From contig JOEL01000044.1 of the NCBI GenBank assembly GCA_000720995.1, forward strand, positions 1 to 64,000: a stretch of 64,000 nucleotides of DNA, written 5' to 3'. Shown here in pieces: positions 1-64,000 of this stretch. Made by a program: the position numbers and the translations under genes. Source of the DNA: Streptomyces celluloflavus. GTDB lineage: Bacteria > Actinomycetota > Actinomycetes > Streptomycetales > Streptomycetaceae. The notes under the pieces were generated by a model. That model saw only the letters and a program-made list of their open reading frames with translations. It was not told where the DNA came from and did no database searches. How positions within the stretch are numbered: the stretch's first letter is position 1; each line of letters begins with the position of its first letter.

Positions 1-56
1 CACCGAGATCTACACAAGGAGTATCGTCGGCAGCGTCAGATGTGTATAAGAGACAG
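1..56 (+). other. Illumina Nextera i5 adapter (artefact)
   Basis: Bases 1-15 (CACCGAGATCTACAC) are the 3' part of the Illumina P5 primer, 16-23 (AAGGAGTA) fit an i5 index, 24-37 (TCGTCGGCAGCGTC) are the Nextera read 1 primer, and 38-56 (AGATGTGTATAAGAGACAG) are the Tn5 mosaic end. This is untrimmed library adapter at a contig end. Genomic sequence starts at about base 57. Confidence 0.98.
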
Positions 57-357
57 GGGTGGGGGTGGGTCCCTCGGGATCCGGGGGCCGCGTGGGAGCG
101 GACTCGCGGTCCGGGACGGGGGACGGACGCGTCTGCGGTTGCCGCTGCACTGCGGGCCTCCAGAATCGGACGGCTGGGCATGTGACCCCCGTACCCGAGT
201 CTCACCCGTTCGCGGCCGCCGCGCACGATGGATCGCCGCCGAGCGGGACCCGGGCGGGCCCCGGACGGCGCCCGGTGGCGCCGGACGGGGTGCCGCCCGG
301 TGCGGATGACCTGTTCGGACGGCGCCCGGCGGGCCCGCCACGCTCTAGATTGCGGCC
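57..357. other. Intergenic, no gene recognised
   Basis: About 300 bases between the adapter and the first gene. The frames here have no recognisable domain and no Shine-Dalgarno-linked start. The first bases are G-rich (GGGGTGGGGGTGGG) and may be low-quality read end. The only functional signal is the -10 box just before the next gene. Confidence 0.5.
346..351 (+). promoter_or_regulatory. -10 box of a probable leaderless promoter
   Basis: TAGATT fits the actinobacterial TANNNT -10 consensus. It ends six bases before the ATG at 358, so transcription would start at the A of the start codon. There is no Shine-Dalgarno sequence before this ATG, which agrees with a leaderless mRNA. No convincing -35 box is visible. 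Confidence 0.45.
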
Positions 358-1170
358 ATGTCCGTGACGCGTACGCACACCGCCGAGGCCACGACCGGGC
401 CGCGGCCCGGCACCGGAACCGGGCCGGGAGCCGCCCGCACGATCCGGGCGGGGGCCGTGGCGCTGCTGTCGGCGGCCTGTACGACGCTGCTCGCGGCGGG
501 CGCGCCGGCTTCGGCCACCGCCGCCCGGACCGCCGTCGCCGGCGTCCCGCTCCCCTACCGGATGGCCGACACCGGGGGCGGCGACCAGCTGATCACCGCG
601 CGTGCGCCCGGTACCGGCGCCACCACCGGGACGGTGTCCTGGTGGCAGCGGCACCACGGCCACTGGCGGCGGGCCGGTTCGGCGCCCGCCCGCTTCGGAT
701 CCGGCGGGCTGGCCGAGGGCCGCACCCGGGTCCAGGGCACCTCGACCACCCCGACCGGGCTGTACGGTCTGCCGTTCGGCTTCGGCACCGGCCCGGCGCC
801 GGCCGGCACCGTGCTCCCGTACCGGCGGATCGGCGCGGATTCCTGGTGGTGCCAGGACAACGCCTCCGCCTCCTACAACCGCTGGGTACGGCCGCTGCCG
901 CCGGACTGCGCGGCCCGCGAGTCCGAGCGGCTGGCGGACTATCCCACGCAGTACGCGCGGGCGCTGGTCATCGCCTTCAACTACCGCCACCCGGTGCGCG
1001 GCCGCGGCGCCGGGATCTTCCTCCATGTCAACGGCAAGGGCGCGACGGCCGGCTGTGTGTCCGTACCCGCCGGGGCGATGGCGCGGATCCTCGCCTGGGT
1101 ACGGCCCGCCGCCCGGCCGCATATCGCGATCGGTACGGCGGACGGGCCGACGGCGCTCACCCGCTACTGA
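358..1170 (+). CDS. Secreted L,D-transpeptidase family protein (YkuD-like)
   Basis: 270 residues. A hydrophobic stretch at residues 31-50 ending in Ala-rich sequence fits a signal peptide or N-terminal anchor. The C-terminal half has the YkuD-type catalytic signature: His223 in GIFLHVNGKG and Cys233 in ATAGCVSVP, arranged as in L,D-transpeptidases that form 3-3 peptidoglycan cross-links or attach proteins to peptidoglycan. It should act outside the membrane on the cell wall. The spacing is that of the ErfK/YafK-like actinobacterial branch, whose exact substrate is often unknown. The gene converges on the ABC ATPase gene and their 3' ends overlap by seven bases. Start chosen at ATG 358 because the -10 box lies directly upstream. 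Confidence 0.85.
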   Translation: MSVTRTHTAEATTGPRPGTGTGPGAARTIRAGAVALLSAACTTLLAAGAPASATAARTAVAGVPLPYRMADTGGGDQLITARAPGTGATTGTVSWWQRHHGHWRRAGSAPARFGSGGLAEGRTRVQGTSTTPTGLYGLPFGFGTGPAPAGTVLPYRRIGADSWWCQDNASASYNRWVRPLPPDCAARESERLADYPTQYARALVIAFNYRHPVRGRGAGIFLHVNGKGATAGCVSVPAGAMARILAWVRPAARPHIAIGTADGPTALTRY

Positions 1171-3266
1171 ATCGGCCCCGCGGTGGGCGCGGCCCCGTCC
1201 CCGGCCGGTTCCGAGGTGAGCGGAAAGTGGCAGGCCACCCGGTGCCCGGGGGTCTCCGGCTCAGTCACCGGGGGCTCGGTGGTCGCGCACAGTTCGCGGG
1301 CGGCGGGGCAGCGGGTGCGGAAGCGGCAGCCCGACGGCGGGGCGGCGGCCGAGGGCGTCTCGCCGCCGAGCGGGGTGCCGGCCTGCTCCGCGTCCGGGTC
1401 GGGTGCGTTGACGGTGTCCAGCAGCCCGCGGGTGTACGGGTGCAGCGGCCGGGCGAAGACCCGCTCGGCCGGGCCGGTCTCGACGAGCTTGCCCAGGTAC
1501 ATCACGCCGACCGAGTCCGCCAGATGCCGCACCACCGCCAGGTCGTGCGAGATGAAGAGGTAGGTCAGGCCCTTGTCGCGCTGGAGGTCGCGCATCAGGT
1601 TGAGGATCTGCGCCTGGACGGAGACATCGAGCGCGGAGACCGGTTCGTCGGCGACGACGAGGGAGGGCGACAGCGCGAGGGCGCGGGCCAGGCCGAGGCG
1701 CTGGCGCTGGCCGCCGGAGAACTCGTGCGGATAGCGGTCCACCGCGCCGCGCGGCAGCCCGACGTCGTCCAGCAGCCCGGCGATCCGCCGCGCCTGCTCC
1801 GCCCGGTCGCCGATGCCCTGGATGACCAGTGGTTCGCGCAGTACGGCGGAGACCCGCATCCGCGGGTCCATGGACGCGTAGGAGTCCTGGAACATCAGCT
1901 GGACGTCCCGTCGGTGGGCGCGCAGTTCCCGCTTGGTGAGGGTGGCGATGTCGCGGCCGGCGAAGTGGATGGTGCCGCCGGTGGGCGCCTCCAGGCCGAC
2001 GACCATCCGGCCGAGGGTGGACTTGCCGCAGCCGGACTCCCCCACGATGCCGAAGGTCTCGCCGCGCCGGACGGTCAGCGAGATCCCGGCGACCGCGCTG
2101 ACCTCGGCGCCGGCGCCCCGGCGGCGGGCGAAGGGGCCGCCGTGCAGCGGATAGGTCTTGGCGACGCCGTCGAGGCGCAGCAGCGGTTCGCCGGTCCCGG
2201 CCGGGGGTGCCGCGGGCGCGGCCGGGCGGACCTCGGCGGTCGGGTCCTGGCCGGGGGCGGGGTCGGCGGGGTGGAAGCAGGCGAAGGTGTGCCCGGCCGC
2301 GCCGGTGGCGCCGTCCGCGGTGAGTTCCGGTTCGGTGGTGCGGCAGTGATCGGTGGCGAAGCCGCAGCGCGGTGCGAAGCGGCAGCCGGCGGGGCGGGTG
2401 ACGAGGGACGGCGGCAGGCCGGGGATGGTGGCCAGCGGCTGTGCGCCGTCGGTGGCGCGTTCGGGCAGGGCGGCGAAGAGGGCCTGGGTGTAGCGGTGCC
2501 GCGGGGTGGCGAACAGCGGCCGTACGGCGGCCCGTTCGGCGATCTTGCCGCCGTACATCACCGCGACCCGGTCCACCCGGCGGGCGATCACGCCGAGGTC
2601 GTGGGTGACCAGGATCATCGCCATGCCGAGGCGCTCGCGCAGTTCGTCGATGAGTTCCAGGATCTGGTGCTGGGTGGTCACGTCGAGGGCGGTGGTCGGT
2701 TCGTCGGCGATCAGCAGCCGGGGTTCGCAGACCAGCGCCATGGCGATCGCGACGCGCTGTCGCATACCGCCGCTGAGCTGGTGCGGGTAGTTCTTCATCC
2801 GCTCGGCGGGGCGCGGCATGCCGACCAGCCGCAGCGTCTCCGCGGCCTTCTCCCATGCCTCGGCCTTGGTGCACCGGGTGTGCAGCAGCAGGGGTTCGGC
2901 CACCTGGGCGCCGATGGTCAGGGTGGGGTTGAGGGAGGTCAGCGGGTCCTGGAAGACCATGCCGATGGTGTTGCCGCGGATGTCCCGCAGGACGGGTTCC
3001 GGGGCGGCGGCCAGGTCCGTGGGCCCGTCGGCGGTGCCGCGGGGGCCGTCGAAGAGGATCCGGCCGCCGGTGACCTTGCCGCCGCCCGGCAGCAGGCCGA
3101 GGACGGAGAGCGCGGTCATGGTCTTGCCGCAGCCGGATTCGCCGACGATGCCGAGCGCCTCGCCGGGGGCGAGGTCCAGGTCGATACCGTCCAGGGCGTG
3201 CACGGTGCGGCCGCGGCCGGCGATCTCGACGTGCAGGTCTTCGATCCGCAGGAGCGAGTCGGTCAT
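1164..3266 (-). CDS. Peptide ABC transporter, fused double ATPase (DppD-DppF type)
   Basis: 700 residues with two complete ABC ATPase domains in one chain. Domain 1 has Walker A GESGCGKTMTAL, signature LSGGMRQRVAIA and Walker B LLIADEPTTALD. Domain 2 has GESGCGKSTLGR, FSGGQRQRLGLA and LVVADEPVSALD. Each is followed by the oligopeptide/dipeptide-type C-terminal extension with clustered cysteines (CRFAPRCGFA, CRFRTRCPAA) typical of DppD/OppD-like subunits. It powers import by the two permeases encoded just upstream, with a 16-base gap after the dppC-like stop. In enteric bacteria the two ATPases are separate; the fusion is common in actinomycetes. The cytoplasmic role is near certain. The substrate (di/oligopeptide or other class-5 solute) is inferred. 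Confidence 0.95.
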   Translation of the reverse strand: MTDSLLRIEDLHVEIAGRGRTVHALDGIDLDLAPGEALGIVGESGCGKTMTALSVLGLLPGGGKVTGGRILFDGPRGTADGPTDLAAAPEPVLRDIRGNTIGMVFQDPLTSLNPTLTIGAQVAEPLLLHTRCTKAEAWEKAAETLRLVGMPRPAERMKNYPHQLSGGMRQRVAIAMALVCEPRLLIADEPTTALDVTTQHQILELIDELRERLGMAMILVTHDLGVIARRVDRVAVMYGGKIAERAAVRPLFATPRHRYTQALFAALPERATDGAQPLATIPGLPPSLVTRPAGCRFAPRCGFATDHCRTTEPELTADGATGAAGHTFACFHPADPAPGQDPTAEVRPAAPAAPPAGTGEPLLRLDGVAKTYPLHGGPFARRRGAGAEVSAVAGISLTVRRGETFGIVGESGCGKSTLGRMVVGLEAPTGGTIHFAGRDIATLTKRELRAHRRDVQLMFQDSYASMDPRMRVSAVLREPLVIQGIGDRAEQARRIAGLLDDVGLPRGAVDRYPHEFSGGQRQRLGLARALALSPSLVVADEPVSALDVSVQAQILNLMRDLQRDKGLTYLFISHDLAVVRHLADSVGVMYLGKLVETGPAERVFARPLHPYTRGLLDTVNAPDPDAEQAGTPLGGETPSAAAPPSGCRFRTRCPAARELCATTEPPVTEPETPGHRVACHFPLTSEPAGDGAAPTAGPIQ

Positions 3267-3282
3267 GGTGTGGGTCCTCGCT

Positions 3283-4179
3283 TCAGTTCTTCGTCAGGCG
3301 CACGTCGAAGGCGTCCCGCAGGCCGTCCCCGATGAAGTTGAAGGCGGCGACGACCAGCACGATCGCGATGCCCGGCGGGAAGATCAGCCACCAGTAGCCG
3401 ACCTGGGTGTAGGTGATGCCGGCGGAGAGCATGGAGCCCCAGTCGGCGGCGGGCGGCGGGATGGACAGGCCCAGGAAGGACAGGTAGGCGACGTAGAGGA
3501 TGGCGTCGGCGATCTGGAAGGTGGCGTTGACGATGACGGTGCCGATGGCGTTGGGGACGATGTGCCGGAACACCGCCCGGCCACCGCCACCGCCCATCAG
3601 CCGCATCGCGTGGATGTAGTCGCGGCTGCGCAGGGCGAGCGCCTCACCGCGGATGAGGCGGGCCGGGGAGAGCCAGGCGACGGAGGCGATGATCAGGATG
3701 AGGACGGGCTTGCTGGGCGTGACGATGGCGGCGACCACGACCAGCAGGAAGAGCGCCGGGATGGCGAGCGCCGCGTCGGTGACGCGCATCATCGCGGCGT
3801 CCACCCAGCCGCCGAAGTAGCCGGCGACCGCGCCGTAGACCGTCCCGAAGAGGGTGGCCAGCAGGCCCGCGGCCAGCCCGACCTCCAGGGAGGTCTGGCC
3901 GCCGTACATGAGGCGGCCGAGCAGGTCGTAGCCGAGGTCGGTGGTGCCCAGCGGGTGGGCGCCGCCGGGGGCGAGGCTGGCCTGGGTGAGGTCGGTGTGG
4001 ATCTGGTCGGTGGGGTGGATCAGCGGCCCGAGGAAGCAGAAGGCGAGCAGGCCGAGCAGGACCAGCGCGCCGGTCAGGGCGAGCTTGTTGCGGGCGAAGA
4101 CGGTGAGGGTGCGGCGGGCCAGGCTCGGGGTGGCGAGGGCCGCCTCCGGCTGGGTGGCGTCGAGGGCGGTGGTCGTCAC
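3283..4179 (-). CDS. Peptide ABC transporter permease (DppC/OppC type)
   Basis: 298 residues from a GTG at 4179 whose GTGA overlaps the stop of the upstream permease by four bases, implying translational coupling. An N-terminal anchor (LALTGALVLLGLLAFCFLG) precedes a periplasmic loop and five further membrane segments of the BPD_transp_1 fold. The EAA-like loop that docks the ATPases is visible as GEALALRSRDYIHAMRLMGG. The C-terminus NFIGDGLRDAFDVRL is characteristic of DppC/OppC. It forms the membrane channel with the DppB-type subunit. Confidence 0.94.
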   Translation of the reverse strand: MTTTALDATQPEAALATPSLARRTLTVFARNKLALTGALVLLGLLAFCFLGPLIHPTDQIHTDLTQASLAPGGAHPLGTTDLGYDLLGRLMYGGQTSLEVGLAAGLLATLFGTVYGAVAGYFGGWVDAAMMRVTDAALAIPALFLLVVVAAIVTPSKPVLILIIASVAWLSPARLIRGEALALRSRDYIHAMRLMGGGGGRAVFRHIVPNAIGTVIVNATFQIADAILYVAYLSFLGLSIPPPAADWGSMLSAGITYTQVGYWWLIFPPGIAIVLVVAAFNFIGDGLRDAFDVRLTKN

Positions 4180-5126
4180 GTCACGCTCCTGATGCGCGGG
4201 TCGAGGACGGCGTAGGCGATATCGGTGATCAGGGAGCCGAGGACGGTGGCGACGCCGACGATCAGGGTGACGCCGAGCAGGACCGGGAAGTCCGAGCCCT
4301 GCGCGGCGTTCCAGAACAGCAGCCCCATGCCGGGGTAGTTGAACATCGACTCGACGACGAGGGTGCCGCTGAAGAGAGTGGGGAGGTAGAGGCCGAGGAG
4401 GGTGGCCAGCGGGATCAGGGCGTTGCGCAGTACGTGCCGGGCCATGATCCGGGCGTGCGACTGGCCCTTGGCGCGGGCGGTGCGGACGTACTCCTCGCCG
4501 AGGTTGTCGAGGACCGCGGAGCGCATATAGCGGCTGAAGGCGGCGATGATGCCGAGCGCGGTGGTCACGACGGGCAGGACGAGTGCGCGCGGCTCGGCGA
4601 GGACGCCGCCGAGGGTGTCGGCCTGCGGTGCCTCGGCGGGGAAGAACTGGAGCTGCTGGCTGAAGACCAGGATGAGGACCAGCCCGAGGAAGAACACCGG
4701 GGTGGCGTAGGCGAGGAAGGCGATCCCGGTCAGGACGTAGTCGGCGGCCTTGCCGCGGCGGACGGCCTGGAGGATGCCGAGCGGGACGGCCAGCACGGCG
4801 GCGAGCACTATCGACAGCCCGGCGAGCAGGGCGGTCTTGGGCAGCCGTTCGCCGAGCAGCGAGGCGACGGTTTGGTTGAGCTTGTAGGACTCGCCGAGGT
4901 CGCCGGAGAGCAGCCGGCCGAGGTACTGCACGTACTGCTCGGGCAGGGAGCGGTCGTAGCCCTGCTGGTGGTTGAAGTGGGCGATGGAGTCCGGGGTGGC
5001 CTGGATGCCGAGGATGGCGCGGGCCGGTCCGCCGGGGAGCAGGTGCAGCAGGACGAAGACGATGACGGAGACGAGCAGCAGCACGATGGCGGCCTGCGCG
5101 ATGCGCTTGGCCAGGAAGCGGATCAC
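4176..5126 (-). CDS. Peptide ABC transporter permease (DppB/OppB type)
   Basis: 316 residues beginning at GTG 5126, which overlaps the binding-protein stop as GTGA. The start IRFLAKRIAQAAIVLLLVS is the standard first membrane helix of DppB/OppB, followed by the conserved LLPGGPARAILG region. Later helices and the loop EEYVRTARAKGQSHARIM (EAA motif) match the family. It ends AYAVLDPRIR, also typical. Partner of the DppC-type permease. Position and overlap support one transcript: binding protein, permease B, permease C, fused ATPase. Confidence 0.94.
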   Translation of the reverse strand: MIRFLAKRIAQAAIVLLLVSVIVFVLLHLLPGGPARAILGIQATPDSIAHFNHQQGYDRSLPEQYVQYLGRLLSGDLGESYKLNQTVASLLGERLPKTALLAGLSIVLAAVLAVPLGILQAVRRGKAADYVLTGIAFLAYATPVFFLGLVLILVFSQQLQFFPAEAPQADTLGGVLAEPRALVLPVVTTALGIIAAFSRYMRSAVLDNLGEEYVRTARAKGQSHARIMARHVLRNALIPLATLLGLYLPTLFSGTLVVESMFNYPGMGLLFWNAAQGSDFPVLLGVTLIVGVATVLGSLITDIAYAVLDPRIRSVT

Positions 5127-6922
5127 TTGCCGGCACCGTCCTTCGTCACGAAGTACCAGTCCTGGGGGGCGAGGGTGAGGGTCACGTTCTGATCGATGCC
5201 GCGCAGGTCGTTGCGGATGGCGGAGACCTGGTAGGCGGGGTTGGGGGTCCACAGGACCGGGAGCTGGCGGGCGACCTCGCGGCCGTAGTCGCGCATCGCG
5301 GCCGGGGCGTCGGAGTACTCGGTGTCGCGGATCAGCCGGTCGGTGCGCGGATCGGACCAGTTGCCCATGTTGGAGGGGGCGTTGGTGGCGAAGAGCTTCT
5401 CGCCGCTGGGGTCGGTCGGGAAGTACCAGCTGCCCTGGGTGCCGAAGAAGCCGAGCTGCCATTCCCCGCAGATCGGTTCGTCCTTCTTGCAGGGAACGGT
5501 GGTGCCGAGCACGGTGTTGAGCGGCTGCTGGCGGATGTCGAGGGTGATACCGGCCTTGCCGAATTCGGACTTGATGGCCTGCATGGTGTTGGAGGTCTCG
5601 GTGGAGCCGGACTGGGAGAGCAGCGAGAGCCGCAGTTCCTGTCCGTCCTTGACGCCGGTCCCGCACTCCGCCGCGCCGGTTCCGGGCCGGACGCAGCGCA
5701 GTGTGCCGTCCCGGTCGGCCCAGCCGTGCGCGGCGAGCAGCCGTTTCGCCTGCTCCGGGTCGTACGGATAGGGCTCGCCGTCGAGCAGGCCGGCGGGGAC
5801 CGGGCCGAGGGTGGGGGCGGCGCTGCCGTGCCAGATGACCTTGGAGATGGACTTCTGGTCGATGAGGTACTGGAGCGCCTGGCGCAGATAGCTCTGGCGC
5901 AGCAGCGGGCCGGCCGTGGGGTGGTTGAAGTTGAGGACGATATAGGTGATCGCCCAGCCGTCCCAGGGGTCGATGCGATAGCCCATCTCCTTGAACTTCG
6001 CGGACTGCGCCATGACGGACGGCGGGATGTAGCCATAGTCGACGCCGCCGGCGCGCAGGACGTTGAATTCGGAGTCGGCGGTGGTGAAGGGTTTGAAGAC
6101 GACCCGGTCGAGGTGGGGTTTGTCCGGGCCCCGGTAATTCTTGTTGGGGACCAGTGACACCTGCCCCGAGGTGTTCCATTTCTCGATCGTCCAGGGCCCG
6201 TTGACGGTTTTCCAGAGCGGGTCGGTGGCGAACTGCGAGAATTGCTTGGCGTGTTGCGTGAGCCGGGCGAAGGCGGTTTTCGGGTCCTCGTTCCGCGGGT
6301 TCCAGGCGTGTACGGGCAGCGCGAGGAAGCTGTCGAGCTGATTGCCGGTGAACCACGCCGGGTTGTACGCGCGGTCCAGCCGGAGCCGGAAGGTGCGGTC
6401 GTCGACGGTCTCGAACGCGGTGACGTCGTCCGGCATGAGGGAGGGTGAATAGCCCGCCCATTCCTTCTTGTTGCCCTTGATGAGGTCGAACCAGAACTTG
6501 ACGTCCCGGGTGGTGACGGGCACGCCGTCGGACCAGGTGTAGCCCTTTTTCAGGGTGATGGTCACGGTTTTGTTGCCGTCGCTGTAGCGGGGCTGTTCGG
6601 CGAGGTTGCGCGGACTGTCCATCGTCAGCGCGTCGCCCTTCTTCTCGGCCGTGTACAGCGGCAGGAAGAGGAGGTTCTGGATGGCCTTGTTGTACGTGGC
6701 GAGGTAGCCGGGGGCGCCGATCGGGAAGATCCAGTTGGGGCTGGCGGCGGGCGGCAGGGCCATGGTGGCGGTGCCGCCCCGTACGGGGGTGCCGCCGGTG
6801 GCGCCGACATCGGTGACAACGTTGGCAGTCGGACCGCAGCCGGTCAGCGCGGTGGCGCCGAGGAGGACCGCGGCCAGGATGCGCCCCAGGGGCCCGCGTA
6901 TTCGTGTACTGCGCAGGCCCAT
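5123..6922 (-). CDS. Peptide ABC transporter substrate-binding lipoprotein (family 5)
   Basis: 599 residues from ATG 6922, preceded by GGAGG five bases upstream. An upstream in-frame ATG at 6991 lacks a good ribosome site and would put extra residues before the signal peptide. The N-terminus is a lipoprotein signal ending in a lipobox (GATALTGC), so the mature protein is anchored outside the membrane. The body is an SBP_bac_5 (DppA/OppA-like) fold, with YSDGNKTVTITLKKGYTWSDG being the family signature region. It captures peptides or related solutes for the permeases encoded downstream. First gene of the operon, expressed from the promoter at 6962-6991. Confidence 0.93.
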   Translation of the reverse strand: MGLRSTRIRGPLGRILAAVLLGATALTGCGPTANVVTDVGATGGTPVRGGTATMALPPAASPNWIFPIGAPGYLATYNKAIQNLLFLPLYTAEKKGDALTMDSPRNLAEQPRYSDGNKTVTITLKKGYTWSDGVPVTTRDVKFWFDLIKGNKKEWAGYSPSLMPDDVTAFETVDDRTFRLRLDRAYNPAWFTGNQLDSFLALPVHAWNPRNEDPKTAFARLTQHAKQFSQFATDPLWKTVNGPWTIEKWNTSGQVSLVPNKNYRGPDKPHLDRVVFKPFTTADSEFNVLRAGGVDYGYIPPSVMAQSAKFKEMGYRIDPWDGWAITYIVLNFNHPTAGPLLRQSYLRQALQYLIDQKSISKVIWHGSAAPTLGPVPAGLLDGEPYPYDPEQAKRLLAAHGWADRDGTLRCVRPGTGAAECGTGVKDGQELRLSLLSQSGSTETSNTMQAIKSEFGKAGITLDIRQQPLNTVLGTTVPCKKDEPICGEWQLGFFGTQGSWYFPTDPSGEKLFATNAPSNMGNWSDPRTDRLIRDTEYSDAPAAMRDYGREVARQLPVLWTPNPAYQVSAIRNDLRGIDQNVTLTLAPQDWYFVTKDGAGK

Positions 6923-6961
6923 GCTGCCTCCGGGGAATCGGCCGGTCGAAGAATTGCGAGC

Positions 6962-6991
6962 AAAGTACGGATGTCCGTGAAAAGAAGTCAA
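6962..6991 (-). promoter_or_regulatory. Sigma-HrdB-like promoter of the peptide transporter operon
   Basis: On the minus strand TTGACT (6991-6986) is followed after 18 bases by TACTTT (6967-6962), a near-consensus vegetative promoter for streptomycetes. It lies about 40 bases upstream of the binding-protein ATG, leaving a leader that contains its GGAGG. Confidence 0.6.
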
Positions 6992-7032
6992 GGGGTTGGC
7001 GAAACCAAGGGGCTTGAGGTCTACTGTCGGCG

Positions 7033-7048
7033 AGTTGCTTGGACAACT
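7033..7048. promoter_or_regulatory. Inverted repeat, candidate ROK operator
   Basis: AGTTG-N6-CAACT, perfect five-base arms, lies in the divergent region between the transporter operon and the ROK regulator, about 60 bases before the regulator's start and 40 bases upstream of the transporter -35 box. Dyads in this position are typical autoregulatory sites. Binding is not shown. Confidence 0.4.
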
Positions 7049-7110
7049 TCATTCGATTCCGAAGAAAGTCCAGGGAGTCAGCCCTCCCGCACCGAGCCGA
7101 AAGGCGCCCT

Positions 7111-8304
7111 ATGACCGCCGCCGAGGAACAGCCCGGCTCCGCCGCGCACGTCCTCGAACTCGTCGCGAACGGCTCCGCCGCCTCCCGCGCGGACCTCGTA
7201 CGGGAACTGGGACTCGCCGCCTCCACCGTCTCCGCCCGCGTCCAGGAGCTGGTCGAGGCCGGACTGCTCTCCGAATCCGGCGAGGGCGCCTCGCGCGGCG
7301 GCCGGCGGCCACGGCTGCTGCGGGTCGCCGACCGGCAGACCGTCGCGCTCGCCGCCGATCTGGGCAGCCACCACGTCCGCACCGGCGCGGTGGGGCTGAC
7401 CGGCGGCGGCTTCGACATCGACGAGTCCGCCTTCGACCTGACCGCGGGGCCCGGTCCCGCGCTGGACATGCTCACCGAGCGGCTGACCGCGCTGGCCGAA
7501 CGGCAGCGCGCGGCGGGCCGCACGGTGCGCGGCGTCGGCATCGGCTTCCCCGGCCCGGTGGACGCCGACGGCGGGCGGATCATCGCCCCGTCCCGGATGC
7601 CCGGCTGGCATCTGTTCGCGCTGCGCGACCGGCTCGCCGACCGGCTGGGCCTGCCGGTGCTGCTGGACAACGACGCCAATGTGCTGGCGCTGGGCGAACA
7701 CCGCGCCGCCCACCCGGCGCTGCGCCATCTCGTCGTCGTCAAGGCGGGGCGCGGCATCGGCTCCGGCGTCATCAGCGGCGGCCGGCTCTACCGCGGCGCG
7801 CGCGGCTCGGCCGGTGACATCAGCCATGTCCGGGTGGACTCGACCGCCGAACTCCCCTGCTCCTGCGGGAACATCGGCTGTCTGGAGACGGTGGCGAGCG
7901 GCGCCGCCATCGCCGCCGCACTGCGCGGCCAGGGCATCGCCGCCGACTCGACCACCGACATCCTGCGGCTCGTCGAGAACGGCGAACCGCACGCCACCAC
8001 CCTCGTCCGGCAGGCCGGGCGGGACATCGGCGCGGTGCTCGCCGTCGTCGTGAACTTCTTCAACCCCGAGGCGGTGATCCTCGGCGGCGCGCTCTCCGGC
8101 GCGGAACCGCTGGTCGCGGCGGTGCGCGGGATGCTCTACGAGCGCTGTCTGCCGATGGCGACCAGGGATCTCGTCATCGACGCCGCCGCCTGCGGTCCGG
8201 ATGCCGGGCTGCTGGGCGCCGGCCACGCCGCGCTGCGTGCGTCGGCCGCGGCCGACGGTCCGCTGCCCGCGGCCGACGGTCCGCTGCCCGCCCCGCGCGC
8301 CTGA
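7111..8304 (+). CDS. ROK-family transcriptional regulator
   Basis: 397 residues from ATG 7111. An N-terminal winged helix-turn-helix (SRADLVRELGLAASTVSARV) is fused to a ROK sugar-kinase-like domain with the DNDANV catalytic-Asp region and the zinc motif CSCGNIGCLE. The GEIGH motif of active kinases reads AGDISHV here, so kinase activity is doubtful and a pure ligand sensor is more likely. Typical ROK repressors bind a sugar or phosphosugar. Divergent placement suggests it controls the peptide transporter operon and possibly the M81 gene 80 bases downstream. The last residues hold a duplicated ADGPLPA unit from a 21-base tandem repeat. Confidence 0.9.
   Translation: MTAAEEQPGSAAHVLELVANGSAASRADLVRELGLAASTVSARVQELVEAGLLSESGEGASRGGRRPRLLRVADRQTVALAADLGSHHVRTGAVGLTGGGFDIDESAFDLTAGPGPALDMLTERLTALAERQRAAGRTVRGVGIGFPGPVDADGGRIIAPSRMPGWHLFALRDRLADRLGLPVLLDNDANVLALGEHRAAHPALRHLVVVKAGRGIGSGVISGGRLYRGARGSAGDISHVRVDSTAELPCSCGNIGCLETVASGAAIAAALRGQGIAADSTTDILRLVENGEPHATTLVRQAGRDIGAVLAVVVNFFNPEAVILGGALSGAEPLVAAVRGMLYERCLPMATRDLVIDAAACGPDAGLLGAGHAALRASAAADGPLPAADGPLPAPRA
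8248..8289 (+). repeat. 21-bp perfect tandem duplication
   Basis: Two adjacent exact copies of GCGGCCGACGGTCCGCTGCCC at 8248-8268 and 8269-8289 inside the ROK gene's 3' end. They are in frame and duplicate seven residues of the C-terminal tail. Probably replication slippage. Confidence 0.9.
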
Positions 8305-8384
8305 CCGGCGCACCCCCACCGCCGTCCGGCCCCGCCGTCCGCGGGCCGGCCCCGCCGACCGCCACCTACGGAAAGTGAGCCACC

Positions 8385-9908
8385 ATGACCTCCCCCACCG
8401 GCCGCCGCCTTCGGATCGGCATCGGCGGTATGTCCATCGAGTCCAGCCAGTTCTGCCCGCACCGCGCCACGTACGACGATTTCCGTGTCACCCGGAAGAG
8501 TGCGCTGCTGGACCGCTACACGTGGACGCGGCCGGACGACGGCCTCACCGAGCGGGTCGAGTGGGTGCCGCTGGTGCACGCCGTCTCGCTGCCCGGCGGC
8601 CCCGTCGAACGGGCCACGTATGACCGCATCAAGACGGAACTGACCGGTCTGATCCGCGAGTCGGGGCCGCTGGACGGCCTGGTGTACGACATCCACGGCG
8701 CGATGAGCGTGGTCGGCCTGGTCGACGCGGAGGCGGATCTGACCGAGGCGGTGCGGGCCGCGACCGGACCCGACACGCTGATATCGGCCGCCATGGATCT
8801 GCACGGCAATGTCTCGCGCCGCTTCGCCGAACCCCTCGACCTGCTCACCGCGCACCGCCTCGCCCCGCACGAGGACGCCTGGGAGACCCGGGAGCGGGCC
8901 GCCCGCAAGCTCGTCGAACGGCTGGTCTCCGGCCGGGGCCGCCCGCACCGCGCCTGGGTCCAGGTCCCCGTCCTGCTGCCCGGTGAGAAGACCAGCACCC
9001 GGCTGGAGCCGGCCGCTTCGCTGTACGGGCGGCTGGCCTCGGTCGAGGCGCTGGACGGTGTCGTCGACGCGGCCGTCTGGGTCGGCTACGCCTGGGCCGA
9101 CGAGGAGCGCTGCCGGGCCGCGGTGGTGGTCACCGCCGACGATCCGGAGCTCGCCGTCGACCGGGCCCGTTCACTGGCCCAGGAGTACTGGGACGTCCGC
9201 CGCGATTTCGTCTTCGTCGGCCCCACCGGCGACGCCGACGAGTGCATCGCCCGCGCCGTCGGCTCCACCGCCCGCCCGTTCCTGATCAGCGACTCCGGCG
9301 ACAACCCCACCGCGGGCGGCGCCGGTGACCTGGCGTACATGCTCGGTCGGCTGCTGGCCCACGAGGAGCTGGCGAGCGGCCGGGTCACCGCGCTGCACCC
9401 GGGCATCACCGACCCGCCGGCCGTCGCCGCCTGCTTCGCGGCGGGGGTGGGCGCCGAGGTCACGCTCCGCGTGGGCGGCCAGGTCAGCGCGGGCACCGGC
9501 CCGCACGCGGAGCCGTACGAGCTGACCGGTACGGTGACCGCGCTGGAGGGCGCGGCCGTCCCCGGTTCCGGTGCGCCGCGCGGCAATCCGGCCTACGACG
9601 ACGGGGGCCGGACCGCGGCCGTCACCCGCGGCGGGGTGACGGTGGTGCTCACCGAGCGGCGCAAGCCGTTCCACACCCGCGCCGACTTCGGCACCCTGGA
9701 CCCGCGCGAGTTCGACCTGGTGGTCGTCAAGATCGGCTATCTGGAGCCGGAGCTGCACGAGATGGCCGCGGACTGGCTGCTCGCGCTCACTCCGGGCGGT
9801 GTCGACCAGGACCTGCTGCGGCTGGGCCACCACAAGGTGGCGCGGCCCCTCTACCCGTTCGACGACGAGGGGTTCGAGGACCCGGACCTGACGCCGGTGC
9901 TGCTGTAG
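8385..9908 (+). CDS. M81 family metallopeptidase (MlrC-like)
   Basis: 507 residues, with GGAAAG upstream of ATG 8385. It contains the M81/DUF1485 landmarks: IGGMSIESSQFCPHRATYDDF near the start, LVYDIHGAM and AAMDLHGNVS with the zinc-ligand Asp/His residues, and DSGDNPTAGGAGD in the second half. The named member, MlrC of sphingomonads, finishes degradation of linearised microcystin, and other members act on small peptides or are uncharacterised. Placement next to a peptide importer and its regulator suggests intracellular cleavage of an imported peptide-like compound. That link is inference from context. No signal peptide. Confidence 0.9.
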   Translation: MTSPTGRRLRIGIGGMSIESSQFCPHRATYDDFRVTRKSALLDRYTWTRPDDGLTERVEWVPLVHAVSLPGGPVERATYDRIKTELTGLIRESGPLDGLVYDIHGAMSVVGLVDAEADLTEAVRAATGPDTLISAAMDLHGNVSRRFAEPLDLLTAHRLAPHEDAWETRERAARKLVERLVSGRGRPHRAWVQVPVLLPGEKTSTRLEPAASLYGRLASVEALDGVVDAAVWVGYAWADEERCRAAVVVTADDPELAVDRARSLAQEYWDVRRDFVFVGPTGDADECIARAVGSTARPFLISDSGDNPTAGGAGDLAYMLGRLLAHEELASGRVTALHPGITDPPAVAACFAAGVGAEVTLRVGGQVSAGTGPHAEPYELTGTVTALEGAAVPGSGAPRGNPAYDDGGRTAAVTRGGVTVVLTERRKPFHTRADFGTLDPREFDLVVVKIGYLEPELHEMAADWLLALTPGGVDQDLLRLGHHKVARPLYPFDDEGFEDPDLTPVLL

Positions 9909-9940
9909 GGGGGCCTGCGCCGGGTGCTCATCCGCCGGGC

Positions 9941-11215
9941 TCAGGGCTGCGGGTCGCGGGCGTCGTAACGGGCGAAGGCGCGGCGGCCGAGGCCGAGGGC
10001 GGTCACCACCAGGACGCAGCCGAGGCCGCCGCCGATCACGGTGGCGGCCGGCGAGGTCAGGTCGGCCGCCGTACCGGCGAGGAAGTCGCCGAGCCGCGGC
10101 CCGCCCGCGACCACGACGATGAAGACGCCCTGGAGGCGGCCGCGCATCGCATCCGGTGTCGCGGCCTGCAGCATGGTGCTGCGGAACACCATCGAGATGG
10201 TGTCGGCGCAGCCGGCGACGGCCAGGAAGCACAGTCCGAGCCAGAGGTTCCGGGCGAGGCCGAAGCTCGCGACGGCCGCGCCCCAGGCGGTCACCGCGAT
10301 CAGGATGGCCAGGCCGTGCCGGCGGATCCCGCCGAGCCAGCCGGAGAACAGCCCGCCCAGGACGGCGCCCACCGCGGGTGCGGCGACCAGCAGCCCGACG
10401 GTTTTGGCGTCACCGCCGAACCAGAGCACGGCGATCGCCGGGAACAGCGCCCTGGGCTGGGCGAGCACCATCGCCGCCAGATCGGTGAAGAACGTCATCC
10501 GCAGGTTGGGCCGGGTGGCGAGGAAGCGCAGTCCGTCCAGGACGGAGGCCCGGCGGCGGGCGCCCTCGCCCCGGTCGGGCCGCATCGAGGGCATCCGCCA
10601 CATCGCGTACAGCGAACCGCTGAAGGCCGCCACATCGATGAGGTACGCGGCCTGATAGCCCCACAGGCCGACGATGACGCCGCCCAGCATCGGCCCGCCC
10701 ATCAGACCCAGGCTGCTGGTCAGCGAGTTGAGGGCGTTGGCGGCCGGCAGCTGCTCGGTGGGCAGCAGCCGGGGGATCATCGAGGAGCGGGCCGGTGAGT
10801 TCATCGCGAAGCAGACGGCCTGGAGCGCGACGACGGTGTAGAGCAGCCAGACCCGGTGGTAGCCGGCCAGCGCCGCGGCGGCCAGTACGACGGACAGCAC
10901 GGTCGCGCCGGCGGCGCTCAGCAGGCCCAGGGTGCGGCGGTCGACGGTGTCGGCGACGGCGCCGCCGTAGAGCCCGAAGAGGACCAGCGGGCCCAGCGAG
11001 CACAGGCCCACCACGCCGACCGAGAAGGTGGATCCGGTGAGGGCGTAGACCTGGAGGGAGACCGCGAGGGCGGTCATCTGCTGGCCCATCCAGGAGACGG
11101 TGTTACCGCACCACAGGCGGCGGTAGTCCGGAGAAGTCCGGAGCGGGGTGAGATCAGCGAATATCCGGGCGCGTGGGGGTATTTGGCCGCTTGTGGGATT
11201 CGTTGCAGGAGGCAC
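9941..11215 (-). CDS. MFS transporter (EntS/MFS_3-like exporter)
   Basis: About 424 residues. The start RIFADLTPLRTSPDYRRLWCGNTVSWMGQQM is typical of the MFS_3 drug/siderophore exporter group, followed by about 12 hydrophobic helices. GGAVADTVDRR is the inter-helix 2-3 MFS loop and GRLQGVF a later family motif. GTG 11215 is the nearest plausible start; there is no clear Shine-Dalgarno, so the N-terminus could shift slightly. It sits 68 bases beyond the amidohydrolase gene on the same strand and may be co-transcribed with it. Substrate unknown. Confidence 0.85.
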   Translation of the reverse strand: MPPATNPTSGQIPPRARIFADLTPLRTSPDYRRLWCGNTVSWMGQQMTALAVSLQVYALTGSTFSVGVVGLCSLGPLVLFGLYGGAVADTVDRRTLGLLSAAGATVLSVVLAAAALAGYHRVWLLYTVVALQAVCFAMNSPARSSMIPRLLPTEQLPAANALNSLTSSLGLMGGPMLGGVIVGLWGYQAAYLIDVAAFSGSLYAMWRMPSMRPDRGEGARRRASVLDGLRFLATRPNLRMTFFTDLAAMVLAQPRALFPAIAVLWFGGDAKTVGLLVAAPAVGAVLGGLFSGWLGGIRRHGLAILIAVTAWGAAVASFGLARNLWLGLCFLAVAGCADTISMVFRSTMLQAATPDAMRGRLQGVFIVVVAGGPRLGDFLAGTAADLTSPAATVIGGGLGCVLVVTALGLGRRAFARYDARDPQP

Positions 11216-11283
11216 CCGGAAGTAAAACACGGCGGGTGCGGACGGTGGCGGCGGAAGCCGGGCACCCGGGCCCGGCGGACCGC

Positions 11284-12426
11284 TCAGCCGCCGCCCAGTC
11301 CGTACACCCGCCGCGCGTTGTCCGCCGCGATCAGCGCGCCGACCCGCCCGGCGTCCGCCGCCGACCAGGCCCCGGTGGCGGTCCAGTCGCCGAGCACCGC
11401 CGCCAGTGCTGTCCGGAAGAGGGCGGCGCCGACGACGTACAGCTCCGGGAGGCCGTAGGCGTCGGTGGAGAAGAGGAGCTTGCCGAAGGGGGTGAGCTCC
11501 AGGAATTCGGCGAGCAGCGCGGCGGCGCGCGGGCCCGTGTGGGTCAGCGTCAGCCCGATGTCGGCGTAGACGTGCGGGAAGACGCTCGCCAGGTAGCCGG
11601 CCTGGCGGTGGTACGGATAGCAGTGCAGCAGCACCAGGTCCGTGCCGGTGTCGGCGGTGGCCCGTACGAGGTCGGTCAGGAGCGCCGGGTCGGCGTGGTC
11701 CAGCCGCAGGTCGGGGTCGCCGAAGCCGGTGTGCAGCTGGAGCGGCCGGCCGGTGGCGACGGCCAGCCAGACGAGATGGCGCAGCAGGACGGGGTCGGTC
11801 AGGCGGGGCGCCCCGGCGGCGAGCCAGGCGCGGACGGCGGTGTGGACGGCGTCCGGGGCGGGCGGCCGGGGGTCGAGCGCGAGGCCGTGCCGGTAGGCGG
11901 CGACCGTCTTGAAGGCGACGGCGGTGCGCGCCGCGTCCCGTACCGCGTGGTCGAGGGCGTCGGTGAACGCCTCGGCGTCGCGCGCGCCGACCGCGACGCG
12001 CTCGGCGAGCGCCTCCAGCCGGACGACCTCGTGGCCGGTGCCGCCGCCGGCTCCGGCGGTCTCGGCGGGGCCGGTGAGATCGCCGGGCAGTCCGGTGTCC
12101 ACGAGGTAGGTGCCGATGCCGGTGGCGGCGAGCAGCCGGCGGCGGGTCTCGGCCGGGCCCAGCTCGCGGCGGCGGGCCAGATAGCGGTCGGGCGGGCAGT
12201 GCGCGGGCAGGCCGAGCAGCGGCGGGCACCAGCGGCGCACGGCGAAGCCGGTCTGGGTGTCGAAGAAGGTGGTGCCGGCGGCGGGCGGGCCGTCCGCCTC
12301 GGTGAGGTGGGCGGTGAAGGCGGCGTCGTCGAGTTCACCGCGGAGCACGCCGTGGCAGTGGTGGTCCACCAGCGGCGGGAGGCCGTCGTCGGGTGCGGGT
12401 CCGGGTCCCGGTGCGTCCCCGGTCAT
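11284..12426 (-). CDS. Amidohydrolase family protein (amidohydrolase-2, FluG-N-like)
   Basis: 380 residues. The metal-binding pattern of the amidohydrolase-2 superfamily is visible: H23-C-H25 in VDHHCHG, then LQLHTGFGD, LLHCYPYH and FSTDAYGLPE, whose Asp is the usual catalytic residue near the C-terminus. The ATG at 12426 overlaps the TGA of the upstream glutamine synthetase-like gene by one base, so the two are translationally coupled. In fungal FluG and some bacterial proteins the same two domains are fused in the same partnership. Likely hydrolyses or decarboxylates a small nitrogenous substrate made or used by the ligase. Exact substrate unknown. Confidence 0.88.
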   Translation of the reverse strand: MTGDAPGPGPAPDDGLPPLVDHHCHGVLRGELDDAAFTAHLTEADGPPAAGTTFFDTQTGFAVRRWCPPLLGLPAHCPPDRYLARRRELGPAETRRRLLAATGIGTYLVDTGLPGDLTGPAETAGAGGGTGHEVVRLEALAERVAVGARDAEAFTDALDHAVRDAARTAVAFKTVAAYRHGLALDPRPPAPDAVHTAVRAWLAAGAPRLTDPVLLRHLVWLAVATGRPLQLHTGFGDPDLRLDHADPALLTDLVRATADTGTDLVLLHCYPYHRQAGYLASVFPHVYADIGLTLTHTGPRAAALLAEFLELTPFGKLLFSTDAYGLPELYVVGAALFRTALAAVLGDWTATGAWSAADAGRVGALIAADNARRVYGLGGG

Positions 12427-13826
12427 CAATAGCGCCAGCGGGTGGCGGCGGTGATCTCCGCGGCGTCGCTCGCCGCGAACCGGGCGGCCTCGGCGCGGCG
12501 GACGGCGAGCACCCCGCCGTACAGCACCTCGCCGAGCGCCTCGGCCAGCGGGGCCGACTTCGCCAGCTGGTCGGTGGCCTCGGTGAGGGTGACGGGCAGC
12601 CGGACGATGCCGCGGCGGGCCCGTTCGCGGACGCCCAGCGTGCCCGGGTCGCCGGCCGTCGGCGCCGGCAGCTGCATCCCGGACTCGATGCCGTGCAGTC
12701 CGGCGGCGATGACGGTGCCGACCGCGAGGTAGGCGTTGGCGGCGGCGTCGAAGGTCTTGATCTCGGCGTGGCCGCCGTCCGGGTCGTCGGGGGCGCCGGT
12801 GATCAGCCGCAGTGCGGCCTCCCGGTTCTCCACGCCCCAGCACTGGTAGACACCGGCCCAGTGGGAGGGCTGGAGCCGCAGGTAACTGGCGGGCGAGGGG
12901 CAGCCGATGGCGAGGAGGGCGGGCAGTGCGGCGAGGACGCCGCCGAGGAAGGCGACCGCGTCGGGCGCCAGGCCCCAGGGGCTGTCCGGGGTGCGGTGCA
13001 GGCTGGCGCCGTCGCGGTACAGGCTGAGGTGGAGGTGGCAGCCGTTGCCCACCTGGCCCGCGACGACCGAGGGGGCGAAGGAGGCGCGCAGCGCGTGCCG
13101 GGCGGAGACGGCGCGGACGGTCTCGCGGACCAGCAGCAGATCGTCGGCGGCGCGCACCGGGTCGGCCGCGGCGCAGGTCACCTCGAACTGGCCCGGCGCG
13201 TATTCGGGGTGCAGCTGGAGGACCTCGACGCCCTGGACGGTCAGCGCTTCGGTGACATCGCGGAGGTAGTCGGAGAGTTCGACGACGCGGGTCATGCCGT
13301 AGGCGGGTCCCGCACAGGGGTAGTCGAGCGGCTCGTCCCCCTCGGCGGCGGCCGGGGCACGGCCGGCCGGGGCGCGGCTGACCACCCACTCCGTCTCGAA
13401 GCCCATCCGCAGGCCGAGGCCGGCGGCCGCGGCCCGGTCGGCCATCCGGCGGGCGAACTGCCGCTGGCAGGCGGGGTGCGGACGGCCCAGCTGGTCGTAG
13501 CGGTCCACCGGGGCCCAGGCCCAGCCGGGCTGGGCGGCGAGGGTGGTGAGCCGGTCCAGGTCGGGGAAGAGCCGCAGATCGCCGTCGGGGCCGCCGAGAT
13601 GCTCGGATTCGGTGATCGCGTCGTCGGAGGTGAAGACGTCGAAGACGGGTGACATGCCGACGCCGAGCTCCGCCGCATGCGCCAGGCGGTGCGCCGGAAT
13701 GGTCTTGACGCGTGCGATACCCGCGTTGTCGACCCAGGTCAGAGCCACGTTGCGGACGCCCTCGGCGTCCAGTCGCGCCGCCATCTGGCGGGCCTGTGCG
13801 CGCGCTTGTGCAGGCCGCGTTCCCAT
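12426..13826 (-). CDS. Glutamine synthetase-like gamma-glutamyl ligase
   Basis: 466 residues with beta-grasp and catalytic glutamine synthetase domains: metal-site region MGFETEWVV, VGNGCHLHLSL (ATP/glutamate-site His), SHWAGVYQCWGVENREAALR (Arg cluster) and HAEIKTFDAAANAYLA. It is not the housekeeping GlnA: the sequence is divergent and the context differs. Streptomycete GlnA-like paralogues are known that glutamylate polyamines or ethanolamine instead of ammonia, and this is probably such a ligase. Translationally coupled to the downstream amidohydrolase. Confidence 0.88.
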   Translation of the reverse strand: MGTRPAQARAQARQMAARLDAEGVRNVALTWVDNAGIARVKTIPAHRLAHAAELGVGMSPVFDVFTSDDAITESEHLGGPDGDLRLFPDLDRLTTLAAQPGWAWAPVDRYDQLGRPHPACQRQFARRMADRAAAAGLGLRMGFETEWVVSRAPAGRAPAAAEGDEPLDYPCAGPAYGMTRVVELSDYLRDVTEALTVQGVEVLQLHPEYAPGQFEVTCAAADPVRAADDLLLVRETVRAVSARHALRASFAPSVVAGQVGNGCHLHLSLYRDGASLHRTPDSPWGLAPDAVAFLGGVLAALPALLAIGCPSPASYLRLQPSHWAGVYQCWGVENREAALRLITGAPDDPDGGHAEIKTFDAAANAYLAVGTVIAAGLHGIESGMQLPAPTAGDPGTLGVRERARRGIVRLPVTLTEATDQLAKSAPLAEALGEVLYGGVLAVRRAEAARFAASDAAEITAATRWRY

Positions 13827-13904
13827 AGAGCTGTCCTCACTCCGCCGTGCCGATTCCCCGGCATCCGGTCCCGCTGCGGCCGGCGCGGCCCACGGTCTCG
13901 CCGG

Positions 13905-15986
13905 TCAGGGGCAGTTGAACTCGCACCATACGCACTTTCCGTCGCCGCGCGGTTCCACACCCCAGACATCGGCCAGCCGTTCCACCATCGGCAGACCGCG
14001 GCCGGCGGCACCGGCCGTTTCCGCCGTGCGGCGCCGCGGCAAGGCGCTGGAGCGGTCCGTCACTTCGAGCCGCAGCCGCCGCCCGGCGCCGTGCGGCAGG
14101 CGGATGTCGACGGTGACCGCGCCGTCGGTGTGCAGCAGCGCGTTGGTGATCAGTTCATCGGCCACCAGCTCGATCTCCTCGGCGCGTTCCCGGGCGCCCC
14201 AGGCGCGTACGGCCGCCCGGATCAGGCGCTTGGCGGCGGACCGGGCGTCCGGGTCGCCGGGGGTGATCCGCTGCCGGAGGTGGCCCGCGTCCTCGTGCCG
14301 CGGAGCGCCCAGCAGGCGCAGCAGCAGCAGCGCCATATCGTCCTCGGTCGGCCGCTCGGCCGCCGACTCGCAGAGCCGGTCGGCGAGTTGGTGGACGTCC
14401 CGGGGGCCGTCGGCGACCCGGCCGGCCAGTTCCCGCATGGCGTCGTCGAGGTCGGTGCCGGGCCGTTCGACCAGGCCGTCGGTGCACAGCAGCAGGGTGT
14501 CGCCGGGGGCGAGGTGAACGGTGGTGACGGGGTGGTCGAGCCGGGTGAAGGCGGCGGACAGGCCGAGCGGCAGCCCGCCGGCCACGGGCAGCCGGCGGCA
14601 GGCTCCCCCGGCGTACCGCAGCAGCGGGTCGAGGTGTCCGGCCCGGACGAGGCGGGCGGTACCGGTGCCCAGGTCCACCTCGGCGTAGGTGCAGGTGGCG
14701 AAGCGGTCGGGGTCGAGTTCGTGCAGGAAGGCGGAGGCGCGGGCCATGACGGTGGCGGGGGTGTGGCCCTCGGCCGCGTAGGCGCGCAGCACGATCCGCA
14801 GTTGTCCCATCAGGGCCGCGGCCTGGGTGTCGTGGCCCTGGACGTCGCCGATGACGGCGGCGACCCGGCCGTCGGGCAGCGGGGTGACGTCGTACCAGTC
14901 GCCGCCGATCTCCCGGCCGATCCGGGCGGAGCGGTAGCGGACCGCGATCTCGGCGCCGGGGACGCCGGGGATCCGGCGCGGCAGCATGGCCTGCTGCAAC
15001 CCCTCGGCGAGGTCGTGTTCCTGGTCGTAGAGCATGGCGCGGGCCAGGCTCTGCGCGATACCGCTGCCGAGCGCGACCAGCAGATTGCGCTCCTGGTCGC
15101 GGAAGTCGCCCTCACGCGCGAAGAACAGGCCGACCACACCGATCGGGCGGGCCTGGGCGATCAGCGGCAGATAGGCGGCGGAGCCGATGTTCAGCGGTTC
15201 GACGGCCGGCCACAACCGGGGGTAGTGGGCGGCGAATTCGGTACGGCTGCCGATGAAGCGCGGGGTGTGGGTGCGGACGACCTCGCTCATCGGGTATTCG
15301 TCGCCGATCCTGGTGACGCCGAGGTCGGGCCGGAAGCTGCCCGCCTTGCCCTCGGAGACCAGCCGGATGCGGCCGGATTCGACGAGGCCGAGGATGATGT
15401 TCTCGGCGCCCAGCCGGTTCAGCCCCTGGTCGCCCGCCAGGACGGCGATGACGTCGCGCACCGTGCTGGCATGCGCGAGCGCGGCGGTGGTGCGCTCGAC
15501 GACACCGGTGTGCCGGCGGCGCTCCTCGTCCACCGCGATCCGCTCGACCGCCTGTGCGTATTCGGCGTCGGCGTCGCGGATCACGCCGATGACGCGGCGG
15601 GGCCGACCGGTGCCGTCGCGGCGGATGCTGCCCTGGCAGTGGGTCCAGCGCGTTGCGCCGTCGCGGCGGCGGACGCGGAAGTAGGCGCCGTAGGAGTCGC
15701 TGCCGTCCTTGAGGGCGCGGGTGACCACGGTCGCCAGGCGGGCCGCCTCATGGGGCGGCAGGCGGCCGCCGAGCGTGGCCGGGCGATCGTCGTACTCCGC
15801 CGGCGCCATGTCGAAGAGCTCCAGGGCGGGCGGGTCGAGATGCATCAGCCCGCTGTCGAGGTCCCAGTCGAAACCGCCCATGCCGTTGAGGGCCAGGGTC
15901 AGGTCCGGGTGGGCGGGCCAGTCGTCCGGCACCGACACGGTGGGCCGCTTCGCTCCCCGGTCAGCCATATCGTCACTTTGCCACAT
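13905..15986 (-). CDS. PAS-GAF-SpoIIE phosphatase with C-terminal anti-sigma-type ATPase
   Basis: 693 residues. Order: PAS/PAC (about 25-145, NGMGGFDWDLDSG and a C-terminal RWTHCQGSIRR), GAF (about 165-330), PP2C/SpoIIE phosphatase (about 340-560) with metal-site GGDWYDV and VIGDVQGHDTQAA, and an RsbW-like HATPase_c domain (about 570-693) with LVADELITNALLHTDG and GRGLPMVERLADVWG. Such proteins tune alternative sigma factors by dephosphorylating anti-anti-sigma proteins, and some also bind sigma. No membrane segment. Start chosen at ATG 15986 because a CATAAT -10 box lies eight bases upstream; ATG 15968 is the alternative. Confidence 0.9.
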   Translation of the reverse strand: MWQSDDMADRGAKRPTVSVPDDWPAHPDLTLALNGMGGFDWDLDSGLMHLDPPALELFDMAPAEYDDRPATLGGRLPPHEAARLATVVTRALKDGSDSYGAYFRVRRRDGATRWTHCQGSIRRDGTGRPRRVIGVIRDADAEYAQAVERIAVDEERRRHTGVVERTTAALAHASTVRDVIAVLAGDQGLNRLGAENIILGLVESGRIRLVSEGKAGSFRPDLGVTRIGDEYPMSEVVRTHTPRFIGSRTEFAAHYPRLWPAVEPLNIGSAAYLPLIAQARPIGVVGLFFAREGDFRDQERNLLVALGSGIAQSLARAMLYDQEHDLAEGLQQAMLPRRIPGVPGAEIAVRYRSARIGREIGGDWYDVTPLPDGRVAAVIGDVQGHDTQAAALMGQLRIVLRAYAAEGHTPATVMARASAFLHELDPDRFATCTYAEVDLGTGTARLVRAGHLDPLLRYAGGACRRLPVAGGLPLGLSAAFTRLDHPVTTVHLAPGDTLLLCTDGLVERPGTDLDDAMRELAGRVADGPRDVHQLADRLCESAAERPTEDDMALLLLRLLGAPRHEDAGHLRQRITPGDPDARSAAKRLIRAAVRAWGARERAEEIELVADELITNALLHTDGAVTVDIRLPHGAGRRLRLEVTDRSSALPRRRTAETAGAAGRGLPMVERLADVWGVEPRGDGKCVWCEFNCP

Positions 15987-15994
15987 TCACCCGG

Positions 15995-16000
15995 ATTATG
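15995..16000 (-). promoter_or_regulatory. -10 box before the SpoIIE gene
   Basis: CATAAT on the minus strand (16000-15995), eight bases before ATG 15986. No good Shine-Dalgarno or -35 box is visible. It would give a leaderless or near-leaderless transcript. Confidence 0.35.
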
Positions 16001-16122
16001 GCGGTTCGGGCGGCCCGCCGCCCTCATCCGCCACACCCCTGACTCCCTCATCAGTTCATGCGCAACACCACACCACTCACCACACCGGAACTGGCCTTTT
16101 ACCCTTCCCCTCGTCCCAGACG

Positions 16123-16151
16123 TTGCGATGATCTCAACACGCTGTTACGGT
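16123..16151 (+). promoter_or_regulatory. Promoter of the XRE-TetR regulator
   Basis: TTGCGA (16123-16128) and TACGGT (16146-16151) are separated by 17 bases. The ATG at 16160 is eight bases after the -10 box and has no Shine-Dalgarno, so the mRNA is probably leaderless. Confidence 0.45.
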
Positions 16152-16159
16152 CCCGGACC

Positions 16160-17017
16160 ATGAAGGAAGACCCCGGAGCCCGGGTCACCGATGACGGTGG
16201 AGATGTCACGGACCGTGTCCGGCAGGTGATCGCGCGGCTCGGTTGCAGCCACCGCGAGTTCGCCCGCCGGATCGTGATGGACCCCTCGAAACTCTCCAGG
16301 TCACTCGGCGGCACCCGGCGGTTCACGCTGGCCGAGATCGTCCGGATCGCCGATATCGGCGGGGTGGACGTGGGCCGGCTGCTCGGTTCCCCCGAGCGGC
16401 CCGCGCCCGCCCCCGAGCGCGAACCGGTACCGGTACCGGACGGCGGCCGGCCGCTCCAGATCGTCCGGGAGACGGTCCGCCTGATCGCCGAGCACGGCTT
16501 CCACGAGGTCCGGGTCGCCGATATCGCCGCGGCCTGCGGGACGAGCACCGCCGCGGTGCACTACCACTTCCCCGGCCGCGACGAGCTGCTGGAGGCGGCC
16601 GTGCGCTGGTGCATGGACGAGGACACCGCACGCCGCGCCGCGGGACCGGCCGAGGCCGCCGACGCCCGCGCCGAACTGCTGCATCTGATCGCCTTGCAGA
16701 CCCCGCGCACCGCGCAGCAGCGCCGTCAGTGGCTGGTCTGGCTGGACCTGTGGGCGCAGGCCGCCCGTTCGACCGCCGTCGGGCGGCTGCACGAGCACTA
16801 CTACCGCCAGTGGCGCAGCACCGTCGCCGATGTGCTGCGCCGCGGCGTCCAACAGGGCGTCTTCCGGGCCGTGGACGCCGAGTTCACCGCGCTGCGGCTG
16901 ACCGCCCTCATCGACGGCCTGGCCACCCAGGTACTGGCCACCGCGCCGGACAGCACCACCCCCGACTCCATGCACGCCGCCCTCCTCGCCTTCGTGGAGA
17001 GCGAACTCAGCGCCTGA
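16160..17017 (+). CDS. XRE-TetR fusion transcriptional regulator
   Basis: 285 residues with two DNA-binding modules. Residues about 15-75 form a Cro/C1-type helix-turn-helix (CSHREFARRIVMDPSKLSRS). After a Pro/Glu-rich linker (80-95), residues about 100-145 form a TetR helix-turn-helix (RVADIAAACGTSTAAVHYHF), followed by an all-helical ligand-binding region. It is transcribed toward the carnitine-type operon 165 bases downstream and is the obvious candidate regulator of it. A single protein with both modules is unusual. Known carnitine regulators in Pseudomonas are of other families, so this assignment rests on position only. Confidence 0.85.
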   Translation: MKEDPGARVTDDGGDVTDRVRQVIARLGCSHREFARRIVMDPSKLSRSLGGTRRFTLAEIVRIADIGGVDVGRLLGSPERPAPAPEREPVPVPDGGRPLQIVRETVRLIAEHGFHEVRVADIAAACGTSTAAVHYHFPGRDELLEAAVRWCMDEDTARRAAGPAEAADARAELLHLIALQTPRTAQQRRQWLVWLDLWAQAARSTAVGRLHEHYYRQWRSTVADVLRRGVQQGVFRAVDAEFTALRLTALIDGLATQVLATAPDSTTPDSMHAALLAFVESELSA

Positions 17018-17182
17018 GCCCCCGGCCGCCCGGCGGCCGCACCACCACACCAGGACCGGACGGGGTCCGCATCCGCCCCGTCCGCCGTTCCCCACGCGAC
17101 CGGCCGCACCCCACCGGCCGGCCACCACCACGCACCCAGACCTGACGCCAGCTCAACTCGTCACCCTTCGAAGGGAATCACC

Positions 17183-18070
17183 GTGAACAACGAGGTCATC
17201 ATCACCTGTGCGCTTACCGGCGCGGGCGACACCGTGGGCCGCTCCCCGCACGTCCCCGTGACGCCCGAGCAGATCGCCGCGTCGGCGGTCGAGGCCGCGT
17301 CGGCGGGCGCCGCGGTGGTCCACATCCACGTACGCGACCCCGAGACCGGCGCCCCGTCGCGCGACCCGCGGCTGTACGCCGAGGTGGTCGGGCGGATCAA
17401 GGAGACCGGCACCGACGTCATCATCAACCTCACCGCCGGTATGGGCGGCGACCTGGTGATCGACCCGGCCGAACCCCTCCGGCAGCTGCCCGGTACGGAC
17501 CTGGTCAGCGGCCTGGACCGGCTGCCGCACGTCGAGGAGCTGCTGCCCGACATCTGCACCCTGGACTGCGGTTCGCTCAACTTCGGCGACGGCTCCAACC
17601 TCTACGTCTCCACCCCCGACATGCTGCGGGTGGGCGCCAAGCGCATCCAGGACCTGGGCGTCCGGCCGGAGTTGGAGATCTTCGACACCGGTCAGCTGTG
17701 GTTCGCCAAGCAGCTGCTGGCCGAGGGCCTGCTGGACGATCCGACGGTCTTCCAGCTGTGCATGGGCGTGCCGTGGGGCGCCCCGGCCGATCCGGGCGTG
17801 CTCCAGTCGATGGTGAACATGCTGCCCGAGGGCGCGCAGTGGGCGAGCTTCGCGCTCGGCCGGATGCAGATGCCGTGGGTCGCCCAGTCGATCCTGCTCG
17901 GCGGTAACGTCCGGGTCGGCCTGGAGGACAACCTCTACCTCAGCAAGGGCGTCAAGGCCACCAACGGGCAGCTCGTCGAACGGGCCGTCCAGATCACCGA
18001 GTTGCTCGGCGCGTCGGTCGCCACCCCCGACCAGGCCCGCGCCCGCCTCGGCCTCAAGCCGCGCGCCTGA
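17183..18070 (+). CDS. BKACE-type beta-keto acid cleavage enzyme, probably 3-dehydrocarnitine
   Basis: 295 residues from GTG 17183 with AAGGGA upstream. It belongs to the BKACE/Kce family (formerly DUF849): zinc ligands H47-x-H49 in [12 protein letters not shown] and the Glu in [14 protein letters not shown]. These enzymes condense a beta-keto acid with acetyl-CoA, releasing acetoacetate and a new acyl-CoA. With a carnitine-type dehydrogenase next to it, the likely substrate is 3-dehydrocarnitine, giving betainyl-CoA. Substrate is inferred from neighbours; the family also uses 3-keto-5-aminohexanoate and others. Confidence 0.87.
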
Positions 18071-18126
18071 CCCTCGGATTCCGCGGGTACGCACAGTCCG
18101 GCTCACTCACGGACGGCCCGGACCGC

Positions 18127-18153
18127 GTGCGGACGGACCCGTCCGGTCCGCAC
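18127..18153 (+). terminator. Hairpin between BKACE and dehydrogenase genes
   Basis: GTGCGGAC (18127-18134) pairs with GTCCGCAC (18146-18153), and the interior GGAC/GTCC pairs too, leaving one bulged G. It has no U-tract. It lies 57 bases after the BKACE stop, so it may be a partial terminator or mRNA processing site that lowers downstream expression. Confidence 0.4.
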
Positions 18154-18332
18154 CGGCCGGCCGCCTTCCGTAGCGCCCGGCTCCCACCCGTACCACCCGG
18201 CTCTCTTGGGGGAACCCGCTCCCTGTGCGGAACCCACCTCCTTCCCGGAGCCCGATCCCTTTGTCGGCGGCACACCCCGACTCCCGCCCGTACACGTACA
18301 GCCCGAAACAGCCCGACCTGGAGGCCACCCGT

Positions 18333-19304
18333 ATGTCCGCTGCCACCACTCCTGCCCCCTGCTCCCCCGAGGACGTCCGGCGCGTCGCCTGTATCGGCGC
18401 CGGTGTCATCGGCGGTGGCTGGGTCGCGCACTTCCTCGCCCGCGGCTATGACGTGACCGCCTGGGACCCGGCCCCGGACGCCGAGGACAAGCTGCGCCGC
18501 CTGGTCGCCGCCGCCTGGCCCGCGCTGGAGCAGATAGGTCTGGCCGACGGTGCCTCGCAGGACCGGCTGACCGTTACGGCGACGCTCGCCGAGGCCGTCG
18601 CCGACGCCCAGTTCATCCAGGAAAGCGCCCCGGAGAAGCTGGAGTTGAAGCGGTCCCTGCTCGCCGAGCTGGACGCCGCGGCGCCGGCCGGTGTCGTCAT
18701 CGCCTCCTCCACCTCCGGCTATCCGATGACCGATATGCAGACCGAGGCCGCCGACCCGGCCCGGCTGGTCGTCGGCCACCCCTTCAATCCGCCCTACCTC
18801 ATCCCGCTGGTCGAGGTCGTCGGCGGTGAGCGGACCGACGCGGCCGCGGTGGAGTGGTCCGCCCGCTTCTACGACGTGGCGGGCAAGTCCGTCATCACCA
18901 TGGACCGCGAGCTGCCCGGCTTCATCGCCAATCGCCTCCAGGAGGCGCTGTGGCGCGAGGCGCTGCACATGGTCGCCAACGGCGAGGCGTCGGTCGAGGA
19001 CATCGACGCCTCCATCACCGAAGGTCCGGGCCTGCGCTGGGCGTTCATGGGCCCCTGCCTGACCTTCGCACTGGCCGGCGGCGAGGGCGGGATGGCCCAT
19101 ATGCTCGACCACTTCGGGCCGTCCCTGAAGTCCCCGTGGACCCGTCTGGAGGCGCCCGATCTGGACCGCACGCTGCGCGACGCCATGGTGGACGGCTGCG
19201 AAGAAGCCGCCAAGGGACGCGACTACGCCCAGCTGGTCGCCGAACGCGACCAGGGCGTCATCGACGTACTGCGCGCCACCGGCCGCCTCGGCGGCGCCCG
19301 ATGA
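18333..19304 (+). CDS. Carnitine 3-dehydrogenase-like 3-hydroxyacyl dehydrogenase
   Basis: 323 residues from ATG 18333, with GGAGG at 18320-18324. Earlier in-frame starts lack a ribosome site. The N-terminal Rossmann motif GAGVIGGGW binds NAD. ASSTSGYPMTDM and GHPFNPPYLIPLVEVVGG are typical of the L-carnitine 3-dehydrogenase/3-hydroxybutyryl-CoA dehydrogenase superfamily, and the short length matches carnitine dehydrogenases. It would oxidise L-carnitine to 3-dehydrocarnitine, the substrate of the BKACE enzyme upstream. Overlaps the thioesterase start by four bases. Confidence 0.88.
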   Translation: MSAATTPAPCSPEDVRRVACIGAGVIGGGWVAHFLARGYDVTAWDPAPDAEDKLRRLVAAAWPALEQIGLADGASQDRLTVTATLAEAVADAQFIQESAPEKLELKRSLLAELDAAAPAGVVIASSTSGYPMTDMQTEAADPARLVVGHPFNPPYLIPLVEVVGGERTDAAAVEWSARFYDVAGKSVITMDRELPGFIANRLQEALWREALHMVANGEASVEDIDASITEGPGLRWAFMGPCLTFALAGGEGGMAHMLDHFGPSLKSPWTRLEAPDLDRTLRDAMVDGCEEAAKGRDYAQLVAERDQGVIDVLRATGRLGGAR

Positions 19305-19819
19305 CGGAACACCCCACGGCCCCCGCGGCGCCGCTCCCGGCGACGCCCGCCACCAGCCCCCTGCCACGCTCCCTCCCCCTCTTCCGCCAGACCGTCCGGG
19401 ACGACTGGATCGACTACAACGGTCACCTCAGCGAGGCGTACTACGTCCTGGTCTTCGGCTTCGCGACCGATGCGCTGATGGACGCGGCGGGCCTGGACGC
19501 CGGCTACCGCGAGCGCACCGGCTGCTCCCTCTACACCGTCGAGGCGCATGTGCGCTATCTGGACGAGGTGGCCCGGGGCAGTGAACTCACCGTCCGCACC
19601 ACGGTGTTGGGGTTGGACGCGAAGAAGGTGCGGTTCCTCCACGAGATGTTCGTCGGCGAACCGTCCGGCGAACCGGTGGCGACCGAGGAGCTCTTCACCC
19701 TGCACGTCGACCAGGCCGCGGGCCGCGCCGCACCGCTGCCCGACACCGCCCGCGCGCACCTCACCACCCTGACCGGCCCGGCACCGGCGTGGGCGGGCCG
19801 CGGCATCCGGGAGGTGTAG
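19301..19819 (+). CDS. Hotdog thioesterase, probably betainyl-CoA thioesterase
   Basis: 172 residues beginning inside the dehydrogenase stop (ATGA). The 4HBT hotdog signature is DDWIDYNGHLSEAYYVLVF, followed by VEAHVRYLDEVARGSELTV. In bacterial carnitine degradation a thioesterase of this type releases glycine betaine from betainyl-CoA, and the gene trio dehydrogenase-BKACE-thioesterase is the hallmark of that pathway. The N-terminal 25 residues are Pro/Ala-rich and probably disordered. Function inferred from fold and context. Confidence 0.82.
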   Translation: MTEHPTAPAAPLPATPATSPLPRSLPLFRQTVRDDWIDYNGHLSEAYYVLVFGFATDALMDAAGLDAGYRERTGCSLYTVEAHVRYLDEVARGSELTVRTTVLGLDAKKVRFLHEMFVGEPSGEPVATEELFTLHVDQAAGRAAPLPDTARAHLTTLTGPAPAWAGRGIREV

Positions 19820-19821
19820 CC

Positions 19822-19849
19822 CCGGTGGGCCGGAATCCCGGCCCACCGG
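19822..19849. terminator. Bidirectional hairpin terminator
   Basis: CCGGTGGGCCGG and CCGGCCCACCGG form a perfect 12-bp stem with loop AATC between the convergent thioesterase and serine hydrolase genes. No U-tract. Confidence 0.65.
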
Positions 19850-19890
19850 CCCCCGGCACAACAGGCCCCGGCCCATGGCACCGTGGCGCC

Positions 19891-21114
19891 CTACCCCTTG
19901 GTGAGCGCCTCGGCTATGCGCAGCGTCGCCTGGATCTGGGTGCTGTCCCGGCGTACCGCATTGAAGGCGAACGCCGCGCGGCGCTGCTGGTCACGGGTGG
20001 CGAACATGGCGGAGGCGTAGCCGTAGCGCTCGCCGGTCTTGCCCCACAGGGTGATGCCGTTCAGCGTGACGGTCTGGAGTCCCGCGCCGTACCTCGCGGG
20101 ACTGCCGTCCAGCATCCGCACACTGTCGGGCGGCAGGGTGAACATGTTCTCCAGGACGCGCGGCGGCACCAGGTCACCGGAGAACAGGGCGGTGACGAAG
20201 CGGTCCAGGTCGCCAGTGGTCGAGATCATCTCGCCCTCGCCCCAGGCCAATGTCTGGTCGTACTCCGTGATGTCCAGCAGGGAGCCGTCGGTCATCCTCA
20301 TATAGCCGTGCACATGGGGGCCATGGATACGCGGATCGACGCCGGGCAGCGAGGTGTGCCGCAGGTCCAGCGGGCGCAGGATGCGGCTGCCGATCGCCTC
20401 GGCGTAGCGCCGCCCGGTCAGCCGCTCGACGAGCAGCGCCAGGAGGACGTAGTTGATGCCCCGGTACTCCTGCCCGGTGCCGGGGGCGAACTTCATCGGG
20501 CCGGGCGGGAGCATCGCCACGATCTGGTGCGGCGTCCACCGGTCATGGCGGTGGCGGGCGATGGCCTCCGGGGTGGACAGGTCCAGCCCGCCCTGCTCGT
20601 CGGGGAGTCCGCTGGTGTGGTTCAGCAGCTGTGTGACGGTGATCGCGGGAAATTCGGCAGGCAGCAGTCCGGGCAGCAGGCGCTGGATCGTCGCGTCCAG
20701 CGCCAGCCGGCCTTCGGCCACCAACTGCAGCACCACGGTGGCGACGAAGACCTTGGTGATGCTGCCGATCCGGAAGGTGTCGCTCGCGCGCACCGGCCGG
20801 CCGCTCGCCCGGTCGGCCACGCCCGCCGTGCCGTACCACCGTCCGGCGGAGCCGGTGACGCGCAGCTGAGCGGCGGTCAGCTCCGGGTGTGCCAGATCGG
20901 TTACGGCCGCCCGCAGGGCCGCGGCGTCCAGCGGCGGCAGGGCCGGAGCGGCGGCCTTGACCCGCGCGGGCGCGCCCGACACGCCGGATACGACGGACGC
21001 GGCGCGCGCGGGACCCGCGGTCGCGGCCACCACCGCCCCGGACAGCGCCGCACCCACAACAGCCCTGCGTGATACGGAAGATGAAGATGCGGAAGGCACC
21101 GATGAAGAGGTCAT
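19891..21114 (-). CDS. Tat-exported serine hydrolase (class C beta-lactamase/DD-peptidase fold)
   Basis: 407 residues. A twin-arginine signal (SVSRRAVVGAAL) precedes an Ala-rich cleavage region. The nucleophile motif is S118-I-T-K121 (RIGSITKVF). The C-terminal motif is KTG in LWGKTGERYGY. The middle Y-x-N motif is altered: EYRGINYVLL reads Y-R-G where homologues have Y-S-N. Related enzymes include the Streptomyces R61 D,D-carboxypeptidase and secreted esterases. The changed motif suggests altered catalysis or a substrate other than D-Ala-D-Ala. Acts outside the cell. Confidence 0.88.
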   Translation of the reverse strand: MTSSSVPSASSSSVSRRAVVGAALSGAVVAATAGPARAASVVSGVSGAPARVKAAAPALPPLDAAALRAAVTDLAHPELTAAQLRVTGSAGRWYGTAGVADRASGRPVRASDTFRIGSITKVFVATVVLQLVAEGRLALDATIQRLLPGLLPAEFPAITVTQLLNHTSGLPDEQGGLDLSTPEAIARHRHDRWTPHQIVAMLPPGPMKFAPGTGQEYRGINYVLLALLVERLTGRRYAEAIGSRILRPLDLRHTSLPGVDPRIHGPHVHGYMRMTDGSLLDITEYDQTLAWGEGEMISTTGDLDRFVTALFSGDLVPPRVLENMFTLPPDSVRMLDGSPARYGAGLQTVTLNGITLWGKTGERYGYASAMFATRDQQRRAAFAFNAVRRDSTQIQATLRIAEALTKG

Positions 21115-21225
21115 ACCGACACTCTGCCGGACCCCGCCCGCACCGCCTTCCGGGATCACCCTGACCCGCCCCGGATGCGACCCTGATGAGCCACCCGGCA
21201 CCACGACGGAACGAAGGACACGACG

Positions 21226-21558
21226 ATGACCGCTCAGGGACACCACATCGAGATCGAGCAGGGCACCGAACGCGTACGCGTGGTACGTGACGGACAACTG
21301 CTGGCCGACAGCCGACGCCCGCTGCTGCTGTCCGAAACCGGCTGCCCGGTGCGCTACTACCTCCCGCCCGAGGACGTACGGACCGAGCTGCTGACGCCTT
21401 CCACGACACACACCGTCTGCCCGTTCAAGGGGACGGCCTCCTATTGGTCACTGCCCGGCGGCCCGGAGGACATCGCCTGGGCCTACCCCGAGCCGAACCC
21501 TCAGGTCGCCCAGATCAAGGACCATCTGTGCTTCTACGAGATCGCGTTGGGTGACTGA
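21226..21558 (+). CDS. DUF427 domain protein
   Basis: 110 residues from ATG 21226. The DUF427 fold is recognisable by VRVVRDGQLLADSRRPLLL, PVRYYLPPEDVR, TVCPFKGTASYWSL and AWAYPEPNPQVAQIKDHLCFYE. Biochemical function is not established. It is a small cytoplasmic protein common in actinobacteria. Divergent from the serine hydrolase by 111 bases. Confidence 0.9.
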   Translation: MTAQGHHIEIEQGTERVRVVRDGQLLADSRRPLLLSETGCPVRYYLPPEDVRTELLTPSTTHTVCPFKGTASYWSLPGGPEDIAWAYPEPNPQVAQIKDHLCFYEIALGD

Positions 21559-21632
21559 GCGGATGAACGGACGGGCGAGCGGGTACCACAGGAAGCATTC
21601 CTGACATAGCGTCAGCGAATGAGTGAGTCAGT

Positions 21633-21697
21633 CCCGTGAATTCACCGGCCCCGCGCCGGCGAATTCACGGGGCCGCCGGCCCGACCGGCCCCGTGAA
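21633..21697. terminator. Two overlapping, mutually exclusive hairpins
   Basis: Stem 1: CCCGTGAATTC (21633-21643) with GAATTCACGGG (21661-21671), plus an inner CCGGC/GCCGG. Stem 2: TTCACGGGGCCG (21664-21675) with CGGCCCCGTGAA (21686-21697). The middle segment can pair with only one side at a time. They lie between the convergent DUF427 and secreted-protein genes, so termination in both directions is the simplest role. A smaller CTGAC/GTCAG hairpin precedes at 21601-21615. Confidence 0.65.
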
Positions 21698-21772
21698 ATG
21701 AACGAACGAAGCCACCGAGATCCGTCGAGATGAGCGACCGTCGGTCACGGCTGACCCCATGGTCGGGCCGGA

Positions 21773-22405
21773 TCAGGCGCTCGGCGGCACCGCGTTGGGG
21801 ATGACGCGCCACAGCTGGGACGTGGACGCCACCGCGCGATTGAGCTCCAGGAACGTCCAGGTGCTGTCGCCGTGGTTCTCCAGGGTGAGCGCCTTGGACA
21901 GATCCCCCACCGGCTTGATCATGATGCCCGCGTTGTCGTCATGCGGCCAGTTGGGACGGTCGGTGCCGCGCACTGTCGCCGGGTCGTTCTCGAATCTGAA
22001 TCTCTGATTGTCATCACCGCTCGCGCACTCCTGAAGAGTGGCTCTGGCTTTGAGATCGGTGCTCGCGACCCTGACGCACTTTTCGGAGGCGAGATGCCGG
22101 ATCATCCAGTCCTTACCCGGCTGCACATCGATGAGCTCCCAGGTGAAGTGGTGGTCCTCGAAGTCCCGGCGATTGGCGGTCACCTCGGTCCCCACGCTGG
22201 TCCCTCCGCCATAGGTCTCCCACCGCATCCCCGCCTCACGGCCGATGAGAAAGACATCGCTGACATCCGTCACCACGTCCTTACGCAACTCCCGGGGGCC
22301 CGATGCGCCCGCCGGGGCCACACCTGTCGCGGCCACCAGTGCCGCAGCGGCGGTCCCGAGCACCACCGCCCGGGTCACGGTTTTCGCACGGAATGCACGC
22401 CGCAT
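21773..22405 (-). CDS. Secreted beta-trefoil (ricin-like) protein
   Basis: 210 residues from ATG 22405, which has AGGAG seven bases upstream; ATG 22411 is too close to that site. Signal peptide MRRAFRAK followed by a hydrophobic Ala/Val stretch ending PAGASG. The mature part resembles a ricin B or trefoil lectin-like domain: WMIRHLASEKCVRVAS, LQECASGDDNQRFRFEN (Cys pair and Q-x-F repeat), and a final TSQLWRVIPN. Such domains bind carbohydrate in secreted actinobacterial proteins, but no catalytic domain is present. Assignment to the trefoil fold is moderate. Confidence 0.7.
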   Translation of the reverse strand: MRRAFRAKTVTRAVVLGTAAAALVAATGVAPAGASGPRELRKDVVTDVSDVFLIGREAGMRWETYGGGTSVGTEVTANRRDFEDHHFTWELIDVQPGKDWMIRHLASEKCVRVASTDLKARATLQECASGDDNQRFRFENDPATVRGTDRPNWPHDDNAGIMIKPVGDLSKALTLENHGDSTWTFLELNRAVASTSQLWRVIPNAVPPSA

Positions 22406-22844
22406 AACCATTCTCCTTCGCCGGTTTCGCCAATGGTGAATTCATCAACGGGATTTCTTGCGCACCGCCGGACGGGGAATCCGGCAGGGAACTGGTAACC
22501 CGCACCGTGAAAAAGGAAACCTGGAGGGCAGGAGAATGATCATCTTGGCTGGCCCATGGGGTGGCCCGGATTCCCCGCACGGTGTCGGCTCACGGTTCGG
22601 TGCACCCCGCCCCCGGGAGAGCCCGACGGGCCCGCGGCAGTCCCGGCACCCGCCGCGCACCACCGCCCCCGCGCACCGCGTCGAAGCGGCGGCCGGCCAT
22701 GCGGTCCGCGCGAGCCTGGACGGTGCCGCCGCAGGAGTGGTCAAGAAAGTTTCCTAACAATCCTTCTCCGATCTCCTTGACGCGTACATGGCCCGCCGTC
22801 AGGATTCCTCGGGACGGCTGCCCACGGCGACCCAGGAGACGGAC
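22406..22844. other. Divergent intergenic region with small ORF and dyad
   Basis: About 440 bases between the secreted trefoil-like protein and the metallophosphoesterase. It holds a possible 73-residue ORF (22536-22757) and, just after it, an imperfect dyad GAAAGTTTCC (22746-22755) about 90 bases before the metallophosphoesterase start that could be a regulator site. No other structure was recognised. Confidence 0.35.
22536..22757 (+). CDS. Possible small protein, unknown
   Basis: 73 residues, ATG 22536 with GGAGGG at 22523-22528 (seven-base spacing), one of the better ribosome sites in this area. The product begins MIILAGPWGGPDSPHG and is Pro/Arg/Ala-rich with no recognised domain. The codon pattern is not convincing, so it may be a leader peptide or not a gene. 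Confidence 0.2.
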   Translation: MIILAGPWGGPDSPHGVGSRFGAPRPRESPTGPRQSRHPPRTTAPAHRVEAAAGHAVRASLDGAAAGVVKKVS

Positions 22845-23798
22845 ATGACGCCCACCCCCCGCGCCAAGAAGGCTCTGCTCACCAACCCCCGTACAGCCCT
22901 CCCGGCCGCCGCGGGCGCGGCGCTCGCGCTCGTCGGCGGGGTGCTGCTGTGGTCCCCCGGCCGCGCGGACGCCGCGCCCGATCGCGCGGGCGCCCGTGCC
23001 GCCGGGTTCACGGTCGTCGCCGCGGGCGACATCGCCGAGCAGTGCACCGCGAGCGACAGCGACTGCAAGCACCCCAAGACCGCGGCGCTGGTGAAGAAGA
23101 TCAACCCCGCCTTCGTCCTCACCATGGGCGACAACCAGTACGACGACGCCCGCCTGAAGGACTTCAAGAAGTACTACGACAAGACGTGGGGCACCTTCAA
23201 GGACAAGACCCACCCGGTCGCCGGCAACCACGAGACGTACGACCCGGACGGCTCGCTGGCGGGCTACAAGTCCTACTTCGGCTCCATCGCCTACCCCAAG
23301 GGCAAGAGCTACTACAGCTTCGACCACGAGAACTGGCACTTCATCGCGCTGGACACCAACAGCCTGGACTCCGCGCAGATCAAGTGGCTCAAGGCCGACC
23401 TCGCCGCCAACACCAAGAAGTGCGTGGCCGCCTACTGGCACCACCCGCTCTTCTCCTCCGGCGAGCACGGCAACGACCCGGTCAGCAGGCCGGTCTGGAA
23501 GCTGCTCTACGACGCCAAGGCCGACCTGATCCTCAACGGACACGACCACCACTACGAGCGGTTCGCCCCGCAGAACCCGGACGGCAAGGCCGACAAGGCC
23601 GGGCTGGTCGAACTCCTCGGCGGTATGGGCGGCGCCAACCCCTACAAGATCGAAGAGGTCCAGCCGAACAGCGAGAAGCGGCTCACCAAGACCTTCGGCG
23701 TGGTGAAGCTGAACCTCACCGACAACGGCTTCTCATGGGACCTGGTGGGCACGGACGGCAGCGTCAAGGACAGCAGCCCGTCCTACGAGTGCCACTGA
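22845..23798 (+). CDS. Secreted calcineurin-like metallophosphoesterase
   Basis: 317 residues from ATG 22845 with AGGAG six bases upstream. The signal/anchor region is ALPAAAGAALALVGGVLLW, ending ADAAP. All metallophosphatase blocks are visible in order: VVAAGDIAEQ, MGDNQYDD, VAGNHETYD, YWHHPLFSS and NGHDHHYER, which supply the two-metal site. It resembles purple acid phosphatase-like secreted proteins of streptomycetes, so extracellular phosphate ester hydrolysis is likely. No phosphate-box operator was identified. Followed after 32 bases by an MFS gene. Confidence 0.92.
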   Translation: MTPTPRAKKALLTNPRTALPAAAGAALALVGGVLLWSPGRADAAPDRAGARAAGFTVVAAGDIAEQCTASDSDCKHPKTAALVKKINPAFVLTMGDNQYDDARLKDFKKYYDKTWGTFKDKTHPVAGNHETYDPDGSLAGYKSYFGSIAYPKGKSYYSFDHENWHFIALDTNSLDSAQIKWLKADLAANTKKCVAAYWHHPLFSSGEHGNDPVSRPVWKLLYDAKADLILNGHDHHYERFAPQNPDGKADKAGLVELLGGMGGANPYKIEEVQPNSEKRLTKTFGVVKLNLTDNGFSWDLVGTDGSVKDSSPSYECH

Positions 23799-23830
23799 AC
23801 CGGGACCCGCAGGAACCTCGGGCCTGATCG

Positions 23831-25087
23831 ATGTATCTCGCAACCACGGACGCGGCCGCCACGGCGACGAAGGTGACGCGCGGCCGCGTCGGCGGACCGG
23901 TTCTCGCCCTCGGCGCGGTCAGCCTCGTCACCGACATCTCCTCGGAGATGGTCACCGCCGTACTGCCCCTCTACTTCGTCCTCCAACTGGGGCTCTCCCC
24001 GCTTCAGTTCGGCTTCCTCGACGGCCTCTACAACGGCGTCACCGCGCTCGTCCGGCTGCTCGGCGGGCACGCGGCCGACCGCGGCGGCCGGCACAAGCTG
24101 GTCGCCGGCGCCGGTTACGCGCTCTCGGCGTTCTCCCGCCTCGGGCTGCTGCTCGCGGGCGGCGGCACCGTCGGCATCGGCGCGTCGATCGCCGCGGACC
24201 GGCTCGGCAAGGGCGTGCGCACCGCCCCGCGCGATGCGCTGATCTCACTCAGCGCCCCGCCGGACGCGCTCGGCCGGGCGTTCGGCGTGCACCGCGCGAT
24301 GGACACCACCGGCGCCCTGCTGGGTCCGCTCGCCGCCTTCGCGCTGCTGTGGGCGACCGCCGACGCGTACGACGCCGTCTTCGTCGTCAGCTTCTGCGTC
24401 GGCCTGCTCGGCGTGCTGATGCTGATCGTCCTCGTCCCCGGCCGGACCGCCGACCCCCTCGGCCGGCCCGCCCCCGCCGCCCCGGCCCGGCCGCGCGGGC
24501 GGCTCCTCGCGCCGCTGCACGACGCCGACTTCCGCCGCATCTTCGGAGCGGCCGCGCTGCTCGGCGCGGCGACCATCGGCGACTCGTTCCTGTATCTGCT
24601 GCTGCAACGCCGGCTGGACTTCGCGGTGAGCTGGTTCCCGCTGCTGCCGCTGGGCGCCGCCGCGATCTACCTGCTGCTCGCGGTGCCCGCCGGGCGGCTC
24701 GGCGACCGCATCGGCCGCCGCGTCCCCTTCCTGTGCGGTCATGCGGCGCTGCTCGGCGGCTACATCCTGCTGCTGATCACCGACGCGGGGCCGGTGCTGC
24801 TCGTCGGCGTACTGCTGTTGCTCGGCGTCTTCTACGCGGCCACCGACGGCGTGCTGATGGCGCTCGCCGGACCGGTGGTGCCGGCCGCCCGGCGGGCCAG
24901 CGGTATGGCGCTGCTCCAGACCGGCCAGGCGCTCAGCCGGCTGCTGGCGGCCGCCGGTTTCGGGGCCGCCTGGACGCTGTGGGGCGACCACTCCGCGCTG
25001 ATCGCCGCCGTCGTCGCCCTGGCCGTGGCCCTTGCGGCGGCCGTCTTCCTGCTCCCCCGCCCGGAAAGGCAGCCGTCCCGCGTATGA
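23831..25087 (+). CDS. MFS transporter
   Basis: 418 residues, about 12 membrane helices. The N-terminus VSLVTDISSEMVTAVLPLYF is characteristic of an actinobacterial and proteobacterial MFS group annotated as multidrug or nickel/resistance-type exporters. GGHAADRGGRHKL and AGRLGDRIGRRVPF are the two symmetry-related MFS loops. The stop overlaps the next gene's start as ATGA, so transporter and propeller protein are coupled. Substrate unknown. Confidence 0.87.
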   Translation: MYLATTDAAATATKVTRGRVGGPVLALGAVSLVTDISSEMVTAVLPLYFVLQLGLSPLQFGFLDGLYNGVTALVRLLGGHAADRGGRHKLVAGAGYALSAFSRLGLLLAGGGTVGIGASIAADRLGKGVRTAPRDALISLSAPPDALGRAFGVHRAMDTTGALLGPLAAFALLWATADAYDAVFVVSFCVGLLGVLMLIVLVPGRTADPLGRPAPAAPARPRGRLLAPLHDADFRRIFGAAALLGAATIGDSFLYLLLQRRLDFAVSWFPLLPLGAAAIYLLLAVPAGRLGDRIGRRVPFLCGHAALLGGYILLLITDAGPVLLVGVLLLLGVFYAATDGVLMALAGPVVPAARRASGMALLQTGQALSRLLAAAGFGAAWTLWGDHSALIAAVVALAVALAAAVFLLPRPERQPSRV

Positions 25088-26364
25088 ACCCCTCGACCGG
25101 CTCCACACCCACGGCACCCACTTCACCCACGGCAGCCACACCGGCCGCGGTGCCTCCGGCGACCCCGCCGCCCGGCTCGGCCGGATCGCGGCCGGATTCC
25201 GCGGCGCGACCGCCGCACGCACCTGACGCAACCGGCGACGCACCTGAGGTACATGAGGTCCCTGACGTGAGCGCCGGGGACGGTACGGGCGATACGCCGG
25301 GGCCGGCGCGCTCCACCGGGCTCGCCGCGCTGTCGCCGCGCGCCCGAATCGTCGCCGTGCTGACCGCCACCGCGATCCTCGCCACCGTCGCCGTCGTCTA
25401 CACCATCGGCGCCGTCCGGCGCGCCGAACCCGTCGACGCCCCCTCGGCCTTCGGCCTCGACCACGGCCGGCTCTACTTCCGCAGCACCGGGGCCGGGGCC
25501 GGCCGGGTGGCCCGGCTGCCCGCGCCGGCCACCGGACCGGGGGCGGCCGCGCCGGTCTCGGCCCGTACCACCGCCGGTGCCGATGCCGACCGGCGCACCA
25601 CCGGCGGGCCCGTCTGCGAACGCTTCTACGCGTCGGCCGGTACCGGGCTGTGCCTGCAACGCCGCCCCGGCATCCCCCCGACGTCGTACGCCGTCGTCCT
25701 GGACCGGAACCTGCGCGAGACGCGGCGCATCGCACTCACCGGCATCCCCAACCGGGCCCGCGTCTCGGCCTCCGGACGGATGCTGTCCTGGACGATGTTC
25801 GCCACCGGCGACTCCTACGCCACCACCTCGTTCTCCACCCGCACCTCGATCCTGGACACCCGTACCGGCTACCTCATCAAGAACATGGAGGAGATCCAGC
25901 TCACCCTCGACGGGCGCCGCTACCACGCCCCGGACGTCAACTACTGGGGCGTCTCCTTCGCCCGCGACGACAACCGCTTCTACGCCACCGTCTCGACGAA
26001 GGGGAAGACCTACCTCGTCGAGGGCGATATGCGGAAGTGGACGGCGCGCACCCTCCGCGAGAACGTCGAATGCCCCTCCCTCTCCCCCGACAACACCCGG
26101 CTCGCCTTCAAGAAGCGGGTCCGCGAAGGCGCCACCGACCCCTGGCGGCTCTACGTCCTGGACCTGCGCACCCTGCGCGAACACCCGCTCGCCGAAGCCC
26201 GCAGTGTGGACGACCAGGCCGCCTGGCTGGACGACCACACCCTCGCCTACGCACTGCCGGGCGGCGACGGCCGCCCCAGCGACATCTGGACCGTCCCGGC
26301 GGACGGCGGCGGTGCCCCGGCTCTGCGCGTACCGGACGCCTCCTCCCCGGCGCAGGTGCCCTGA
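25084..26364 (+). CDS. Membrane-anchored TolB-like beta-propeller protein
   Basis: 426 residues. A Pro/Thr/Ala-rich N-terminal 85 residues precede one membrane helix (RIVAVLTATAILATVAVVYTIG) and an extracytoplasmic propeller with repeats such as VSASGRMLSWTMF, VSFARDDNRFYATV and PSLSPDNTRLAFKKRV (TolB/WD40-like). Probably a scaffold or binding protein on the outer membrane face. Start overlaps the upstream MFS stop (ATGA), so the two likely work together, as in other transporter plus propeller pairs. No catalytic residues recognised. Confidence 0.8.
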   Translation: MNPSTGSTPTAPTSPTAATPAAVPPATPPPGSAGSRPDSAARPPHAPDATGDAPEVHEVPDVSAGDGTGDTPGPARSTGLAALSPRARIVAVLTATAILATVAVVYTIGAVRRAEPVDAPSAFGLDHGRLYFRSTGAGAGRVARLPAPATGPGAAAPVSARTTAGADADRRTTGGPVCERFYASAGTGLCLQRRPGIPPTSYAVVLDRNLRETRRIALTGIPNRARVSASGRMLSWTMFATGDSYATTSFSTRTSILDTRTGYLIKNMEEIQLTLDGRRYHAPDVNYWGVSFARDDNRFYATVSTKGKTYLVEGDMRKWTARTLRENVECPSLSPDNTRLAFKKRVREGATDPWRLYVLDLRTLREHPLAEARSVDDQAAWLDDHTLAYALPGGDGRPSDIWTVPADGGGAPALRVPDASSPAQVP

Positions 26365-26410
26365 TACGACGTCGCCGCGGAGTCCGCCGCATGCGCGGAC
26401 TCCGCCGACC

Positions 26411-26437
26411 TCACGGACTTCACGGACTTCACGGACT
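26411..26437 (+). repeat. 9-bp tandem repeat, three copies
   Basis: TCACGGACT repeated exactly at 26411, 26420 and 26429 in the intergenic region before the DUF2079 gene. Probably slippage; no coding role seen. Confidence 0.85.
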
Positions 26438-26571
26438 TCGCCACGTCACCGGAGTGCCACCGGCACGTATCGGCGCACCTTTTGATCGTGCGTCGGGGGA
26501 CCCGACCTACACTCCGTGGTGCGCTTCCTGGCGGTCCGGCCACCGAGATTACGGCGGACAATGCCCGATTT

Positions 26572-26644
26572 GCCGCAACCGGGAAGAAGGGGAACTGCCA
26601 CTGAGGCAACGACTTCCCCCTCCCGGTGCGGCGGCGCATTTTTT
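26572..26644 (+). terminator. Long stem-loop with T6 just before DUF2079: terminator or attenuator
   Basis: GCCGCA-a-CCGGGA (26572-26584) pairs with TCCCGGTGCGGC (26621-26632). Inside it GGGGAA pairs with TTCCCC, and TGCC pairs with GGCA around loop ACTGA. A run of six T follows at 26639-26644, which is rare in streptomycete terminators. Since the next gene starts only 30 bases later, it either ends the upstream transcript or attenuates the DUF2079 gene. Confidence 0.65.
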
Positions 26645-26673
26645 CTGGCACGTCATCACAGGTGGGGAACGTT

Positions 26674-28212
26674 GTGGAGTCAGTAGAGCGGGTCGAGCAT
26701 CCGCGGGTCGAGCGAATACCCTCGGCCCGGCAATTCACGGAGTTCTGCACCGCGTGGGGAAGACGCCTTCCCGGTCCGCGGGTCATGGGCTGGACGGTGA
26801 CCGCGGTCTTCTTCGTCCTCTACACAGTCGTTTCGGTGCTACGGAACGACCGCATGCTCAACGCCGGTTACGACCTCGGGATATTCGAGCAGGCCATCCG
26901 TGCCTATGCGCACGGTCAGGCTCCGATCGTGGAGCTGAAGGGCCCGGGGTTCAATCTCCTCGGCGATCACTTCCATCCCATCCTGGCGCTCATCGCCCCC
27001 GTGTACCGGCTGTTTCCCGGCGGCGTCACGCTGCTCGTCGTGCAGGCCGCACTGATGGCGCTGGCCTGCTACCCGCTCACCCGCTGGGCCCACCGGGCCG
27101 TCGGACCGGTCACCGGCCTGGTGGTGGGCTGCGCACTGGGCGCCTCGTGGGGCATCGCCGCGGGAGTCGCCAAGGACTTCCACGAGATCTGCTTCGCGGT
27201 CCCGCTGCTCGCCTTCAGCGTGACCGCGCTCGGACAGCGGCGCTGGCGGGCCGCGGCGGCCTGGGCCCTCCCGCTGCTTCTGGTGAAGGAGGACCTCGGG
27301 CTCACACTCGCCGCGGTCGGTGCCTATATCGCCTGGCAGGGGCTGCGCGAACGGCGCGCCGACCCCACCTCGCGGCGCGGCACCACGTGGCTCGGCATCG
27401 CGGTCGTGATCCTCGGCGCGGCCGGGACGGCGGTGGAGATTCTCGTGCTGCTGCCCGCCATGAATCCCCGCGGCGGCTTCGACTACTGGCAGCAGATGTC
27501 GGACGGGCCGTCATCTCCCGGCGGTCTCGTCGGCCTCGCGTCCCTCGCGCTGCATCTGTTCTGGCCGCCGATGAAATGGCTGCTGCTGTTCATGCTCGCC
27601 GCGCCGACCGCGTTCTTCGCCGTGCGCTCCCCGCTGACACTGCTGTGCGTGCCGACCCTCGCCTGGCGGCTGCTCGCCGGGAACGAGCACTACTGGCAGC
27701 CGAACTTCCACTACAACGCGATTCTGATGCCCCTCGTGTTCGCCGGTCTCATCGACGTGCTCCACCGCCGCAAGGATCTGCTGCCGGCCCGCAGACGCCG
27801 TAAGGTCCTCGCCTTCTGCGCCGCCTTCACCGCGGTGACCGCCGCCGTCTACCCCCTCCACGACCTGGTGCTGCCCTGGACCTGGCGCACCCCGGACCAC
27901 GTCCGCACCGCCCAGCGGCTCCTGGACCGCATACCGGACGGGGAGACCGTCGCCTCGTCGAACCGGCTGGCACCGATGCTGACGGGACGCACCACCGTCA
28001 GCCTGGTCTGCTTCGGCACCGGACCCGACCCCGCCGCACCGACCGGCCTCCCGGCCGACCCGCCGCGCTGGGTCGTCTCGGACCGCAACGACCCGACCGT
28101 CAAAACCCCCTGCCCGGTGGCCCGGACCAAGCACATGCTCGACCTGTACCGGGCCCACGGCTACCTCACCGTCGCGGAGGAGGACGGCATCACCCTGCTG
28201 CGCAAGCCCTAG
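26674..28212 (+). CDS. DUF2079 membrane protein
   Basis: 512 residues from GTG 26674, with GGTGGGG upstream; the longer frame from GTG 26626 starts within a hairpin and is unlikely. About ten membrane helices. DUF2079 landmarks are LNAGYDLGIFEQAIRAYAHG near the start, NLLGDHFHPILALIAPVY, LLLVKEDLGLTLAAVGAY and NEHYWQPNFHYNAILMPL. The family resembles glycosyltransferase-like (GT-C) membrane proteins, suggesting a lipid-linked sugar donor, but its function is not established. The C-terminal part is probably extracytoplasmic. Confidence 0.9.
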   Translation: MESVERVEHPRVERIPSARQFTEFCTAWGRRLPGPRVMGWTVTAVFFVLYTVVSVLRNDRMLNAGYDLGIFEQAIRAYAHGQAPIVELKGPGFNLLGDHFHPILALIAPVYRLFPGGVTLLVVQAALMALACYPLTRWAHRAVGPVTGLVVGCALGASWGIAAGVAKDFHEICFAVPLLAFSVTALGQRRWRAAAAWALPLLLVKEDLGLTLAAVGAYIAWQGLRERRADPTSRRGTTWLGIAVVILGAAGTAVEILVLLPAMNPRGGFDYWQQMSDGPSSPGGLVGLASLALHLFWPPMKWLLLFMLAAPTAFFAVRSPLTLLCVPTLAWRLLAGNEHYWQPNFHYNAILMPLVFAGLIDVLHRRKDLLPARRRRKVLAFCAAFTAVTAAVYPLHDLVLPWTWRTPDHVRTAQRLLDRIPDGETVASSNRLAPMLTGRTTVSLVCFGTGPDPAAPTGLPADPPRWVVSDRNDPTVKTPCPVARTKHMLDLYRAHGYLTVAEEDGITLLRKP

Positions 28213-28726
28213 CCGGCAACCGTTCCCGGGGCCGCGCAGCGGACCCCGTAGATCAGTGGGCCCGGCGTCTTCCGTGATCCTCACGTCGGCCGTAGGCGAT
28301 CAGGGATCGCTTGACCGGTGCGTTCCGGTGCGTTGGTGGTCCAGTTGTGCCGGATGGCGGCGGTCGGCCCGAGGAGGGGTTGGCCGGTACGGGCGAAGAC
28401 TCCGGCCGGGGCGCGACCGCAGTGCCGTTTTTGGCCGAGCGGGCTTCCGAGTGGGGCCGATGGCGGCTCCGGTCCACTGGCGGGAGCGGGCGAGGCGGAC
28501 GTGTCGGACGGGGTCGTCCTTGCGGTACGGCCGGAGGACAAGCCGACCCCGGTCTGCAACGGCGGCGCACCCCGCAAAACATCACGCTCAGCCCCAGCCG
28601 GACCGATGACATCACCCGCGCTGCCCTCGCCCTCGCCCTCGCCCTCGCCCTCAACGGCATCCGGAAGTCACCACCGTTGAGAAACTCACTGGCAAGCTCG
28701 GGCCTTCACGAACCACCATGGAACGC
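28213..28726. other. Intergenic region, no gene recognised
   Basis: About 510 bases between the DUF2079 and DinB-like genes. Several short frames are open on both strands but none has a domain, a ribosome site or plausible codon use. The only clear structure is the hexamer repeat at 28623-28652. It could contain the eroded remains of a gene. Confidence 0.45.
28623..28652 (+). repeat. Hexanucleotide repeat, five copies
   Basis: GCCCTC repeated exactly five times, 28623-28652, about 75 bases upstream of the DinB-like gene start. Candidate length-variable locus. Confidence 0.92.
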
Positions 28727-29287
28727 ATGAGCGATCAACCCGCACGATGGACCCGGTCCACCATCTACCCCGACATGTGGGCTGACCCGGACGACGACCC
28801 CCGCAACAGCGAAGGAACCAGTCCGGACGGCGAGCTTGCGACGTTGCAGGACTTCCTGACGAACTACCGCATGACCCTGCGGATGAAGTGCGAGGGCCTG
28901 GACGCGGAGCAACTGGCCCGTCGATCGGTTCCGCCGTCGACGATGTCGCTGCTCGGCCTGCTGCGGCATCTCGCCGAGGCGGAACGGGACTGGCGCAACT
29001 GGATCAGCGACGGTGATCCGCTGCCGAAGCTGTACGGCAGGCGCGACGCGGACTTCGACGAAGCCGTCTCCGAGCAGGCCGAGGTCGACGCCGCGTACTC
29101 CGCTCTGGCCCGCGAGCAGGACGCGACCGACGCCGCGCTGGCCGAGCACCCGGATCTGGGCGTGCGTCTGGGCAAGGACGGGATCGCGGTGCGGGAGCTG
29201 CTGGTGCACAGGATCGAGGAGTACGCCCGCCACTGCGGGCACGCCGACCTGTTGCGCGAGTGCATCGACGGAAGGGTGGGCCAGTGA
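28727..29287 (+). CDS. DinB/DUF664 family protein
   Basis: 186 residues from ATG 28727; ATG 28718 is an in-frame alternative and neither has a strong ribosome site. DUF664/DinB-like four-helix fold: RWTRSTIYPDMWADPDDDPR, TLQDFLTNYRMTLRMKCEGL, LLGLLRHLAEAERDWRNWI and ELLVHRIEEYARHCGHADLLRE. Spaced His residues (RHLAEAE, HRIEEYARHCGHAD) fit the family's metal site. Members include thiol transferases using mycothiol or bacillithiol. A mycothiol-dependent role is possible in an actinomycete but not shown. Confidence 0.88.
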   Translation: MSDQPARWTRSTIYPDMWADPDDDPRNSEGTSPDGELATLQDFLTNYRMTLRMKCEGLDAEQLARRSVPPSTMSLLGLLRHLAEAERDWRNWISDGDPLPKLYGRRDADFDEAVSEQAEVDAAYSALAREQDATDAALAEHPDLGVRLGKDGIAVRELLVHRIEEYARHCGHADLLRECIDGRVGQ

Positions 29288-29655
29288 GGTGCTCTGGATG
29301 AAACCTTCTGCATGAAGTACGCAGAGGTCCGCCATCCGGGCATGGGTGGAGGCTGCCCGCTCGGTCCGCAGCAGAAGTAAAACCCCTGGTAGGACGGTTC
29401 TCACCACGAGATCCCGTCTCCAGCAACCACCAGGGGGTTCACGGTGGTCACCTACTCGCCACGCTCGCCGTCCCCCGCCGCCTCGTTCTCCGGCTCTCTC
29501 ATTCGCCGGGCGCGCGGCGGCGGGCGATCGGTATCCCGAGGGATTCCCACGCGCTGGGCTGCTTCCGGCAGGCGGGGCTGGTCTCCTGCACTGGTTCCGC
29601 CGCCGCAGTCGGCCGCCCCGCGACGCCGCCGCGCCGCACGGCGCACAATCAGAAG
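29288..29655. other. Intergenic with imperfect inverted repeat
   Basis: About 370 bases between the DinB-like and DUF309 genes. CCCCTGGT (29383-29390) and ACCAGGGG (29428-29435) form an 8-bp inverted repeat with a 37-base spacer. It could be a terminator or an eroded insertion-sequence end. No gene recognised. Confidence 0.4.
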
Positions 29656-30264
29656 GTGAGCAACACCGAGCAACACCACGAGCAGGATCGGACCGGCAGC
29701 CGCGGCGCGACGGTGGGCGGGTCCGGTGCGGACGGCGGGCCCGACGGCACGGCAATGGCAGCCGGCCCCGACCCCACCCGCGACCGCCGCCGGGATCGCG
29801 ACGAGCAGGGCCGGGCTCGCAGTGCGCGGCCGCGTGACGGGCTCGGGCGGCCGTTGCCGTATGGGGCGCCGGGGGTGGCCCGGCAGCCCGAGGGGGTGCC
29901 GCGTGCGCCCGTGGCGGCGCTGGCCGAGGCGCAGCGGCTGTTCGATGCCGGGATGCCGTTCCACGCGCACGAGGTGCTGGAGGACGCGTGGAAAGCGGCG
30001 CCGGAGGTGGAGCGCGGGCTGTGGCGCGGGCTCGCCCAGCTCGCGGTGGGTCTCACCCACGCCGCCCGCGGCAATGTCACCGGTGGCCGGGCGCTGCTCG
30101 ACCGGGGTGCGGCGGCCATCGCGCCGTACGCGGACACCGCCCCGTACGGCATCGACATCACGGGGCTGACGGTCTGGGCCCGGGAGCTGACGGGGCGGCT
30201 GGGCGGACCGGTGCCGGCCGCCGGTTCGGCGCCGCGGCTGCGTGGGGCGCGCGGCGGGTCCTGA
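29656..30264 (+). CDS. DUF309 domain protein
   Basis: 202 residues from GTG 29656. The first 65 residues are low-complexity and charged; a shorter form from ATG 29755 is possible. The DUF309 core is EAQRLFDAGMPFHAHEVLEDAWKAAPEVERGLWRGLAQLAVGLTHAARGN, seen here in segments FHAHEVLEDAWK and GLWRGLAQLAVGLTHA. It is a small all-helical protein of unknown function, frequent in actinobacteria and bacilli. Confidence 0.88.
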   Translation: MSNTEQHHEQDRTGSRGATVGGSGADGGPDGTAMAAGPDPTRDRRRDRDEQGRARSARPRDGLGRPLPYGAPGVARQPEGVPRAPVAALAEAQRLFDAGMPFHAHEVLEDAWKAAPEVERGLWRGLAQLAVGLTHAARGNVTGGRALLDRGAAAIAPYADTAPYGIDITGLTVWARELTGRLGGPVPAAGSAPRLRGARGGS

Positions 30265-30529
30265 CCCGTTCCCACCGCGCTCTCCCACCACGTCCTCCCA
30301 CCGGCTTCCCTGGCCCGCCGACGCCCACCGGCGCCCACCGGCGCCGAAGGCTCCGTCAGCCCGGAAGGCTCCGTCAGCCCCGTCACCCCTGTCGGTCCCG
30401 TCGGTCCCGTCGGCTCCGGTTGGCGCCCCGGCCGCCCCGTCCGCCCCATCGGCCCCGTCGCCCGGTGCGCCCACCCGGTCCCCGTCGCCCGGTGCGCTCA
30501 CCCCATCCGGTCCCCGTCGTCCGCCGCCC
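30265..30529. repeat. Low-complexity CCGTCGG-rich intergenic region
   Basis: Short imperfect repeats of the CCGTC(G/A)G type fill 30340-30510. One 18-base unit, CCCCGTCGCCCGGTGCGC, is repeated exactly at 30453-30470 and 30480-30497. On the minus strand this reads as a collagen-like Gly-X-Y frame, which I do not accept as a gene. Confidence 0.7.
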
Positions 30530-31729
30530 TCACCCCTTCCGGTCCGCTTCGCCCGGCGTGCCGCGGCCGCGGAGGCGCAGTCGCCAGGTGAGTGCGGCGC
30601 CCGCGGCGAGTACCGCGGCGCCTATGCCGCCGGACCACAGGGCGACGCTGGAGCGCCAGGGCGAGCCGTCCCCGGCCTCGGTGTCCGGGGCGGGCGCGGC
30701 GACCGGGCGGAAGTCGCCGCCGCCGGCGTCGTCGTCCTCATCGGCGGCGTCGCGCGCGGTACGCAGCGAGCCGATCGGCTGGACCTTCTCGACGTTGTTG
30801 AAGCCCCAGTCCAGCAGGGCGCGGGCTTCCTTGTAGACGCCGTTGTTCTCACCGGACTGCGGGTTCATCACGGTGACCAGCAGGGTGTGGCCATCCCGCT
30901 GGGCGGCGGCTATCAGTGTGTTGCCGGCGTTGGTGGTGTAGCCGTTCTTGACGCCGATGATGCCGGGGTAGCGTTCCATACCGTGCGAGCCGGCCAGCAG
31001 CCGGTTGGTGTTCTCGATCTCGGTGTATTCGCCGTCGGCGGTGGGGAACTCGGCCCGTGCGGTGGAGCAGTAGCGCACGAAGTCCTCGTTGGCGAGTCCG
31101 GCGCGGGCGAACACGGTCAGGTCGTACGCCGAGGAGACCTGGCCCGGCGCGTCGTAGCCGTCCGGGGATTTCACCGTGGTGTCGCGGGCGCCCAGTTCGC
31201 GGGCGGTCTCCTGCATTTCCTGCGCGGTGGCCTCCCAGCCGCCGTTCATCGAGGCCAGGACGTGTACGGCGTCGTTGCCGGAGCGGAGGAACACCCCGCG
31301 CCACAGATCGGCGACCTGGTAGTGCTCGCCCTCCTCGACGCCGACGAGGCTGCTGCCGGCGCCGATGCCGTCGAGGTCCTCGGCGCTGACCTGGCGGACC
31401 GCGCCGGCCGGGAACTTGGGCAGGACGGTGACGGCGAAGAGCGTCTTGAGGGTGCTGGCCGGGGCGAGTTCGCGGTGCGGGTCCTTGGCGGCCAGCACGT
31501 CCCCGCTGTCGGCGTCGGCCACGGTCCACGAGAGGGCGGACAGCCCGGCGGGCAGTTTCGGTATCCCGGGCGCGGCCGCCACCTGCACCCCCTTCCGGTC
31601 CAGCGCGGGCGGCCGGTTCGACGGCCCCTCGGCGTGGACCGCGGTCGGTATGGAAGTCAGCGACACACCGGCGACGGCGATCGCTGCCACCGCACCGGCC
31701 TTCTTGGAGAAACGCACGTCGATTGCCAT
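30530..31729 (-). CDS. D-alanyl-D-alanine carboxypeptidase (S11, DacC-like)
   Basis: 399 residues. N-terminal signal peptide (AGAVAAIAVAGVSLTS). Penicillin-binding motifs: S92-T-L-K95 in ELAPASTLKTLF, S150-G-N152 in FLRSGNDAV, and K261-N-G263 in IGVKNGYTTNAGNT where KTG is usual; KNG is familiar in actinobacterial members. The C-terminus has one membrane helix (about 357-385, GGIGAAVLAAGAALTW) and a basic tail, so the enzyme is anchored with its catalytic domain outside. It trims the terminal D-Ala from peptidoglycan pentapeptides and should be beta-lactam sensitive. Confidence 0.93.
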   Translation of the reverse strand: MAIDVRFSKKAGAVAAIAVAGVSLTSIPTAVHAEGPSNRPPALDRKGVQVAAAPGIPKLPAGLSALSWTVADADSGDVLAAKDPHRELAPASTLKTLFAVTVLPKFPAGAVRQVSAEDLDGIGAGSSLVGVEEGEHYQVADLWRGVFLRSGNDAVHVLASMNGGWEATAQEMQETARELGARDTTVKSPDGYDAPGQVSSAYDLTVFARAGLANEDFVRYCSTARAEFPTADGEYTEIENTNRLLAGSHGMERYPGIIGVKNGYTTNAGNTLIAAAQRDGHTLLVTVMNPQSGENNGVYKEARALLDWGFNNVEKVQPIGSLRTARDAADEDDDAGGGDFRPVAAPAPDTEAGDGSPWRSSVALWSGGIGAAVLAAGAALTWRLRLRGRGTPGEADRKG

Positions 31730-31829
31730 GCCGTCACGCTATGAACGGTCCCGGCGCCCCGCAGCGCCGGTGCGCCAGACGGCCCAAGGAGCGAACCCGT
31801 CCACGGCGTGTCGCGCCGGAGCACAGAAA

Positions 31830-31865
31830 CCCGCCCGGTGCGACGGGGGATGCACACCGGGCGGG
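31830..31865 (-). terminator. Hairpin terminator after the P450 gene
   Basis: CCCGCCCGGTG (31830-31840) pairs with CACCGGGCGGG (31855-31865), 11 bp, loop 14. In the P450 direction the stem is followed by GGGTTTCTGTG, a short U-rich stretch. Confidence 0.65.
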
Positions 31866-31926
31866 CCTGACAACATTTCTACCGCATGACAAACGGTTAT
31901 GCGAGAAAAACTTGTTCGCCTCCGGA

Positions 31927-33204
31927 CTACCAAGTGACCGGGAGCGAGATCAAGCCACTCGTACGCAGCGAACGGCGGCGCCGCACCGCGTCGCGCGGCA
32001 CGTCGAGACGCAGCCCCGGGAAGCGGCCGATGAGCGCGTCGAGCGCGGTGACGGTTTCCATCCGGGCCAGCGAGGCGCCGAGGCAGTGGTGGATCCCGTG
32101 CCCCAGGGCGAGGTGGCCGGTGCGGTCCCGGTCCGGGTCCAGCGCGTCAGGATCGGGGAAGCGGCCCGGATCGCGGTTGGCGGCGGCGATGGAGAGCAGC
32201 ACGCTCTCCCCGGCCGGGATCCGTACGCCGCCGATCTCCAGGTCCTCCGTGGGGAAGCGGCGGATCGCCAGCGGGGCCGGTCCGTCGTGGCGGAGAAACT
32301 CCTCCACGGCTGCCGGAAGTTCGGCCGGATTGCTGCGCAACTGGCCCAGCAGCTCAGGGCGGTCGAGGAGGGAGAGCACGGAGTTGCCGATGAGGTGCAC
32401 CGTGTTCTCGTATCCGGCGAAGAGGATGAGGAAGGCGAGCGAGGTCAGTTCGTCCTCCGTGAGCCGGTCACCATCGCGGCGCGCGGCACCGCTGCCCCCG
32501 CCCGTGGTGGCGCCGTCCGGTCCCGTGGCGGCGTCCGGCCCGGTGTCGTCGCGCACCGCGATCAGGTCGGAGAGCAGATCGTCGCCGGGCTCGGCGCGCT
32601 TGGCGGCGATCAGCCCGGTGAAGAACTCCAGCATCGCCCCGATCGCCTCCTTCATCAGGTGCGGGCGGGTGAGGTCGGGCGTGATGAGGGCGTCCGACCA
32701 GGCCCGGAAGTCGCGCCGGTCGCGCGGCGGGACGCCGAGCAGCGCGCAGATCGTGATGATGGGCAGCGGCCCCGCGTAGTCGGCGATCAGGTCCGCCCGG
32801 GTGCCCGCCGCCATGGCGTCCAGCAGTTCGTCCGCGACCTGCCGTACGGGCCCGCGCAGCGCGGCGACCCGCCCCGGGCTGAACGCCTTGGCCACCAGGC
32901 GGCGCACCCGGGTGTGGTCGGGCGGATCCATGTTCATCAGGTTGGCGTCCAGCGCGGGCGGCAGCGCGAAACCGCGGTAACCGCCGGGCTTGGCATGGCG
33001 TTTGTCCAGCGACAGCCGCGGATCGGCGAGCCCGGCGCGGACCTCGTCGTAACGGGTGACGAGCCAGGCGGGGCCCCCGTCGGTGCCGGTGATCCGGTGC
33101 ACGGGTCCGGCCTCGCGCAGGGCGGCGTAGGCGGCGTGCGGATCGTCGAGGAGAGGCGTCACGTCGAGGGGTGCGTCGGGGCCGGTCTCGGCGGTGTTCT
33201 GCAT
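31927..33204 (-). CDS. Cytochrome P450
   Basis: 425 residues, class I bacterial P450 of the CYP105/107 type. The I-helix oxygen-activation motif is FAGYENT, the K-helix ExxR is EEFLR, and the heme-ligand loop is LGHGIHHCLGASLAR with Cys374. The usual Phe seven residues before that Cys is Leu367. Soluble cytoplasmic oxygenase needing a separate ferredoxin and reductase; none is encoded nearby. It lies 251 bases downstream of the MAB_1171c-type gene on the same strand and may belong to that unit. Substrate unknown. Confidence 0.93.
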   Translation of the reverse strand: MQNTAETGPDAPLDVTPLLDDPHAAYAALREAGPVHRITGTDGGPAWLVTRYDEVRAGLADPRLSLDKRHAKPGGYRGFALPPALDANLMNMDPPDHTRVRRLVAKAFSPGRVAALRGPVRQVADELLDAMAAGTRADLIADYAGPLPIITICALLGVPPRDRRDFRAWSDALITPDLTRPHLMKEAIGAMLEFFTGLIAAKRAEPGDDLLSDLIAVRDDTGPDAATGPDGATTGGGSGAARRDGDRLTEDELTSLAFLILFAGYENTVHLIGNSVLSLLDRPELLGQLRSNPAELPAAVEEFLRHDGPAPLAIRRFPTEDLEIGGVRIPAGESVLLSIAAANRDPGRFPDPDALDPDRDRTGHLALGHGIHHCLGASLARMETVTALDALIGRFPGLRLDVPRDAVRRRRSLRTSGLISLPVTW

Positions 33205-33280
33205 GAGGACCGACTCTAGACGTGCCGTCCGTACGGGGCAGGGCACGGGGGTCGTCACGGACTGTGCGGCCGGTTCCCGG

Positions 33281-33361
33281 GACGGCACGGGGACGGCACA
33301 GGGACGGCAACGGGGACGGCAACGGGGACGGCACCGGGGACGGCAACGGGGACGGCACCGG
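33281..33361 (+). repeat. 11/12-bp tandem repeat, seven copies
   Basis: Seven head-to-tail units of the form GACGGCAmCGGG (11, 11, 12, 12, 12, 12, 11 bases) between the P450 and the membrane-protein genes. Units differ only at one or two positions. It may be a variable-number repeat separating P450 transcription from the upstream genes. Confidence 0.88.
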
Positions 33362-33455
33362 CCCCTGCAGACCGGCGCCGTCCCTGTGGCGCGGGTGGCC
33401 CGGACCCCCGTGCCGGGCCACCCCGTCTCTGTGGTCGCTGCCGAGCGGCCGCCCC

Positions 33456-34676
33456 TCAGCCGTGCGACTGGGAGCTGCGCTGCCGCAGCTCGGTGAGCAC
33501 GGTTTCGATCAGCGGCGAACGGTAGACGTCCGCCACCAGGGCCAGATGCTCGTACTCCGCGGTGAGTTCGGCCGCCTCCCCGCCGGTGGTGACCACCACG
33601 CTGTCCGCGCCATGGGCCGGGACGTGGCCCACCGCTCGGTTCTCCAGACCGCGGCGGAGCGCGGCGGCCTCCGCGACGGCGGCCAGCTGCCGGTCGTCCA
33701 GCGCCACCACACGGGCCCGCTCGCGCGCGATGTCCACGGCGTCGGACTCCACATGGCGGCGGATACCGCGCTGGACGTCCCGGATCTCCGCCATCTGCCG
33801 GTTGGCCCGCCACTCCAGGTCGGCGAACGGCCACCGCCCGGACCACGGGGACCGTTCCATCGTGACCTCGGGGGCCTGCGCGGTGACGGTCCGCCAGAGC
33901 GGTGAGAGGCGGCGCAGCCGGCGCCAGGCGGCGACCCGGGGGCCGGCGGCCGGCAGCGCGAAGCCGACGAGGGCCAGGATCGCCCCGACCGAGGCGCACA
34001 GCGGGGCCACGCCGTTGGAGAGCCAGGGCGCTTCGTGGCCCGCCCAGGACAGGCCGAAGCCGATCACCTTGCAGGCGCAGTAGACCAGGCCGAGCCAGCA
34101 GCCGGCGGCCAGCAGCCGCAGCCCGCGGGCCAGCCAGGATCCGCCGAGCCGGGCGGCGTAGCGGGGGCAGAGGATGCCGAGGCCCGCCAGGCTCGAACCG
34201 AAGATGGCCAGATACAGCACCAGGAAGAGCATGACTCCGGGCGAACCGGTGTAGGCGGTGCTGAAGTCGCGGGGGTGCTCGACGGCGTCCGGCCGGCCGA
34301 CCGCGAAGCCCGTGACCGCCACCGCCCACAGCACCGCCACCCCGGCGACGACCGCGCGCGCCCGGAACCTGGCGCGCGCCCGCCCGGCCGCGCTCTCGCC
34401 CTCGGTCCAGCGCAGCAGCAGCACCAGGGCGCCCGCGGCGAAGACCACGATGGAGGAGTAGAGGAAGACCATGGCGAGGTTGGCGACGCCGGTCAGCCGG
34501 TCGAATCCGCGGTAGAGGCTGGGCGCGGAGAAGAGGAAGACGGTCGCCACGCCGCCGCTCATCACACAGGCGAGGCCGAGGTCCGTATTGCTGCGGTCCC
34601 GGAACCAGGCGACGGCCTTGTACGCGACGATCGCCCAGGCGGCCGCCCCGAAGCACAGGTAGACGACGTCAAACAC
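33456..34676 (-). CDS. MAB_1171c-type putative transporter, membrane protein
   Basis: 406 residues, starting at GTG 34676 within the end of the protease gene (eight-base overlap GTGTTTGA). About seven membrane helices in the N-terminal 260 residues (for example AWAIVAYKAVAWF, VAGVAVLWAVAVTGFAVG, VMLFLVLYLAIFGSSLAG), then a cytoplasmic helical C-terminal half rich in Arg/Glu. It matches the pattern of the family named MAB_1171c putative transporter, usually found beside XRE and ImmA-like genes in actinomycetes. Transport has not been shown for the family. A sensor or receptor role is equally plausible. Confidence 0.75.
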   Translation of the reverse strand: MFDVVYLCFGAAAWAIVAYKAVAWFRDRSNTDLGLACVMSGGVATVFLFSAPSLYRGFDRLTGVANLAMVFLYSSIVVFAAGALVLLLRWTEGESAAGRARARFRARAVVAGVAVLWAVAVTGFAVGRPDAVEHPRDFSTAYTGSPGVMLFLVLYLAIFGSSLAGLGILCPRYAARLGGSWLARGLRLLAAGCWLGLVYCACKVIGFGLSWAGHEAPWLSNGVAPLCASVGAILALVGFALPAAGPRVAAWRRLRRLSPLWRTVTAQAPEVTMERSPWSGRWPFADLEWRANRQMAEIRDVQRGIRRHVESDAVDIARERARVVALDDRQLAAVAEAAALRRGLENRAVGHVPAHGADSVVVTTGGEAAELTAEYEHLALVADVYRSPLIETVLTELRQRSSQSHG

Positions 34677-35280
34677 GCGGGCCTCCGTCCCCGGTCCCCT
34701 TGCCGCTGGGGGCCCCGGCGGTGTCCGGTGTCCCGTCCTGCCGCCGCCTGATGTGCTGCAGCGCGGGCCCGAGGGCCGCCGCCAGTTCGGCCGCGGGCCC
34801 CTCCAGCGGAAGTTCGCTCTCCCCGGCGGACGGCGCGACCCGCTCCATCAGCAGCGTGCCCAGTACCTCGGTCTCCCGCTCGGCCGGGTTGTCGTAGCCG
34901 TGGTGGCGGGCGAATCCCATGGTCAGGCCCATCCGGCGCATCGCGGTGGCGACATCGACCGAGGGCGTCCACATCCGCAGCGCGTCCTCGGTGACGGCCG
35001 GATCCTGGCCGTGTCCCAGCAGGAGGTGGCTGAGTTCGTGCAGCACGATATGCGCCTGATGCCACGGTGATGTCTTGAGTTCGAAGAAGATCCAGTAGCC
35101 GTCGTCCGTGGAGGCGGTCATGCCCGAGACCACACCGCCGAGGCTCATCGGCACCATGTGGACCGGCCGCTCCACGCGCGTAGCTACGACGTCGCACATC
35201 CCCCGCAGATCGGTCGCGGCGGGCAGTGCCAGCTCCTTGATGAGCTGCTTGCACCGCCTGCGTATCTGCCCCACTCGCAT
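34669..35280 (-). CDS. ImmA/IrrE-like metalloprotease domain protein
   Basis: 203 residues from ATG 35280, the point where homology to the family starts (MRVGQIRRRCKQLIKEL); a GTG at 35373 would add 31 residues and overlap the XRE gene. The zinc-protease signature HELSH with LLLGH (IVLHELSHLLLGH) supplies the HExxH metal site. Relatives such as ImmA and IrrE/PprI cleave or inactivate partner XRE repressors. The XRE gene immediately upstream makes a repressor-antirepressor pair likely. In many genomes the same pair is labelled a toxin component, but toxicity is not implied by the sequence. Confidence 0.82.
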   Translation of the reverse strand: MRVGQIRRRCKQLIKELALPAATDLRGMCDVVATRVERPVHMVPMSLGGVVSGMTASTDDGYWIFFELKTSPWHQAHIVLHELSHLLLGHGQDPAVTEDALRMWTPSVDVATAMRRMGLTMGFARHHGYDNPAERETEVLGTLLMERVAPSAGESELPLEGPAAELAAALGPALQHIRRRQDGTPDTAGAPSGKGTGDGGPRV

Positions 35281-35353
35281 GCTCGTTCCGTCCTCGTCTC
35301 CGGTCCGCCGCCAGGTAGAGAAGATCCGGTCGCGCTGGTCGGTCGGTGCCGGC

Positions 35354-35842
35354 TCACTCACCACCCGGCTCACCCCTGTGGGCGGGCGGATCGGCCGGCA
35401 GATTCATCTGCTGCCGGAACTGGGAGATGATCGTCGTCAGACTGTCCTGCACCTCGGGCGGCAGCCCGACGGAGCGCAGCGCGATGGCGCGTACCCGCTG
35501 GTCCCGCATGGCGGCGAGGAAGCGGACCTCTTCCTCCACCCGCGCGGCCTGCGGCTGCGAGAGATCACCGAGCAGGTAGCCGACCGGTACGGCGAAGAAC
35601 TTGCCCAGTGCGCGCAGCAGTTCCGGACTCGGGTTCGTCCGTCTGCCGTTGCGCAGCATCGACAGATACTGCTCGGTGACCTTGACGCCGCCGTACTCCG
35701 CCGTCCCGTTGCTGATCTCGTCGGCCACGAAGGCGTTGGTGTACGGCGCCCCGGGCGGGTGCATGTTCGCGAAGAGATGGTTGAGCCGCTCCGCGAGCGC
35801 GCCGCCCGCCCCCTCGGCCCGGCCGTCGCCCCCCACTGTCAT
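35354..35842 (-). CDS. XRE-family transcriptional regulator
   Basis: 162 residues from ATG 35842 with AAAGGA eight bases upstream. Helix-turn-helix about residues 48-85: VTEQYLSMLRNGRRTNPSPELL, followed by FFAVPVGYLLGD. The C-terminal third is helical and may dimerise or be the target of the ImmA-like protease. Likely represses its own operon, and possibly the P450, until released by the protease. Confidence 0.85.
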   Translation of the reverse strand: MTVGGDGRAEGAGGALAERLNHLFANMHPPGAPYTNAFVADEISNGTAEYGGVKVTEQYLSMLRNGRRTNPSPELLRALGKFFAVPVGYLLGDLSQPQAARVEEEVRFLAAMRDQRVRAIALRSVGLPPEVQDSLTTIISQFRQQMNLPADPPAHRGEPGGE

Positions 35843-36515
35843 GCCCACCGTCCTTTGGCTGCCTCAAGTCGAACCGGCCCGGCGACGGCCCCGTCTCCCG
35901 AGGGCACCGGCCGTACGGCGGCTCCATCGATCGAGCCCAACGCCCAGTTAAGGCCGTCGGAGCCGCAGTACGCATCCTGTCATGCCAGGAACGGGGTGCA
36001 CCAGTCCACATACGGACAGTGAGGATCGCCGGACTTAACCAGGGGTTGAGCATCGGCCCTCGCCGACGGGTGGGCGGCGGCCACGCGTGCCGCCGTACGG
36101 CCGTCGGCACGGTGCGGCGCCTGTGACGGACCCCCGCCACCTCGACGAGCCGGTACATCGCGCCAACTGCCCGTGCTGGACAGGAACTTGGCGATCATCC
36201 GAATTCACCGGCCCGTACGCCCCTGCCCGGCCGACGGAAGAGCCCGCCGGGCCGGGGGTCCGCCGATCCGGTCACGGAAAGATGAGGTTCTCCGCGAGTG
36301 CGTGCCGTCGGGGTACGGAACCGAGCGGAGTCAGCGGTGGAGTCGACGCTGCGGACCGGTGCGGCTACGGAGCGCTCCGTAGCCGCACCACTCGGCGTAG
36401 AAAGCGATGACGCGGCGGGGAAACCCCGGCACCAAGGGCGGTTCTACCGACGGCGCCGGCCGACGGCGGGCGGCGGACGGCTGCCGCGCGCCGCCTTCGG
36501 CCTTTGTCCGTCCGC
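35843..36515. other. Intergenic region, no gene recognised
   Basis: About 670 bases between the XRE gene and the two-helix membrane protein. Frames here are short, Arg/Pro-rich and without ribosome sites. It should contain the promoter of the XRE operon, but no consensus pair was found. The only strong structure is the palindrome at 36358-36389. Confidence 0.45.
36358..36389. terminator. 32-bp perfect palindrome
   Basis: GGTGCGGCTACGGAGC followed directly by its exact reverse complement, with no spacer. It lies 127 bases after the stop of the membrane protein gene (minus strand). A terminator or cruciform-like site is most likely; a regulator-binding site cannot be excluded. Confidence 0.6.
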
Positions 36516-37199
36516 TCAGCGGGTGCCCCGAAACCTGCTCGTGCCGACCCACGCCAGGAACAGTCCGCCGGCCAGGACCGCGCCGCCGCCGATGAGGACG
36601 TCGGTGTTCGCTCCCTCGTCGCGCTGCTCCCGGCGGCCGACCTTGTCGCACGGCCCGCTCGGCAGGTTGAGCCCGATGCACTGGTCCCGGGGGCCTACCT
36701 TCTTCCCGCCGTAGGTGAGCACCGTGTGGTTTCCGGGCAGACCGACCAGGATCACCATCAGCGCGCCGCACACCAGCAGCACCCCGGCGGCGAGGAACCA
36801 GCCGATGGCGGCCCCCCATTGCCACCGCCGCGCCGTCCGCGCGGCCGGCTCCGCCACGCGCCTCGGGCCCCGCACCGCGAGTTCGACCTGGACCTCCCTG
36901 GACGAACCGTCCTGGCGGGGAATCACCAGCCAGGAGCAGGACCCGTGCTCGTGCACCAGCCATATCGCCTCGGGGAGCGCCACCCGTTGCTCACCGTCCG
37001 GCTGCGGCAGTTCTCGGAGCTCCCGCAGCGCCCGGGTGCGCAGCGGCGACCCGTTCGCCGGTGCCGACAGTTCCCGCTCCAGTGCCGCCCGCGCCTCCCG
37101 AGGTGACTCGTACCCCTCGCGCGACCGGGAGCTCCGGTACGGGAAGTTGGCGTTCTCACGATCATCCAGGACCACTTCGGTCCATCCCCACCGCGACAT
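36516..37199 (-). CDS. Unknown membrane protein
   Basis: 227 residues from ATG 37199 with GGGTG upstream. The N-terminal 125 residues are soluble and predicted mixed alpha/beta (SRWGWTEVVLDDRENANFPY, AIWLVHEHGSCSWLVIPRQ). Two membrane helices follow, at about 140-160 (GWFLAAGVLLVCGALMVILVG) and 200-218 (VLIGGGAVLAGGLFLAWVG), with an intervening loop containing two Cys (DQCIGL, SGPCDK). I do not recognise the family. Stands alone, before a convergence-free gap on both sides. Confidence 0.7.
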   Translation of the reverse strand: MSRWGWTEVVLDDRENANFPYRSSRSREGYESPREARAALERELSAPANGSPLRTRALRELRELPQPDGEQRVALPEAIWLVHEHGSCSWLVIPRQDGSSREVQVELAVRGPRRVAEPAARTARRWQWGAAIGWFLAAGVLLVCGALMVILVGLPGNHTVLTYGGKKVGPRDQCIGLNLPSGPCDKVGRREQRDEGANTDVLIGGGAVLAGGLFLAWVGTSRFRGTR

Positions 37200-37381
37200 G
37201 GCCCACACCCTAGCCACCGGCGGGAGCCGCGCCCATGCCGATTCCGCCGGTCGGGTATCCGGCATGGGCGGCGGACTAGGCGCTCCGGCCGGGTGGGGCG
37301 GCGGCGCCGCCGGTGCCGCCCGGCACGGCCCGCCGTCCACGCCGCTCGCCCGGAGCCACAGCGGCGGCGGGACAGCCGCCC

Positions 37382-38320
37382 TCAGGTGGCGGGGCCTCCC
37401 CCGACGGTGGCCGCGCTCTCCGGCGGCGGGCCGGAGCCGAGCCGCCCGAGCAGTTCCCGGAGTTGCTCCGTCTCCGCGGCCGGTAACGGCAGCAGTGGCG
37501 GTCGCGGCGGGCCGGCCGACCGGCCCTGGAGGGCCAGCCCCGCCTTGATCGCCCGCGGCAGACCGTGGCCGACGATGAACCTCAGGAACGGCGACAGGGC
37601 CGCCAGCAGCGCGTCGGCCCGCTCCCCCGCCCCCTGCCGCTCGGCGGCGTAGAGATCGAGGCACCACCGGGGCACCAGACAGGGGGCCGCGGTGCACCAG
37701 CCGGCCGCACCGGACCGGAAGGCGTCGAGGGCGACCGGATTGTTCCCGTTGTAGACCGAAAGGGCCCCGTCGGACCTCTCCAGGAGGGCGCGGAAGCGCG
37801 CGACGTCGCCCGAACTCTCCTTCACCATGGTGAGGTTGGGGATATTCTCGGCGAGCGCGACGACGGTCTCGGGCAGCAGGTCGACGCCGCTGGTACCGGG
37901 GTTGTTGTAGAGCATCACCGGCAGGTCGGTCGCGGCCGCGACGGTCGCGAAGTGCCGCGCCAGTTCGTCCTCGGTCAGTTTCCAGTACGTCTGCGCCAGG
38001 ACCATGATCGCGTCGGCTCCGTTGCGGGCGGCCGTGCGGGCCCGGCGCACGGTGGTCTCCGTGCTCCAGTGCGAGACGCCGACCACGGTCGGCACCCGGC
38101 CCGCCACGGTCTGGACGGCCGTCTCGCAGACGGCGTCCCACTCGGCGTCCCGGAGATAGGCGCTCTCGCCGGTGCTGCCGAGCGGGGCGACGGCGTGGCT
38201 GCCGGCGTCCACCAGATCGCCGGTCAGCCGGCGCAGTGCCGCCAGGTCGGGTTCCCCGGTGTCGGGGGAGAACGGGGTGACGGGGTAGGCGATGATGCCG
38301 TGCAGCAGTGGGGTCGGCAT
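37382..38320 (-). CDS. DapA-family aldolase/lyase
   Basis: 312 residues of the N-acetylneuraminate lyase/dihydrodipicolinate synthase superfamily. GST-GE (48-52) binds the keto acid carboxylate, Tyr138 (VMLYNNPGTSG) and Schiff-base Lys167 (TMVKESSGD) are present. It is not the housekeeping DapA: the start overlaps the class II aldolase stop by one base, pointing to a dedicated catabolic pair acting on a hydroxy/keto acid. It carries a TTA codon (codon 279, 37484-37486), so translation may depend on the bldA tRNA. The C-terminal 30 residues are Pro/Gly-rich and disordered. Confidence 0.88.
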   Translation of the reverse strand: MPTPLLHGIIAYPVTPFSPDTGEPDLAALRRLTGDLVDAGSHAVAPLGSTGESAYLRDAEWDAVCETAVQTVAGRVPTVVGVSHWSTETTVRRARTAARNGADAIMVLAQTYWKLTEDELARHFATVAAATDLPVMLYNNPGTSGVDLLPETVVALAENIPNLTMVKESSGDVARFRALLERSDGALSVYNGNNPVALDAFRSGAAGWCTAAPCLVPRWCLDLYAAERQGAGERADALLAALSPFLRFIVGHGLPRAIKAGLALQGRSAGPPRPPLLPLPAAETEQLRELLGRLGSGPPPESAATVGGGPAT

Positions 38321-39117
38321 CAGATCCGCACCTCGCCCGTGACGCAGTCGGGGTGGCGGCGCAGGGCCCGGCGCGCGTAGTACGCGAAGTTGGCCTGGTT
38401 CCGCCGGTCGGTGGAGGTCCAGTCGTGCGCTTCGCGGGCGAGGGCCGGGGGCAGCGGCCGGACGGTTCCCGCGGACATCGCGAGCAACTGGAGGCGGGCG
38501 GCCCGCTCGATGAGTATCGCCAGGTTGCACGCCTCCTCGACGGTGGCGCCGGTCACGAGCTGACCGTGATGGGCGAGCAGCACAGCCCGCTTGTCACCGA
38601 GGGCCGCGGAGATGATCTCGCCCTCCTCGTTGCCCACGGGCACACCCGGCCAGTCCTTCAGGAAGGCGCAGTCGTCGTACAGGGGTGTGGTGTCCATATG
38701 GGAGACCACGAGGGGGACTTCCAGCATGGCGAGCGCCGCCGTGTGCAGCGAGTGCGTATGGATGACGCAGTTGACGTCCTCGCGCGCCCGGTAGATCCAG
38801 GAGTGGAACCGGTTCGCGGGGTTGGGCATGCCCGTCCCCTCCAGGACGTTCAGGTCCTCGTCCACCAGCAGCAGGTTCTCCTCGGTGATCTCGTCGAAGC
38901 CGAGGCCGAGCCGCTCGGTGTAGTAGCTGCCCGGCTCCTGTCCGCGGGCGGTGAGCTGGCCGGCGAGCCCCGAGTCGTGACCGCCGTCGAACAGGATGCG
39001 GCAGGTCAGGGCCAGCTTCTGCCGGGTTGTCAGCTCCGTGTCGCCGAAGTGTTCGCGCATCTGCCGCTCGGCGCGGCCGATGAGCACGTCCTTCGTCTCG
39101 CCCAGTGTCTTCGCCAT
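38320..39117 (-). CDS. Class II aldolase/adducin family protein
   Basis: 265 residues. The zinc site of the fuculose-aldolase/adducin fold is visible as CVIHTHSLHTAAL and LLAHHGQLVTG, with a catalytic acidic residue region YDDCAFLK. The N-terminal 35 residues are basic/helical. Members cleave phosphorylated sugars, decarboxylate or epimerise. Paired with a DapA-like lyase, it may process a hydroxy-keto acid. Divergent from an XRE-cupin regulator that probably controls it. Confidence 0.87.
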   Translation of the reverse strand: MAKTLGETKDVLIGRAERQMREHFGDTELTTRQKLALTCRILFDGGHDSGLAGQLTARGQEPGSYYTERLGLGFDEITEENLLLVDEDLNVLEGTGMPNPANRFHSWIYRAREDVNCVIHTHSLHTAALAMLEVPLVVSHMDTTPLYDDCAFLKDWPGVPVGNEEGEIISAALGDKRAVLLAHHGQLVTGATVEEACNLAILIERAARLQLLAMSAGTVRPLPPALAREAHDWTSTDRRNQANFAYYARRALRRHPDCVTGEVRI

Positions 39118-39193
39118 ATCCGCTCCAGTTCCGGGCGCCGGCGCCGCCGGCGGGCCCAGTCGCCCGGTGCCGCTCTCGGCGACGGCACCGTCG

Positions 39194-39246
39194 GGAAAGC
39201 TCAGGAAAGCTCAGGAAACCGAATTCACTATAGGACACAAGGTGTC
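39194..39246. promoter_or_regulatory. Candidate operator: direct repeats and a dyad
   Basis: GGAAAGCTCA occurs twice in tandem (39194-39203, 39204-39213), then GACAC-AAG-GTGTC forms a perfect inverted repeat at 39234-39246, preceded by an AT-rich stretch. The cluster lies in the divergent region between the aldolase operon and the XRE-cupin gene, where that regulator would be expected to bind. Confidence 0.45.
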
Positions 39247-39365
39247 ATGAGACCAGGTGTGCCCCCGAAGGTCATCGCCTGCGGCCGGACGGCCGCAAGA
39301 AGACATACTTGGTTTCCCGCCAGGCCGCCGGCCGGCCCGCGGGGGCGGCACGAAGGGAAGCAACG

Positions 39366-39938
39366 GTGATCAATCGGGTACGGCAGCTGCGCAAGGAGCG
39401 GCTCATGACGCTGGAGGCGCTCGCCGAGCGCGCCGGTGTCACCAAGAGCTATCTCTCCAAGGTCGAGCGCGGCCACAGCATGCCGTCCATCGCCGTCAGC
39501 ACCGCACTCGCCCGCGCCCTGGACGTCCCGCTCGACAGCCTCTTCGCCGATACCGAACGGCTCGCCGATGTCACGGTGACCCGAGCGGACGAGCGGCGGC
39601 CGCTCACCCCCGGCCAGGAGCCCGGCTCCCGCTACGAAGGCATCGCGCTGCGGACCGGCAATAAGCGGATGACGCCGTTCATGCTGTATCCGCCGCACGA
39701 CGCCGGCCCCGTGCCCTTCCGGGACCACCCCGGCGAGGAGTTCCTCTTCGTCCACGAAGGACGCGCCGAACTGCTCTTCCCCGCCCGCTCCGTCGAGCTC
39801 GGACCGGGCGACTCCGTCTACTTCAAGGCCACGGTCCCCCACAAGGTCCGCTCACTGAGCTCCGAGCGCGCCGCGCTGCTGCTCATGGTCTGCGACAACC
39901 GGAGCGGACCGGAGACCTCGCACCCGCACCTGCCCTGA
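39366..39938 (+). CDS. XRE-cupin transcriptional regulator
   Basis: 190 residues from GTG 39366 with AAGGGAAG upstream. N-terminal Cro/C1 helix-turn-helix (ALAERAGVTKSYLSKVERG) joined to a C-terminal cupin barrel (DHPGEEFLFVHEGRAELLF, LGPGDSVYFKATVPHKV), the ligand-sensing part. This architecture is common for repressors of small-molecule catabolism. Divergent from the aldolase/lyase pair, so these are the probable targets. Confidence 0.9.
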   Translation: MINRVRQLRKERLMTLEALAERAGVTKSYLSKVERGHSMPSIAVSTALARALDVPLDSLFADTERLADVTVTRADERRPLTPGQEPGSRYEGIALRTGNKRMTPFMLYPPHDAGPVPFRDHPGEEFLFVHEGRAELLFPARSVELGPGDSVYFKATVPHKVRSLSSERAALLLMVCDNRSGPETSHPHLP

Positions 39939-40028
39939 CGCGCCGAGCGGCCCGCCCGGCCGCCACCGCCTGCGGAGCCGCGCGGTTCCGACGCACCACC
40001 CCGACCCCACCCCACGTAAGGAAGTGCC

Positions 40029-40442
40029 GTGACCGGCGAACCCCCCGCGGACCCCACCACGCAGCCCGGCTTCTGGGAGGAGCGGCGGACCTGCTTCCTC
40101 AGCACGCCCCGGCCCGACGGCAGTCCGCATCTGGTCCCCGTCGGCGTGACCTACGACCCCCGCACCCGCATCGCCCGCGTCATCAGCAGCGGCACCAGCA
40201 AGAAGGTCCGCAACGTACGCGCCGCGGGCCCCGGCGTCCGGGTCGCGGTCAGCCAGGCCGAGGGCCGCCGCTGGTGCACCCTCGAAGGCACCGCCGTCAT
40301 CAAGGACGACCCCGAGTCCGTCGCCGACGCCGAGCGCCGCTACACCGAACGCTACAAAGCGCCGCGCCCCAACCCCGAGCGTGTGGTCATCGAGATCACC
40401 GTCACCCGCGCCATGGGCACCGCCAAACCGCCGGGCTGGTGA
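40029..40442 (+). CDS. PPOX-class F420/FMN-dependent oxidoreductase (Rv1155-like)
   Basis: 137 residues from GTG 40029 (AAGGAAG upstream). Split beta-barrel flavin or F420-binding fold: CFLSTPRPDGSPHLVPVGVTYD, VISSGTSKKVRNVRAAGPGVRV and RWCTLEGTAVI are the standard blocks of the TIGR03618-type family. Likely a homodimer binding F420 or FMN; the substrate is unknown. Confidence 0.88.
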   Translation: MTGEPPADPTTQPGFWEERRTCFLSTPRPDGSPHLVPVGVTYDPRTRIARVISSGTSKKVRNVRAAGPGVRVAVSQAEGRRWCTLEGTAVIKDDPESVADAERRYTERYKAPRPNPERVVIEITVTRAMGTAKPPGW

Positions 40443-40509
40443 TGGTGGACGGGCCCACCGCGCCCCGGTCCCCCGCAGCGGAGCACTCGTCCTGACGTAC
40501 CGTCAGTGA

Positions 40510-40554
40510 TGCCGTGCCGCACGCCGTACCGCCCGTACGGCGTGCGGCACGGCA
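40510..40554. terminator. Strong hairpin, 20-bp perfect stem
   Basis: Bases 40510-40529 pair exactly with 40535-40554 around loop CGCCC. The stem contains CCGTGCCGCACGCCGTAC. It sits 70 bases after the PPOX stop and separates it from the subtilase. No U-tract. Confidence 0.75.
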
Positions 40555-40677
40555 CTCCCGGGGTGGCGGACTCCCGCCAGGGCGGTGAACCGTCAGGACG
40601 AAACCGCCGAAGGGAGCGCCCGTCGGCCCGAAGATGTCCTCCGTCTCTGTTCCCCCGCAGAACACGGAGTGCCTCTC

Positions 40678-43600
40678 TTGCCATCCTCAACCTCACGCCG
40701 TCGTGGGCTGATAGCCCTCGGCACGGCCCTGGCGACCCTGGCGGTGCCCCTGTCGGGCGCGTACGCCGACGGGCCGGCCGCCGCCGGTCCCCCGGCCGCC
40801 GCCGCGCGGGCCGCCGCCACCACCGACACGCATACGGTCACCCTCATCACCGGCGACCGGGTCACCGTCAAAGCCCTCGCCGACGGCCACCGCGTCGCGA
40901 GCGTCGACCGGCCGAAGAAGGCCGTCGGCGGGGTGCGCACCCAGACCGTGGGCAAGGACCTCTACGTCTTCCCGGACGGGGCGCTGCCGTACCTCGCCGC
41001 GGGCGTCCTGGACCAGCGGCTGTTCGACGTCACCCGGCTCATCGCCGACGGCTACGACGACGCGCACACCGCGAGCCTGCCGGTGATCGTGCAGTACGGC
41101 GGCGCCGGCGCGGCCCGGCAGGCGGCCGGCCCGCTCACCGGGCTGACCACCCGCCGGTCCCTCCCCGCGATCAGCGGTGCGGCGGTGTCCGCGGGCCGCG
41201 CCCGGGCGGCCCGCCTCTGGCAGGACCTCACCCCGGCCGGCTCGCTCACCCGCGCCAAGGCCCGTTCCGCCGCTGTGAACGCACCCGAGGGGCAGGCCCG
41301 GCCCCGGGCGGCGGCCGGCCCCGCGGTCTTCGGCGGGAACATCGGCCGCATCTGGCTGGACGGCAAGGTCAAGGCCACCCTCGCGGAGAGCACCGCGCAG
41401 ATCGGCGCGCCGGACGTCTGGCGAGCGGGCACCGACGGCACGGGCGTGAACGTCGCCGTCCTGGACTCCGGCGCCGACACCGGGCACCCGGATTTCGCGG
41501 GGCGGATCGCCTCCTCCCAGAGCTTCGTGCCCGGCGAGGACGTCACCGACCGCCACGGGCACGGCACCCACACCGCGTCCACCGTCGCCGGTACCGGTGC
41601 CGCCTCCGGCGGGAAGGAGAAGGGTGTCGCCCCCGGCGCGCGCCTCCTGGTGGGCAAGGTCCTCGGCGACGACGGTTTCGGCGACGAGTCCTGGATCATC
41701 GCGGGCATGGAGTGGGCGGCCCGGACCGAACACGCCAAGGTCATCAGCATGAGTCTGGGCACCTCGGAGGCGAGCGACGGCACCGACCCGATGAGCCAGG
41801 CCGTCGACGACTTGTCCGCGGCCACCGGCGCGCTCTTCGTCGTCGCCGCCGGCAACTCCGGCGCCGGGGGTATCGGAGCACCGGGCGCGGCGACCGCCGC
41901 GCTGACCGTCGGCGCCGTGGACGCGGACGACGCCCTGGCGTCCTTCTCCAGCTGGGGGCCGCGCCAGTCCGACGGCGCGCTCAAGCCGGAGGTGACCGCA
42001 CCCGGTGTGGACATCCTCGCCGCCCGTTCGCAGTACGCCGCCGGCTCCGGCTCCTACGTCCGCATGAGCGGCACCTCCATGGCGACCCCGCACGTGGCCG
42101 GCGCCGCCGCGCTCGTCGCCCAGCGGCACCCGGACTGGACCGGCGGGCAGATCAAGGACGCCCTGGTCAGCACCGCGCACGCGACACCGGACATCCCGGT
42201 GACCCAGGGCGGCACCGGCCGCCTCGACGCCCGGACCGCGGCGCTCGGCACCGTCCACGCCGAGGCCACCGCCTGGTCCGGGTTCTACACCTGGCCGCAC
42301 ACCGGCGACCGGCCGTCCGCACGGACCGTCACCTACACCAACACCGGTGACCAGGACGTCGGACTCGATCTGGCCACCGCGGCGAAGGACGCGAACGGCG
42401 CCGCCGTGCCCGCGGGCGTCTTCACCCTGTCCGCGCCGGCCGTGACCGTCCCGGCCCACGGCACCGCCGCGGTGACCCTCACCGGCGATCCGAACGCGGC
42501 CCCGTACGGGGCCACCGCGGGGCTGCTGTCGGCGACCGACGCCCACGGCACGGCTGTCGCGCACACGCTGATCGGCCTCGACCGCGAGGACGAGCGCTAC
42601 GACCTCACCATCCGGGCCACCGACCGCGCGGGCAGACCGCTGTCCGGCGTCGCCGCGCTCTACCGGACCGGTGACGCGATTCCCACGCAGGTGCAGATCC
42701 CCGACGACGGGGTGCTCACCCTGCGCCGGCCCAAGGGCGAGTACTCGCTGCTCATGTACGCCGACCTGCCCGGTGCCGCGGGGCCGGACGATATGGGCCT
42801 GGCCGTACTGTCCGCACCGCAGATGACCCTCGACCGGGACCGTACGGCGCGGCTCGACGCCCGCCAGGCCCACCGCGTCTCGGCCGTCGCGCCGCAGGCC
42901 ACCGAGGACCGGATGACCCGGATCGACTGGAACCGCGTCGCGGGCGGTGTCCGGTTCAACGCCAACTACCTGGTCCCGCTCACCTACACCAGCGTGTGGG
43001 CGCAGCAAACGGACCGGGTGACCAGCGGCAGCCTCAACTTCGCCGCCCGCTGGCGCAAGGCCGCCCCGCTGCTGACCGTCGAGGCCACCGGACCGTACCC
43101 CGGCGAGCGGGGCTTTCCGGACCTGGTCGTCCAGGCCGGTTCGACGCTGCGGCCGGCCGGCAGCAGCCGGCTCGGCGTGGTCTACGCCGGTCTCGGCAGG
43201 ACGGCCGACTACGCGGGCCTGGACGCCAAGGGCAAGGCCGTGGTCGTGCGGTACGACCGGCAGGCCGATCCGCGCGACCAGCCGAAGGCCGACGCGGCGC
43301 AGGCCGCGGCCGCCGTCGCCGCGGGCGCCGGACTCCTGCTGGTCGTCAACGACACCACCGGCCGGCTCAGTGACTGGTACGGCGCGGCGGACGGGGAGAC
43401 CAAGAGCCCGATCGAGGTCGCGAGCCTCCAGCCGCACGAGGGCGCCGCGCTGATCGCGGCGGCCGCCCGCCCCGGTCTCCGGCTGGCGGTCACCTCCCGG
43501 CCGGCGTCACCGTACGTCTACGACCTGGTGGAACGGCACGACGGAGCCGTCCCCGCGACCGGTCTGACCTACCGCCCCGCCAGGAGCGCGCTGGCCCGGC

Positions 43601-44511
43601 TGGACTCCCGCTTCGCCGGGCAGGCCGGCACCACCGGCGACAACGCCCGGTACGACATGCAGGACTTCGACATCTACGGCTTCGGATACGGCACGGAACA
43701 GGCGCTGGCGGCCACCCGCACCGACTGGGTGACGCCGGGCGACGGGGCGTTCACGTGGTACGAGGAGTCCGGTACCGCGACGCTGGAGGAACGGTCGCTC
43801 CGCACCGATCCGAAGAAGGGGTCCAGGACCGGCAGCGACTGGTTCCTGCCCGTCGTCCACCCGCGCCTGAACCCGAGCCAGTCCCTGCCGGGCCGGCAGG
43901 GCGACTTCCTCGTCCTCAACGTCCCCGGCTGGGGCGACGGAGGTGCGGGCCACAACGGCTTCGACCGGAACCTGTGGGAGGCGAACGACCCGCTGCACGA
44001 GACGGTGACGCTCTACCAGGGCGACACCGAACTCGGCTCGACCGCCTACCAGCAGCTCACCGCGACCGCACCGAGCGGTGCCCCGCTGCCGTACCGGCTG
44101 GTGGCCGAAACCAGCCAGCACGGTGTCTTCCCGACCTCGACGCAGACCCGGACGGAATGGACCTTCACCTCAGGGAACGGGTGGGCGCTGATACCGCTGA
44201 TACAGCTCGACCACGGTGTCGCCACCGACCTGTCCGGTAACGCGGCACGCCACACCGCCCTCACCCTGACCGCATCGCAGCTGCCCGGCGTCACCGGGGC
44301 CGGACGGATCGACGCCGCGACCCTCCAGCTCTCCTACGACGACGGCGCGCACTGGACGCCGGCCACCCTGCGCGCGACGGCCGACGGCAGCTGGGCCACG
44401 ACGGTGACGGCGCCGCGTACGGCCCGGTATGTCTCGCTCCGCGCCACCGCGCGGGACACCGCGGGCAACACCGTCAGCCAGACGGTGGTACGTGCCTACG
44501 GCCTGAATTAG
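40678..44511 (+). CDS. Large secreted S8 subtilisin-like protease
   Basis: About 1,277 residues from TTG 40678, which has GGAG eight bases upstream and gives a normal signal peptide (SRRRGLIALGTALATLAVPLSG); GTG 40669 is an alternative. Catalytic triad: Asp263 (VAVLDSGADTGHPDF), His295 (HGHGTHTAS), Ser467 (SGTSMATPHVAG), with oxyanion Asn in VVAAGNSG. Residues about 45-230 form the propeptide. After the protease domain come about 750 residues of beta-rich C-terminal modules, one resembling a protease-associated (PA) domain (GKAVVVRYDRQ to AALIAAA), placed outside the catalytic domain. An extracellular protease in nutrient scavenging or development. A strong terminator follows. Confidence 0.93.
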   Translation: MPSSTSRRRGLIALGTALATLAVPLSGAYADGPAAAGPPAAAARAAATTDTHTVTLITGDRVTVKALADGHRVASVDRPKKAVGGVRTQTVGKDLYVFPDGALPYLAAGVLDQRLFDVTRLIADGYDDAHTASLPVIVQYGGAGAARQAAGPLTGLTTRRSLPAISGAAVSAGRARAARLWQDLTPAGSLTRAKARSAAVNAPEGQARPRAAAGPAVFGGNIGRIWLDGKVKATLAESTAQIGAPDVWRAGTDGTGVNVAVLDSGADTGHPDFAGRIASSQSFVPGEDVTDRHGHGTHTASTVAGTGAASGGKEKGVAPGARLLVGKVLGDDGFGDESWIIAGMEWAARTEHAKVISMSLGTSEASDGTDPMSQAVDDLSAATGALFVVAAGNSGAGGIGAPGAATAALTVGAVDADDALASFSSWGPRQSDGALKPEVTAPGVDILAARSQYAAGSGSYVRMSGTSMATPHVAGAAALVAQRHPDWTGGQIKDALVSTAHATPDIPVTQGGTGRLDARTAALGTVHAEATAWSGFYTWPHTGDRPSARTVTYTNTGDQDVGLDLATAAKDANGAAVPAGVFTLSAPAVTVPAHGTAAVTLTGDPNAAPYGATAGLLSATDAHGTAVAHTLIGLDREDERYDLTIRATDRAGRPLSGVAALYRTGDAIPTQVQIPDDGVLTLRRPKGEYSLLMYADLPGAAGPDDMGLAVLSAPQMTLDRDRTARLDARQAHRVSAVAPQATEDRMTRIDWNRVAGGVRFNANYLVPLTYTSVWAQQTDRVTSGSLNFAARWRKAAPLLTVEATGPYPGERGFPDLVVQAGSTLRPAGSSRLGVVYAGLGRTADYAGLDAKGKAVVVRYDRQADPRDQPKADAAQAAAAVAAGAGLLLVVNDTTGRLSDWYGAADGETKSPIEVASLQPHEGAALIAAAARPGLRLAVTSRPASPYVYDLVERHDGAVPATGLTYRPARSALARLDSRFAGQAGTTGDNARYDMQDFDIYGFGYGTEQALAATRTDWVTPGDGAFTWYEESGTATLEERSLRTDPKKGSRTGSDWFLPVVHPRLNPSQSLPGRQGDFLVLNVPGWGDGGAGHNGFDRNLWEANDPLHETVTLYQGDTELGSTAYQQLTATAPSGAPLPYRLVAETSQHGVFPTSTQTRTEWTFTSGNGWALIPLIQLDHGVATDLSGNAARHTALTLTASQLPGVTGAGRIDAATLQLSYDDGAHWTPATLRATADGSWATTVTAPRTARYVSLRATARDTAGNTVSQTVVRAYGLN

Positions 44512-44519
44512 CACCGGCC

Positions 44520-44556
44520 GCCGGGGAGGGGCCGTCGGTCACGGCCCCTCCCCGGC
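44520..44556 (+). terminator. Hairpin terminator of the subtilase
   Basis: GCCGGGGAGGGGCCGT (44520-44535) pairs perfectly with ACGGCCCCTCCCCGGC (44541-44556), loop CGGTC, right after the stop at 44511. Confidence 0.8.
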
Positions 44557-44648
44557 TTGGGCCGGTCCGTGCTTCCTTCCCGGGCCCCGGCAGGAGGAGA
44601 TACGTTTCCCGCCGCCGGTGGACGGGTGCGATCACGCCGTCCGCGGCC

Positions 44649-45101
44649 TCAGCGGTCCGCCGCCTGCCGAGCGGAATGGCAGCTTTCGCACAGTCCCCAC
44701 CAGATGATCTCGGCTTCGTCGATGGTGAACCCCTTGTGCTCGAAGGGCTCCAGGCAGGGGGCCTGACCGGTGCTGCAATCGATGTCCTCGATCTGCCCGC
44801 AACCGCGGCACACCAGATGATGGTGGTTGTCCCCGACGCGCAGTTCGTAGCGGGCCGGGGACCCGGCTGGTTCGATGCAGCGGATCAGTTCGGCCTGGGT
44901 GAGATCGTCGAGCACGTTGTACAGCCCCTGCCGGGAGAGCCCCCCGGAGGAGGTCTTCCCGCCCGAGGCGATGCCGATCCGGCTCTCCAGCTCCGCCGCG
45001 GTGGAGTGCGGATGACCTTGCAGGGCGGCCAGCACGGAGCGGCGCTGTACGGTGCTCCGCAAACCCTTGGCCCTGAGCATGCCGGCTGCCACTTGGTCCA
45101 T
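44649..45101 (-). CDS. Fur-family repressor, CatR/FurA-like
   Basis: 150 residues. Fur fold: N-terminal winged helix (RAKGLRSTVQRRSVLAALQGHPHSTAAEL, here RSTVQRRSVLAAL) and C-terminal metal-binding domain with DNHHHLVCRGCG (His cluster, CxxC) and LCESCHSA (second CxxC). Sequence context GLSRQGLYNVLDDLTQAELIRCIEPAGSPARYE is the form seen in streptomycete CatR, a peroxide-sensing repressor of catalase. The catalase gene is 5 kb away on the other side of the N-oxygenase cassette. Probably senses peroxide through its redox-active metal site. Confidence 0.87.
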   Translation of the reverse strand: MDQVAAGMLRAKGLRSTVQRRSVLAALQGHPHSTAAELESRIGIASGGKTSSGGLSRQGLYNVLDDLTQAELIRCIEPAGSPARYELRVGDNHHHLVCRGCGQIEDIDCSTGQAPCLEPFEHKGFTIDEAEIIWWGLCESCHSARQAADR

Positions 45102-45349
45102 CTCGCAGTCGTACCTTCCGGTCACTGGCGGGCATCGCGCACGGGGCAGGCTCACCCGTGGCATCCGGCTGGAAACCGGCGCCACCCGCCTGCCCTCACA
45201 TGCGGCGGTGTCGCCCCGTCCGCACGCCATATTGGCTGAGAACAAGTCTAGCCGGAGCATCTCGCGGCCCCCGGTGGCAAACCCCGGGTGATCCTGCGGT
45301 GAACCGGCCCGCACCCTGCGCCCGAACCGGCGCTCCGGGGGACCTGGCC

Positions 45350-45415
45350 GACGGTATCGGTGCCGGTGGCGGACGGTATCGGAGCTCGTGACGGACGGTA
45401 TCGGCGATTGCTGCG
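45350..45415 (+). repeat. 22-bp phased direct repeats, three copies
   Basis: GACGGTATCGG begins at 45350, 45372 and 45394, exactly 22 bases apart, and each copy ends in CG. The unit is two helical turns, so the three sites lie on the same DNA face. They are 70 bases upstream of the promoter at 45485, where an activator array would be expected. Confidence 0.75.
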
Positions 45416-45484
45416 GAGCGCCCGCATCGCGTCGGCCGGGCCTGCTTCGCGGACCCGCGAACGGGGGCGAACCTGTCACTAGAG

Positions 45485-45514
45485 TTGACTCCGTCCAATC
45501 TGGCGAGCTAACTT
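45485..45514 (+). promoter_or_regulatory. Promoter upstream of the DUF2180 gene
   Basis: TTGACT (45485-45490) and TAACTT (45509-45514), 18-base spacer, fit a vegetative or activated sigma-70-type promoter. It points toward the DUF2180 gene and the N-oxygenase cassette, with the 22-bp repeats upstream. Confidence 0.55.
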
Positions 45515-45667
45515 CTCAGTCGGTGGCGGAGCGTTGATCAGCCTCTCGTCGACCAGTACGCGTACGCCGTTGTTGAACCCCACCTCACGCCGAGACGCCA
45601 CCTCCCCGGATCAGGAACCGCGCACTTGGGCCGGGAGTGCACAGGCGCGTACCCGATGGAGCTTCTC

Positions 45668-45877
45668 TTGAAGTGTTACGACTGCTGCCTTGCCGACAGG
45701 AACGGCAAGGTCCCCGTTGGCATTTGCTGCCGCTGCGGCCTCGCCGTCTGCGCCGAGCACGCACATGTCGCGCAGAGCACCATCCACAGGATGGCCGGTA
45801 TGGGCAAGTCGACCAGTGACCTGCCCGCCCGCCGCGTGCTCTGCCAGACCTGTCACGGGGCCGAGCGCTCCTTCTGA
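45668..45877 (+). CDS. DUF2180-like small cysteine-rich protein
   Basis: 69 residues from TTG 45668, chosen because GGAG precedes it by six bases and because DUF2180 proteins begin with M-x-CYDC; a longer frame from ATG 45656 is possible. Three paired-Cys sites (CYDCC, CCRCG, CQTC) and a His-rich segment (CAEHAHVAQ) suggest a zinc-ribbon-like fold. Function unknown; relatives are common near stress and metabolite genes in streptomycetes. First gene after the promoter at 45485. Confidence 0.75.
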   Translation: MKCYDCCLADRNGKVPVGICCRCGLAVCAEHAHVAQSTIHRMAGMGKSTSDLPARRVLCQTCHGAERSF

Positions 45878-45899
45878 GCTCCCGCGGCCCCGGAATTCC

Positions 45900-45928
45900 C
45901 CGCCGGCTTTCGGCGTGAAGCCCGGCGG
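45900..45928 (+). terminator. Hairpin after the DUF2180 gene
   Basis: CCGCCGGCTT (45900-45909) pairs with AAGC(C)CGGCGG (45918-45928), with one bulged C. It begins 23 bases after the stop, so the cassette downstream probably has its own promoter. Confidence 0.5.
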
Positions 45929-46257
45929 AAGAACGGGACGCCCCGGCGATGACCGACGCCGGAGCGGACCAGCGGCCGCCTCACCTTCCTCCCCCCTGTA
46001 CGAGACCGATTCCGCCTTCATGTGAAGCGGTGAACCGTCGTGCGGAACACTCCGCCGCGGATGCTGCACAGCGGAGGCCGTCGGTCTCGGGTCCGCCGGC
46101 CGGAGAAATCACCCATGCACCCGCGGGCCGGCGGATTTGCGGCGGACAGCCTGCGCTTCCCTTCCCCGTCGAAGCTCCGCGCTCCCCTGTCCAGCCAGTC
46201 GTCTCCAGCGCAGTTCCCCGAATTCACCCGCGCATTTCCCCGAATTCAGGAGATGGG
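45929..46257. other. Leader region of the N-oxygenase cassette
   Basis: About 330 bases with no gene. The clearest feature is TTCCCCGAATTCA at 46214-46226 repeated exactly at 46236-46248, 22 bases apart, just before the AGGAG of the N-oxygenase. No promoter pair was found with confidence. Confidence 0.5.
46214..46248 (+). repeat. 13-bp direct repeat with 22-bp period
   Basis: TTCCCCGAATTCA at 46214-46226 and 46236-46248. Same 22-base spacing as the repeats at 45350. Ends eight bases before the N-oxygenase start codon region. Confidence 0.75.
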
Positions 46258-47175
46258 ATGATCAGCGAGCTGATCAGCAAGGATGAACGATTCCAGGAGA
46301 TCCTCGAACGCCTGAACCGCAAATCGGTCGAGGACTACTACAACCCGTACCGGATGTTCGAGTGGCCGGACTCCCTGCCGGAGAACCGGTGGTGGATGAG
46401 CCCCGAACTCACGACCACGTACGGGACCGAGGTTGCCGCCGAACTCGACCAGGAGCAGTTATACCGGCTGTCCCGGTACGAGAGCATCAACTTCTACAGC
46501 CTCAACGTGGACGGTATCCGGGACCTCATCATCGAGGTGACCCGGCGCATCCACACCCGCGGCTTCGAGATTCCGTCGGAGTTCTTCCACCATTTCATCG
46601 GTGAGGAGAACGAACACATGTGGTTCTTCGCCGAGTTCTGCCAGCGCTACGGAGAGAAGATCTACCGCCAGGTGGAGTCGTCCGGGCAGGACGAGACGTG
46701 GCCGGAGGCCGCCAGCTTCCTGGTGTTCGTCCGCATCCTCCTCTTCGAGGAACTGGTCGACCACTTCAACAGCACGATGGCCCTCGACGAGCGGCTGCAC
46801 GACACCATCCGCGCGGTCAACCGCATCCACCACCAGGACGAGTCCCGGCACATCGCCTTCGGCCGTGAACTGGTCTCCCTGCTCTTCGAGGACCTGAAGA
46901 CCAAGGCGTCGCCGGAGCGGCTCGACGAGATCCGGGAGTACATCAAGCGCTACGTGAACTACAGCTTCGAGTCGCTGTTCAACCCCCAGGTCTACCGGGA
47001 TGCCGGAATCCCCGAACCGTTCGCCGTGCGGCGTCGCCTGCTGGCCTCCCCGCGCAGCGCGGAGTTCCAGCAGCAGGTGCTCCGCAAGCCGCTGAACTTC
47101 CTCGTCAAGACCGGGATTCTGCACGACCGGAACCTCGCCCCCACCGGCCTGCCGACCGCACGGGGGAATTCGTGA
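46258..47175 (+). CDS. AurF/CmlI-type diiron N-oxygenase
   Basis: 305 residues from ATG 46258 with AGGAG upstream. The diiron ligand set of the AurF family is complete: E75 (candidate), E117-x-x-H120 (GEENEHMWF), E164 (LLFEELVDHF), H191 and E195-x-x-H198 (HHQDESRHIAF). The 27-residue spacing from E164 to H191 and the 4-residue step to E195 equal those in AurF (E196, H223, E227). AurF and CmlI oxidise arylamines to nitro groups using a peroxo-diiron site; relatives accept carrier-protein-bound substrates. A TTA codon is present (codon 68, 46459-46461). First gene of the cassette; its stop overlaps the next start (GTGA). Confidence 0.88.
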   Translation: MISELISKDERFQEILERLNRKSVEDYYNPYRMFEWPDSLPENRWWMSPELTTTYGTEVAAELDQEQLYRLSRYESINFYSLNVDGIRDLIIEVTRRIHTRGFEIPSEFFHHFIGEENEHMWFFAEFCQRYGEKIYRQVESSGQDETWPEAASFLVFVRILLFEELVDHFNSTMALDERLHDTIRAVNRIHHQDESRHIAFGRELVSLLFEDLKTKASPERLDEIREYIKRYVNYSFESLFNPQVYRDAGIPEPFAVRRRLLASPRSAEFQQQVLRKPLNFLVKTGILHDRNLAPTGLPTARGNS

Positions 47176-48005
47176 CCGCGCCGATATCGATCGCTCCGGG
47201 CGGTGCGCTCAGCATCCTCAGCCCCGACGAGACGGACCTGTTGCGCACGCTGGACCGCATCGTCACCGGCTGGGCCGAAGAGGACGGCACACGGGAGATC
47301 ATCCCCCCGCCGGTCTACCCGCTGCACGACCTGGAGAAGTTCGACGTCTACCGGAACTTCCCCCATCTGCAGTTCGTCGGTGGCGCGCTGGATGTGGCCG
47401 GTACCCCGCCGGCACCGGTGGCGGGCGTCTTCGCCCGCGACGACGTCGAGCTGCCGTTCCTGGGGATGCCGCACTCCACCTGCTACGGCGCCTATCTCTA
47501 CTACGAGAACCAGCCCGTGGCCCCTGACACCACCCTCACTCTCGTCAACCGGTGCTTCCGCAACGAGGACAAGTACGAGGGGCTGCGGCGGCTGCTCAGC
47601 TTCCAGATGAGAGAGGTGGTGGCGATCGGGTCGTTCGAGCACACCCAGGAGGTCCTCGATCGCTTCACCGGCCGGATCGAGCGGTTCGCCGAGGCCCTGG
47701 GCCTCGGGCTGACGAAGGTGGCGGCCACCGACCCGTTCTTCGAACGCGACGGCGCCCGCGCCCTCCTCCAGCGCCTCAGCCCGGTCAAATACGAGTTCCA
47801 GGCCGACGGTCTGGCCATCGCCTCGGTCAACACCCACCGCAACTTCTTCGGCGAACGGTGCCGCATCACCATCGAGGGCACCGGCGAGCACGCCTACACG
47901 AGCTGTGTCGCCTTCGGCCTCGAACGGTGGCTGGCGGCCCTGAGCGACCGGTTCGAGGGCGATCTGCCCCGTGCCCGCGCCGCCGTCACCGCGGCGGCCT
48001 CGTGA
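47172..48005 (+). CDS. Amino acid:[carrier protein] ligase, class II aaRS-like
   Basis: 277 residues from GTG 47172, overlapping the N-oxygenase stop. A truncated class II aminoacyl-tRNA synthetase fold without a tRNA-binding domain: motif 2 with Arg130 (NRCFRNEDKYEG) and motif 3 (CVAFGLERW). Zinc ligands of the SerRS-derived amino acid:carrier protein ligases are matched by Cys104 (HSTCYGAYL), Glu148 (FQMREVVAIG) and Cys245 (AYTSCVAFG). Such enzymes activate an amino acid as AMP ester and load it on a phosphopantetheinyl carrier, not on tRNA. The carrier protein is encoded two genes later. Amino acid specificity (Ser, Gly, Ala or other) is not evident. Confidence 0.85.
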   Translation: MTAPISIAPGGALSILSPDETDLLRTLDRIVTGWAEEDGTREIIPPPVYPLHDLEKFDVYRNFPHLQFVGGALDVAGTPPAPVAGVFARDDVELPFLGMPHSTCYGAYLYYENQPVAPDTTLTLVNRCFRNEDKYEGLRRLLSFQMREVVAIGSFEHTQEVLDRFTGRIERFAEALGLGLTKVAATDPFFERDGARALLQRLSPVKYEFQADGLAIASVNTHRNFFGERCRITIEGTGEHAYTSCVAFGLERWLAALSDRFEGDLPRARAAVTAAAS

Positions 48006-48442
48006 CCGCGGCCGCGGTGCGGGTCGGCGTGGACATCGTCCCCGTCGCCCGCGTGCGGACCATGGTCGACGCCGACGGCGCCGGCCCGCTGCACCTGATG
48101 CTCACCGCGGCGGAAGCGGAGCTCAGCCGTCTCCCCGCGGGCTGGGACCTCCACGGCGTGGCCGGTCGGCTCGCCGCGAAGGAGGCGGTGTTCAAGCTGT
48201 TCCACATCGCCGACCAGCCGCTCCCGTGGACCTCCATCGAGATCCTCAAGGGCCCCGGGCAGTGGCCGTACGTCCGGCTCGCCGGGGCGGCCGGCCGGTG
48301 GGCCGCCGAGGCCGGCCTGGCGGAGATCGACATCAGCATCTCCCACGAAGACCAGTTCGCTGTCGCCGTCGCCGCGGGTGCGGCGGTACCCCCCACGCAC
48401 AAGGAGGAATGCCATGCCGAACACGACATCGTCCAACCTTGA
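48002..48442 (+). CDS. AcpS-type 4'-phosphopantetheinyl transferase
   Basis: 146 residues from GTG 48002, overlapping the ligase stop as GTGA. AcpS signatures: VGVDIVPVARV near the N-terminus (metal-binding Asp) and RLAAKEAVFKLF (catalytic Glu/Lys), then ISISHEDQFAVAVA. It attaches the 4'-phosphopantetheine arm from CoA to the carrier protein encoded next, whose start lies 29 bases inside this gene. A dedicated PPTase next to its carrier is a sign of a self-contained pathway. Confidence 0.87.
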   Translation: MTAAAVRVGVDIVPVARVRTMVDADGAGPLHLMLTAAEAELSRLPAGWDLHGVAGRLAAKEAVFKLFHIADQPLPWTSIEILKGPGQWPYVRLAGAAGRWAAEAGLAEIDISISHEDQFAVAVAAGAAVPPTHKEECHAEHDIVQP

Positions 48443-48653
48443 CCAGGTGCGGAACTGGCTGCTGGCCAGGACCACCGAGCGCGACTCCATCGACCCGGAC
48501 GAGGACCTCATCACCGCCCGCCTGGTCGACTCGCTGTCCTTCGTCGAGTTCGTCCTCACGATCGAGGAGGCCAGTGGCGTCGAGATCGACCGCGAAGCCA
48601 TCGACCTCGACGACTTCCGCACCCTGAAAGCCATCGAGCGGAAGTTCTTCTGA
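48414..48653 (+). CDS. Stand-alone acyl/peptidyl carrier protein
   Basis: 79 residues from ATG 48414 (AAGGAGGA upstream, inside the PPTase gene). Carrier-protein four-helix fold with the phosphopantetheine site Ser40 in RLVDSLSFVEFVLTIEE. Acidic throughout, as expected. Probably receives the amino acid from the ligase and presents it to the N-oxygenase and hotdog enzyme. The stop overlaps the MaoC start (TGATG). Confidence 0.9.
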   Translation: MPNTTSSNLDQVRNWLLARTTERDSIDPDEDLITARLVDSLSFVEFVLTIEEASGVEIDREAIDLDDFRTLKAIERKFF

Positions 48654-49123
48654 TGGGCCGTCTGCTCTACGCGCAGGACTACGAGACCGGTACGCTCCAC
48701 GACCTCGGGTCGCACAAGGTCACGGCGGACGAAATCACCGCCTTCGGCCGGACCTACGACCCGCAGCCGTACCACGTCGACGAGGCGGCGGGGCGTGCCT
48801 CGGCCTTCGGCGGCCTCATCGCCAGCGGGTGGAACACCGCGGCGATCTGGATGCGCCTGTACGTGACGACGCTGCTGCCCGACGCCGCGGCCGAGGGCAC
48901 GGTCGAGGGCTCCCCCGGCGTGGACGAGGTGCGCTTCCTGGAACCGGTCCGCCCCGGCGACGTGCTCAGCGGCACCTGCGAGATCATCGCGTCCCTGCCG
49001 TCCCTGTCGGCGCCCGACTTCCGCATCATCCGCAACCGCGGCCGGCTGGTGAACGCGGCCGGTACCGAAGTCCTCACGCTGATCCTGAACGCCCGGTTCC
49101 GGTCCCGTCCCAAGCATTCCTGA
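48653..49123 (+). CDS. MaoC-family hotdog dehydratase/hydratase
   Basis: 156 residues. Hotdog fold with MaoC hydratase motif Asp36 and His41 in RTYDPQPYHVDE, then SAFGGLIASGWNTAA. Family members hydrate enoyl thioesters or dehydrate beta-hydroxyacyl thioesters. Here it probably acts on the carrier-bound amino acid derivative, for example removing water after N-oxygenation or beta-hydroxylation. That chemistry is speculative. Confidence 0.87.
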   Translation: MGRLLYAQDYETGTLHDLGSHKVTADEITAFGRTYDPQPYHVDEAAGRASAFGGLIASGWNTAAIWMRLYVTTLLPDAAAEGTVEGSPGVDEVRFLEPVRPGDVLSGTCEIIASLPSLSAPDFRIIRNRGRLVNAAGTEVLTLILNARFRSRPKHS

Positions 49124-49152
49124 CCAGCCCCTTTCCCCGAATGGAGCTTCAC

Positions 49153-49971
49153 ATGGAGACCGTGTCGTACACGTCGCAGTGGACTGCGGCCGCCCGCGCG
49201 CTGGAGAGCGAACGCAGTGACGCGCTGTTCAGCGATCCGCTGGCGCGGTCGCTGGCCGAACCCCGCGGGTTCGAACTCCTCGACCAGTACGGCGGCGGCG
49301 GGCTCGTCGAGTTCGTGGCCATCCGCACCCGCTACCTCGACGACGCGATCAACGACCTGGTGGGGCAGGGCGTCCGGCAGGTCGTGCTGATCGCGGCCGG
49401 TATGGACACCCGCGCGTTACGCCTCAAGCTGCCGGACGACATCACCCTGTACGAGGTGGATCACCAGGCGCTGATAACGGAGAAAGAGAAACGCCTCGCC
49501 CGGCTGGCGGCCCCGTCGCCTTCCGTGCCACTGCGACGGGTCGGGGCCGACCTGGCGGGGGACTGGTCCGCGGCGCTGCGTGACGCCGGATTCGATCCGG
49601 CGCTGCCCACCCTCTGGGTGCCCGAGGCCCTGCTGTTCTTCCTCACCGAGGAGCAGTCCGCCACGCTTCTGCGCACCCTTGCCGCCAACTCCGCGCCCGG
49701 AAGCTGGGTCGCGCTGGACATCCTGAGCAAGTCGCTGCTGCGCAACCCCGCCGCCCAGATCTTCCTGTCCGCTCTCAAGTCGGACGGGATCCCCTGGCTG
49801 TTCGGCACCGACACGCCCGAGGAGTTCCTGGCGGGCACCGGCTGGACGGTCCGGGAGCTCAAGGAACCGGGCGAGCCCGGTGCGGGCGAAGGGCGCTGGC
49901 CCTACGCCGTCCAGCCGCGCGAGGTCGGCGGCGTGGCCCGCAACTGGCTGATCCGCGCGGAACTCACGTAA
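49153..49971 (+). CDS. SAM-dependent methyltransferase (LCM-like, TIGR00027 type)
   Basis: 272 residues from ATG 49153 with TGGAG upstream. Leucine carboxyl methyltransferase-like fold: TSQWTAAARALESERSDALFSD, VVLIAAGMDTRALRL (SAM-binding glycine loop) and LYEVDHQALI. Such enzymes often methylate carboxyl groups. It carries a TTA codon (codon 89, 49417-49419). Last gene of the overlapping cassette; a strong terminator follows at 49988. It may mask the carboxylate or N-O group of the product. Confidence 0.9.
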   Translation: METVSYTSQWTAAARALESERSDALFSDPLARSLAEPRGFELLDQYGGGGLVEFVAIRTRYLDDAINDLVGQGVRQVVLIAAGMDTRALRLKLPDDITLYEVDHQALITEKEKRLARLAAPSPSVPLRRVGADLAGDWSAALRDAGFDPALPTLWVPEALLFFLTEEQSATLLRTLAANSAPGSWVALDILSKSLLRNPAAQIFLSALKSDGIPWLFGTDTPEEFLAGTGWTVRELKEPGEPGAGEGRWPYAVQPREVGGVARNWLIRAELT

Positions 49972-49987
49972 CCGAAGCCGGTGCGGT

Positions 49988-50013
49988 GGCCCGGCCCCCG
50001 CGGGGGCCGGGCC
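49988..50013. terminator. 26-bp perfect palindrome terminator
   Basis: GGCCCGGCCCCCG directly followed by its reverse complement, between the methyltransferase and catalase genes. Very GC-rich; no U-tract. Confidence 0.65.
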
Positions 50014-50060
50014 GCTCCCGGCGACCCGACAACCCATCAGCCGTACGAAGGGAAAGTGCC

Positions 50061-51518
50061 ATGAGCGTAAGTCGTCCGGTGACGACCACGGACAGCGGTA
50101 TTCCGGTACCGAGTGACGAGTTCTCCCAGTCGGTGGGCGCCGACGGCCCGCTGCTGTTACAGGACCACTACCTCATCCAGAAGCTCGCCCACTTCGACCG
50201 CGAGCGCGTCCCCGAGCGGGTGGTGCACGCCAAGGGCGGCGGCGCCTACGGAGTCCTGGAGATCACCGAGGACGTCAGCCAGTACACGCTGGCCGATGTC
50301 TTCAAGCGGGGCAAGCGCACCGAACTGTTCCTGCGCTTCTCCACGGTCGCCGGTGAACTCGGCTTCGCCGACACCGTCCGCGATCCGCGCGGTTTCGCGG
50401 TGAAGCTCTACACCGAAGAGGGCAACTACGACATCGTCGGCAACAACACGCCGATCTTCTTCATCCGCGACCCGCAGAAGTTCCCCGACTTCATCCACTC
50501 GCAGAAGCGGCGTGCCGACAACCACCTGCACGACAACAACATGCAGTGGGACTTCTGGACGCTCTCCCCGGAGACGGCGCACCAGGTGACGCTGCTGATG
50601 TCCGACCGCGGCACCCCGTACTCCTGGCGCCATATGAACGGCTACGGCAGCCACACCTTCCTCTGGTACAACGCCGCCCGGGAGAAGTTCTGGGTGAAGT
50701 ACCACTTCAAGACCGACCAGGGCATCAAGAACTTCACCAACGACGAGGCCGCCGCCGCGGCCGCCGCCGACCTGGACACCCATATCCGGGACCTCCACAC
50801 GGCGATCAAGAAGGGCGACCACCCGTCCTGGACCCTCCAGGTACAGGTCATGCCCTTCGAGGAGGCCGCGGACTACCGGTTCAACCCGTTCGACCTGACC
50901 AAGATCTGGCCGCACGAGGACTACCCGCCCATCGACATCGGGACCCTCACCCTCAACCGCAACCCGCAGAACTACTTCGCCGAGGTCGAGCAGGCCGCGT
51001 TCGAACCCTCGAACCTGGTCCCGGGAGTGGCGCCCTCACCGGACAAGATGCTCCAGGGCCGGCTCTTCAGCTACCCCGACACCCACCGCTACCGGATCGG
51101 CGCCAACTACCTCCAGCTCCCGGTCAACCGGCCCAAGAACGCGGTGCACTCCTACAACCGCGACGGGGCCATGCGGCTCGACAACCCCGGCGACCCGGTC
51201 TACGCGCCCAACAGCCACAGCGGCCCGGTGGCCGACCCGACCCTGCTGGCCGGCGAGGGCTACGAGGCCACCGGCGAGATCGTGCGCAGCGCCCACCGGC
51301 TGCACGCCCAGGACGACGACTTCGTCCAGCCGCGCGCGCTGTGGGAGCAGGTCATGACCGATGTCGACCGCGAGCACCTGGTGACCAACATCGTCGCGCA
51401 CGCCTCGGCACCCGAGGTGCTGACGGAGACGAAGGAGCGCATCGTCGACTACTGGCGCAACGTCCACAAGGACCTCGGCAGCCGGGTCGCCCAGGGTCTG
51501 GGCGTCAACGGGAAGTGA
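50061..51518 (+). CDS. katA: Monofunctional heme catalase
   Basis: 485 residues from ATG 50061 with GAAGGG upstream. Catalytic His56 (ERVVHAKGGGAYG) and the Asn of IVGNNTPIFF (127-128) are present, and the heme-ligand Tyr lies in GRLFSYPDTHRYRIG. Length fits small-subunit clade 3 catalases. It converts hydrogen peroxide to water and oxygen in the cytoplasm. A TTA codon is present (codon 33, 50157-50159), unusual for a protective housekeeping enzyme and suggesting bldA dependence. Its CatR-like repressor is encoded at 44649-45101, separated by the N-oxygenase cassette. Confidence 0.96.
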   Translation: MSVSRPVTTTDSGIPVPSDEFSQSVGADGPLLLQDHYLIQKLAHFDRERVPERVVHAKGGGAYGVLEITEDVSQYTLADVFKRGKRTELFLRFSTVAGELGFADTVRDPRGFAVKLYTEEGNYDIVGNNTPIFFIRDPQKFPDFIHSQKRRADNHLHDNNMQWDFWTLSPETAHQVTLLMSDRGTPYSWRHMNGYGSHTFLWYNAAREKFWVKYHFKTDQGIKNFTNDEAAAAAAADLDTHIRDLHTAIKKGDHPSWTLQVQVMPFEEAADYRFNPFDLTKIWPHEDYPPIDIGTLTLNRNPQNYFAEVEQAAFEPSNLVPGVAPSPDKMLQGRLFSYPDTHRYRIGANYLQLPVNRPKNAVHSYNRDGAMRLDNPGDPVYAPNSHSGPVADPTLLAGEGYEATGEIVRSAHRLHAQDDDFVQPRALWEQVMTDVDREHLVTNIVAHASAPEVLTETKERIVDYWRNVHKDLGSRVAQGLGVNGK

Positions 51519-51546
51519 CCACGAACCCCACAGTCAGGAGCAGACC

Positions 51547-52329
51547 ATGAGTTCGGCCGCGACCGTCACGGTACGGCGTCTCGCCTGGGCCGGGGTCGAA
51601 GTGGCCGCCGGGGATGTGCGGGTGGTCATCGATCCGCTGCAGAACACCGCGGACCTCGCCGGGTTCCAGGGCATGCCGCGGCGCCCCATGCCCGGCATCG
51701 GGGCCTCCCCGGGGGTGCGGACCCACGCCCTCATCACCCACCTCCACCCCGACCACTGCGATCGCCAACTGCTGACCGACATCGCCGGCAGCGAAGGCGG
51801 CACGGTGGGGTGTCACGCCCCGATCGTGGACGTCCTGGCCGGGATGGGGGTGACCGCGACGCCGCAGACACTGGGCGAGCGGCGCCAGCTCGGCCCGTTC
51901 ACCGCCCTCCCCGTCGCCTCGCACGACTGGCGCGGTGACGACCAGGTCGCCTGGATCGTCGAAACCGCCGGTCTGCGCGTCATCCACTTCGGCGACACCA
52001 TCTGGCACGGCAAGTGGTGGCAGATCGCCCGCGACCACGGCCCTTTCGACGTCGCCTTCCTCCCGATCGCCGGAGTGATGACGCGCCGCGAGGGATTCAC
52101 CCCCACCAACCAGCCCGCCACGCTCACCCCCGAGCAGGCCGTCGAAGCCGCGGTCGTCCTCCAGGCGTCGACCGCCTGCGCGATCCACTACGACCTGTTC
52201 AACAACCCTCCGTACTACACCGAGCAGCACGACGTTCGCGGGCGCTTTCTGCGCGCCGCCCAGGCCAGGGGCATCCACGCGGTCGCTCCCGGCGACGGGG
52301 AACCCGTGCCGTTCGCCAGCGCCGCCTGA
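51547..52329 (+). CDS. MBL-fold metallo-hydrolase (UlaG-like)
   Basis: 260 residues, ATG 51547 with AGGAG upstream, 28 bases after the catalase stop. The metallo-beta-lactamase signature is ITHLHPDHCD (HxHxDH), with later ligand regions SHDWRGDD and RVIHFGDTIWHG and a terminal His in AIHYDLFN. UlaG-like members hydrolyse lactones or phosphodiesters. May be part of the cassette's pathway as a thioester or lactone hydrolase, or be unrelated. Confidence 0.85.
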   Translation: MSSAATVTVRRLAWAGVEVAAGDVRVVIDPLQNTADLAGFQGMPRRPMPGIGASPGVRTHALITHLHPDHCDRQLLTDIAGSEGGTVGCHAPIVDVLAGMGVTATPQTLGERRQLGPFTALPVASHDWRGDDQVAWIVETAGLRVIHFGDTIWHGKWWQIARDHGPFDVAFLPIAGVMTRREGFTPTNQPATLTPEQAVEAAVVLQASTACAIHYDLFNNPPYYTEQHDVRGRFLRAAQARGIHAVAPGDGEPVPFASAA

Positions 52330-52347
52330 CCACACCAAGCTCGGACA

Positions 52348-52411
52348 CCCGCCGGGCCGTTCCCCCGTACCGCGAGCCCCGTGGTGCCCGCGGGGGCGAC
52401 GGCCCGGCGGG
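52348..52411. terminator. Long hairpin between MBL and MFS genes
   Basis: CCCGCCGGGCCGT (52348-52360) pairs exactly with ACGGCCCGGCGGG (52399-52411), and CCCCCG/CGGGGG pair inside the 38-base loop. Confidence 0.55.
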
Positions 52412-53698
52412 CGCTCATGGAAGGAACATTCGTGACCCCGCCCCCCGAACGGGAAGCCCCCGTGTCCCCACGCCCCGAGGCGGCTGACGTGCCGGCACCC
52501 CCCGAGGCGGCCGAGGTGCCCGCACCGGCCGGGCGCCCGGCCGCCGAGCACGGCGCCGAGTCCGCCCACGGCGCGCGGCGCGGCCGTCATCTGCTGTGGT
52601 ACGCCCTGGTGGTGCTGCTGGTCGGGATCAACATGCGGCCCGCGATCGTCGCGGTCTCCCCGCTGCTGGACGAGATCCGGCAGGCCACCGGCCTGTCCAA
52701 CGGCGCCGCGGGCGCGCTGTCCACCCTGCCGCTGATCTGCTTCGGCATCTTCGCTCCGCTCGCGCCCCGGCTGGCCCGCCGCTGGGGGATGGAACGCACC
52801 CTGGTCGCGGTGCTGCTGGTGCTGCTGTGCGGGATCGCCGTACGCCTGGTCCCGTCGCTGTTCCCGCTGTTCGCCGGGTCGTTCCTGGTCGGCACCGCGG
52901 TGGCCGTCGCCAACGTGGTCATCACCGTCGTGATCAAGCGGGACTTCCCGCGGCACGTCGGGCTGATGTCCGGTCTGCACACCACCATGCTGGTCGGCGG
53001 CGGCGCGGTCGCGGCCGCCGTGACCGTCCCGCTGCGCGACGCCCTGTCGCTCTCCTGGGCCGGCGGCCTCGCCATCTGGGGCGTCCTGGCGCTGGCCGCG
53101 GTGCTGGTGTGGGTGCCGCGGCTGCGCCGCGGGCGCGAAGTCCCGCAGACCCGGGCGCAGGCGGACGGTTCGATGTGGCGCAGCGGACTGGCCTGGGCCG
53201 TCGCGCTGTTCTACGCGTTCCAGTCCCTGCTGTACTACACCGCGACCACCTGGCTGCCGTCGTTCTACATCTCCCACGGCTACTCGGAGGGTGGCGCCGG
53301 CATGCTGCTGGCGGTCTGCATGGGCTCCGCGATCGTCACCTCCCTCCTGGTGCCGGTGTGGGCGCAGCGGTCCCGGCGGCAGAGCTACCTGGCGTTGGGC
53401 GGCACCCTGCTGTGCGTGGCCGCCTTCGTCGGGCTGATCTCCGCACCGACCGGGGCGGCGGTCCTGTGGGCCGTGCTGCTCGGCCTCGGCCTGGGGGCCG
53501 TCCTGTCGCTGGGCATCACCTATATGTCCATGTGTGCCCGCACCACGCACGACGCCGGACTGCTGTCGGCGATGTCCCAGTGCGTGGGCTACCTGCTCGC
53601 CGCCGTCGGCCCCACCACCTTCGGCGCCGCCCGCGACCTGACCGGCAGCTGGACCGCGGGGCTGATCGCGCTGGTGATCCTGGCGGTACCGATGGGCC

Positions 53699-54895
<1,197 letters not shown>

Positions 54896-55087
54896 GGCGT
54901 CGTCTCCTGACTGCCGGGGCGGGGGCTGACCGATCGTCGGTCCGTTCCTCAGCTCACTCTGTCTCCCGTTACGGCTGTGTGCCATGTGACGCGCGTGGCG
55001 GTATTGACCCTGTACCCGCACGGCGTGGCACGATCGGGCGGCTCATTCCTGGCGCCTGTGCCGCAACCCCCTTTCGCAGGAGGAACG

Positions 55088-58000
55088 TTGGACACCACGG
55101 ACCGTTTTGAGAACTCCGCCCCCGCCGCGCTGCCGCTGTCCCGCCGCAGATTCCTTCAGGGCACCGCGTCGGCGGCCGCCGCGGCGGGCCTCGCCGGGGT
55201 GGCCGCCCCCGAAGCCTTCGCGCAGCCCGCCGCCGCGTCCGGCGCCACGCTGTCCTTCACGGCCGCCACGAACGGCGCCGCCTCGCTCGCCCCGGCCGGC
55301 GACCGGCTGATCGCCGAGATCCAGAACGTCCTGTGGTCGCTGCCGCGCAAGGGCGGCGACGCGGTGGCCCTGACCCCGGCCGGCCTGGAGCCCACCCGTC
55401 CGGTGCACTCCCCCGACGGCCGCCGGATCGCCGTCTGCGCCTACCGCGGCGGCGGCTTCCATGTGTGGACGCTGCGCCCCGACGGCACCGGCCTCCGGCA
55501 GCTCACCGACGGCCCGTGGGACGACCGGGGACCCTCCTGGTCGCCGGACGGCACCCGGCTCGCCTTCGCCTCGGAGCGCGGCGGCGACCCGGTGACCGGC
55601 AGTCCATACCGGATCTGGGTGCTGGAAGTGGCGACCGGTCGGCTGACCCGGGTCACCGGGGTGCCCGGTCAGGACGGGCCCCATCAGGACGGCGCCTGGG
55701 AGGACTTCGACCCCTGCTGGTCGCCGGACGGTTCGCGGATCGTGTTCGTCCGCGGGCAGCTGGCCGACACCACCCTGCGTTCGCGTACGGTCGCCTCCGT
55801 CCCCGCCGACGGCGGCGGCGCGGTGCGCACCGAGCACACCGAGACGGCCGCCGCCCAGGTGCTGGTGCCCGCGCTCTCCCCCACCGGGCGGCTCGCCTAT
55901 CTGCGGACCACCGATTCCCCCGGGGCGACGTGCTCCCTGGTGGTGGACGGTGCGCGGGTGCCGGTCGACGGGGATGTGGAGCCGGTGCCGCCGCGCTGGG
56001 TGGCGCGCGACGAACTGCTGCTGACGGTGGGCGGACAGTTCCGGATCCTGCACGTCGACACCCCGGAGCGGGCCGAGACCATCCCGTTCACCGCGCGCCT
56101 GCCGCTGGAGCGGCCCGCCTACCGCGTCAAGGACTACGGCTTCGAGCGGACGGCGGTGCGTCCGGTGCGCGGGGTGCATCTGCCCGCGCTCTCCCCCGAC
56201 GGCCGCCAGATCGCCTTCGCGGCGCTCAACGCCCTGTGGCTGGCGCCCACTTCGGGGGGCGGTGCGCCGCGCCGGATCGTCCGGGCCGGCGCCACCCGCT
56301 ACGTCCTGGCGCCGAGCTGGTCCCGCGACGGCCGTTCCCTGCTCTACGCGGACGACCGGGACGGGCTGTACGCGGTGCGCCGCCGCGATCTCGCCTCCGG
56401 CCGGGAGACGGTGCTGGCCGCCGGCGGCCGGGTCCATCCGGCGCTGTCGCCGGACGGCGGGCGGCTGGCCGCGCTCGACATGTCGGGAAATCTCGTCGTA
56501 CGGACGCTGGCCAGCGGTACGGAGGAGACGGTGGCCGCCCCGATGGGCGCCGGCGGACTGCCCGGCCGCCCCAGTTGGTCGCCGGACGGCCGCTATCTGG
56601 CGTACTGCGACCGCAACCGCCTCAACCGCCGCTTCCGGGAGGGCTACAACCTCATCCGGGTCATCGACACCGAGACCGGGAAGAGCGCCCTGCACGCGCT
56701 CGCCGAGCATGTCTCGCTCGCCGACCGCTACGACTCGGGACCCGTCTGGTCGCCCGACGGACGGTGGCTGGCGGTGATCGCGGAATCCGCGCTGTGGGTG
56801 CTGCCGGTACGGCCCGACGGAACGCCGGACGGGGCGCCGCGGCGGCTGACCGACGAGAGCGCCGACCATCCGTCCTGGTCCGGCGACTCCGGCACGCTGC
56901 TGTATCTCTCGGCCGGGAAGCTGCGGCTGATCGCGGTGTCCGGCGGCGCGGCGCGGACCGTCCCGCTCTCCCTGCCGCACCGCCCCGCACGCGCCCGGGA
57001 CACCGTCGTGCACGCCGGAAAGTTCTGGGACGGCACCGGTGAGGCGGTACGCGAGGACGTCGACGTGGTGGTGCGGGACGGGCGGATCACCGCCGTGACC
57101 CCGCACCGGGCGGCCCGGTCCGGCGCCGGTGCGGCCCGCCGGGTGGACGCCTCCGCGCAGACCGTGCTGCCGGGCCTGTGGGACGCGCACACCCACCCGT
57201 GGCAGTCGACCTACGGCGGGCGGCAGACCGCGCTCCAGTTGGCGTACGGCATCACCACCACGGTCTCCTGCGGCGGCTTCTCCTACGAGCTGGCCCGCAT
57301 CCGGGAGGCCGTCGCGGCCGGTGTGCTGGCCGGGCCGCGGCTGCTGACCAGCGGCGAACTCCTGGACGGCAGCCGGGTCGCGTACAGCATGGGTCGGGCG
57401 CACAGCACTCGCGAGGGGCTGCGGCGTTCGCTGGCCCGCGGCGCGGCGCTGGACTGGGATTTCGTCAAAACCTACGTCCGGGCGCCGGGCTGGGTGATGG
57501 AGGAGGCCGCGCGCTTCGCGCACCAGCGGCTGGGGGTGCGCACCGGCAGCCATCTGCTCTCCCCCGGCGTACAGCTGGGACAGGATCTGACGACCCATCT
57601 GCAAGCTACTCAGCGGCTGGAGTTCGGCCATGCGGTCTCCGCCACCGGACACGCCTACCAGGACGTCGAGGAGATCTACACCGGCGCCGGCTTCCATATG
57701 CTCGCGACGCCATTCTCGGCGGCCGCGCTGCTGGGCGAGGATCCGGCCCTGGCCGACGACCCCCGGGTGGGGACTTTGATGCCGCCCTGGGACACCGCGT
57801 TCGTCCGGGAGGGCGCCGGGCACCGGCCGACGCCCGCGCAGCTGTCCGACATCGCGACCGAGGTGGCGGTCTACCGGCGGGTGCTGGCCGGTGGCGGGCT
57901 GGTCGCCCTGGGCACGGACCAGCCGCTGGTGCCGGTGGGACTCTCCCTCCACCTGTGCCTGCGGGCACTGCACCGGTGCGGTCTCGGTGTGGCCGCGACG

Positions 58001-58330
58001 CTGCGCACCGCGACCGCGCTGCCCGCCCGGGTGTTCGGCGCGGAGCGGGACCTGGGCACGCTGGAGGTCGGCAAGCTCGGCGATATGACGCTGGTGGACG
58101 GCGATCCGTTCACCGATTTCGACTCCCTGGTGCGGACGGCCGCGGTGCTGCGCGGTGGACGGGTCTTCGAACAGCGGGAGTTGGTCGCCTCCTTCCCGGC
58201 GCCCGGGGGTCACCCGTCGGAATCCGCCGGCGGTCCGCAGGGCGCGGCGGGGCCGGCGGGCGCGGCCGTCGACTGGCTGGCGGTGAGCCGGCAGCAGCGG
58301 CGTGACTCCTGCTGCGACGCGGCGCACTGA
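55088..58330 (+). CDS. Tat-secreted TolB-propeller amidohydrolase fusion
   Basis: About 1,080 residues from TTG 55088 (AGGAGGAACG directly upstream). Twin-arginine signal SRRRFLQG at 18-25. Residues about 60-640 hold about ten TolB/WD40-like repeats, each with SPDG-type turns (SWSPDGTRLAFASERG, CWSPDGSRIVFVRGQ, VWSPDGRWLAVIAES). Residues about 655-1,045 are an amidohydrolase domain: H701-T-H703 (LWDAHTHPW), a candidate lysine (DWDFVKTYVR), HxxxG-type ligand regions (GSHLLSPG, EFGHAVSATGH), and a final Asp in ALGTDQPLVPVG. Exported folded. Probably hydrolyses amide, lactam or cyclic substrates outside; specific substrate unknown. Confidence 0.9.
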   Translation: MDTTDRFENSAPAALPLSRRRFLQGTASAAAAAGLAGVAAPEAFAQPAAASGATLSFTAATNGAASLAPAGDRLIAEIQNVLWSLPRKGGDAVALTPAGLEPTRPVHSPDGRRIAVCAYRGGGFHVWTLRPDGTGLRQLTDGPWDDRGPSWSPDGTRLAFASERGGDPVTGSPYRIWVLEVATGRLTRVTGVPGQDGPHQDGAWEDFDPCWSPDGSRIVFVRGQLADTTLRSRTVASVPADGGGAVRTEHTETAAAQVLVPALSPTGRLAYLRTTDSPGATCSLVVDGARVPVDGDVEPVPPRWVARDELLLTVGGQFRILHVDTPERAETIPFTARLPLERPAYRVKDYGFERTAVRPVRGVHLPALSPDGRQIAFAALNALWLAPTSGGGAPRRIVRAGATRYVLAPSWSRDGRSLLYADDRDGLYAVRRRDLASGRETVLAAGGRVHPALSPDGGRLAALDMSGNLVVRTLASGTEETVAAPMGAGGLPGRPSWSPDGRYLAYCDRNRLNRRFREGYNLIRVIDTETGKSALHALAEHVSLADRYDSGPVWSPDGRWLAVIAESALWVLPVRPDGTPDGAPRRLTDESADHPSWSGDSGTLLYLSAGKLRLIAVSGGAARTVPLSLPHRPARARDTVVHAGKFWDGTGEAVREDVDVVVRDGRITAVTPHRAARSGAGAARRVDASAQTVLPGLWDAHTHPWQSTYGGRQTALQLAYGITTTVSCGGFSYELARIREAVAAGVLAGPRLLTSGELLDGSRVAYSMGRAHSTREGLRRSLARGAALDWDFVKTYVRAPGWVMEEAARFAHQRLGVRTGSHLLSPGVQLGQDLTTHLQATQRLEFGHAVSATGHAYQDVEEIYTGAGFHMLATPFSAAALLGEDPALADDPRVGTLMPPWDTAFVREGAGHRPTPAQLSDIATEVAVYRRVLAGGGLVALGTDQPLVPVGLSLHLCLRALHRCGLGVAATLRTATALPARVFGAERDLGTLEVGKLGDMTLVDGDPFTDFDSLVRTAAVLRGGRVFEQRELVASFPAPGGHPSESAGGPQGAAGPAGAAVDWLAVSRQQRRDSCCDAAH

Positions 58331-58369
58331 CGGACGGGCCGCACGGACGCCCGCGTCCGTGGTGGCGCG

Positions 58370-58407
58370 GGGTGGACGGTTCCGGTCGCTCCCGGAACCG
58401 TCCACCC
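58370..58407 (+). terminator. Hairpin terminator, 16-bp stem
   Basis: GGGTGGACGGTTCCGG (58370-58385) pairs with CCGGAACCGTCCACCC (58392-58407), loop of six. Follows the amidohydrolase stop at 58330. Confidence 0.8.
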
Positions 58408-58429
58408 GGTCCCGGAATCGACCATGGCG

Positions 58430-58500
58430 AACATATGTTTTATGCCTCAACTCTTCGCATAAATACCTGAGTTGATGTTTTGCGCGCGGTGCAGTAGGTA
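58430..58500 (+). promoter_or_regulatory. AT-rich element: interleaved inverted repeats and promoter
   Basis: Starts with the palindrome AACATATGTT (58430-58439). TTTATGC (58439-58445) is complementary to GCATAAA (58457-58463), and TCAACTC (58447-58453) to GAGTTGA (58469-58475), so the two repeats interleave. TTGATG (58472-58477) and TAGGTA (58495-58500), 17-base spacer, form a likely promoter for the acyl-CoA dehydrogenase; its -35 overlaps the last arm, which suggests an operator. Confidence 0.6.
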
Positions 58501-58627
58501 TGCCAACGGGTATTGCACGGGGTAAGCGCCAGAGCACTTTCCGGTAGGGCGACAGCAGGCGGCACAGCCGGTGCCGCGCCGGGACGGGGAGCGACCAGCG
58601 CGAGGAGATCGCGGAGGAGGGCTCGTC

Positions 58628-59908
58628 TTGCATCGCTATTTCACCGACCAGCGGCATGAAGCGCTCCGGCACCGGGTGAGGGATTTCGCCGAGCAGGAGA
58701 TCCGTCCCCGGATTGCGGAGATGGAGGCGAGCCGTACCGTCTGTCACGGCCTGTCGCGCCGGATCGCCCAGCAGGGGTGGATCGGCGCGACCGTGCACCG
58801 GGCGTACGGCGGGATGGGCGCCGGGCATGTGGCCAAGACCCTCGTCATCGAGGAGATTTCGCGGGTGAGCGCGGCCATGGGCGCCATGGTCCAGGCGTCC
58901 CAGCTGGGCGTCGCGAAGATCGTCCACTTCGGGAGCGAGGAGCAGAAGAAGACCTGGCTGCCGGCGATCGCCGCCGGCGAGTGCCTGCCGACCATCGCCG
59001 TCACCGAACCGCAGTCCGGCGGGCATGTCCTGGGGATGACCTCCACCGCGGTCCGCGACGGCGACGACTACGTCCTCAACGGCCACAAGATCTACGTAGG
59101 CAACAGCCATGTCGGCGATCTGCACGGCGTGGTCGTCCGTACCGGTGAGGGCCCCAAGGGCCTGTCGGCGTTCCTGGTGGAGTCCGACCGGCCCGGCTTC
59201 CGGGTCGGGGAACAGCGGCCCGCGATGGGACTGCACGGCTTCAGCTTCGGCGAGCTGTTCTTCGACAACTGCCGGGTGCCCGCGGCGAATCTGCTGGGCA
59301 AGGAGGGCGACGGACTCTCCGTGGCGTACTCCTCCAGCGTGCTCTACGGCCGGCCGAATCTGACCGCCGTGTCGCTGGGCATCCATCAGGCGGTGCTGGA
59401 CGAGACGACGCGCTTCTGCGCCGAGCGGCAGCGGTACGGCAAACCGCTGGCCGACCTGGGCAACATCAAGCTCAAGCTCGGCCGGATCCAGTCGCGGCTG
59501 CTGCTCGCCCGGCTGTCCGCGTACCACGCGGTGCATCTGCTGGACCAGGGCATGCCGTGCGACGCGGAGCTGATGAACGCCAAGCTGGTCAACGTCGAGT
59601 CGGCCCTGGAGTCGGCGCGTGACGCGATGGACATCCATGCCGCGTGCGGGCTGTTCACCGACCGGCCGGTGGAGCGCTTTCTGCGGGACGCGCACCATAT
59701 CTTCGCGCCGGCCGGCACCTCCGACGTCCAGCTGCTGCGCCTGGGCGAACTGGCCCTCGGCCAGGCGAAGGGCGAATGGTCCAGCCGGCTGGCGGATCTG
59801 CTGCGCCTCGATCCGGCGGAGCGGGCGGATCCGGACGCCCCGGCCCCGCTGCCGGGCCGGCGCACCGAACCGGCCGAGGAGTGCCACGCGTTCGCGCCGC
59901 TGAAGTGA
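58628..59908 (+). CDS. Acyl-CoA dehydrogenase
   Basis: 426 residues from TTG 58628 with GGAGGAG eight bases upstream; the longer frame to 58571 has no ribosome site. Acyl-CoA dehydrogenase fold: N-terminal helical domain (HRVRDFAEQEIRPRIAEME), beta domain with ICIAVTEPQSGGHVLGMTSTA-like FAD loop (seen as TIAVTEPQSGGHV), and C-terminal helical domain (FCAERQRYGKPLADLGNIKLKL, HHIFAPAGTSDVQLLRLGELALG). FAD-dependent alpha,beta-desaturation of an acyl-CoA is expected. Substrate unknown. The C-terminal 30 residues are Pro/Ala-rich. Preceded by the interleaved-repeat element. Confidence 0.9.
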   Translation: MHRYFTDQRHEALRHRVRDFAEQEIRPRIAEMEASRTVCHGLSRRIAQQGWIGATVHRAYGGMGAGHVAKTLVIEEISRVSAAMGAMVQASQLGVAKIVHFGSEEQKKTWLPAIAAGECLPTIAVTEPQSGGHVLGMTSTAVRDGDDYVLNGHKIYVGNSHVGDLHGVVVRTGEGPKGLSAFLVESDRPGFRVGEQRPAMGLHGFSFGELFFDNCRVPAANLLGKEGDGLSVAYSSSVLYGRPNLTAVSLGIHQAVLDETTRFCAERQRYGKPLADLGNIKLKLGRIQSRLLLARLSAYHAVHLLDQGMPCDAELMNAKLVNVESALESARDAMDIHAACGLFTDRPVERFLRDAHHIFAPAGTSDVQLLRLGELALGQAKGEWSSRLADLLRLDPAERADPDAPAPLPGRRTEPAEECHAFAPLK

Positions 59909-60027
59909 GACCCGGTGCCCGGCCCGTGCGGCGCGCCGGGCCCGCGGCCTTCCGGTACGGCGCGGCCCGGCGGCGGCGCCCGGGAGGTCCGCCGCCGCCT
60001 CCGCCGCGGGGCCGCGGCCCCGGGCGG

Positions 60028-60651
60028 TCACCCGGCGCCGGGGCCGGACGCGCCGCTCTGCCGCTGCTCCATGCGGTGGATCTGGTCGACGAGTTCGGCG
60101 GCCATCGCCTTGATCGTCTCCAGCCCCTCCCGCCCCCAGGGGCGCGGTTCGAGGTCCACCACGCAGACGGTGCCGAGCGCCGTCCCCGTACGGTCGATGA
60201 GCGGCGCGCCGAGATAGGAACGGACGCCGATCCCGTCCACCACGGGGTTGCCGGCGAACCGCGGGTAGTCGCAGACGTCCTCCAGGACCAGGGCCTTGCG
60301 GCGGACGACGACATGCGGGCAGTAGCCGTGGTCGCGGGCCATCACCCGTCCCGGCCGGATGTTGGCGGGCGCCGGTCCCAGCTCGACGGGTGCCTGGTCC
60401 TGTGCGGAGGTGTAGAGCCCGGCGAAGTACTGCCGCTGCTCGTCGATGAAGTTGACCATCGCGTACGGCGCCCGGGTCGTCCGGGCCAGCTTGCGCGCGA
60501 ACTCGTCGAACGCGGGCAGCGGGGAATCGCCGATGCCCAGGGCCCGCAGCCGGGCGACGCGCGCCGGGGCCTCGTCGTCCTGCGGGGTGAGCAGCAGATG
60601 GCGCGTCGGATCGTAGGAGGTGTACGGGACGCGGGAGACGGGGTGGTTCAT
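60028..60651 (-). CDS. GAF domain protein of a conservon
   Basis: 207 residues from ATG 60651 (GGAG upstream). A single GAF domain: FARKLARTTRAPYAMVNFIDEQRQYFAG, CPHVVVRRKALVLEDVCDY, SYLGAPLIDRTGTALGTVCVVD and a helical end. Overlaps the GTPase stop by four bases (ATGA). In many conservons the fifth gene is a P450; here a GAF sensor takes that position. May sense a ligand or redox state for the complex. Confidence 0.87.
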   Translation of the reverse strand: MNHPVSRVPYTSYDPTRHLLLTPQDDEAPARVARLRALGIGDSPLPAFDEFARKLARTTRAPYAMVNFIDEQRQYFAGLYTSAQDQAPVELGPAPANIRPGRVMARDHGYCPHVVVRRKALVLEDVCDYPRFAGNPVVDGIGVRSYLGAPLIDRTGTALGTVCVVDLEPRPWGREGLETIKAMAAELVDQIHRMEQRQSGASGPGAG

Positions 60652-61268
60652 GGCAGCTCCGGGGTCGCGACGAGAGCGGGGGTGAGCAGGTACTGGACGA
60701 GTGAGACCAGGACATGGGTGGCCGAACCGCACCGGCGGGCGTCGCAGAGCACGACGGGGATGTCCGGCGAGAGGTCGACGGCGCTGCGGACTTCGTCCGG
60801 GGTGTAGTGGTGGGAGCCGTCGAACTCGTTGACGGCGACGATGAACCGGATACCGCGCCGTTCGAAGAAGTCGACGGCGCCGAAGCACTGGTCCAGGCGC
60901 CGGGTGTCGGCGAGGATGACCGCGCCGAGCGCGCCGTTGGACAGTTCGTCCCACATGAACCAGAAGCGTTCCTGGCCCGGCGTGCCGAAGAGGTAGAGGA
61001 CGTGCGCGGGGCCGAGGGTGATCCGGCCGAAGTCCATGGCGACGGTGGTGGTGTGCTTGTCCTCGATCCCGGCCAGGTCGTCGGTGCCGATACTGACCTG
61101 GGTGAGGAGTTCCTCCGTACTGAGCGGTTCGATCTCGCTCACCGCGCCGACGAAGGTCGTCTTGCCGACTCCGAAGCCGCCCGCGATCAGGATCTTGAGT
61201 GCGGTCGGGAAGAGGTCGGGCACCGGCTCCCCCGGCGTCGTGGGGTCACAGTCGTTTGCGAAGTCCAT
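60648..61268 (-). CDS. cvnD: Conservon GTPase CvnD-like
   Basis: 206 residues. Walker A/G1 GGFGVGKTT, G3 LFGTPGQERFWFMW, and VAVNEFDG in place of NKxD: the signature of the CvnD family of MglA-like small GTPases. Starts 23 bases inside the DUF742 gene. In the conservon model CvnD works with CvnA-C as a membrane-linked complex resembling heterotrimeric G-protein signalling. Cytoplasmic. Confidence 0.93.
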   Translation of the reverse strand: MDFANDCDPTTPGEPVPDLFPTALKILIAGGFGVGKTTFVGAVSEIEPLSTEELLTQVSIGTDDLAGIEDKHTTTVAMDFGRITLGPAHVLYLFGTPGQERFWFMWDELSNGALGAVILADTRRLDQCFGAVDFFERRGIRFIVAVNEFDGSHHYTPDEVRSAVDLSPDIPVVLCDARRCGSATHVLVSLVQYLLTPALVATPELP

Positions 61269-61650
61269 GCAGCACCGCCTCCAGCAGGGCTCGGTCGGTA
61301 CGGGAGCCGGCTCCCGCCGAAACCGCGACGGGGGCCCGCGCGGTGAGTGCTCCGCAGTCCACGAGATCGGCGAGGAGCACTTTGGTGACCACGGCCGGCA
61401 GCCGTATGTGGGCGGCGATCTCGGCGACCGAGACCGGTCCGCCGCACAGCCCCAGCACCTGGGCGTAGTCGGGTCCCTGGCAGGAGTCGGGCCGCCGCCC
61501 GGTGGCCATCACCATGGTCAGCAGGTCGAAGTGGGACGTGGGGCGCGTCCGGCCGTTGCTGATGGTGTACGGGCGCACCAGCGGGCCCGCCTCGTCGTCG
61601 TACCACGGTGGCTCCTGGCCGCGCTGCCACCGTCGGCGACCCGGCAGCAC
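61246..61650 (-). CDS. cvnC: Conservon DUF742 protein CvnC-like
   Basis: 134 residues from GTG 61650, two bases after the roadblock stop, ribosome site GGTGG inside that gene. DUF742 core: LVRPYTISNGRT, FDLLTMVMATG, LCGGPVSVAEIAAHIRLPAVVTKVLLADLVDCG (winged helix-like). Its role in the conservon is not known in detail; it may act as adaptor to the GTPase. Confidence 0.93.
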   Translation of the reverse strand: MLPGRRRWQRGQEPPWYDDEAGPLVRPYTISNGRTRPTSHFDLLTMVMATGRRPDSCQGPDYAQVLGLCGGPVSVAEIAAHIRLPAVVTKVLLADLVDCGALTARAPVAVSAGAGSRTDRALLEAVLHGLRKRL

Positions 61651-61652
61651 GT

Positions 61653-62102
61653 TCAGCCACCGCCCGCGGGTGCCTGCCGCCGGGGAGGCGTGGAGAGGTA
61701 CGGCCGGACGCTCTTGACCAGCATTCCCATCTCGTAGCCCAGCACCGCCACATCGGCCTCGCGCCCGGCGAGCACCGCCAGGCAGGCACCCGATCCGGCG
61801 GTGGAGACGAACAGGAAGGACGATTCGAGTTCGACGACGACCTGGAGGACGTCATCGCCCCCGCCGAAGCGCACCCCGGCGCTGCGGGCGAGGGAGTACA
61901 GGCCGGAGGCCAGGGCCGCCATATGGTCGGCGCTGTCCGCGTCGAAGCCGTCGGCGGCCTTGACCAGGCCGTCGGAGGAGAGCAGGAGCGCGCTGCGGGC
62001 GTGCGGCACGCGCTGCACGAGTCCGGTCAGCAGCCAGGACAGATCCGACTGCTGACCTCCCGGCAGTTGCGAATGAGGCTGCGCGTGCACATCACTCACC
62101 AT
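61653..62102 (-). CDS. cvnB: Conservon roadblock/LC7 protein CvnB-like
   Basis: 149 residues from ATG 62102, overlapping the kinase stop by 11 bases; GTG 62099 is possible. Roadblock/LC7 fold: LSWLLTGLVQRVPHARSALLLSSDGLVKAADGF and ADVAVLGYEMGMLVKSV. MglB-like proteins of this type act as GTPase-activating partners, here presumably of CvnD. Confidence 0.93.
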   Translation of the reverse strand: MVSDVHAQPHSQLPGGQQSDLSWLLTGLVQRVPHARSALLLSSDGLVKAADGFDADSADHMAALASGLYSLARSAGVRFGGGDDVLQVVVELESSFLFVSTAGSGACLAVLAGREADVAVLGYEMGMLVKSVRPYLSTPPRRQAPAGGG

Positions 62103-64000
62103 GGTTGTGGTCGTCTCCTCTGAGGCGGGCGGTCGGGGTGTCGTGGTCACGGCCGTGGAGCGGGTGATCGCCGTCCGGGCCGGGGGTGTTGCCGGTACCG
62201 CCGTCGGGGTGGGCGGCCGGGTGGTTCTCGTCACTGGTGTCGGCGGCGAGGCTGATACCGCGCCGGAAGGCGGCCATCAGGCCGGGGTCGTGCATGGGCT
62301 CCGGCCCCGTACGGCGCACCGCGGACGGCAGGATCGGGTCGCCGCGCAGTTCGGGGACGAGGTGCTCCTGCTTGCGCCGGCGCGGCAGCTGCGGGCGGAT
62401 TCCACCGGGCGGCGCAGGGGCGTCCGGTGCGTCGTGCGGTACGGGCGGCAGTCCGGCCGGACCCGGCTCGGCGGGCCGCTCCTCGACGGCCCGGTGGTAC
62501 TCCGGGCCGTCGGCGGGGTACGCGGGCGTGAGCTGCCGGGTGGCGGGGGCGGCGGTCACGTACGGGGCGGATTGCGCCTGGGGGGCGTACGCCGGGGCTC
62601 CCGTGGGCGCGGCCCGGTGCGGCGCGGCCGGCTGCCCGCCGGTGTCCGTGCCCCTGTCCGCGTCGGCGCCGGTGCTCATGCCGGTGCCGGGGTCGGCGGG
62701 TGGCCCGGCCGCGGGGCGTGCGGCACCGTGGTGCGCCGCCGCGGGGGCGAGCTCCGGGGCGGGGCCGGACGGGGATCCCGTGCCGCCCTGGCCGAGGTGG
62801 TGCCGGGTCCGGTGTCCGTCGCCGGGTCCGCCGTCGCGCTCGTGGTCCGGGCCGGTGTCGGGCGACTCCGTGGGAGCGGTGCCCCGTTCGCTCCCCGCGC
62901 CGGCCGGTTCCGTGCCGATCAGCTCCGGCGGCAGGATCAGTACGGCCTGCACTCCGCCGTAGATGTTGCTCTGCAACCGGACCACGATGCCGTGCCGCCG
63001 GGCGAGCGAGGAGACCACGAAGAGGCCGATCCGCCCGTCGCTCAACAGCGCGTCGACATCGATGTGTTCGGGGTCGGCGAGCAGCGCGTTCATCCGCGTC
63101 CGCTCGTCCGGTGACATGCCCAGTCCGCGGTCCTCGACCTCGACGGCGAGACCGGCGGTGACCTGCTGGGCCCGCAGCAGGACGGAGGTCCGCGGGGCGG
63201 AGTAGACCGACGCGTTCTCGATCAGTTCGGCGAGCAGGTGGATGACGTCGGCGACCGCGTGGCCGCGCAGTGTGCCCTCGGTCGGGGGGACGAGCTTGAT
63301 CCTCGGGTACTGCTCGACCTCGGCGATGGCGGAGCGCAGTACCTCGATCATGGTGACCGGGCGGCTCCACTGGCGGCGCGAGACGGCGCCGCCCAGCACG
63401 GCGAGGTTCTCGGCGTGGCGGCGGATGCGGGTGGCCAGGTGGTCGACGTGGAAGAGGCCCTTGAGCAGGTCGGGGTCCTCGACCTGGTGCTCCAGCTCGT
63501 CCAGCATCTCGATCTCGCGGTGGACCAGGGATTGCAGGCGACGGGCGAGGTTCACGAAGACCTCGACCTTCTGCTCGCTGTCGTTGGCGGTGCACCGGGC
63601 GGCGGCGACCGCGTCGATGACGGCGGTCTCGGCGGCCCGGCCCACGGCGGCCACTTCGGCGGCGAGCAGATCGAGGGTGTCGCCGGTGCGGACCGGGCCG
63701 GGCTCGGGGTCGCGGTGCTGGAGCCGTTCGCCCCGCCGTACCTGGTCCAGCAGCCCGTCGAGGTCGGACCTGCTGCGGGCGCAGACCTGGCGCAGCCGGG
63801 CGTAGCGCGTGACGGTGGCGCGGGACGCGGCGTGGGCGGCGGCGCCCGCGGTGAGCACGATGATGCAGATCACCGCGAGGCCGCCGGTCAGCGCCGCCCA
63901 CTCGCGGCCGGTGAGCCGGACATCGCCGCTCCCGATGACGAAGGCGGTGACGGCCACGCAGGTGACGGCGGTCAGCAGGCACGGGACGGTGACGAGCCGG
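62092..64000 (-). CDS. cvnA: Conservon sensor kinase-like CvnA (partial, 5' end beyond window)
   Basis: At least 636 residues; the frame is still open at base 64000 (reading VTVPCLLTAVTCVAV before GTG 63957), so the true start is outside. Two membrane helices (the edge helix and WAALTGGLAVICIIVLTAG), a helical linker, then a HATPase domain: N-box HLLAELIENAS, G1 VEDRGLGMSPDE, G2 GRIGLFVVSSLARRHG. There is no clear phospho-accepting His, as in other CvnA proteins. A Pro/Gly-rich, disordered C-terminal tail of about 250 residues follows. Overlaps CvnB, giving one operon of five genes. Confidence 0.9.
   Translation of the reverse strand, partial: RLVTVPCLLTAVTCVAVTAFVIGSGDVRLTGREWAALTGGLAVICIIVLTAGAAAHAASRATVTRYARLRQVCARSRSDLDGLLDQVRRGERLQHRDPEPGPVRTGDTLDLLAAEVAAVGRAAETAVIDAVAAARCTANDSEQKVEVFVNLARRLQSLVHREIEMLDELEHQVEDPDLLKGLFHVDHLATRIRRHAENLAVLGGAVSRRQWSRPVTMIEVLRSAIAEVEQYPRIKLVPPTEGTLRGHAVADVIHLLAELIENASVYSAPRTSVLLRAQQVTAGLAVEVEDRGLGMSPDERTRMNALLADPEHIDVDALLSDGRIGLFVVSSLARRHGIVVRLQSNIYGGVQAVLILPPELIGTEPAGAGSERGTAPTESPDTGPDHERDGGPGDGHRTRHHLGQGGTGSPSGPAPELAPAAAHHGAARPAAGPPADPGTGMSTGADADRGTDTGGQPAAPHRAAPTGAPAYAPQAQSAPYVTAAPATRQLTPAYPADGPEYHRAVEERPAEPGPAGLPPVPHDAPDAPAPPGGIRPQLPRRRKQEHLVPELRGDPILPSAVRRTGPEPMHDPGLMAAFRRGISLAADTSDENHPAAHPDGGTGNTPGPDGDHPLHGRDHDTPTARLRGDDHNHGE

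Follow-up and report, generated by a model that had tools for sequence, protein, structure and literature searches.

A compact gene cassette of Streptomyces celluloflavus that appears to be a stand-alone version of enteromycin-type nitronate chemistry

The question raised by this locus is what a short run of genes around a free carrier protein could make when no NRPS or PKS lies beside it. The window analysed here is a stretch of 64,000 nucleotides from Streptomyces celluloflavus (assembly GCA_000720995.1, contig JOEL01000044.1, positions 1 to 64,000). A sequence-only reading of the window had described six genes with overlapping or near-touching ends, and six ORFs were confirmed on the + strand at 46258-49971, each with a Pfam match. 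The AurF and ligase genes overlap by 4 nt, the ligase and PPTase genes by 4 nt, the PPTase and carrier genes by 29 nt and the carrier and MaoC genes by 1 nt, and a gap of 29 nt separates the MaoC and methyltransferase genes. The gene order, whose co-occurrence in other genomes had been named as a check, recurs widely: the ligase gene lies within 3 kb of the AurF gene for 97 of 99 family-level AurF matches, and AurF adjoins the ligase in 69/71 non-redundant loci found by AurF alone. Chance adjacency of the cassette genes was rejected because the order recurs across so many genomes.

The first gene (46258..47175, + strand) encodes an AurF-family diiron N-oxygenase of 305 amino acids (Pfam PF11583, 114.1 bits, cut-off 29.6). 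Glu75, Glu117, His120, Glu164, His191, Glu195 and His198 are each present in 128 or more of 129 sequences, spaced as the seven iron ligands are in AurF. By Pfam match and conservation, the cassette holds the AurF-type enzyme with metal-ligand residues that an O-methyl nitronate (enteromycin-type) core requires. The top Foldseek matches of its AlphaFold model (pLDDT 79) were AurF (2jcd) and CmlI (5hyg) at a TM of about 0.5, with one alone of the top matches at E<=0.001, and a phmmer search of the protein against the PDB found no relative at E<=0.1. Although these arylamine N-oxygenases are of the same Pfam family, they are only 12-14% identical to the window enzyme in the structural alignments, and the expected substrate here is an aliphatic aminoacyl-carrier, unlike the arylamines of AurF and CmlI.

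The second gene (47172..48005, + strand, GTG start) encodes a class II aaRS-like amino acid:[carrier protein] ligase of 277 amino acids (tRNA-synt_2b, 29.4 bits, cut-off 29.3). It has a class II aaRS catalytic core and the Cys-Glu-Cys zinc-site residues without a tRNA-binding domain. Cys104 is kept in 122/124 ligases, Glu148 in 123/124 and Cys245 in 124/124, the remainder being gaps, so that both these residues and the AurF ligand set picked out by the sequence-only reading are conserved in relatives. The three residues align with Cys131, Glu176 and Cys279 of Bradyrhizobium Bll0957 (numbered on the assumption that the PDB chain carries a tag of 20 residues), presumably the zinc ligands of that enzyme. 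Bll0957 is like the window ligase in fold, in these residues and in its bare-catalytic-core size, and it was found in the PDB at E 6.9e-19. However, the two are only about 28% identical, and the match of the window ligase to NCBIfam PRK07080 (amino acid--[ACP] ligase) is 94.6 bits, far under the cut-off of 357. By sequence, the ligase is a member of the PRK07080 superfamily in another subfamily.

Glycine is the most likely amino acid, because all ten chains closest to the ligase model (pLDDT 86) are Bradyrhizobium glycine:[carrier protein] ligase (4h2s/3mf1), with 4h2s as the top match (E 2e-20, TM 0.81). Loading of alanine or serine, which would lead to a different N-oxygenated acid, is improbable. 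The low identity to Bll0957 would allow it, as would the fact that the next structural kin of the model are archaeal SerRS enzymes, but the window ligase equals Bll0957 at most invariant positions (e.g. K206, S218, N220, H222, C245 and A247), and nitronate chemistry and the nitronate monooxygenase (NMO) partner described below fit glycine. No mention of an aaRS-like ligase in a cassette of this kind turned up in the literature searched, outside which most subscription papers lay; a description in He & Ryan 2021 is quite possible.

Ligase and carrier are both encoded in the cassette, the nearest ligase structure being that of a glycine ligase. The carrier is a free protein of 79 amino acids (48414..48653, + strand; Pfam PP-binding, 28 bits, cut-off 20.8) whose attachment site, Ser40, is kept in 167/167 sequences, duplicates included. 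Before it lies the gene for an AcpS-type phosphopantetheinyl transferase (PPTase) of 146 amino acids (48002..48442, + strand, GTG start), which matches Pfam ACPS with 41.7 bits (cut-off 25) and TIGR00556 with 50.1 bits (cut-off 45.35).

The sixth gene (49153..49971, + strand, with another in-frame ATG at 49141) encodes an LCM/TIGR00027-type SAM methyltransferase of 272 amino acids (Pfam LCM, 155.8 bits, cut-off 22.3; TIGR00027, 209 bits), a proposed nitronate O-methyltransferase. LCM-type enzymes usually methylate carboxylates, and the nitronate oxygen would suit the family because a nitronate is a carboxylate isostere. Membership of this family is also what would be expected if the enzyme acted after release on the carboxylate and not on the nitronate oxygen, giving the methyl ester of nitroacetate or of another N-oxygenated acid, and a downstream hydrolase could free that acid beforehand. 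However, the methyltransferase is 65-67% identical to those of L115, L129 and L151, including loci that fit enteromycin (the next-best match in the respective genome is at 29-44%), and the enteromycin pathway forms an O-methylnitronate according to the part of PMC11035981 consulted. Methylation of the carboxylate is thus very unlikely.

The distribution of the methyltransferase across loci argues for the nitronate. Among 129 non-redundant loci (window included), 88 carry the methyltransferase within 7 kb, 18 an NMO, 23 neither and none both; part of the 23 lack a partner because the contig ends. The NMO loci are L051, L065-L076, L079, L084-L086 and L091, and the NMO of the representative L071 matches PF03060 with 116 bits. 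They have the AurF, ligase and carrier core in common with the window (the ligase is uncalled or split in L071, L076 and L079) but hold an NMO where the window has the methyltransferase. No NMO-profile gene was found within 7 kb of the window cassette, whereas such a gene is present in 18 of the remaining 128 loci. L133 also has an ORF labelled as NMO by BLAST, which lies on the opposite strand at the distant end of the locus, under the NMO profile threshold and outside the 7 kb. Since relatives of the AurF-ligase-carrier core carry an NMO in place of the methyltransferase, the oxidised group is most likely a nitronate.

One caveat is that the methyltransferase and NMO states change just twice on the AurF tree, so that their mutual exclusion amounts to few evolutionary events and not 106. 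The tree was built without L098, which has a 191-aa AurF fragment, and its deep forks are unsure because the outgroup branches are very long. The locus counts include the methyltransferases of L126 and L145 and the MaoC of L169, and the tree labels predate those additions.

Within that limit of few events, the partner pattern matches a published fork. As far as the parts of PMC9967187 and PMC11035981 consulted go, O-methylation of a glycine-derived nitronate was published by He & Ryan 2021, and in S. achromogenes var. streptozoticus the nitronate is either O-methylated on the way to enteromycin or denitrified through an NMO (PMC11035981, whose reference 46 is He & Ryan 2021); in the part consulted of PMC11205464, enteromycin is merely named as a predicted product. 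Categorical novelty was rejected given this fork, and the earlier impression that nothing like the pathway had been described is not supported, since five of the six genes have homologues in loci that fit enteromycin. These five are 53-67% identical to genes of S. achromogenes L115 and S. albireticuli L129, which we infer from gene comparison to be enteromycin-type clusters. S. albireticuli has three AurF-family genes; two belong to a pair found in all six Streptomyces-type genomes compared, and only the third is of the window subfamily.

The window proposal shares an AurF-type oxygenase, a carrier, a nitronate and an O-methyltransferase with the enteromycin pathway. However, in L115 and L129 the core is followed by KASIII, ATP-grasp, PLP decarboxylase, second carrier and acyl-CoA dehydrogenase genes (families assigned from the representative L042). 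None of the first four adjoins the window cassette: the gene clusters of these four contained no gene of the window, and the genes on either side of the cassette belong to other families. The window cassette has instead MaoC, catalase, metallo-beta-lactamase (MBL)-fold and MFS genes. It appears to carry out, in compact form and on its own, chemistry familiar from enteromycin-type antibiotics.

A second set of relatives (L110, L111, L124 and L134) is akazaoxime/A-76356-like. They have the AurF-ligase-carrier-methyltransferase core in common with the window, and differ in an adjacent A-T protein, a KS-AT-KR-ACP PKS and an alpha/beta-hydrolase (family search in L111). In L111 the core adjoins the first two, which agrees with the account of the akazaoxime cluster in section 3.2 of PMC9967187. 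The window proteins are 67% (AurF), 57% (ligase), 44% (PPTase), 52% (carrier) and 58% (methyltransferase) identical to those of L111. Nine of 160 Micromonospora genomes had a ligase match, and only in that of L111 was the locus of the methyltransferase type.

The cassette had been limited to 46258-49971, but the unit probably comprises nine genes and runs to 53742, because the next three genes share the strand and stay with the cassette in close relatives. They encode a catalase of 485 amino acids (50061..51518; Pfam Catalase, 624 bits), a probable member of the unit, an MBL-fold hydrolase of 260 amino acids (51547..52329; Pfam Lactamase_B_2, 67 bits) and an MFS transporter of up to 453 amino acids whose start is unsure (52381..53742; Pfam MFS_1, 96 bits), a possible exporter. 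All nine genes occur in 5/5 of the closest named genomes (L105-L109, AurF 84-88% identical), with the catalase after the cassette and the transporter after the MBL gene in each. The MBL matches found at 81% or more are all in cassette-holding genomes, on the same contig and about 5 kb from AurF. An end of the unit at 49971 was rejected on these grounds, though the linkage of the three genes may reflect mere recent common descent. In a scan of 45870-54000, no promoter was found, and one terminator-like site fell within the catalase gene, a count below chance expectation. The sequence-only reading was right that no NRPS or PKS is adjacent, but it also saw no obvious thioesterase and left uncounted the MBL gene, whose product is a possible off-loading or detoxifying hydrolase. 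An alpha/beta hydrolase gene at 53699-54895 (minus strand) was dropped as a thioesterase candidate, being outside the block conserved in L105-L109.

Gene identity, conserved catalytic residues, gene order and the partner pattern together suggest a route in which each reaction is a prediction. The PPTase would prime the carrier, the ligase would adenylate glycine and pass it to the carrier thiol, the AurF-type oxygenase would convert the tethered amine to a nitroacetyl/nitronate group, and the methyltransferase would place a methyl group on the nitronate oxygen. MaoC, the MBL hydrolase or both may finish or release the small acyl group, with export by the MFS transporter and a catalase that would deal with peroxide. 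Comparison supports the earlier idea of an amino acid tethered, N-oxygenated and O-methylated without an adjacent NRPS or PKS, in that the genes are conserved together. We consider it likely that glycine is loaded, oxidised as far as a nitronate and O-methylated while on the carrier; any particular end product is doubtful. If this is correct, ligase, carrier, oxygenase and often a dedicated PPTase would make up a portable nitronate-forming module used in many pathways. Glycine would then usually be loaded by aaRS-like ligases and not by NRPS A domains, and the loading of glycine in the akazaoxime cluster would have to be assigned anew. The proposal would also provide a gene marker that separates O-methyl nitronate from denitrified products, and a small system free of NRPS and PKS that is amenable to in vitro testing.

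The MaoC step, release and the final product are the weakest parts of this proposal. The MaoC-type hotdog protein (48653..49123, + strand, 156 amino acids; Pfam MaoC, 56.3 bits, cut-off 27) has the family match and the Asp/His pair of a predicted hydratase/dehydratase. Asp36 and His41, which we take to be the catalytic dyad, are kept in 49/49 sequences (duplicates included), and the nearest PDB sequence is the MaoC-like dehydratase 3exz (E 1.8e-25). This is consistent with MaoC acting as an aza-dehydratase/isomerase, with nitrogen as the beta atom, on an N-hydroxylated glycyl-carrier to give an aldoxime, which the methyltransferase would cap to an O-methyl oxime; akazaoxime, an enteromycin-class compound, bears an aldoxime according to the part of PMC9967187 consulted. 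However, relatives of the same core use an NMO, a sign that oxidation proceeds as far as the nitronate, and no MaoC was found in the akazaoxime-like loci, so that the oxime route is unlikely. No MaoC counterpart was found in the enteromycin-like L115 and L129 either. MaoC is present solely in loci with the methyltransferase, mostly those that yielded no gene for a ketosynthase III, NRPS/PKS, AMP-ligase or hydrolase. Beside the preferred nitronate route, there is a small chance that MaoC takes a class of substrate new to hotdog enzymes, a group on the carrier (aci-nitro, N-hydroxy or O-methyl nitronate) with nitrogen at the position beta to the thioester, and that elimination releases a nitrile oxide (a reactive 1,3-dipole) or an O-methyl oxime. 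In that case the nine genes would form a self-sufficient source of a small electrophile, with the catalase, MBL hydrolase and exporter for protection and release. If MaoC does contribute a chemical step, that reaction would be new for this very widespread fold. Mycothiol-linked genes adjoin some MaoC-type cassettes (L049, L099, L100 and L173), an observation in line with the electrophile reading.

All six genes of the cassette proposed in the sequence-only reading were found as plus-strand frames above their Pfam cut-offs, on a GC-rich contig of an 8.68 Mb actinomycete genome, with successive ends that overlap or nearly touch. They encode an AurF-type oxygenase (46258-47175), an aaRS-like ligase (47172-48005, which barely passed at 29.4 vs 29.3 bits), a PPTase (48002-48442), a carrier protein (48414-48653), a MaoC protein (48653-49123) and a methyltransferase (49153-49971). 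In the PDB the ligase matched Bll0957, a Bradyrhizobium amino acid:[carrier protein] ligase (E 6.9e-19). It scored 94.6 bits against the NCBIfam amino acid--[ACP] ligase model, far below the cut-off of 357, which puts it in a separate subfamily. The top Foldseek match of its AlphaFold model (18-sequence alignment, pLDDT 86) was 4h2s, which holds a glycine:[carrier protein] ligase together with its carrier (E 2e-20, TM 0.81). The AurF model was weaker (16 sequences, pLDDT 79), and its top matches, AurF (2jcd) and CmlI (5hyg), reached a TM of about 0.5, only one of them with E<=0.001.

Catalytic positions were strongly conserved. In an alignment of 124 ligases, Cys104 was kept in 122, Glu148 in 123 and Cys245 in 124, the remainder being gaps; we take this set to be the zinc ligands of Bll0957. 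Glu75, Glu117, His120, Glu164, His191, Glu195 and His198 of AurF were each kept in at least 128 of 129 rows and presumably match AurF's seven iron ligands. Ser40 of the carrier (167/167) and Asp36 and His41 of MaoC (49/49), duplicates included in both counts, were invariant, the latter two presumably forming a hydratase dyad.

Of 394 genomes in the family, 127 contained a ligase match (E<=1e-15), and AurF gave 99 matches (E<=1e-30) spread over 86 genomes. Co-occurrence in other genomes had been suggested as a check on the cassette, and it was borne out: a ligase lay within 3 kb of 97 of the 99 AurF matches. In a named set picked solely on AurF (the best 80 of 183 matches), 71 loci were new and 69 of those had the ligase. 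Phylum-wide, matches were scarce: at E<=1e-40, 3 of 396 genomes had one. All three belong to the window's genus, and one is the window's own genome.

The unit appears to be larger than six genes. Five named genomes carry an AurF 84-88% identical to that of the window (loci L105-L109: S. pinistramenti, S. hiroshimensis, S. roseoverticillatus, a record filed as Streptosporangium nondiastaticum, and S. klenkii). In every one of them the six genes keep the window's order and are followed by a catalase, a metallo-beta-lactamase-fold (MBL) hydrolase and an MFS transporter; each genome has a single MBL match, which lies about 5 kb away from the AurF of the cassette. An MBL match of at least 82% was found in 3 of 295 genomes of the genus, the window's own counted, with an adjoining catalase in all three; by their coordinates, the other two are those of S. 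roseoverticillatus (L107) and S. klenkii (L109). No catalase was found within 1.5 kb on each side of eight weaker MBL matches (58-61%, tblastn) in the 295 genomes, and S. albireticuli, which holds an enteromycin-like locus, had no MBL match at E<=1e-40. This conservation and the MBL distribution probably extend the unit to 53742. Upstream (44649-45877), the window has a Fur-type regulator (minus strand) and a DUF2180 protein (plus strand), where L105 and L107 have a divergent LysR-type gene (by eye in L105, by Pfam in L107) and a DUF2180-like gene. About 5 kb past the MFS gene lies an acyl-CoA dehydrogenase-like gene (58676-59908) that grouped with its counterpart in the enteromycin-like loci under loose limits but not under stricter ones, and had no equivalent displayed in the conserved block of L105-L109. 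A conservon-like run of sensor-, roadblock-, small-GTPase- and GAF-like proteins (named by eye) occupies the minus strand at 60028-63957.

Neighbourhoods of 138 AurF loci, chosen by similarity and not randomly, gave 129 non-redundant loci including the window, of which, within 7 kb (tblastn), 88 had the methyltransferase, 18 a nitronate monooxygenase (NMO; PF03060 at 116 bits in one representative, all others by our own profile), 23 neither and none both. MaoC occurred at 43 of these loci, always with the methyltransferase. The methyltransferase/NMO state changes only twice on the AurF tree, so the exclusivity is real but reflects few events. Eight other Micromonospora genomes supplied ten more ligase loci, of which eight had the NMO and none the methyltransferase; the other two lacked both, and one of these also lacked AurF.

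Several other arrangements were observed. NMO-type cassettes L051 and L065-L073 share a conserved run of aminotransferase-, phosphatase-, kinase- and dehydrogenase-like genes (by eye), as if nitrite or a glyoxylyl-carrier fed an aminocyclitol-like pathway. At L087-L090, where methyltransferase and NMO are both absent, the core adjoins a PAD_porph deiminase (tested at L088) and a condensation-domain-like protein (by eye). The ligase occurs without AurF at L050, L052 and L053; a carrier is present at L052 and L053, the L053 genes have a P450-like neighbour (by eye), and at L050 a carrier and a P450-like gene are several kb distant, on the opposite strand. Other pathways, too, seem to make use of the ligase. 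Locus L126, on a contig filed as Candidatus Melainabacteria, has the cassette as far as a partial methyltransferase (AurF 66%, MaoC 68%) and is probably on a misbinned actinobacterial contig.

Nitronate appears among the products of ferritin-like diiron N-oxygenases in PMC12154687. PMC11035981, citing He & Ryan 2021, describes two fates for a nitronate of S. achromogenes var. streptozoticus NRRL 3125: O-methylation and incorporation into enteromycin, or denitrification by an NMO. Enteromycin-like loci in S. achromogenes NRRL B-2120 (L115), S. albireticuli NRRL B1670 (L129) and S. eurocidicus (L151) share the window's core but continue 3' with KASIII, ATP-grasp, PLP decarboxylase, second carrier and acyl-CoA dehydrogenase genes (families named via the representative L042), a complement that would fit biosynthesis of an aminoacrylate amide like enteromycin. 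S. albireticuli, which we take to be an enteromycin maker, has three AurF-family genes; since two form a pair that recurs in five other Streptomyces-type genomes compared, only one falls in the window's AurF subfamily. At akazaoxime-like loci L110, L111, L124 and L134 the core adjoins an A-domain-like protein and a large PKS-like one (A-T and KS-AT-KR-ACP at L111). The akazaoxime/A-76356 cluster was assigned in PMC9967187, which proposes glycine loading by an NRPS. If M. humidisoli locus tags step by ten per gene, the PKS-methyltransferase spacing fits L111 to within one gene, and on that assumption the glycine loader would be the ligase, not the NRPS.

We infer all reaction steps from homology and gene context. 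The carrier would be primed and loaded with glycine, which would be N-oxygenated to a nitronate and O-methylated on the carrier; taken jointly, these steps are the best supported part of the model and quite likely. The simplest end product would be an O-methyl-aci-nitroacetate derivative, which the MFS protein would export. The earlier proposal of a minimal N-oxygenation and methylation pathway largely holds, but chemistry of this kind is already described (enteromycin nitronate O-methylation, in PMC11035981). The novelty lies in a nine-gene unit that stands alone, with MaoC but no assembly line beside it, of which no description was found in the literature searched, most subscription papers lying outside its coverage.

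MaoC was compared with four acceptor types (KASIII, AMP-ligase/A domain, PKS and alpha/beta-hydrolase) within 9 kb at 86 methyltransferase loci identified by HMM, window included. MaoC occurred without an acceptor at 40, an acceptor without MaoC at 41, both at one and neither at four. At the sole locus with both (L166, Streptomyces sp. HNM0574), the hydrolase belongs to that genome's second cassette, L119; these differing methyltransferase cassettes lie about 12 kb apart, one with the alpha/beta-hydrolase and the other with MaoC. Among the four with neither, L169 has MaoC by tblastn and L054 another alpha/beta-hydrolase. Counter to the rule, an AMP-ligase-like gene lies just past 9 kb at MaoC loci L049 (9.1 kb) and L164 (10.0 kb), and L043 has a PKS-like 910-aa open frame (by eye), excluded by the PKS length test, about 6 kb upstream. 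Since the AurF tree shows about four changes of the MaoC label, the pattern is no more than suggestive: MaoC may complete the acyl group or set it free at loci with nothing else to take it over. Its Asp/His pair favours elimination or addition over plain thioester hydrolysis. The window's MBL hydrolase is a further release candidate.

Two further classes of cassette were seen. L044-L048, L101, L102 and many of L154-L184 combine MaoC, two methyltransferases, a Cys/Met PLP enzyme and a MetK-like gene, the last joined in many by adenosine kinase-, MetH-, MetF- and AhcY-like genes to give a SAM-recycling set. The PLP enzyme and second methyltransferase were checked by Pfam and the other genes named by eye. 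A MetK homologue lies within 9 kb of 29 of the 86 methyltransferase loci. At L049, L099, L100 and L173, the AurF-ligase-carrier-MaoC-methyltransferase genes have as neighbours those for a mycothiol maleylpyruvate isomerase/DinB-like protein (PF11716, tested at L099) and a PIG-L deacetylase (PF02585, tested at L049), suggesting a thiol-reactive product handled by mycothiol.
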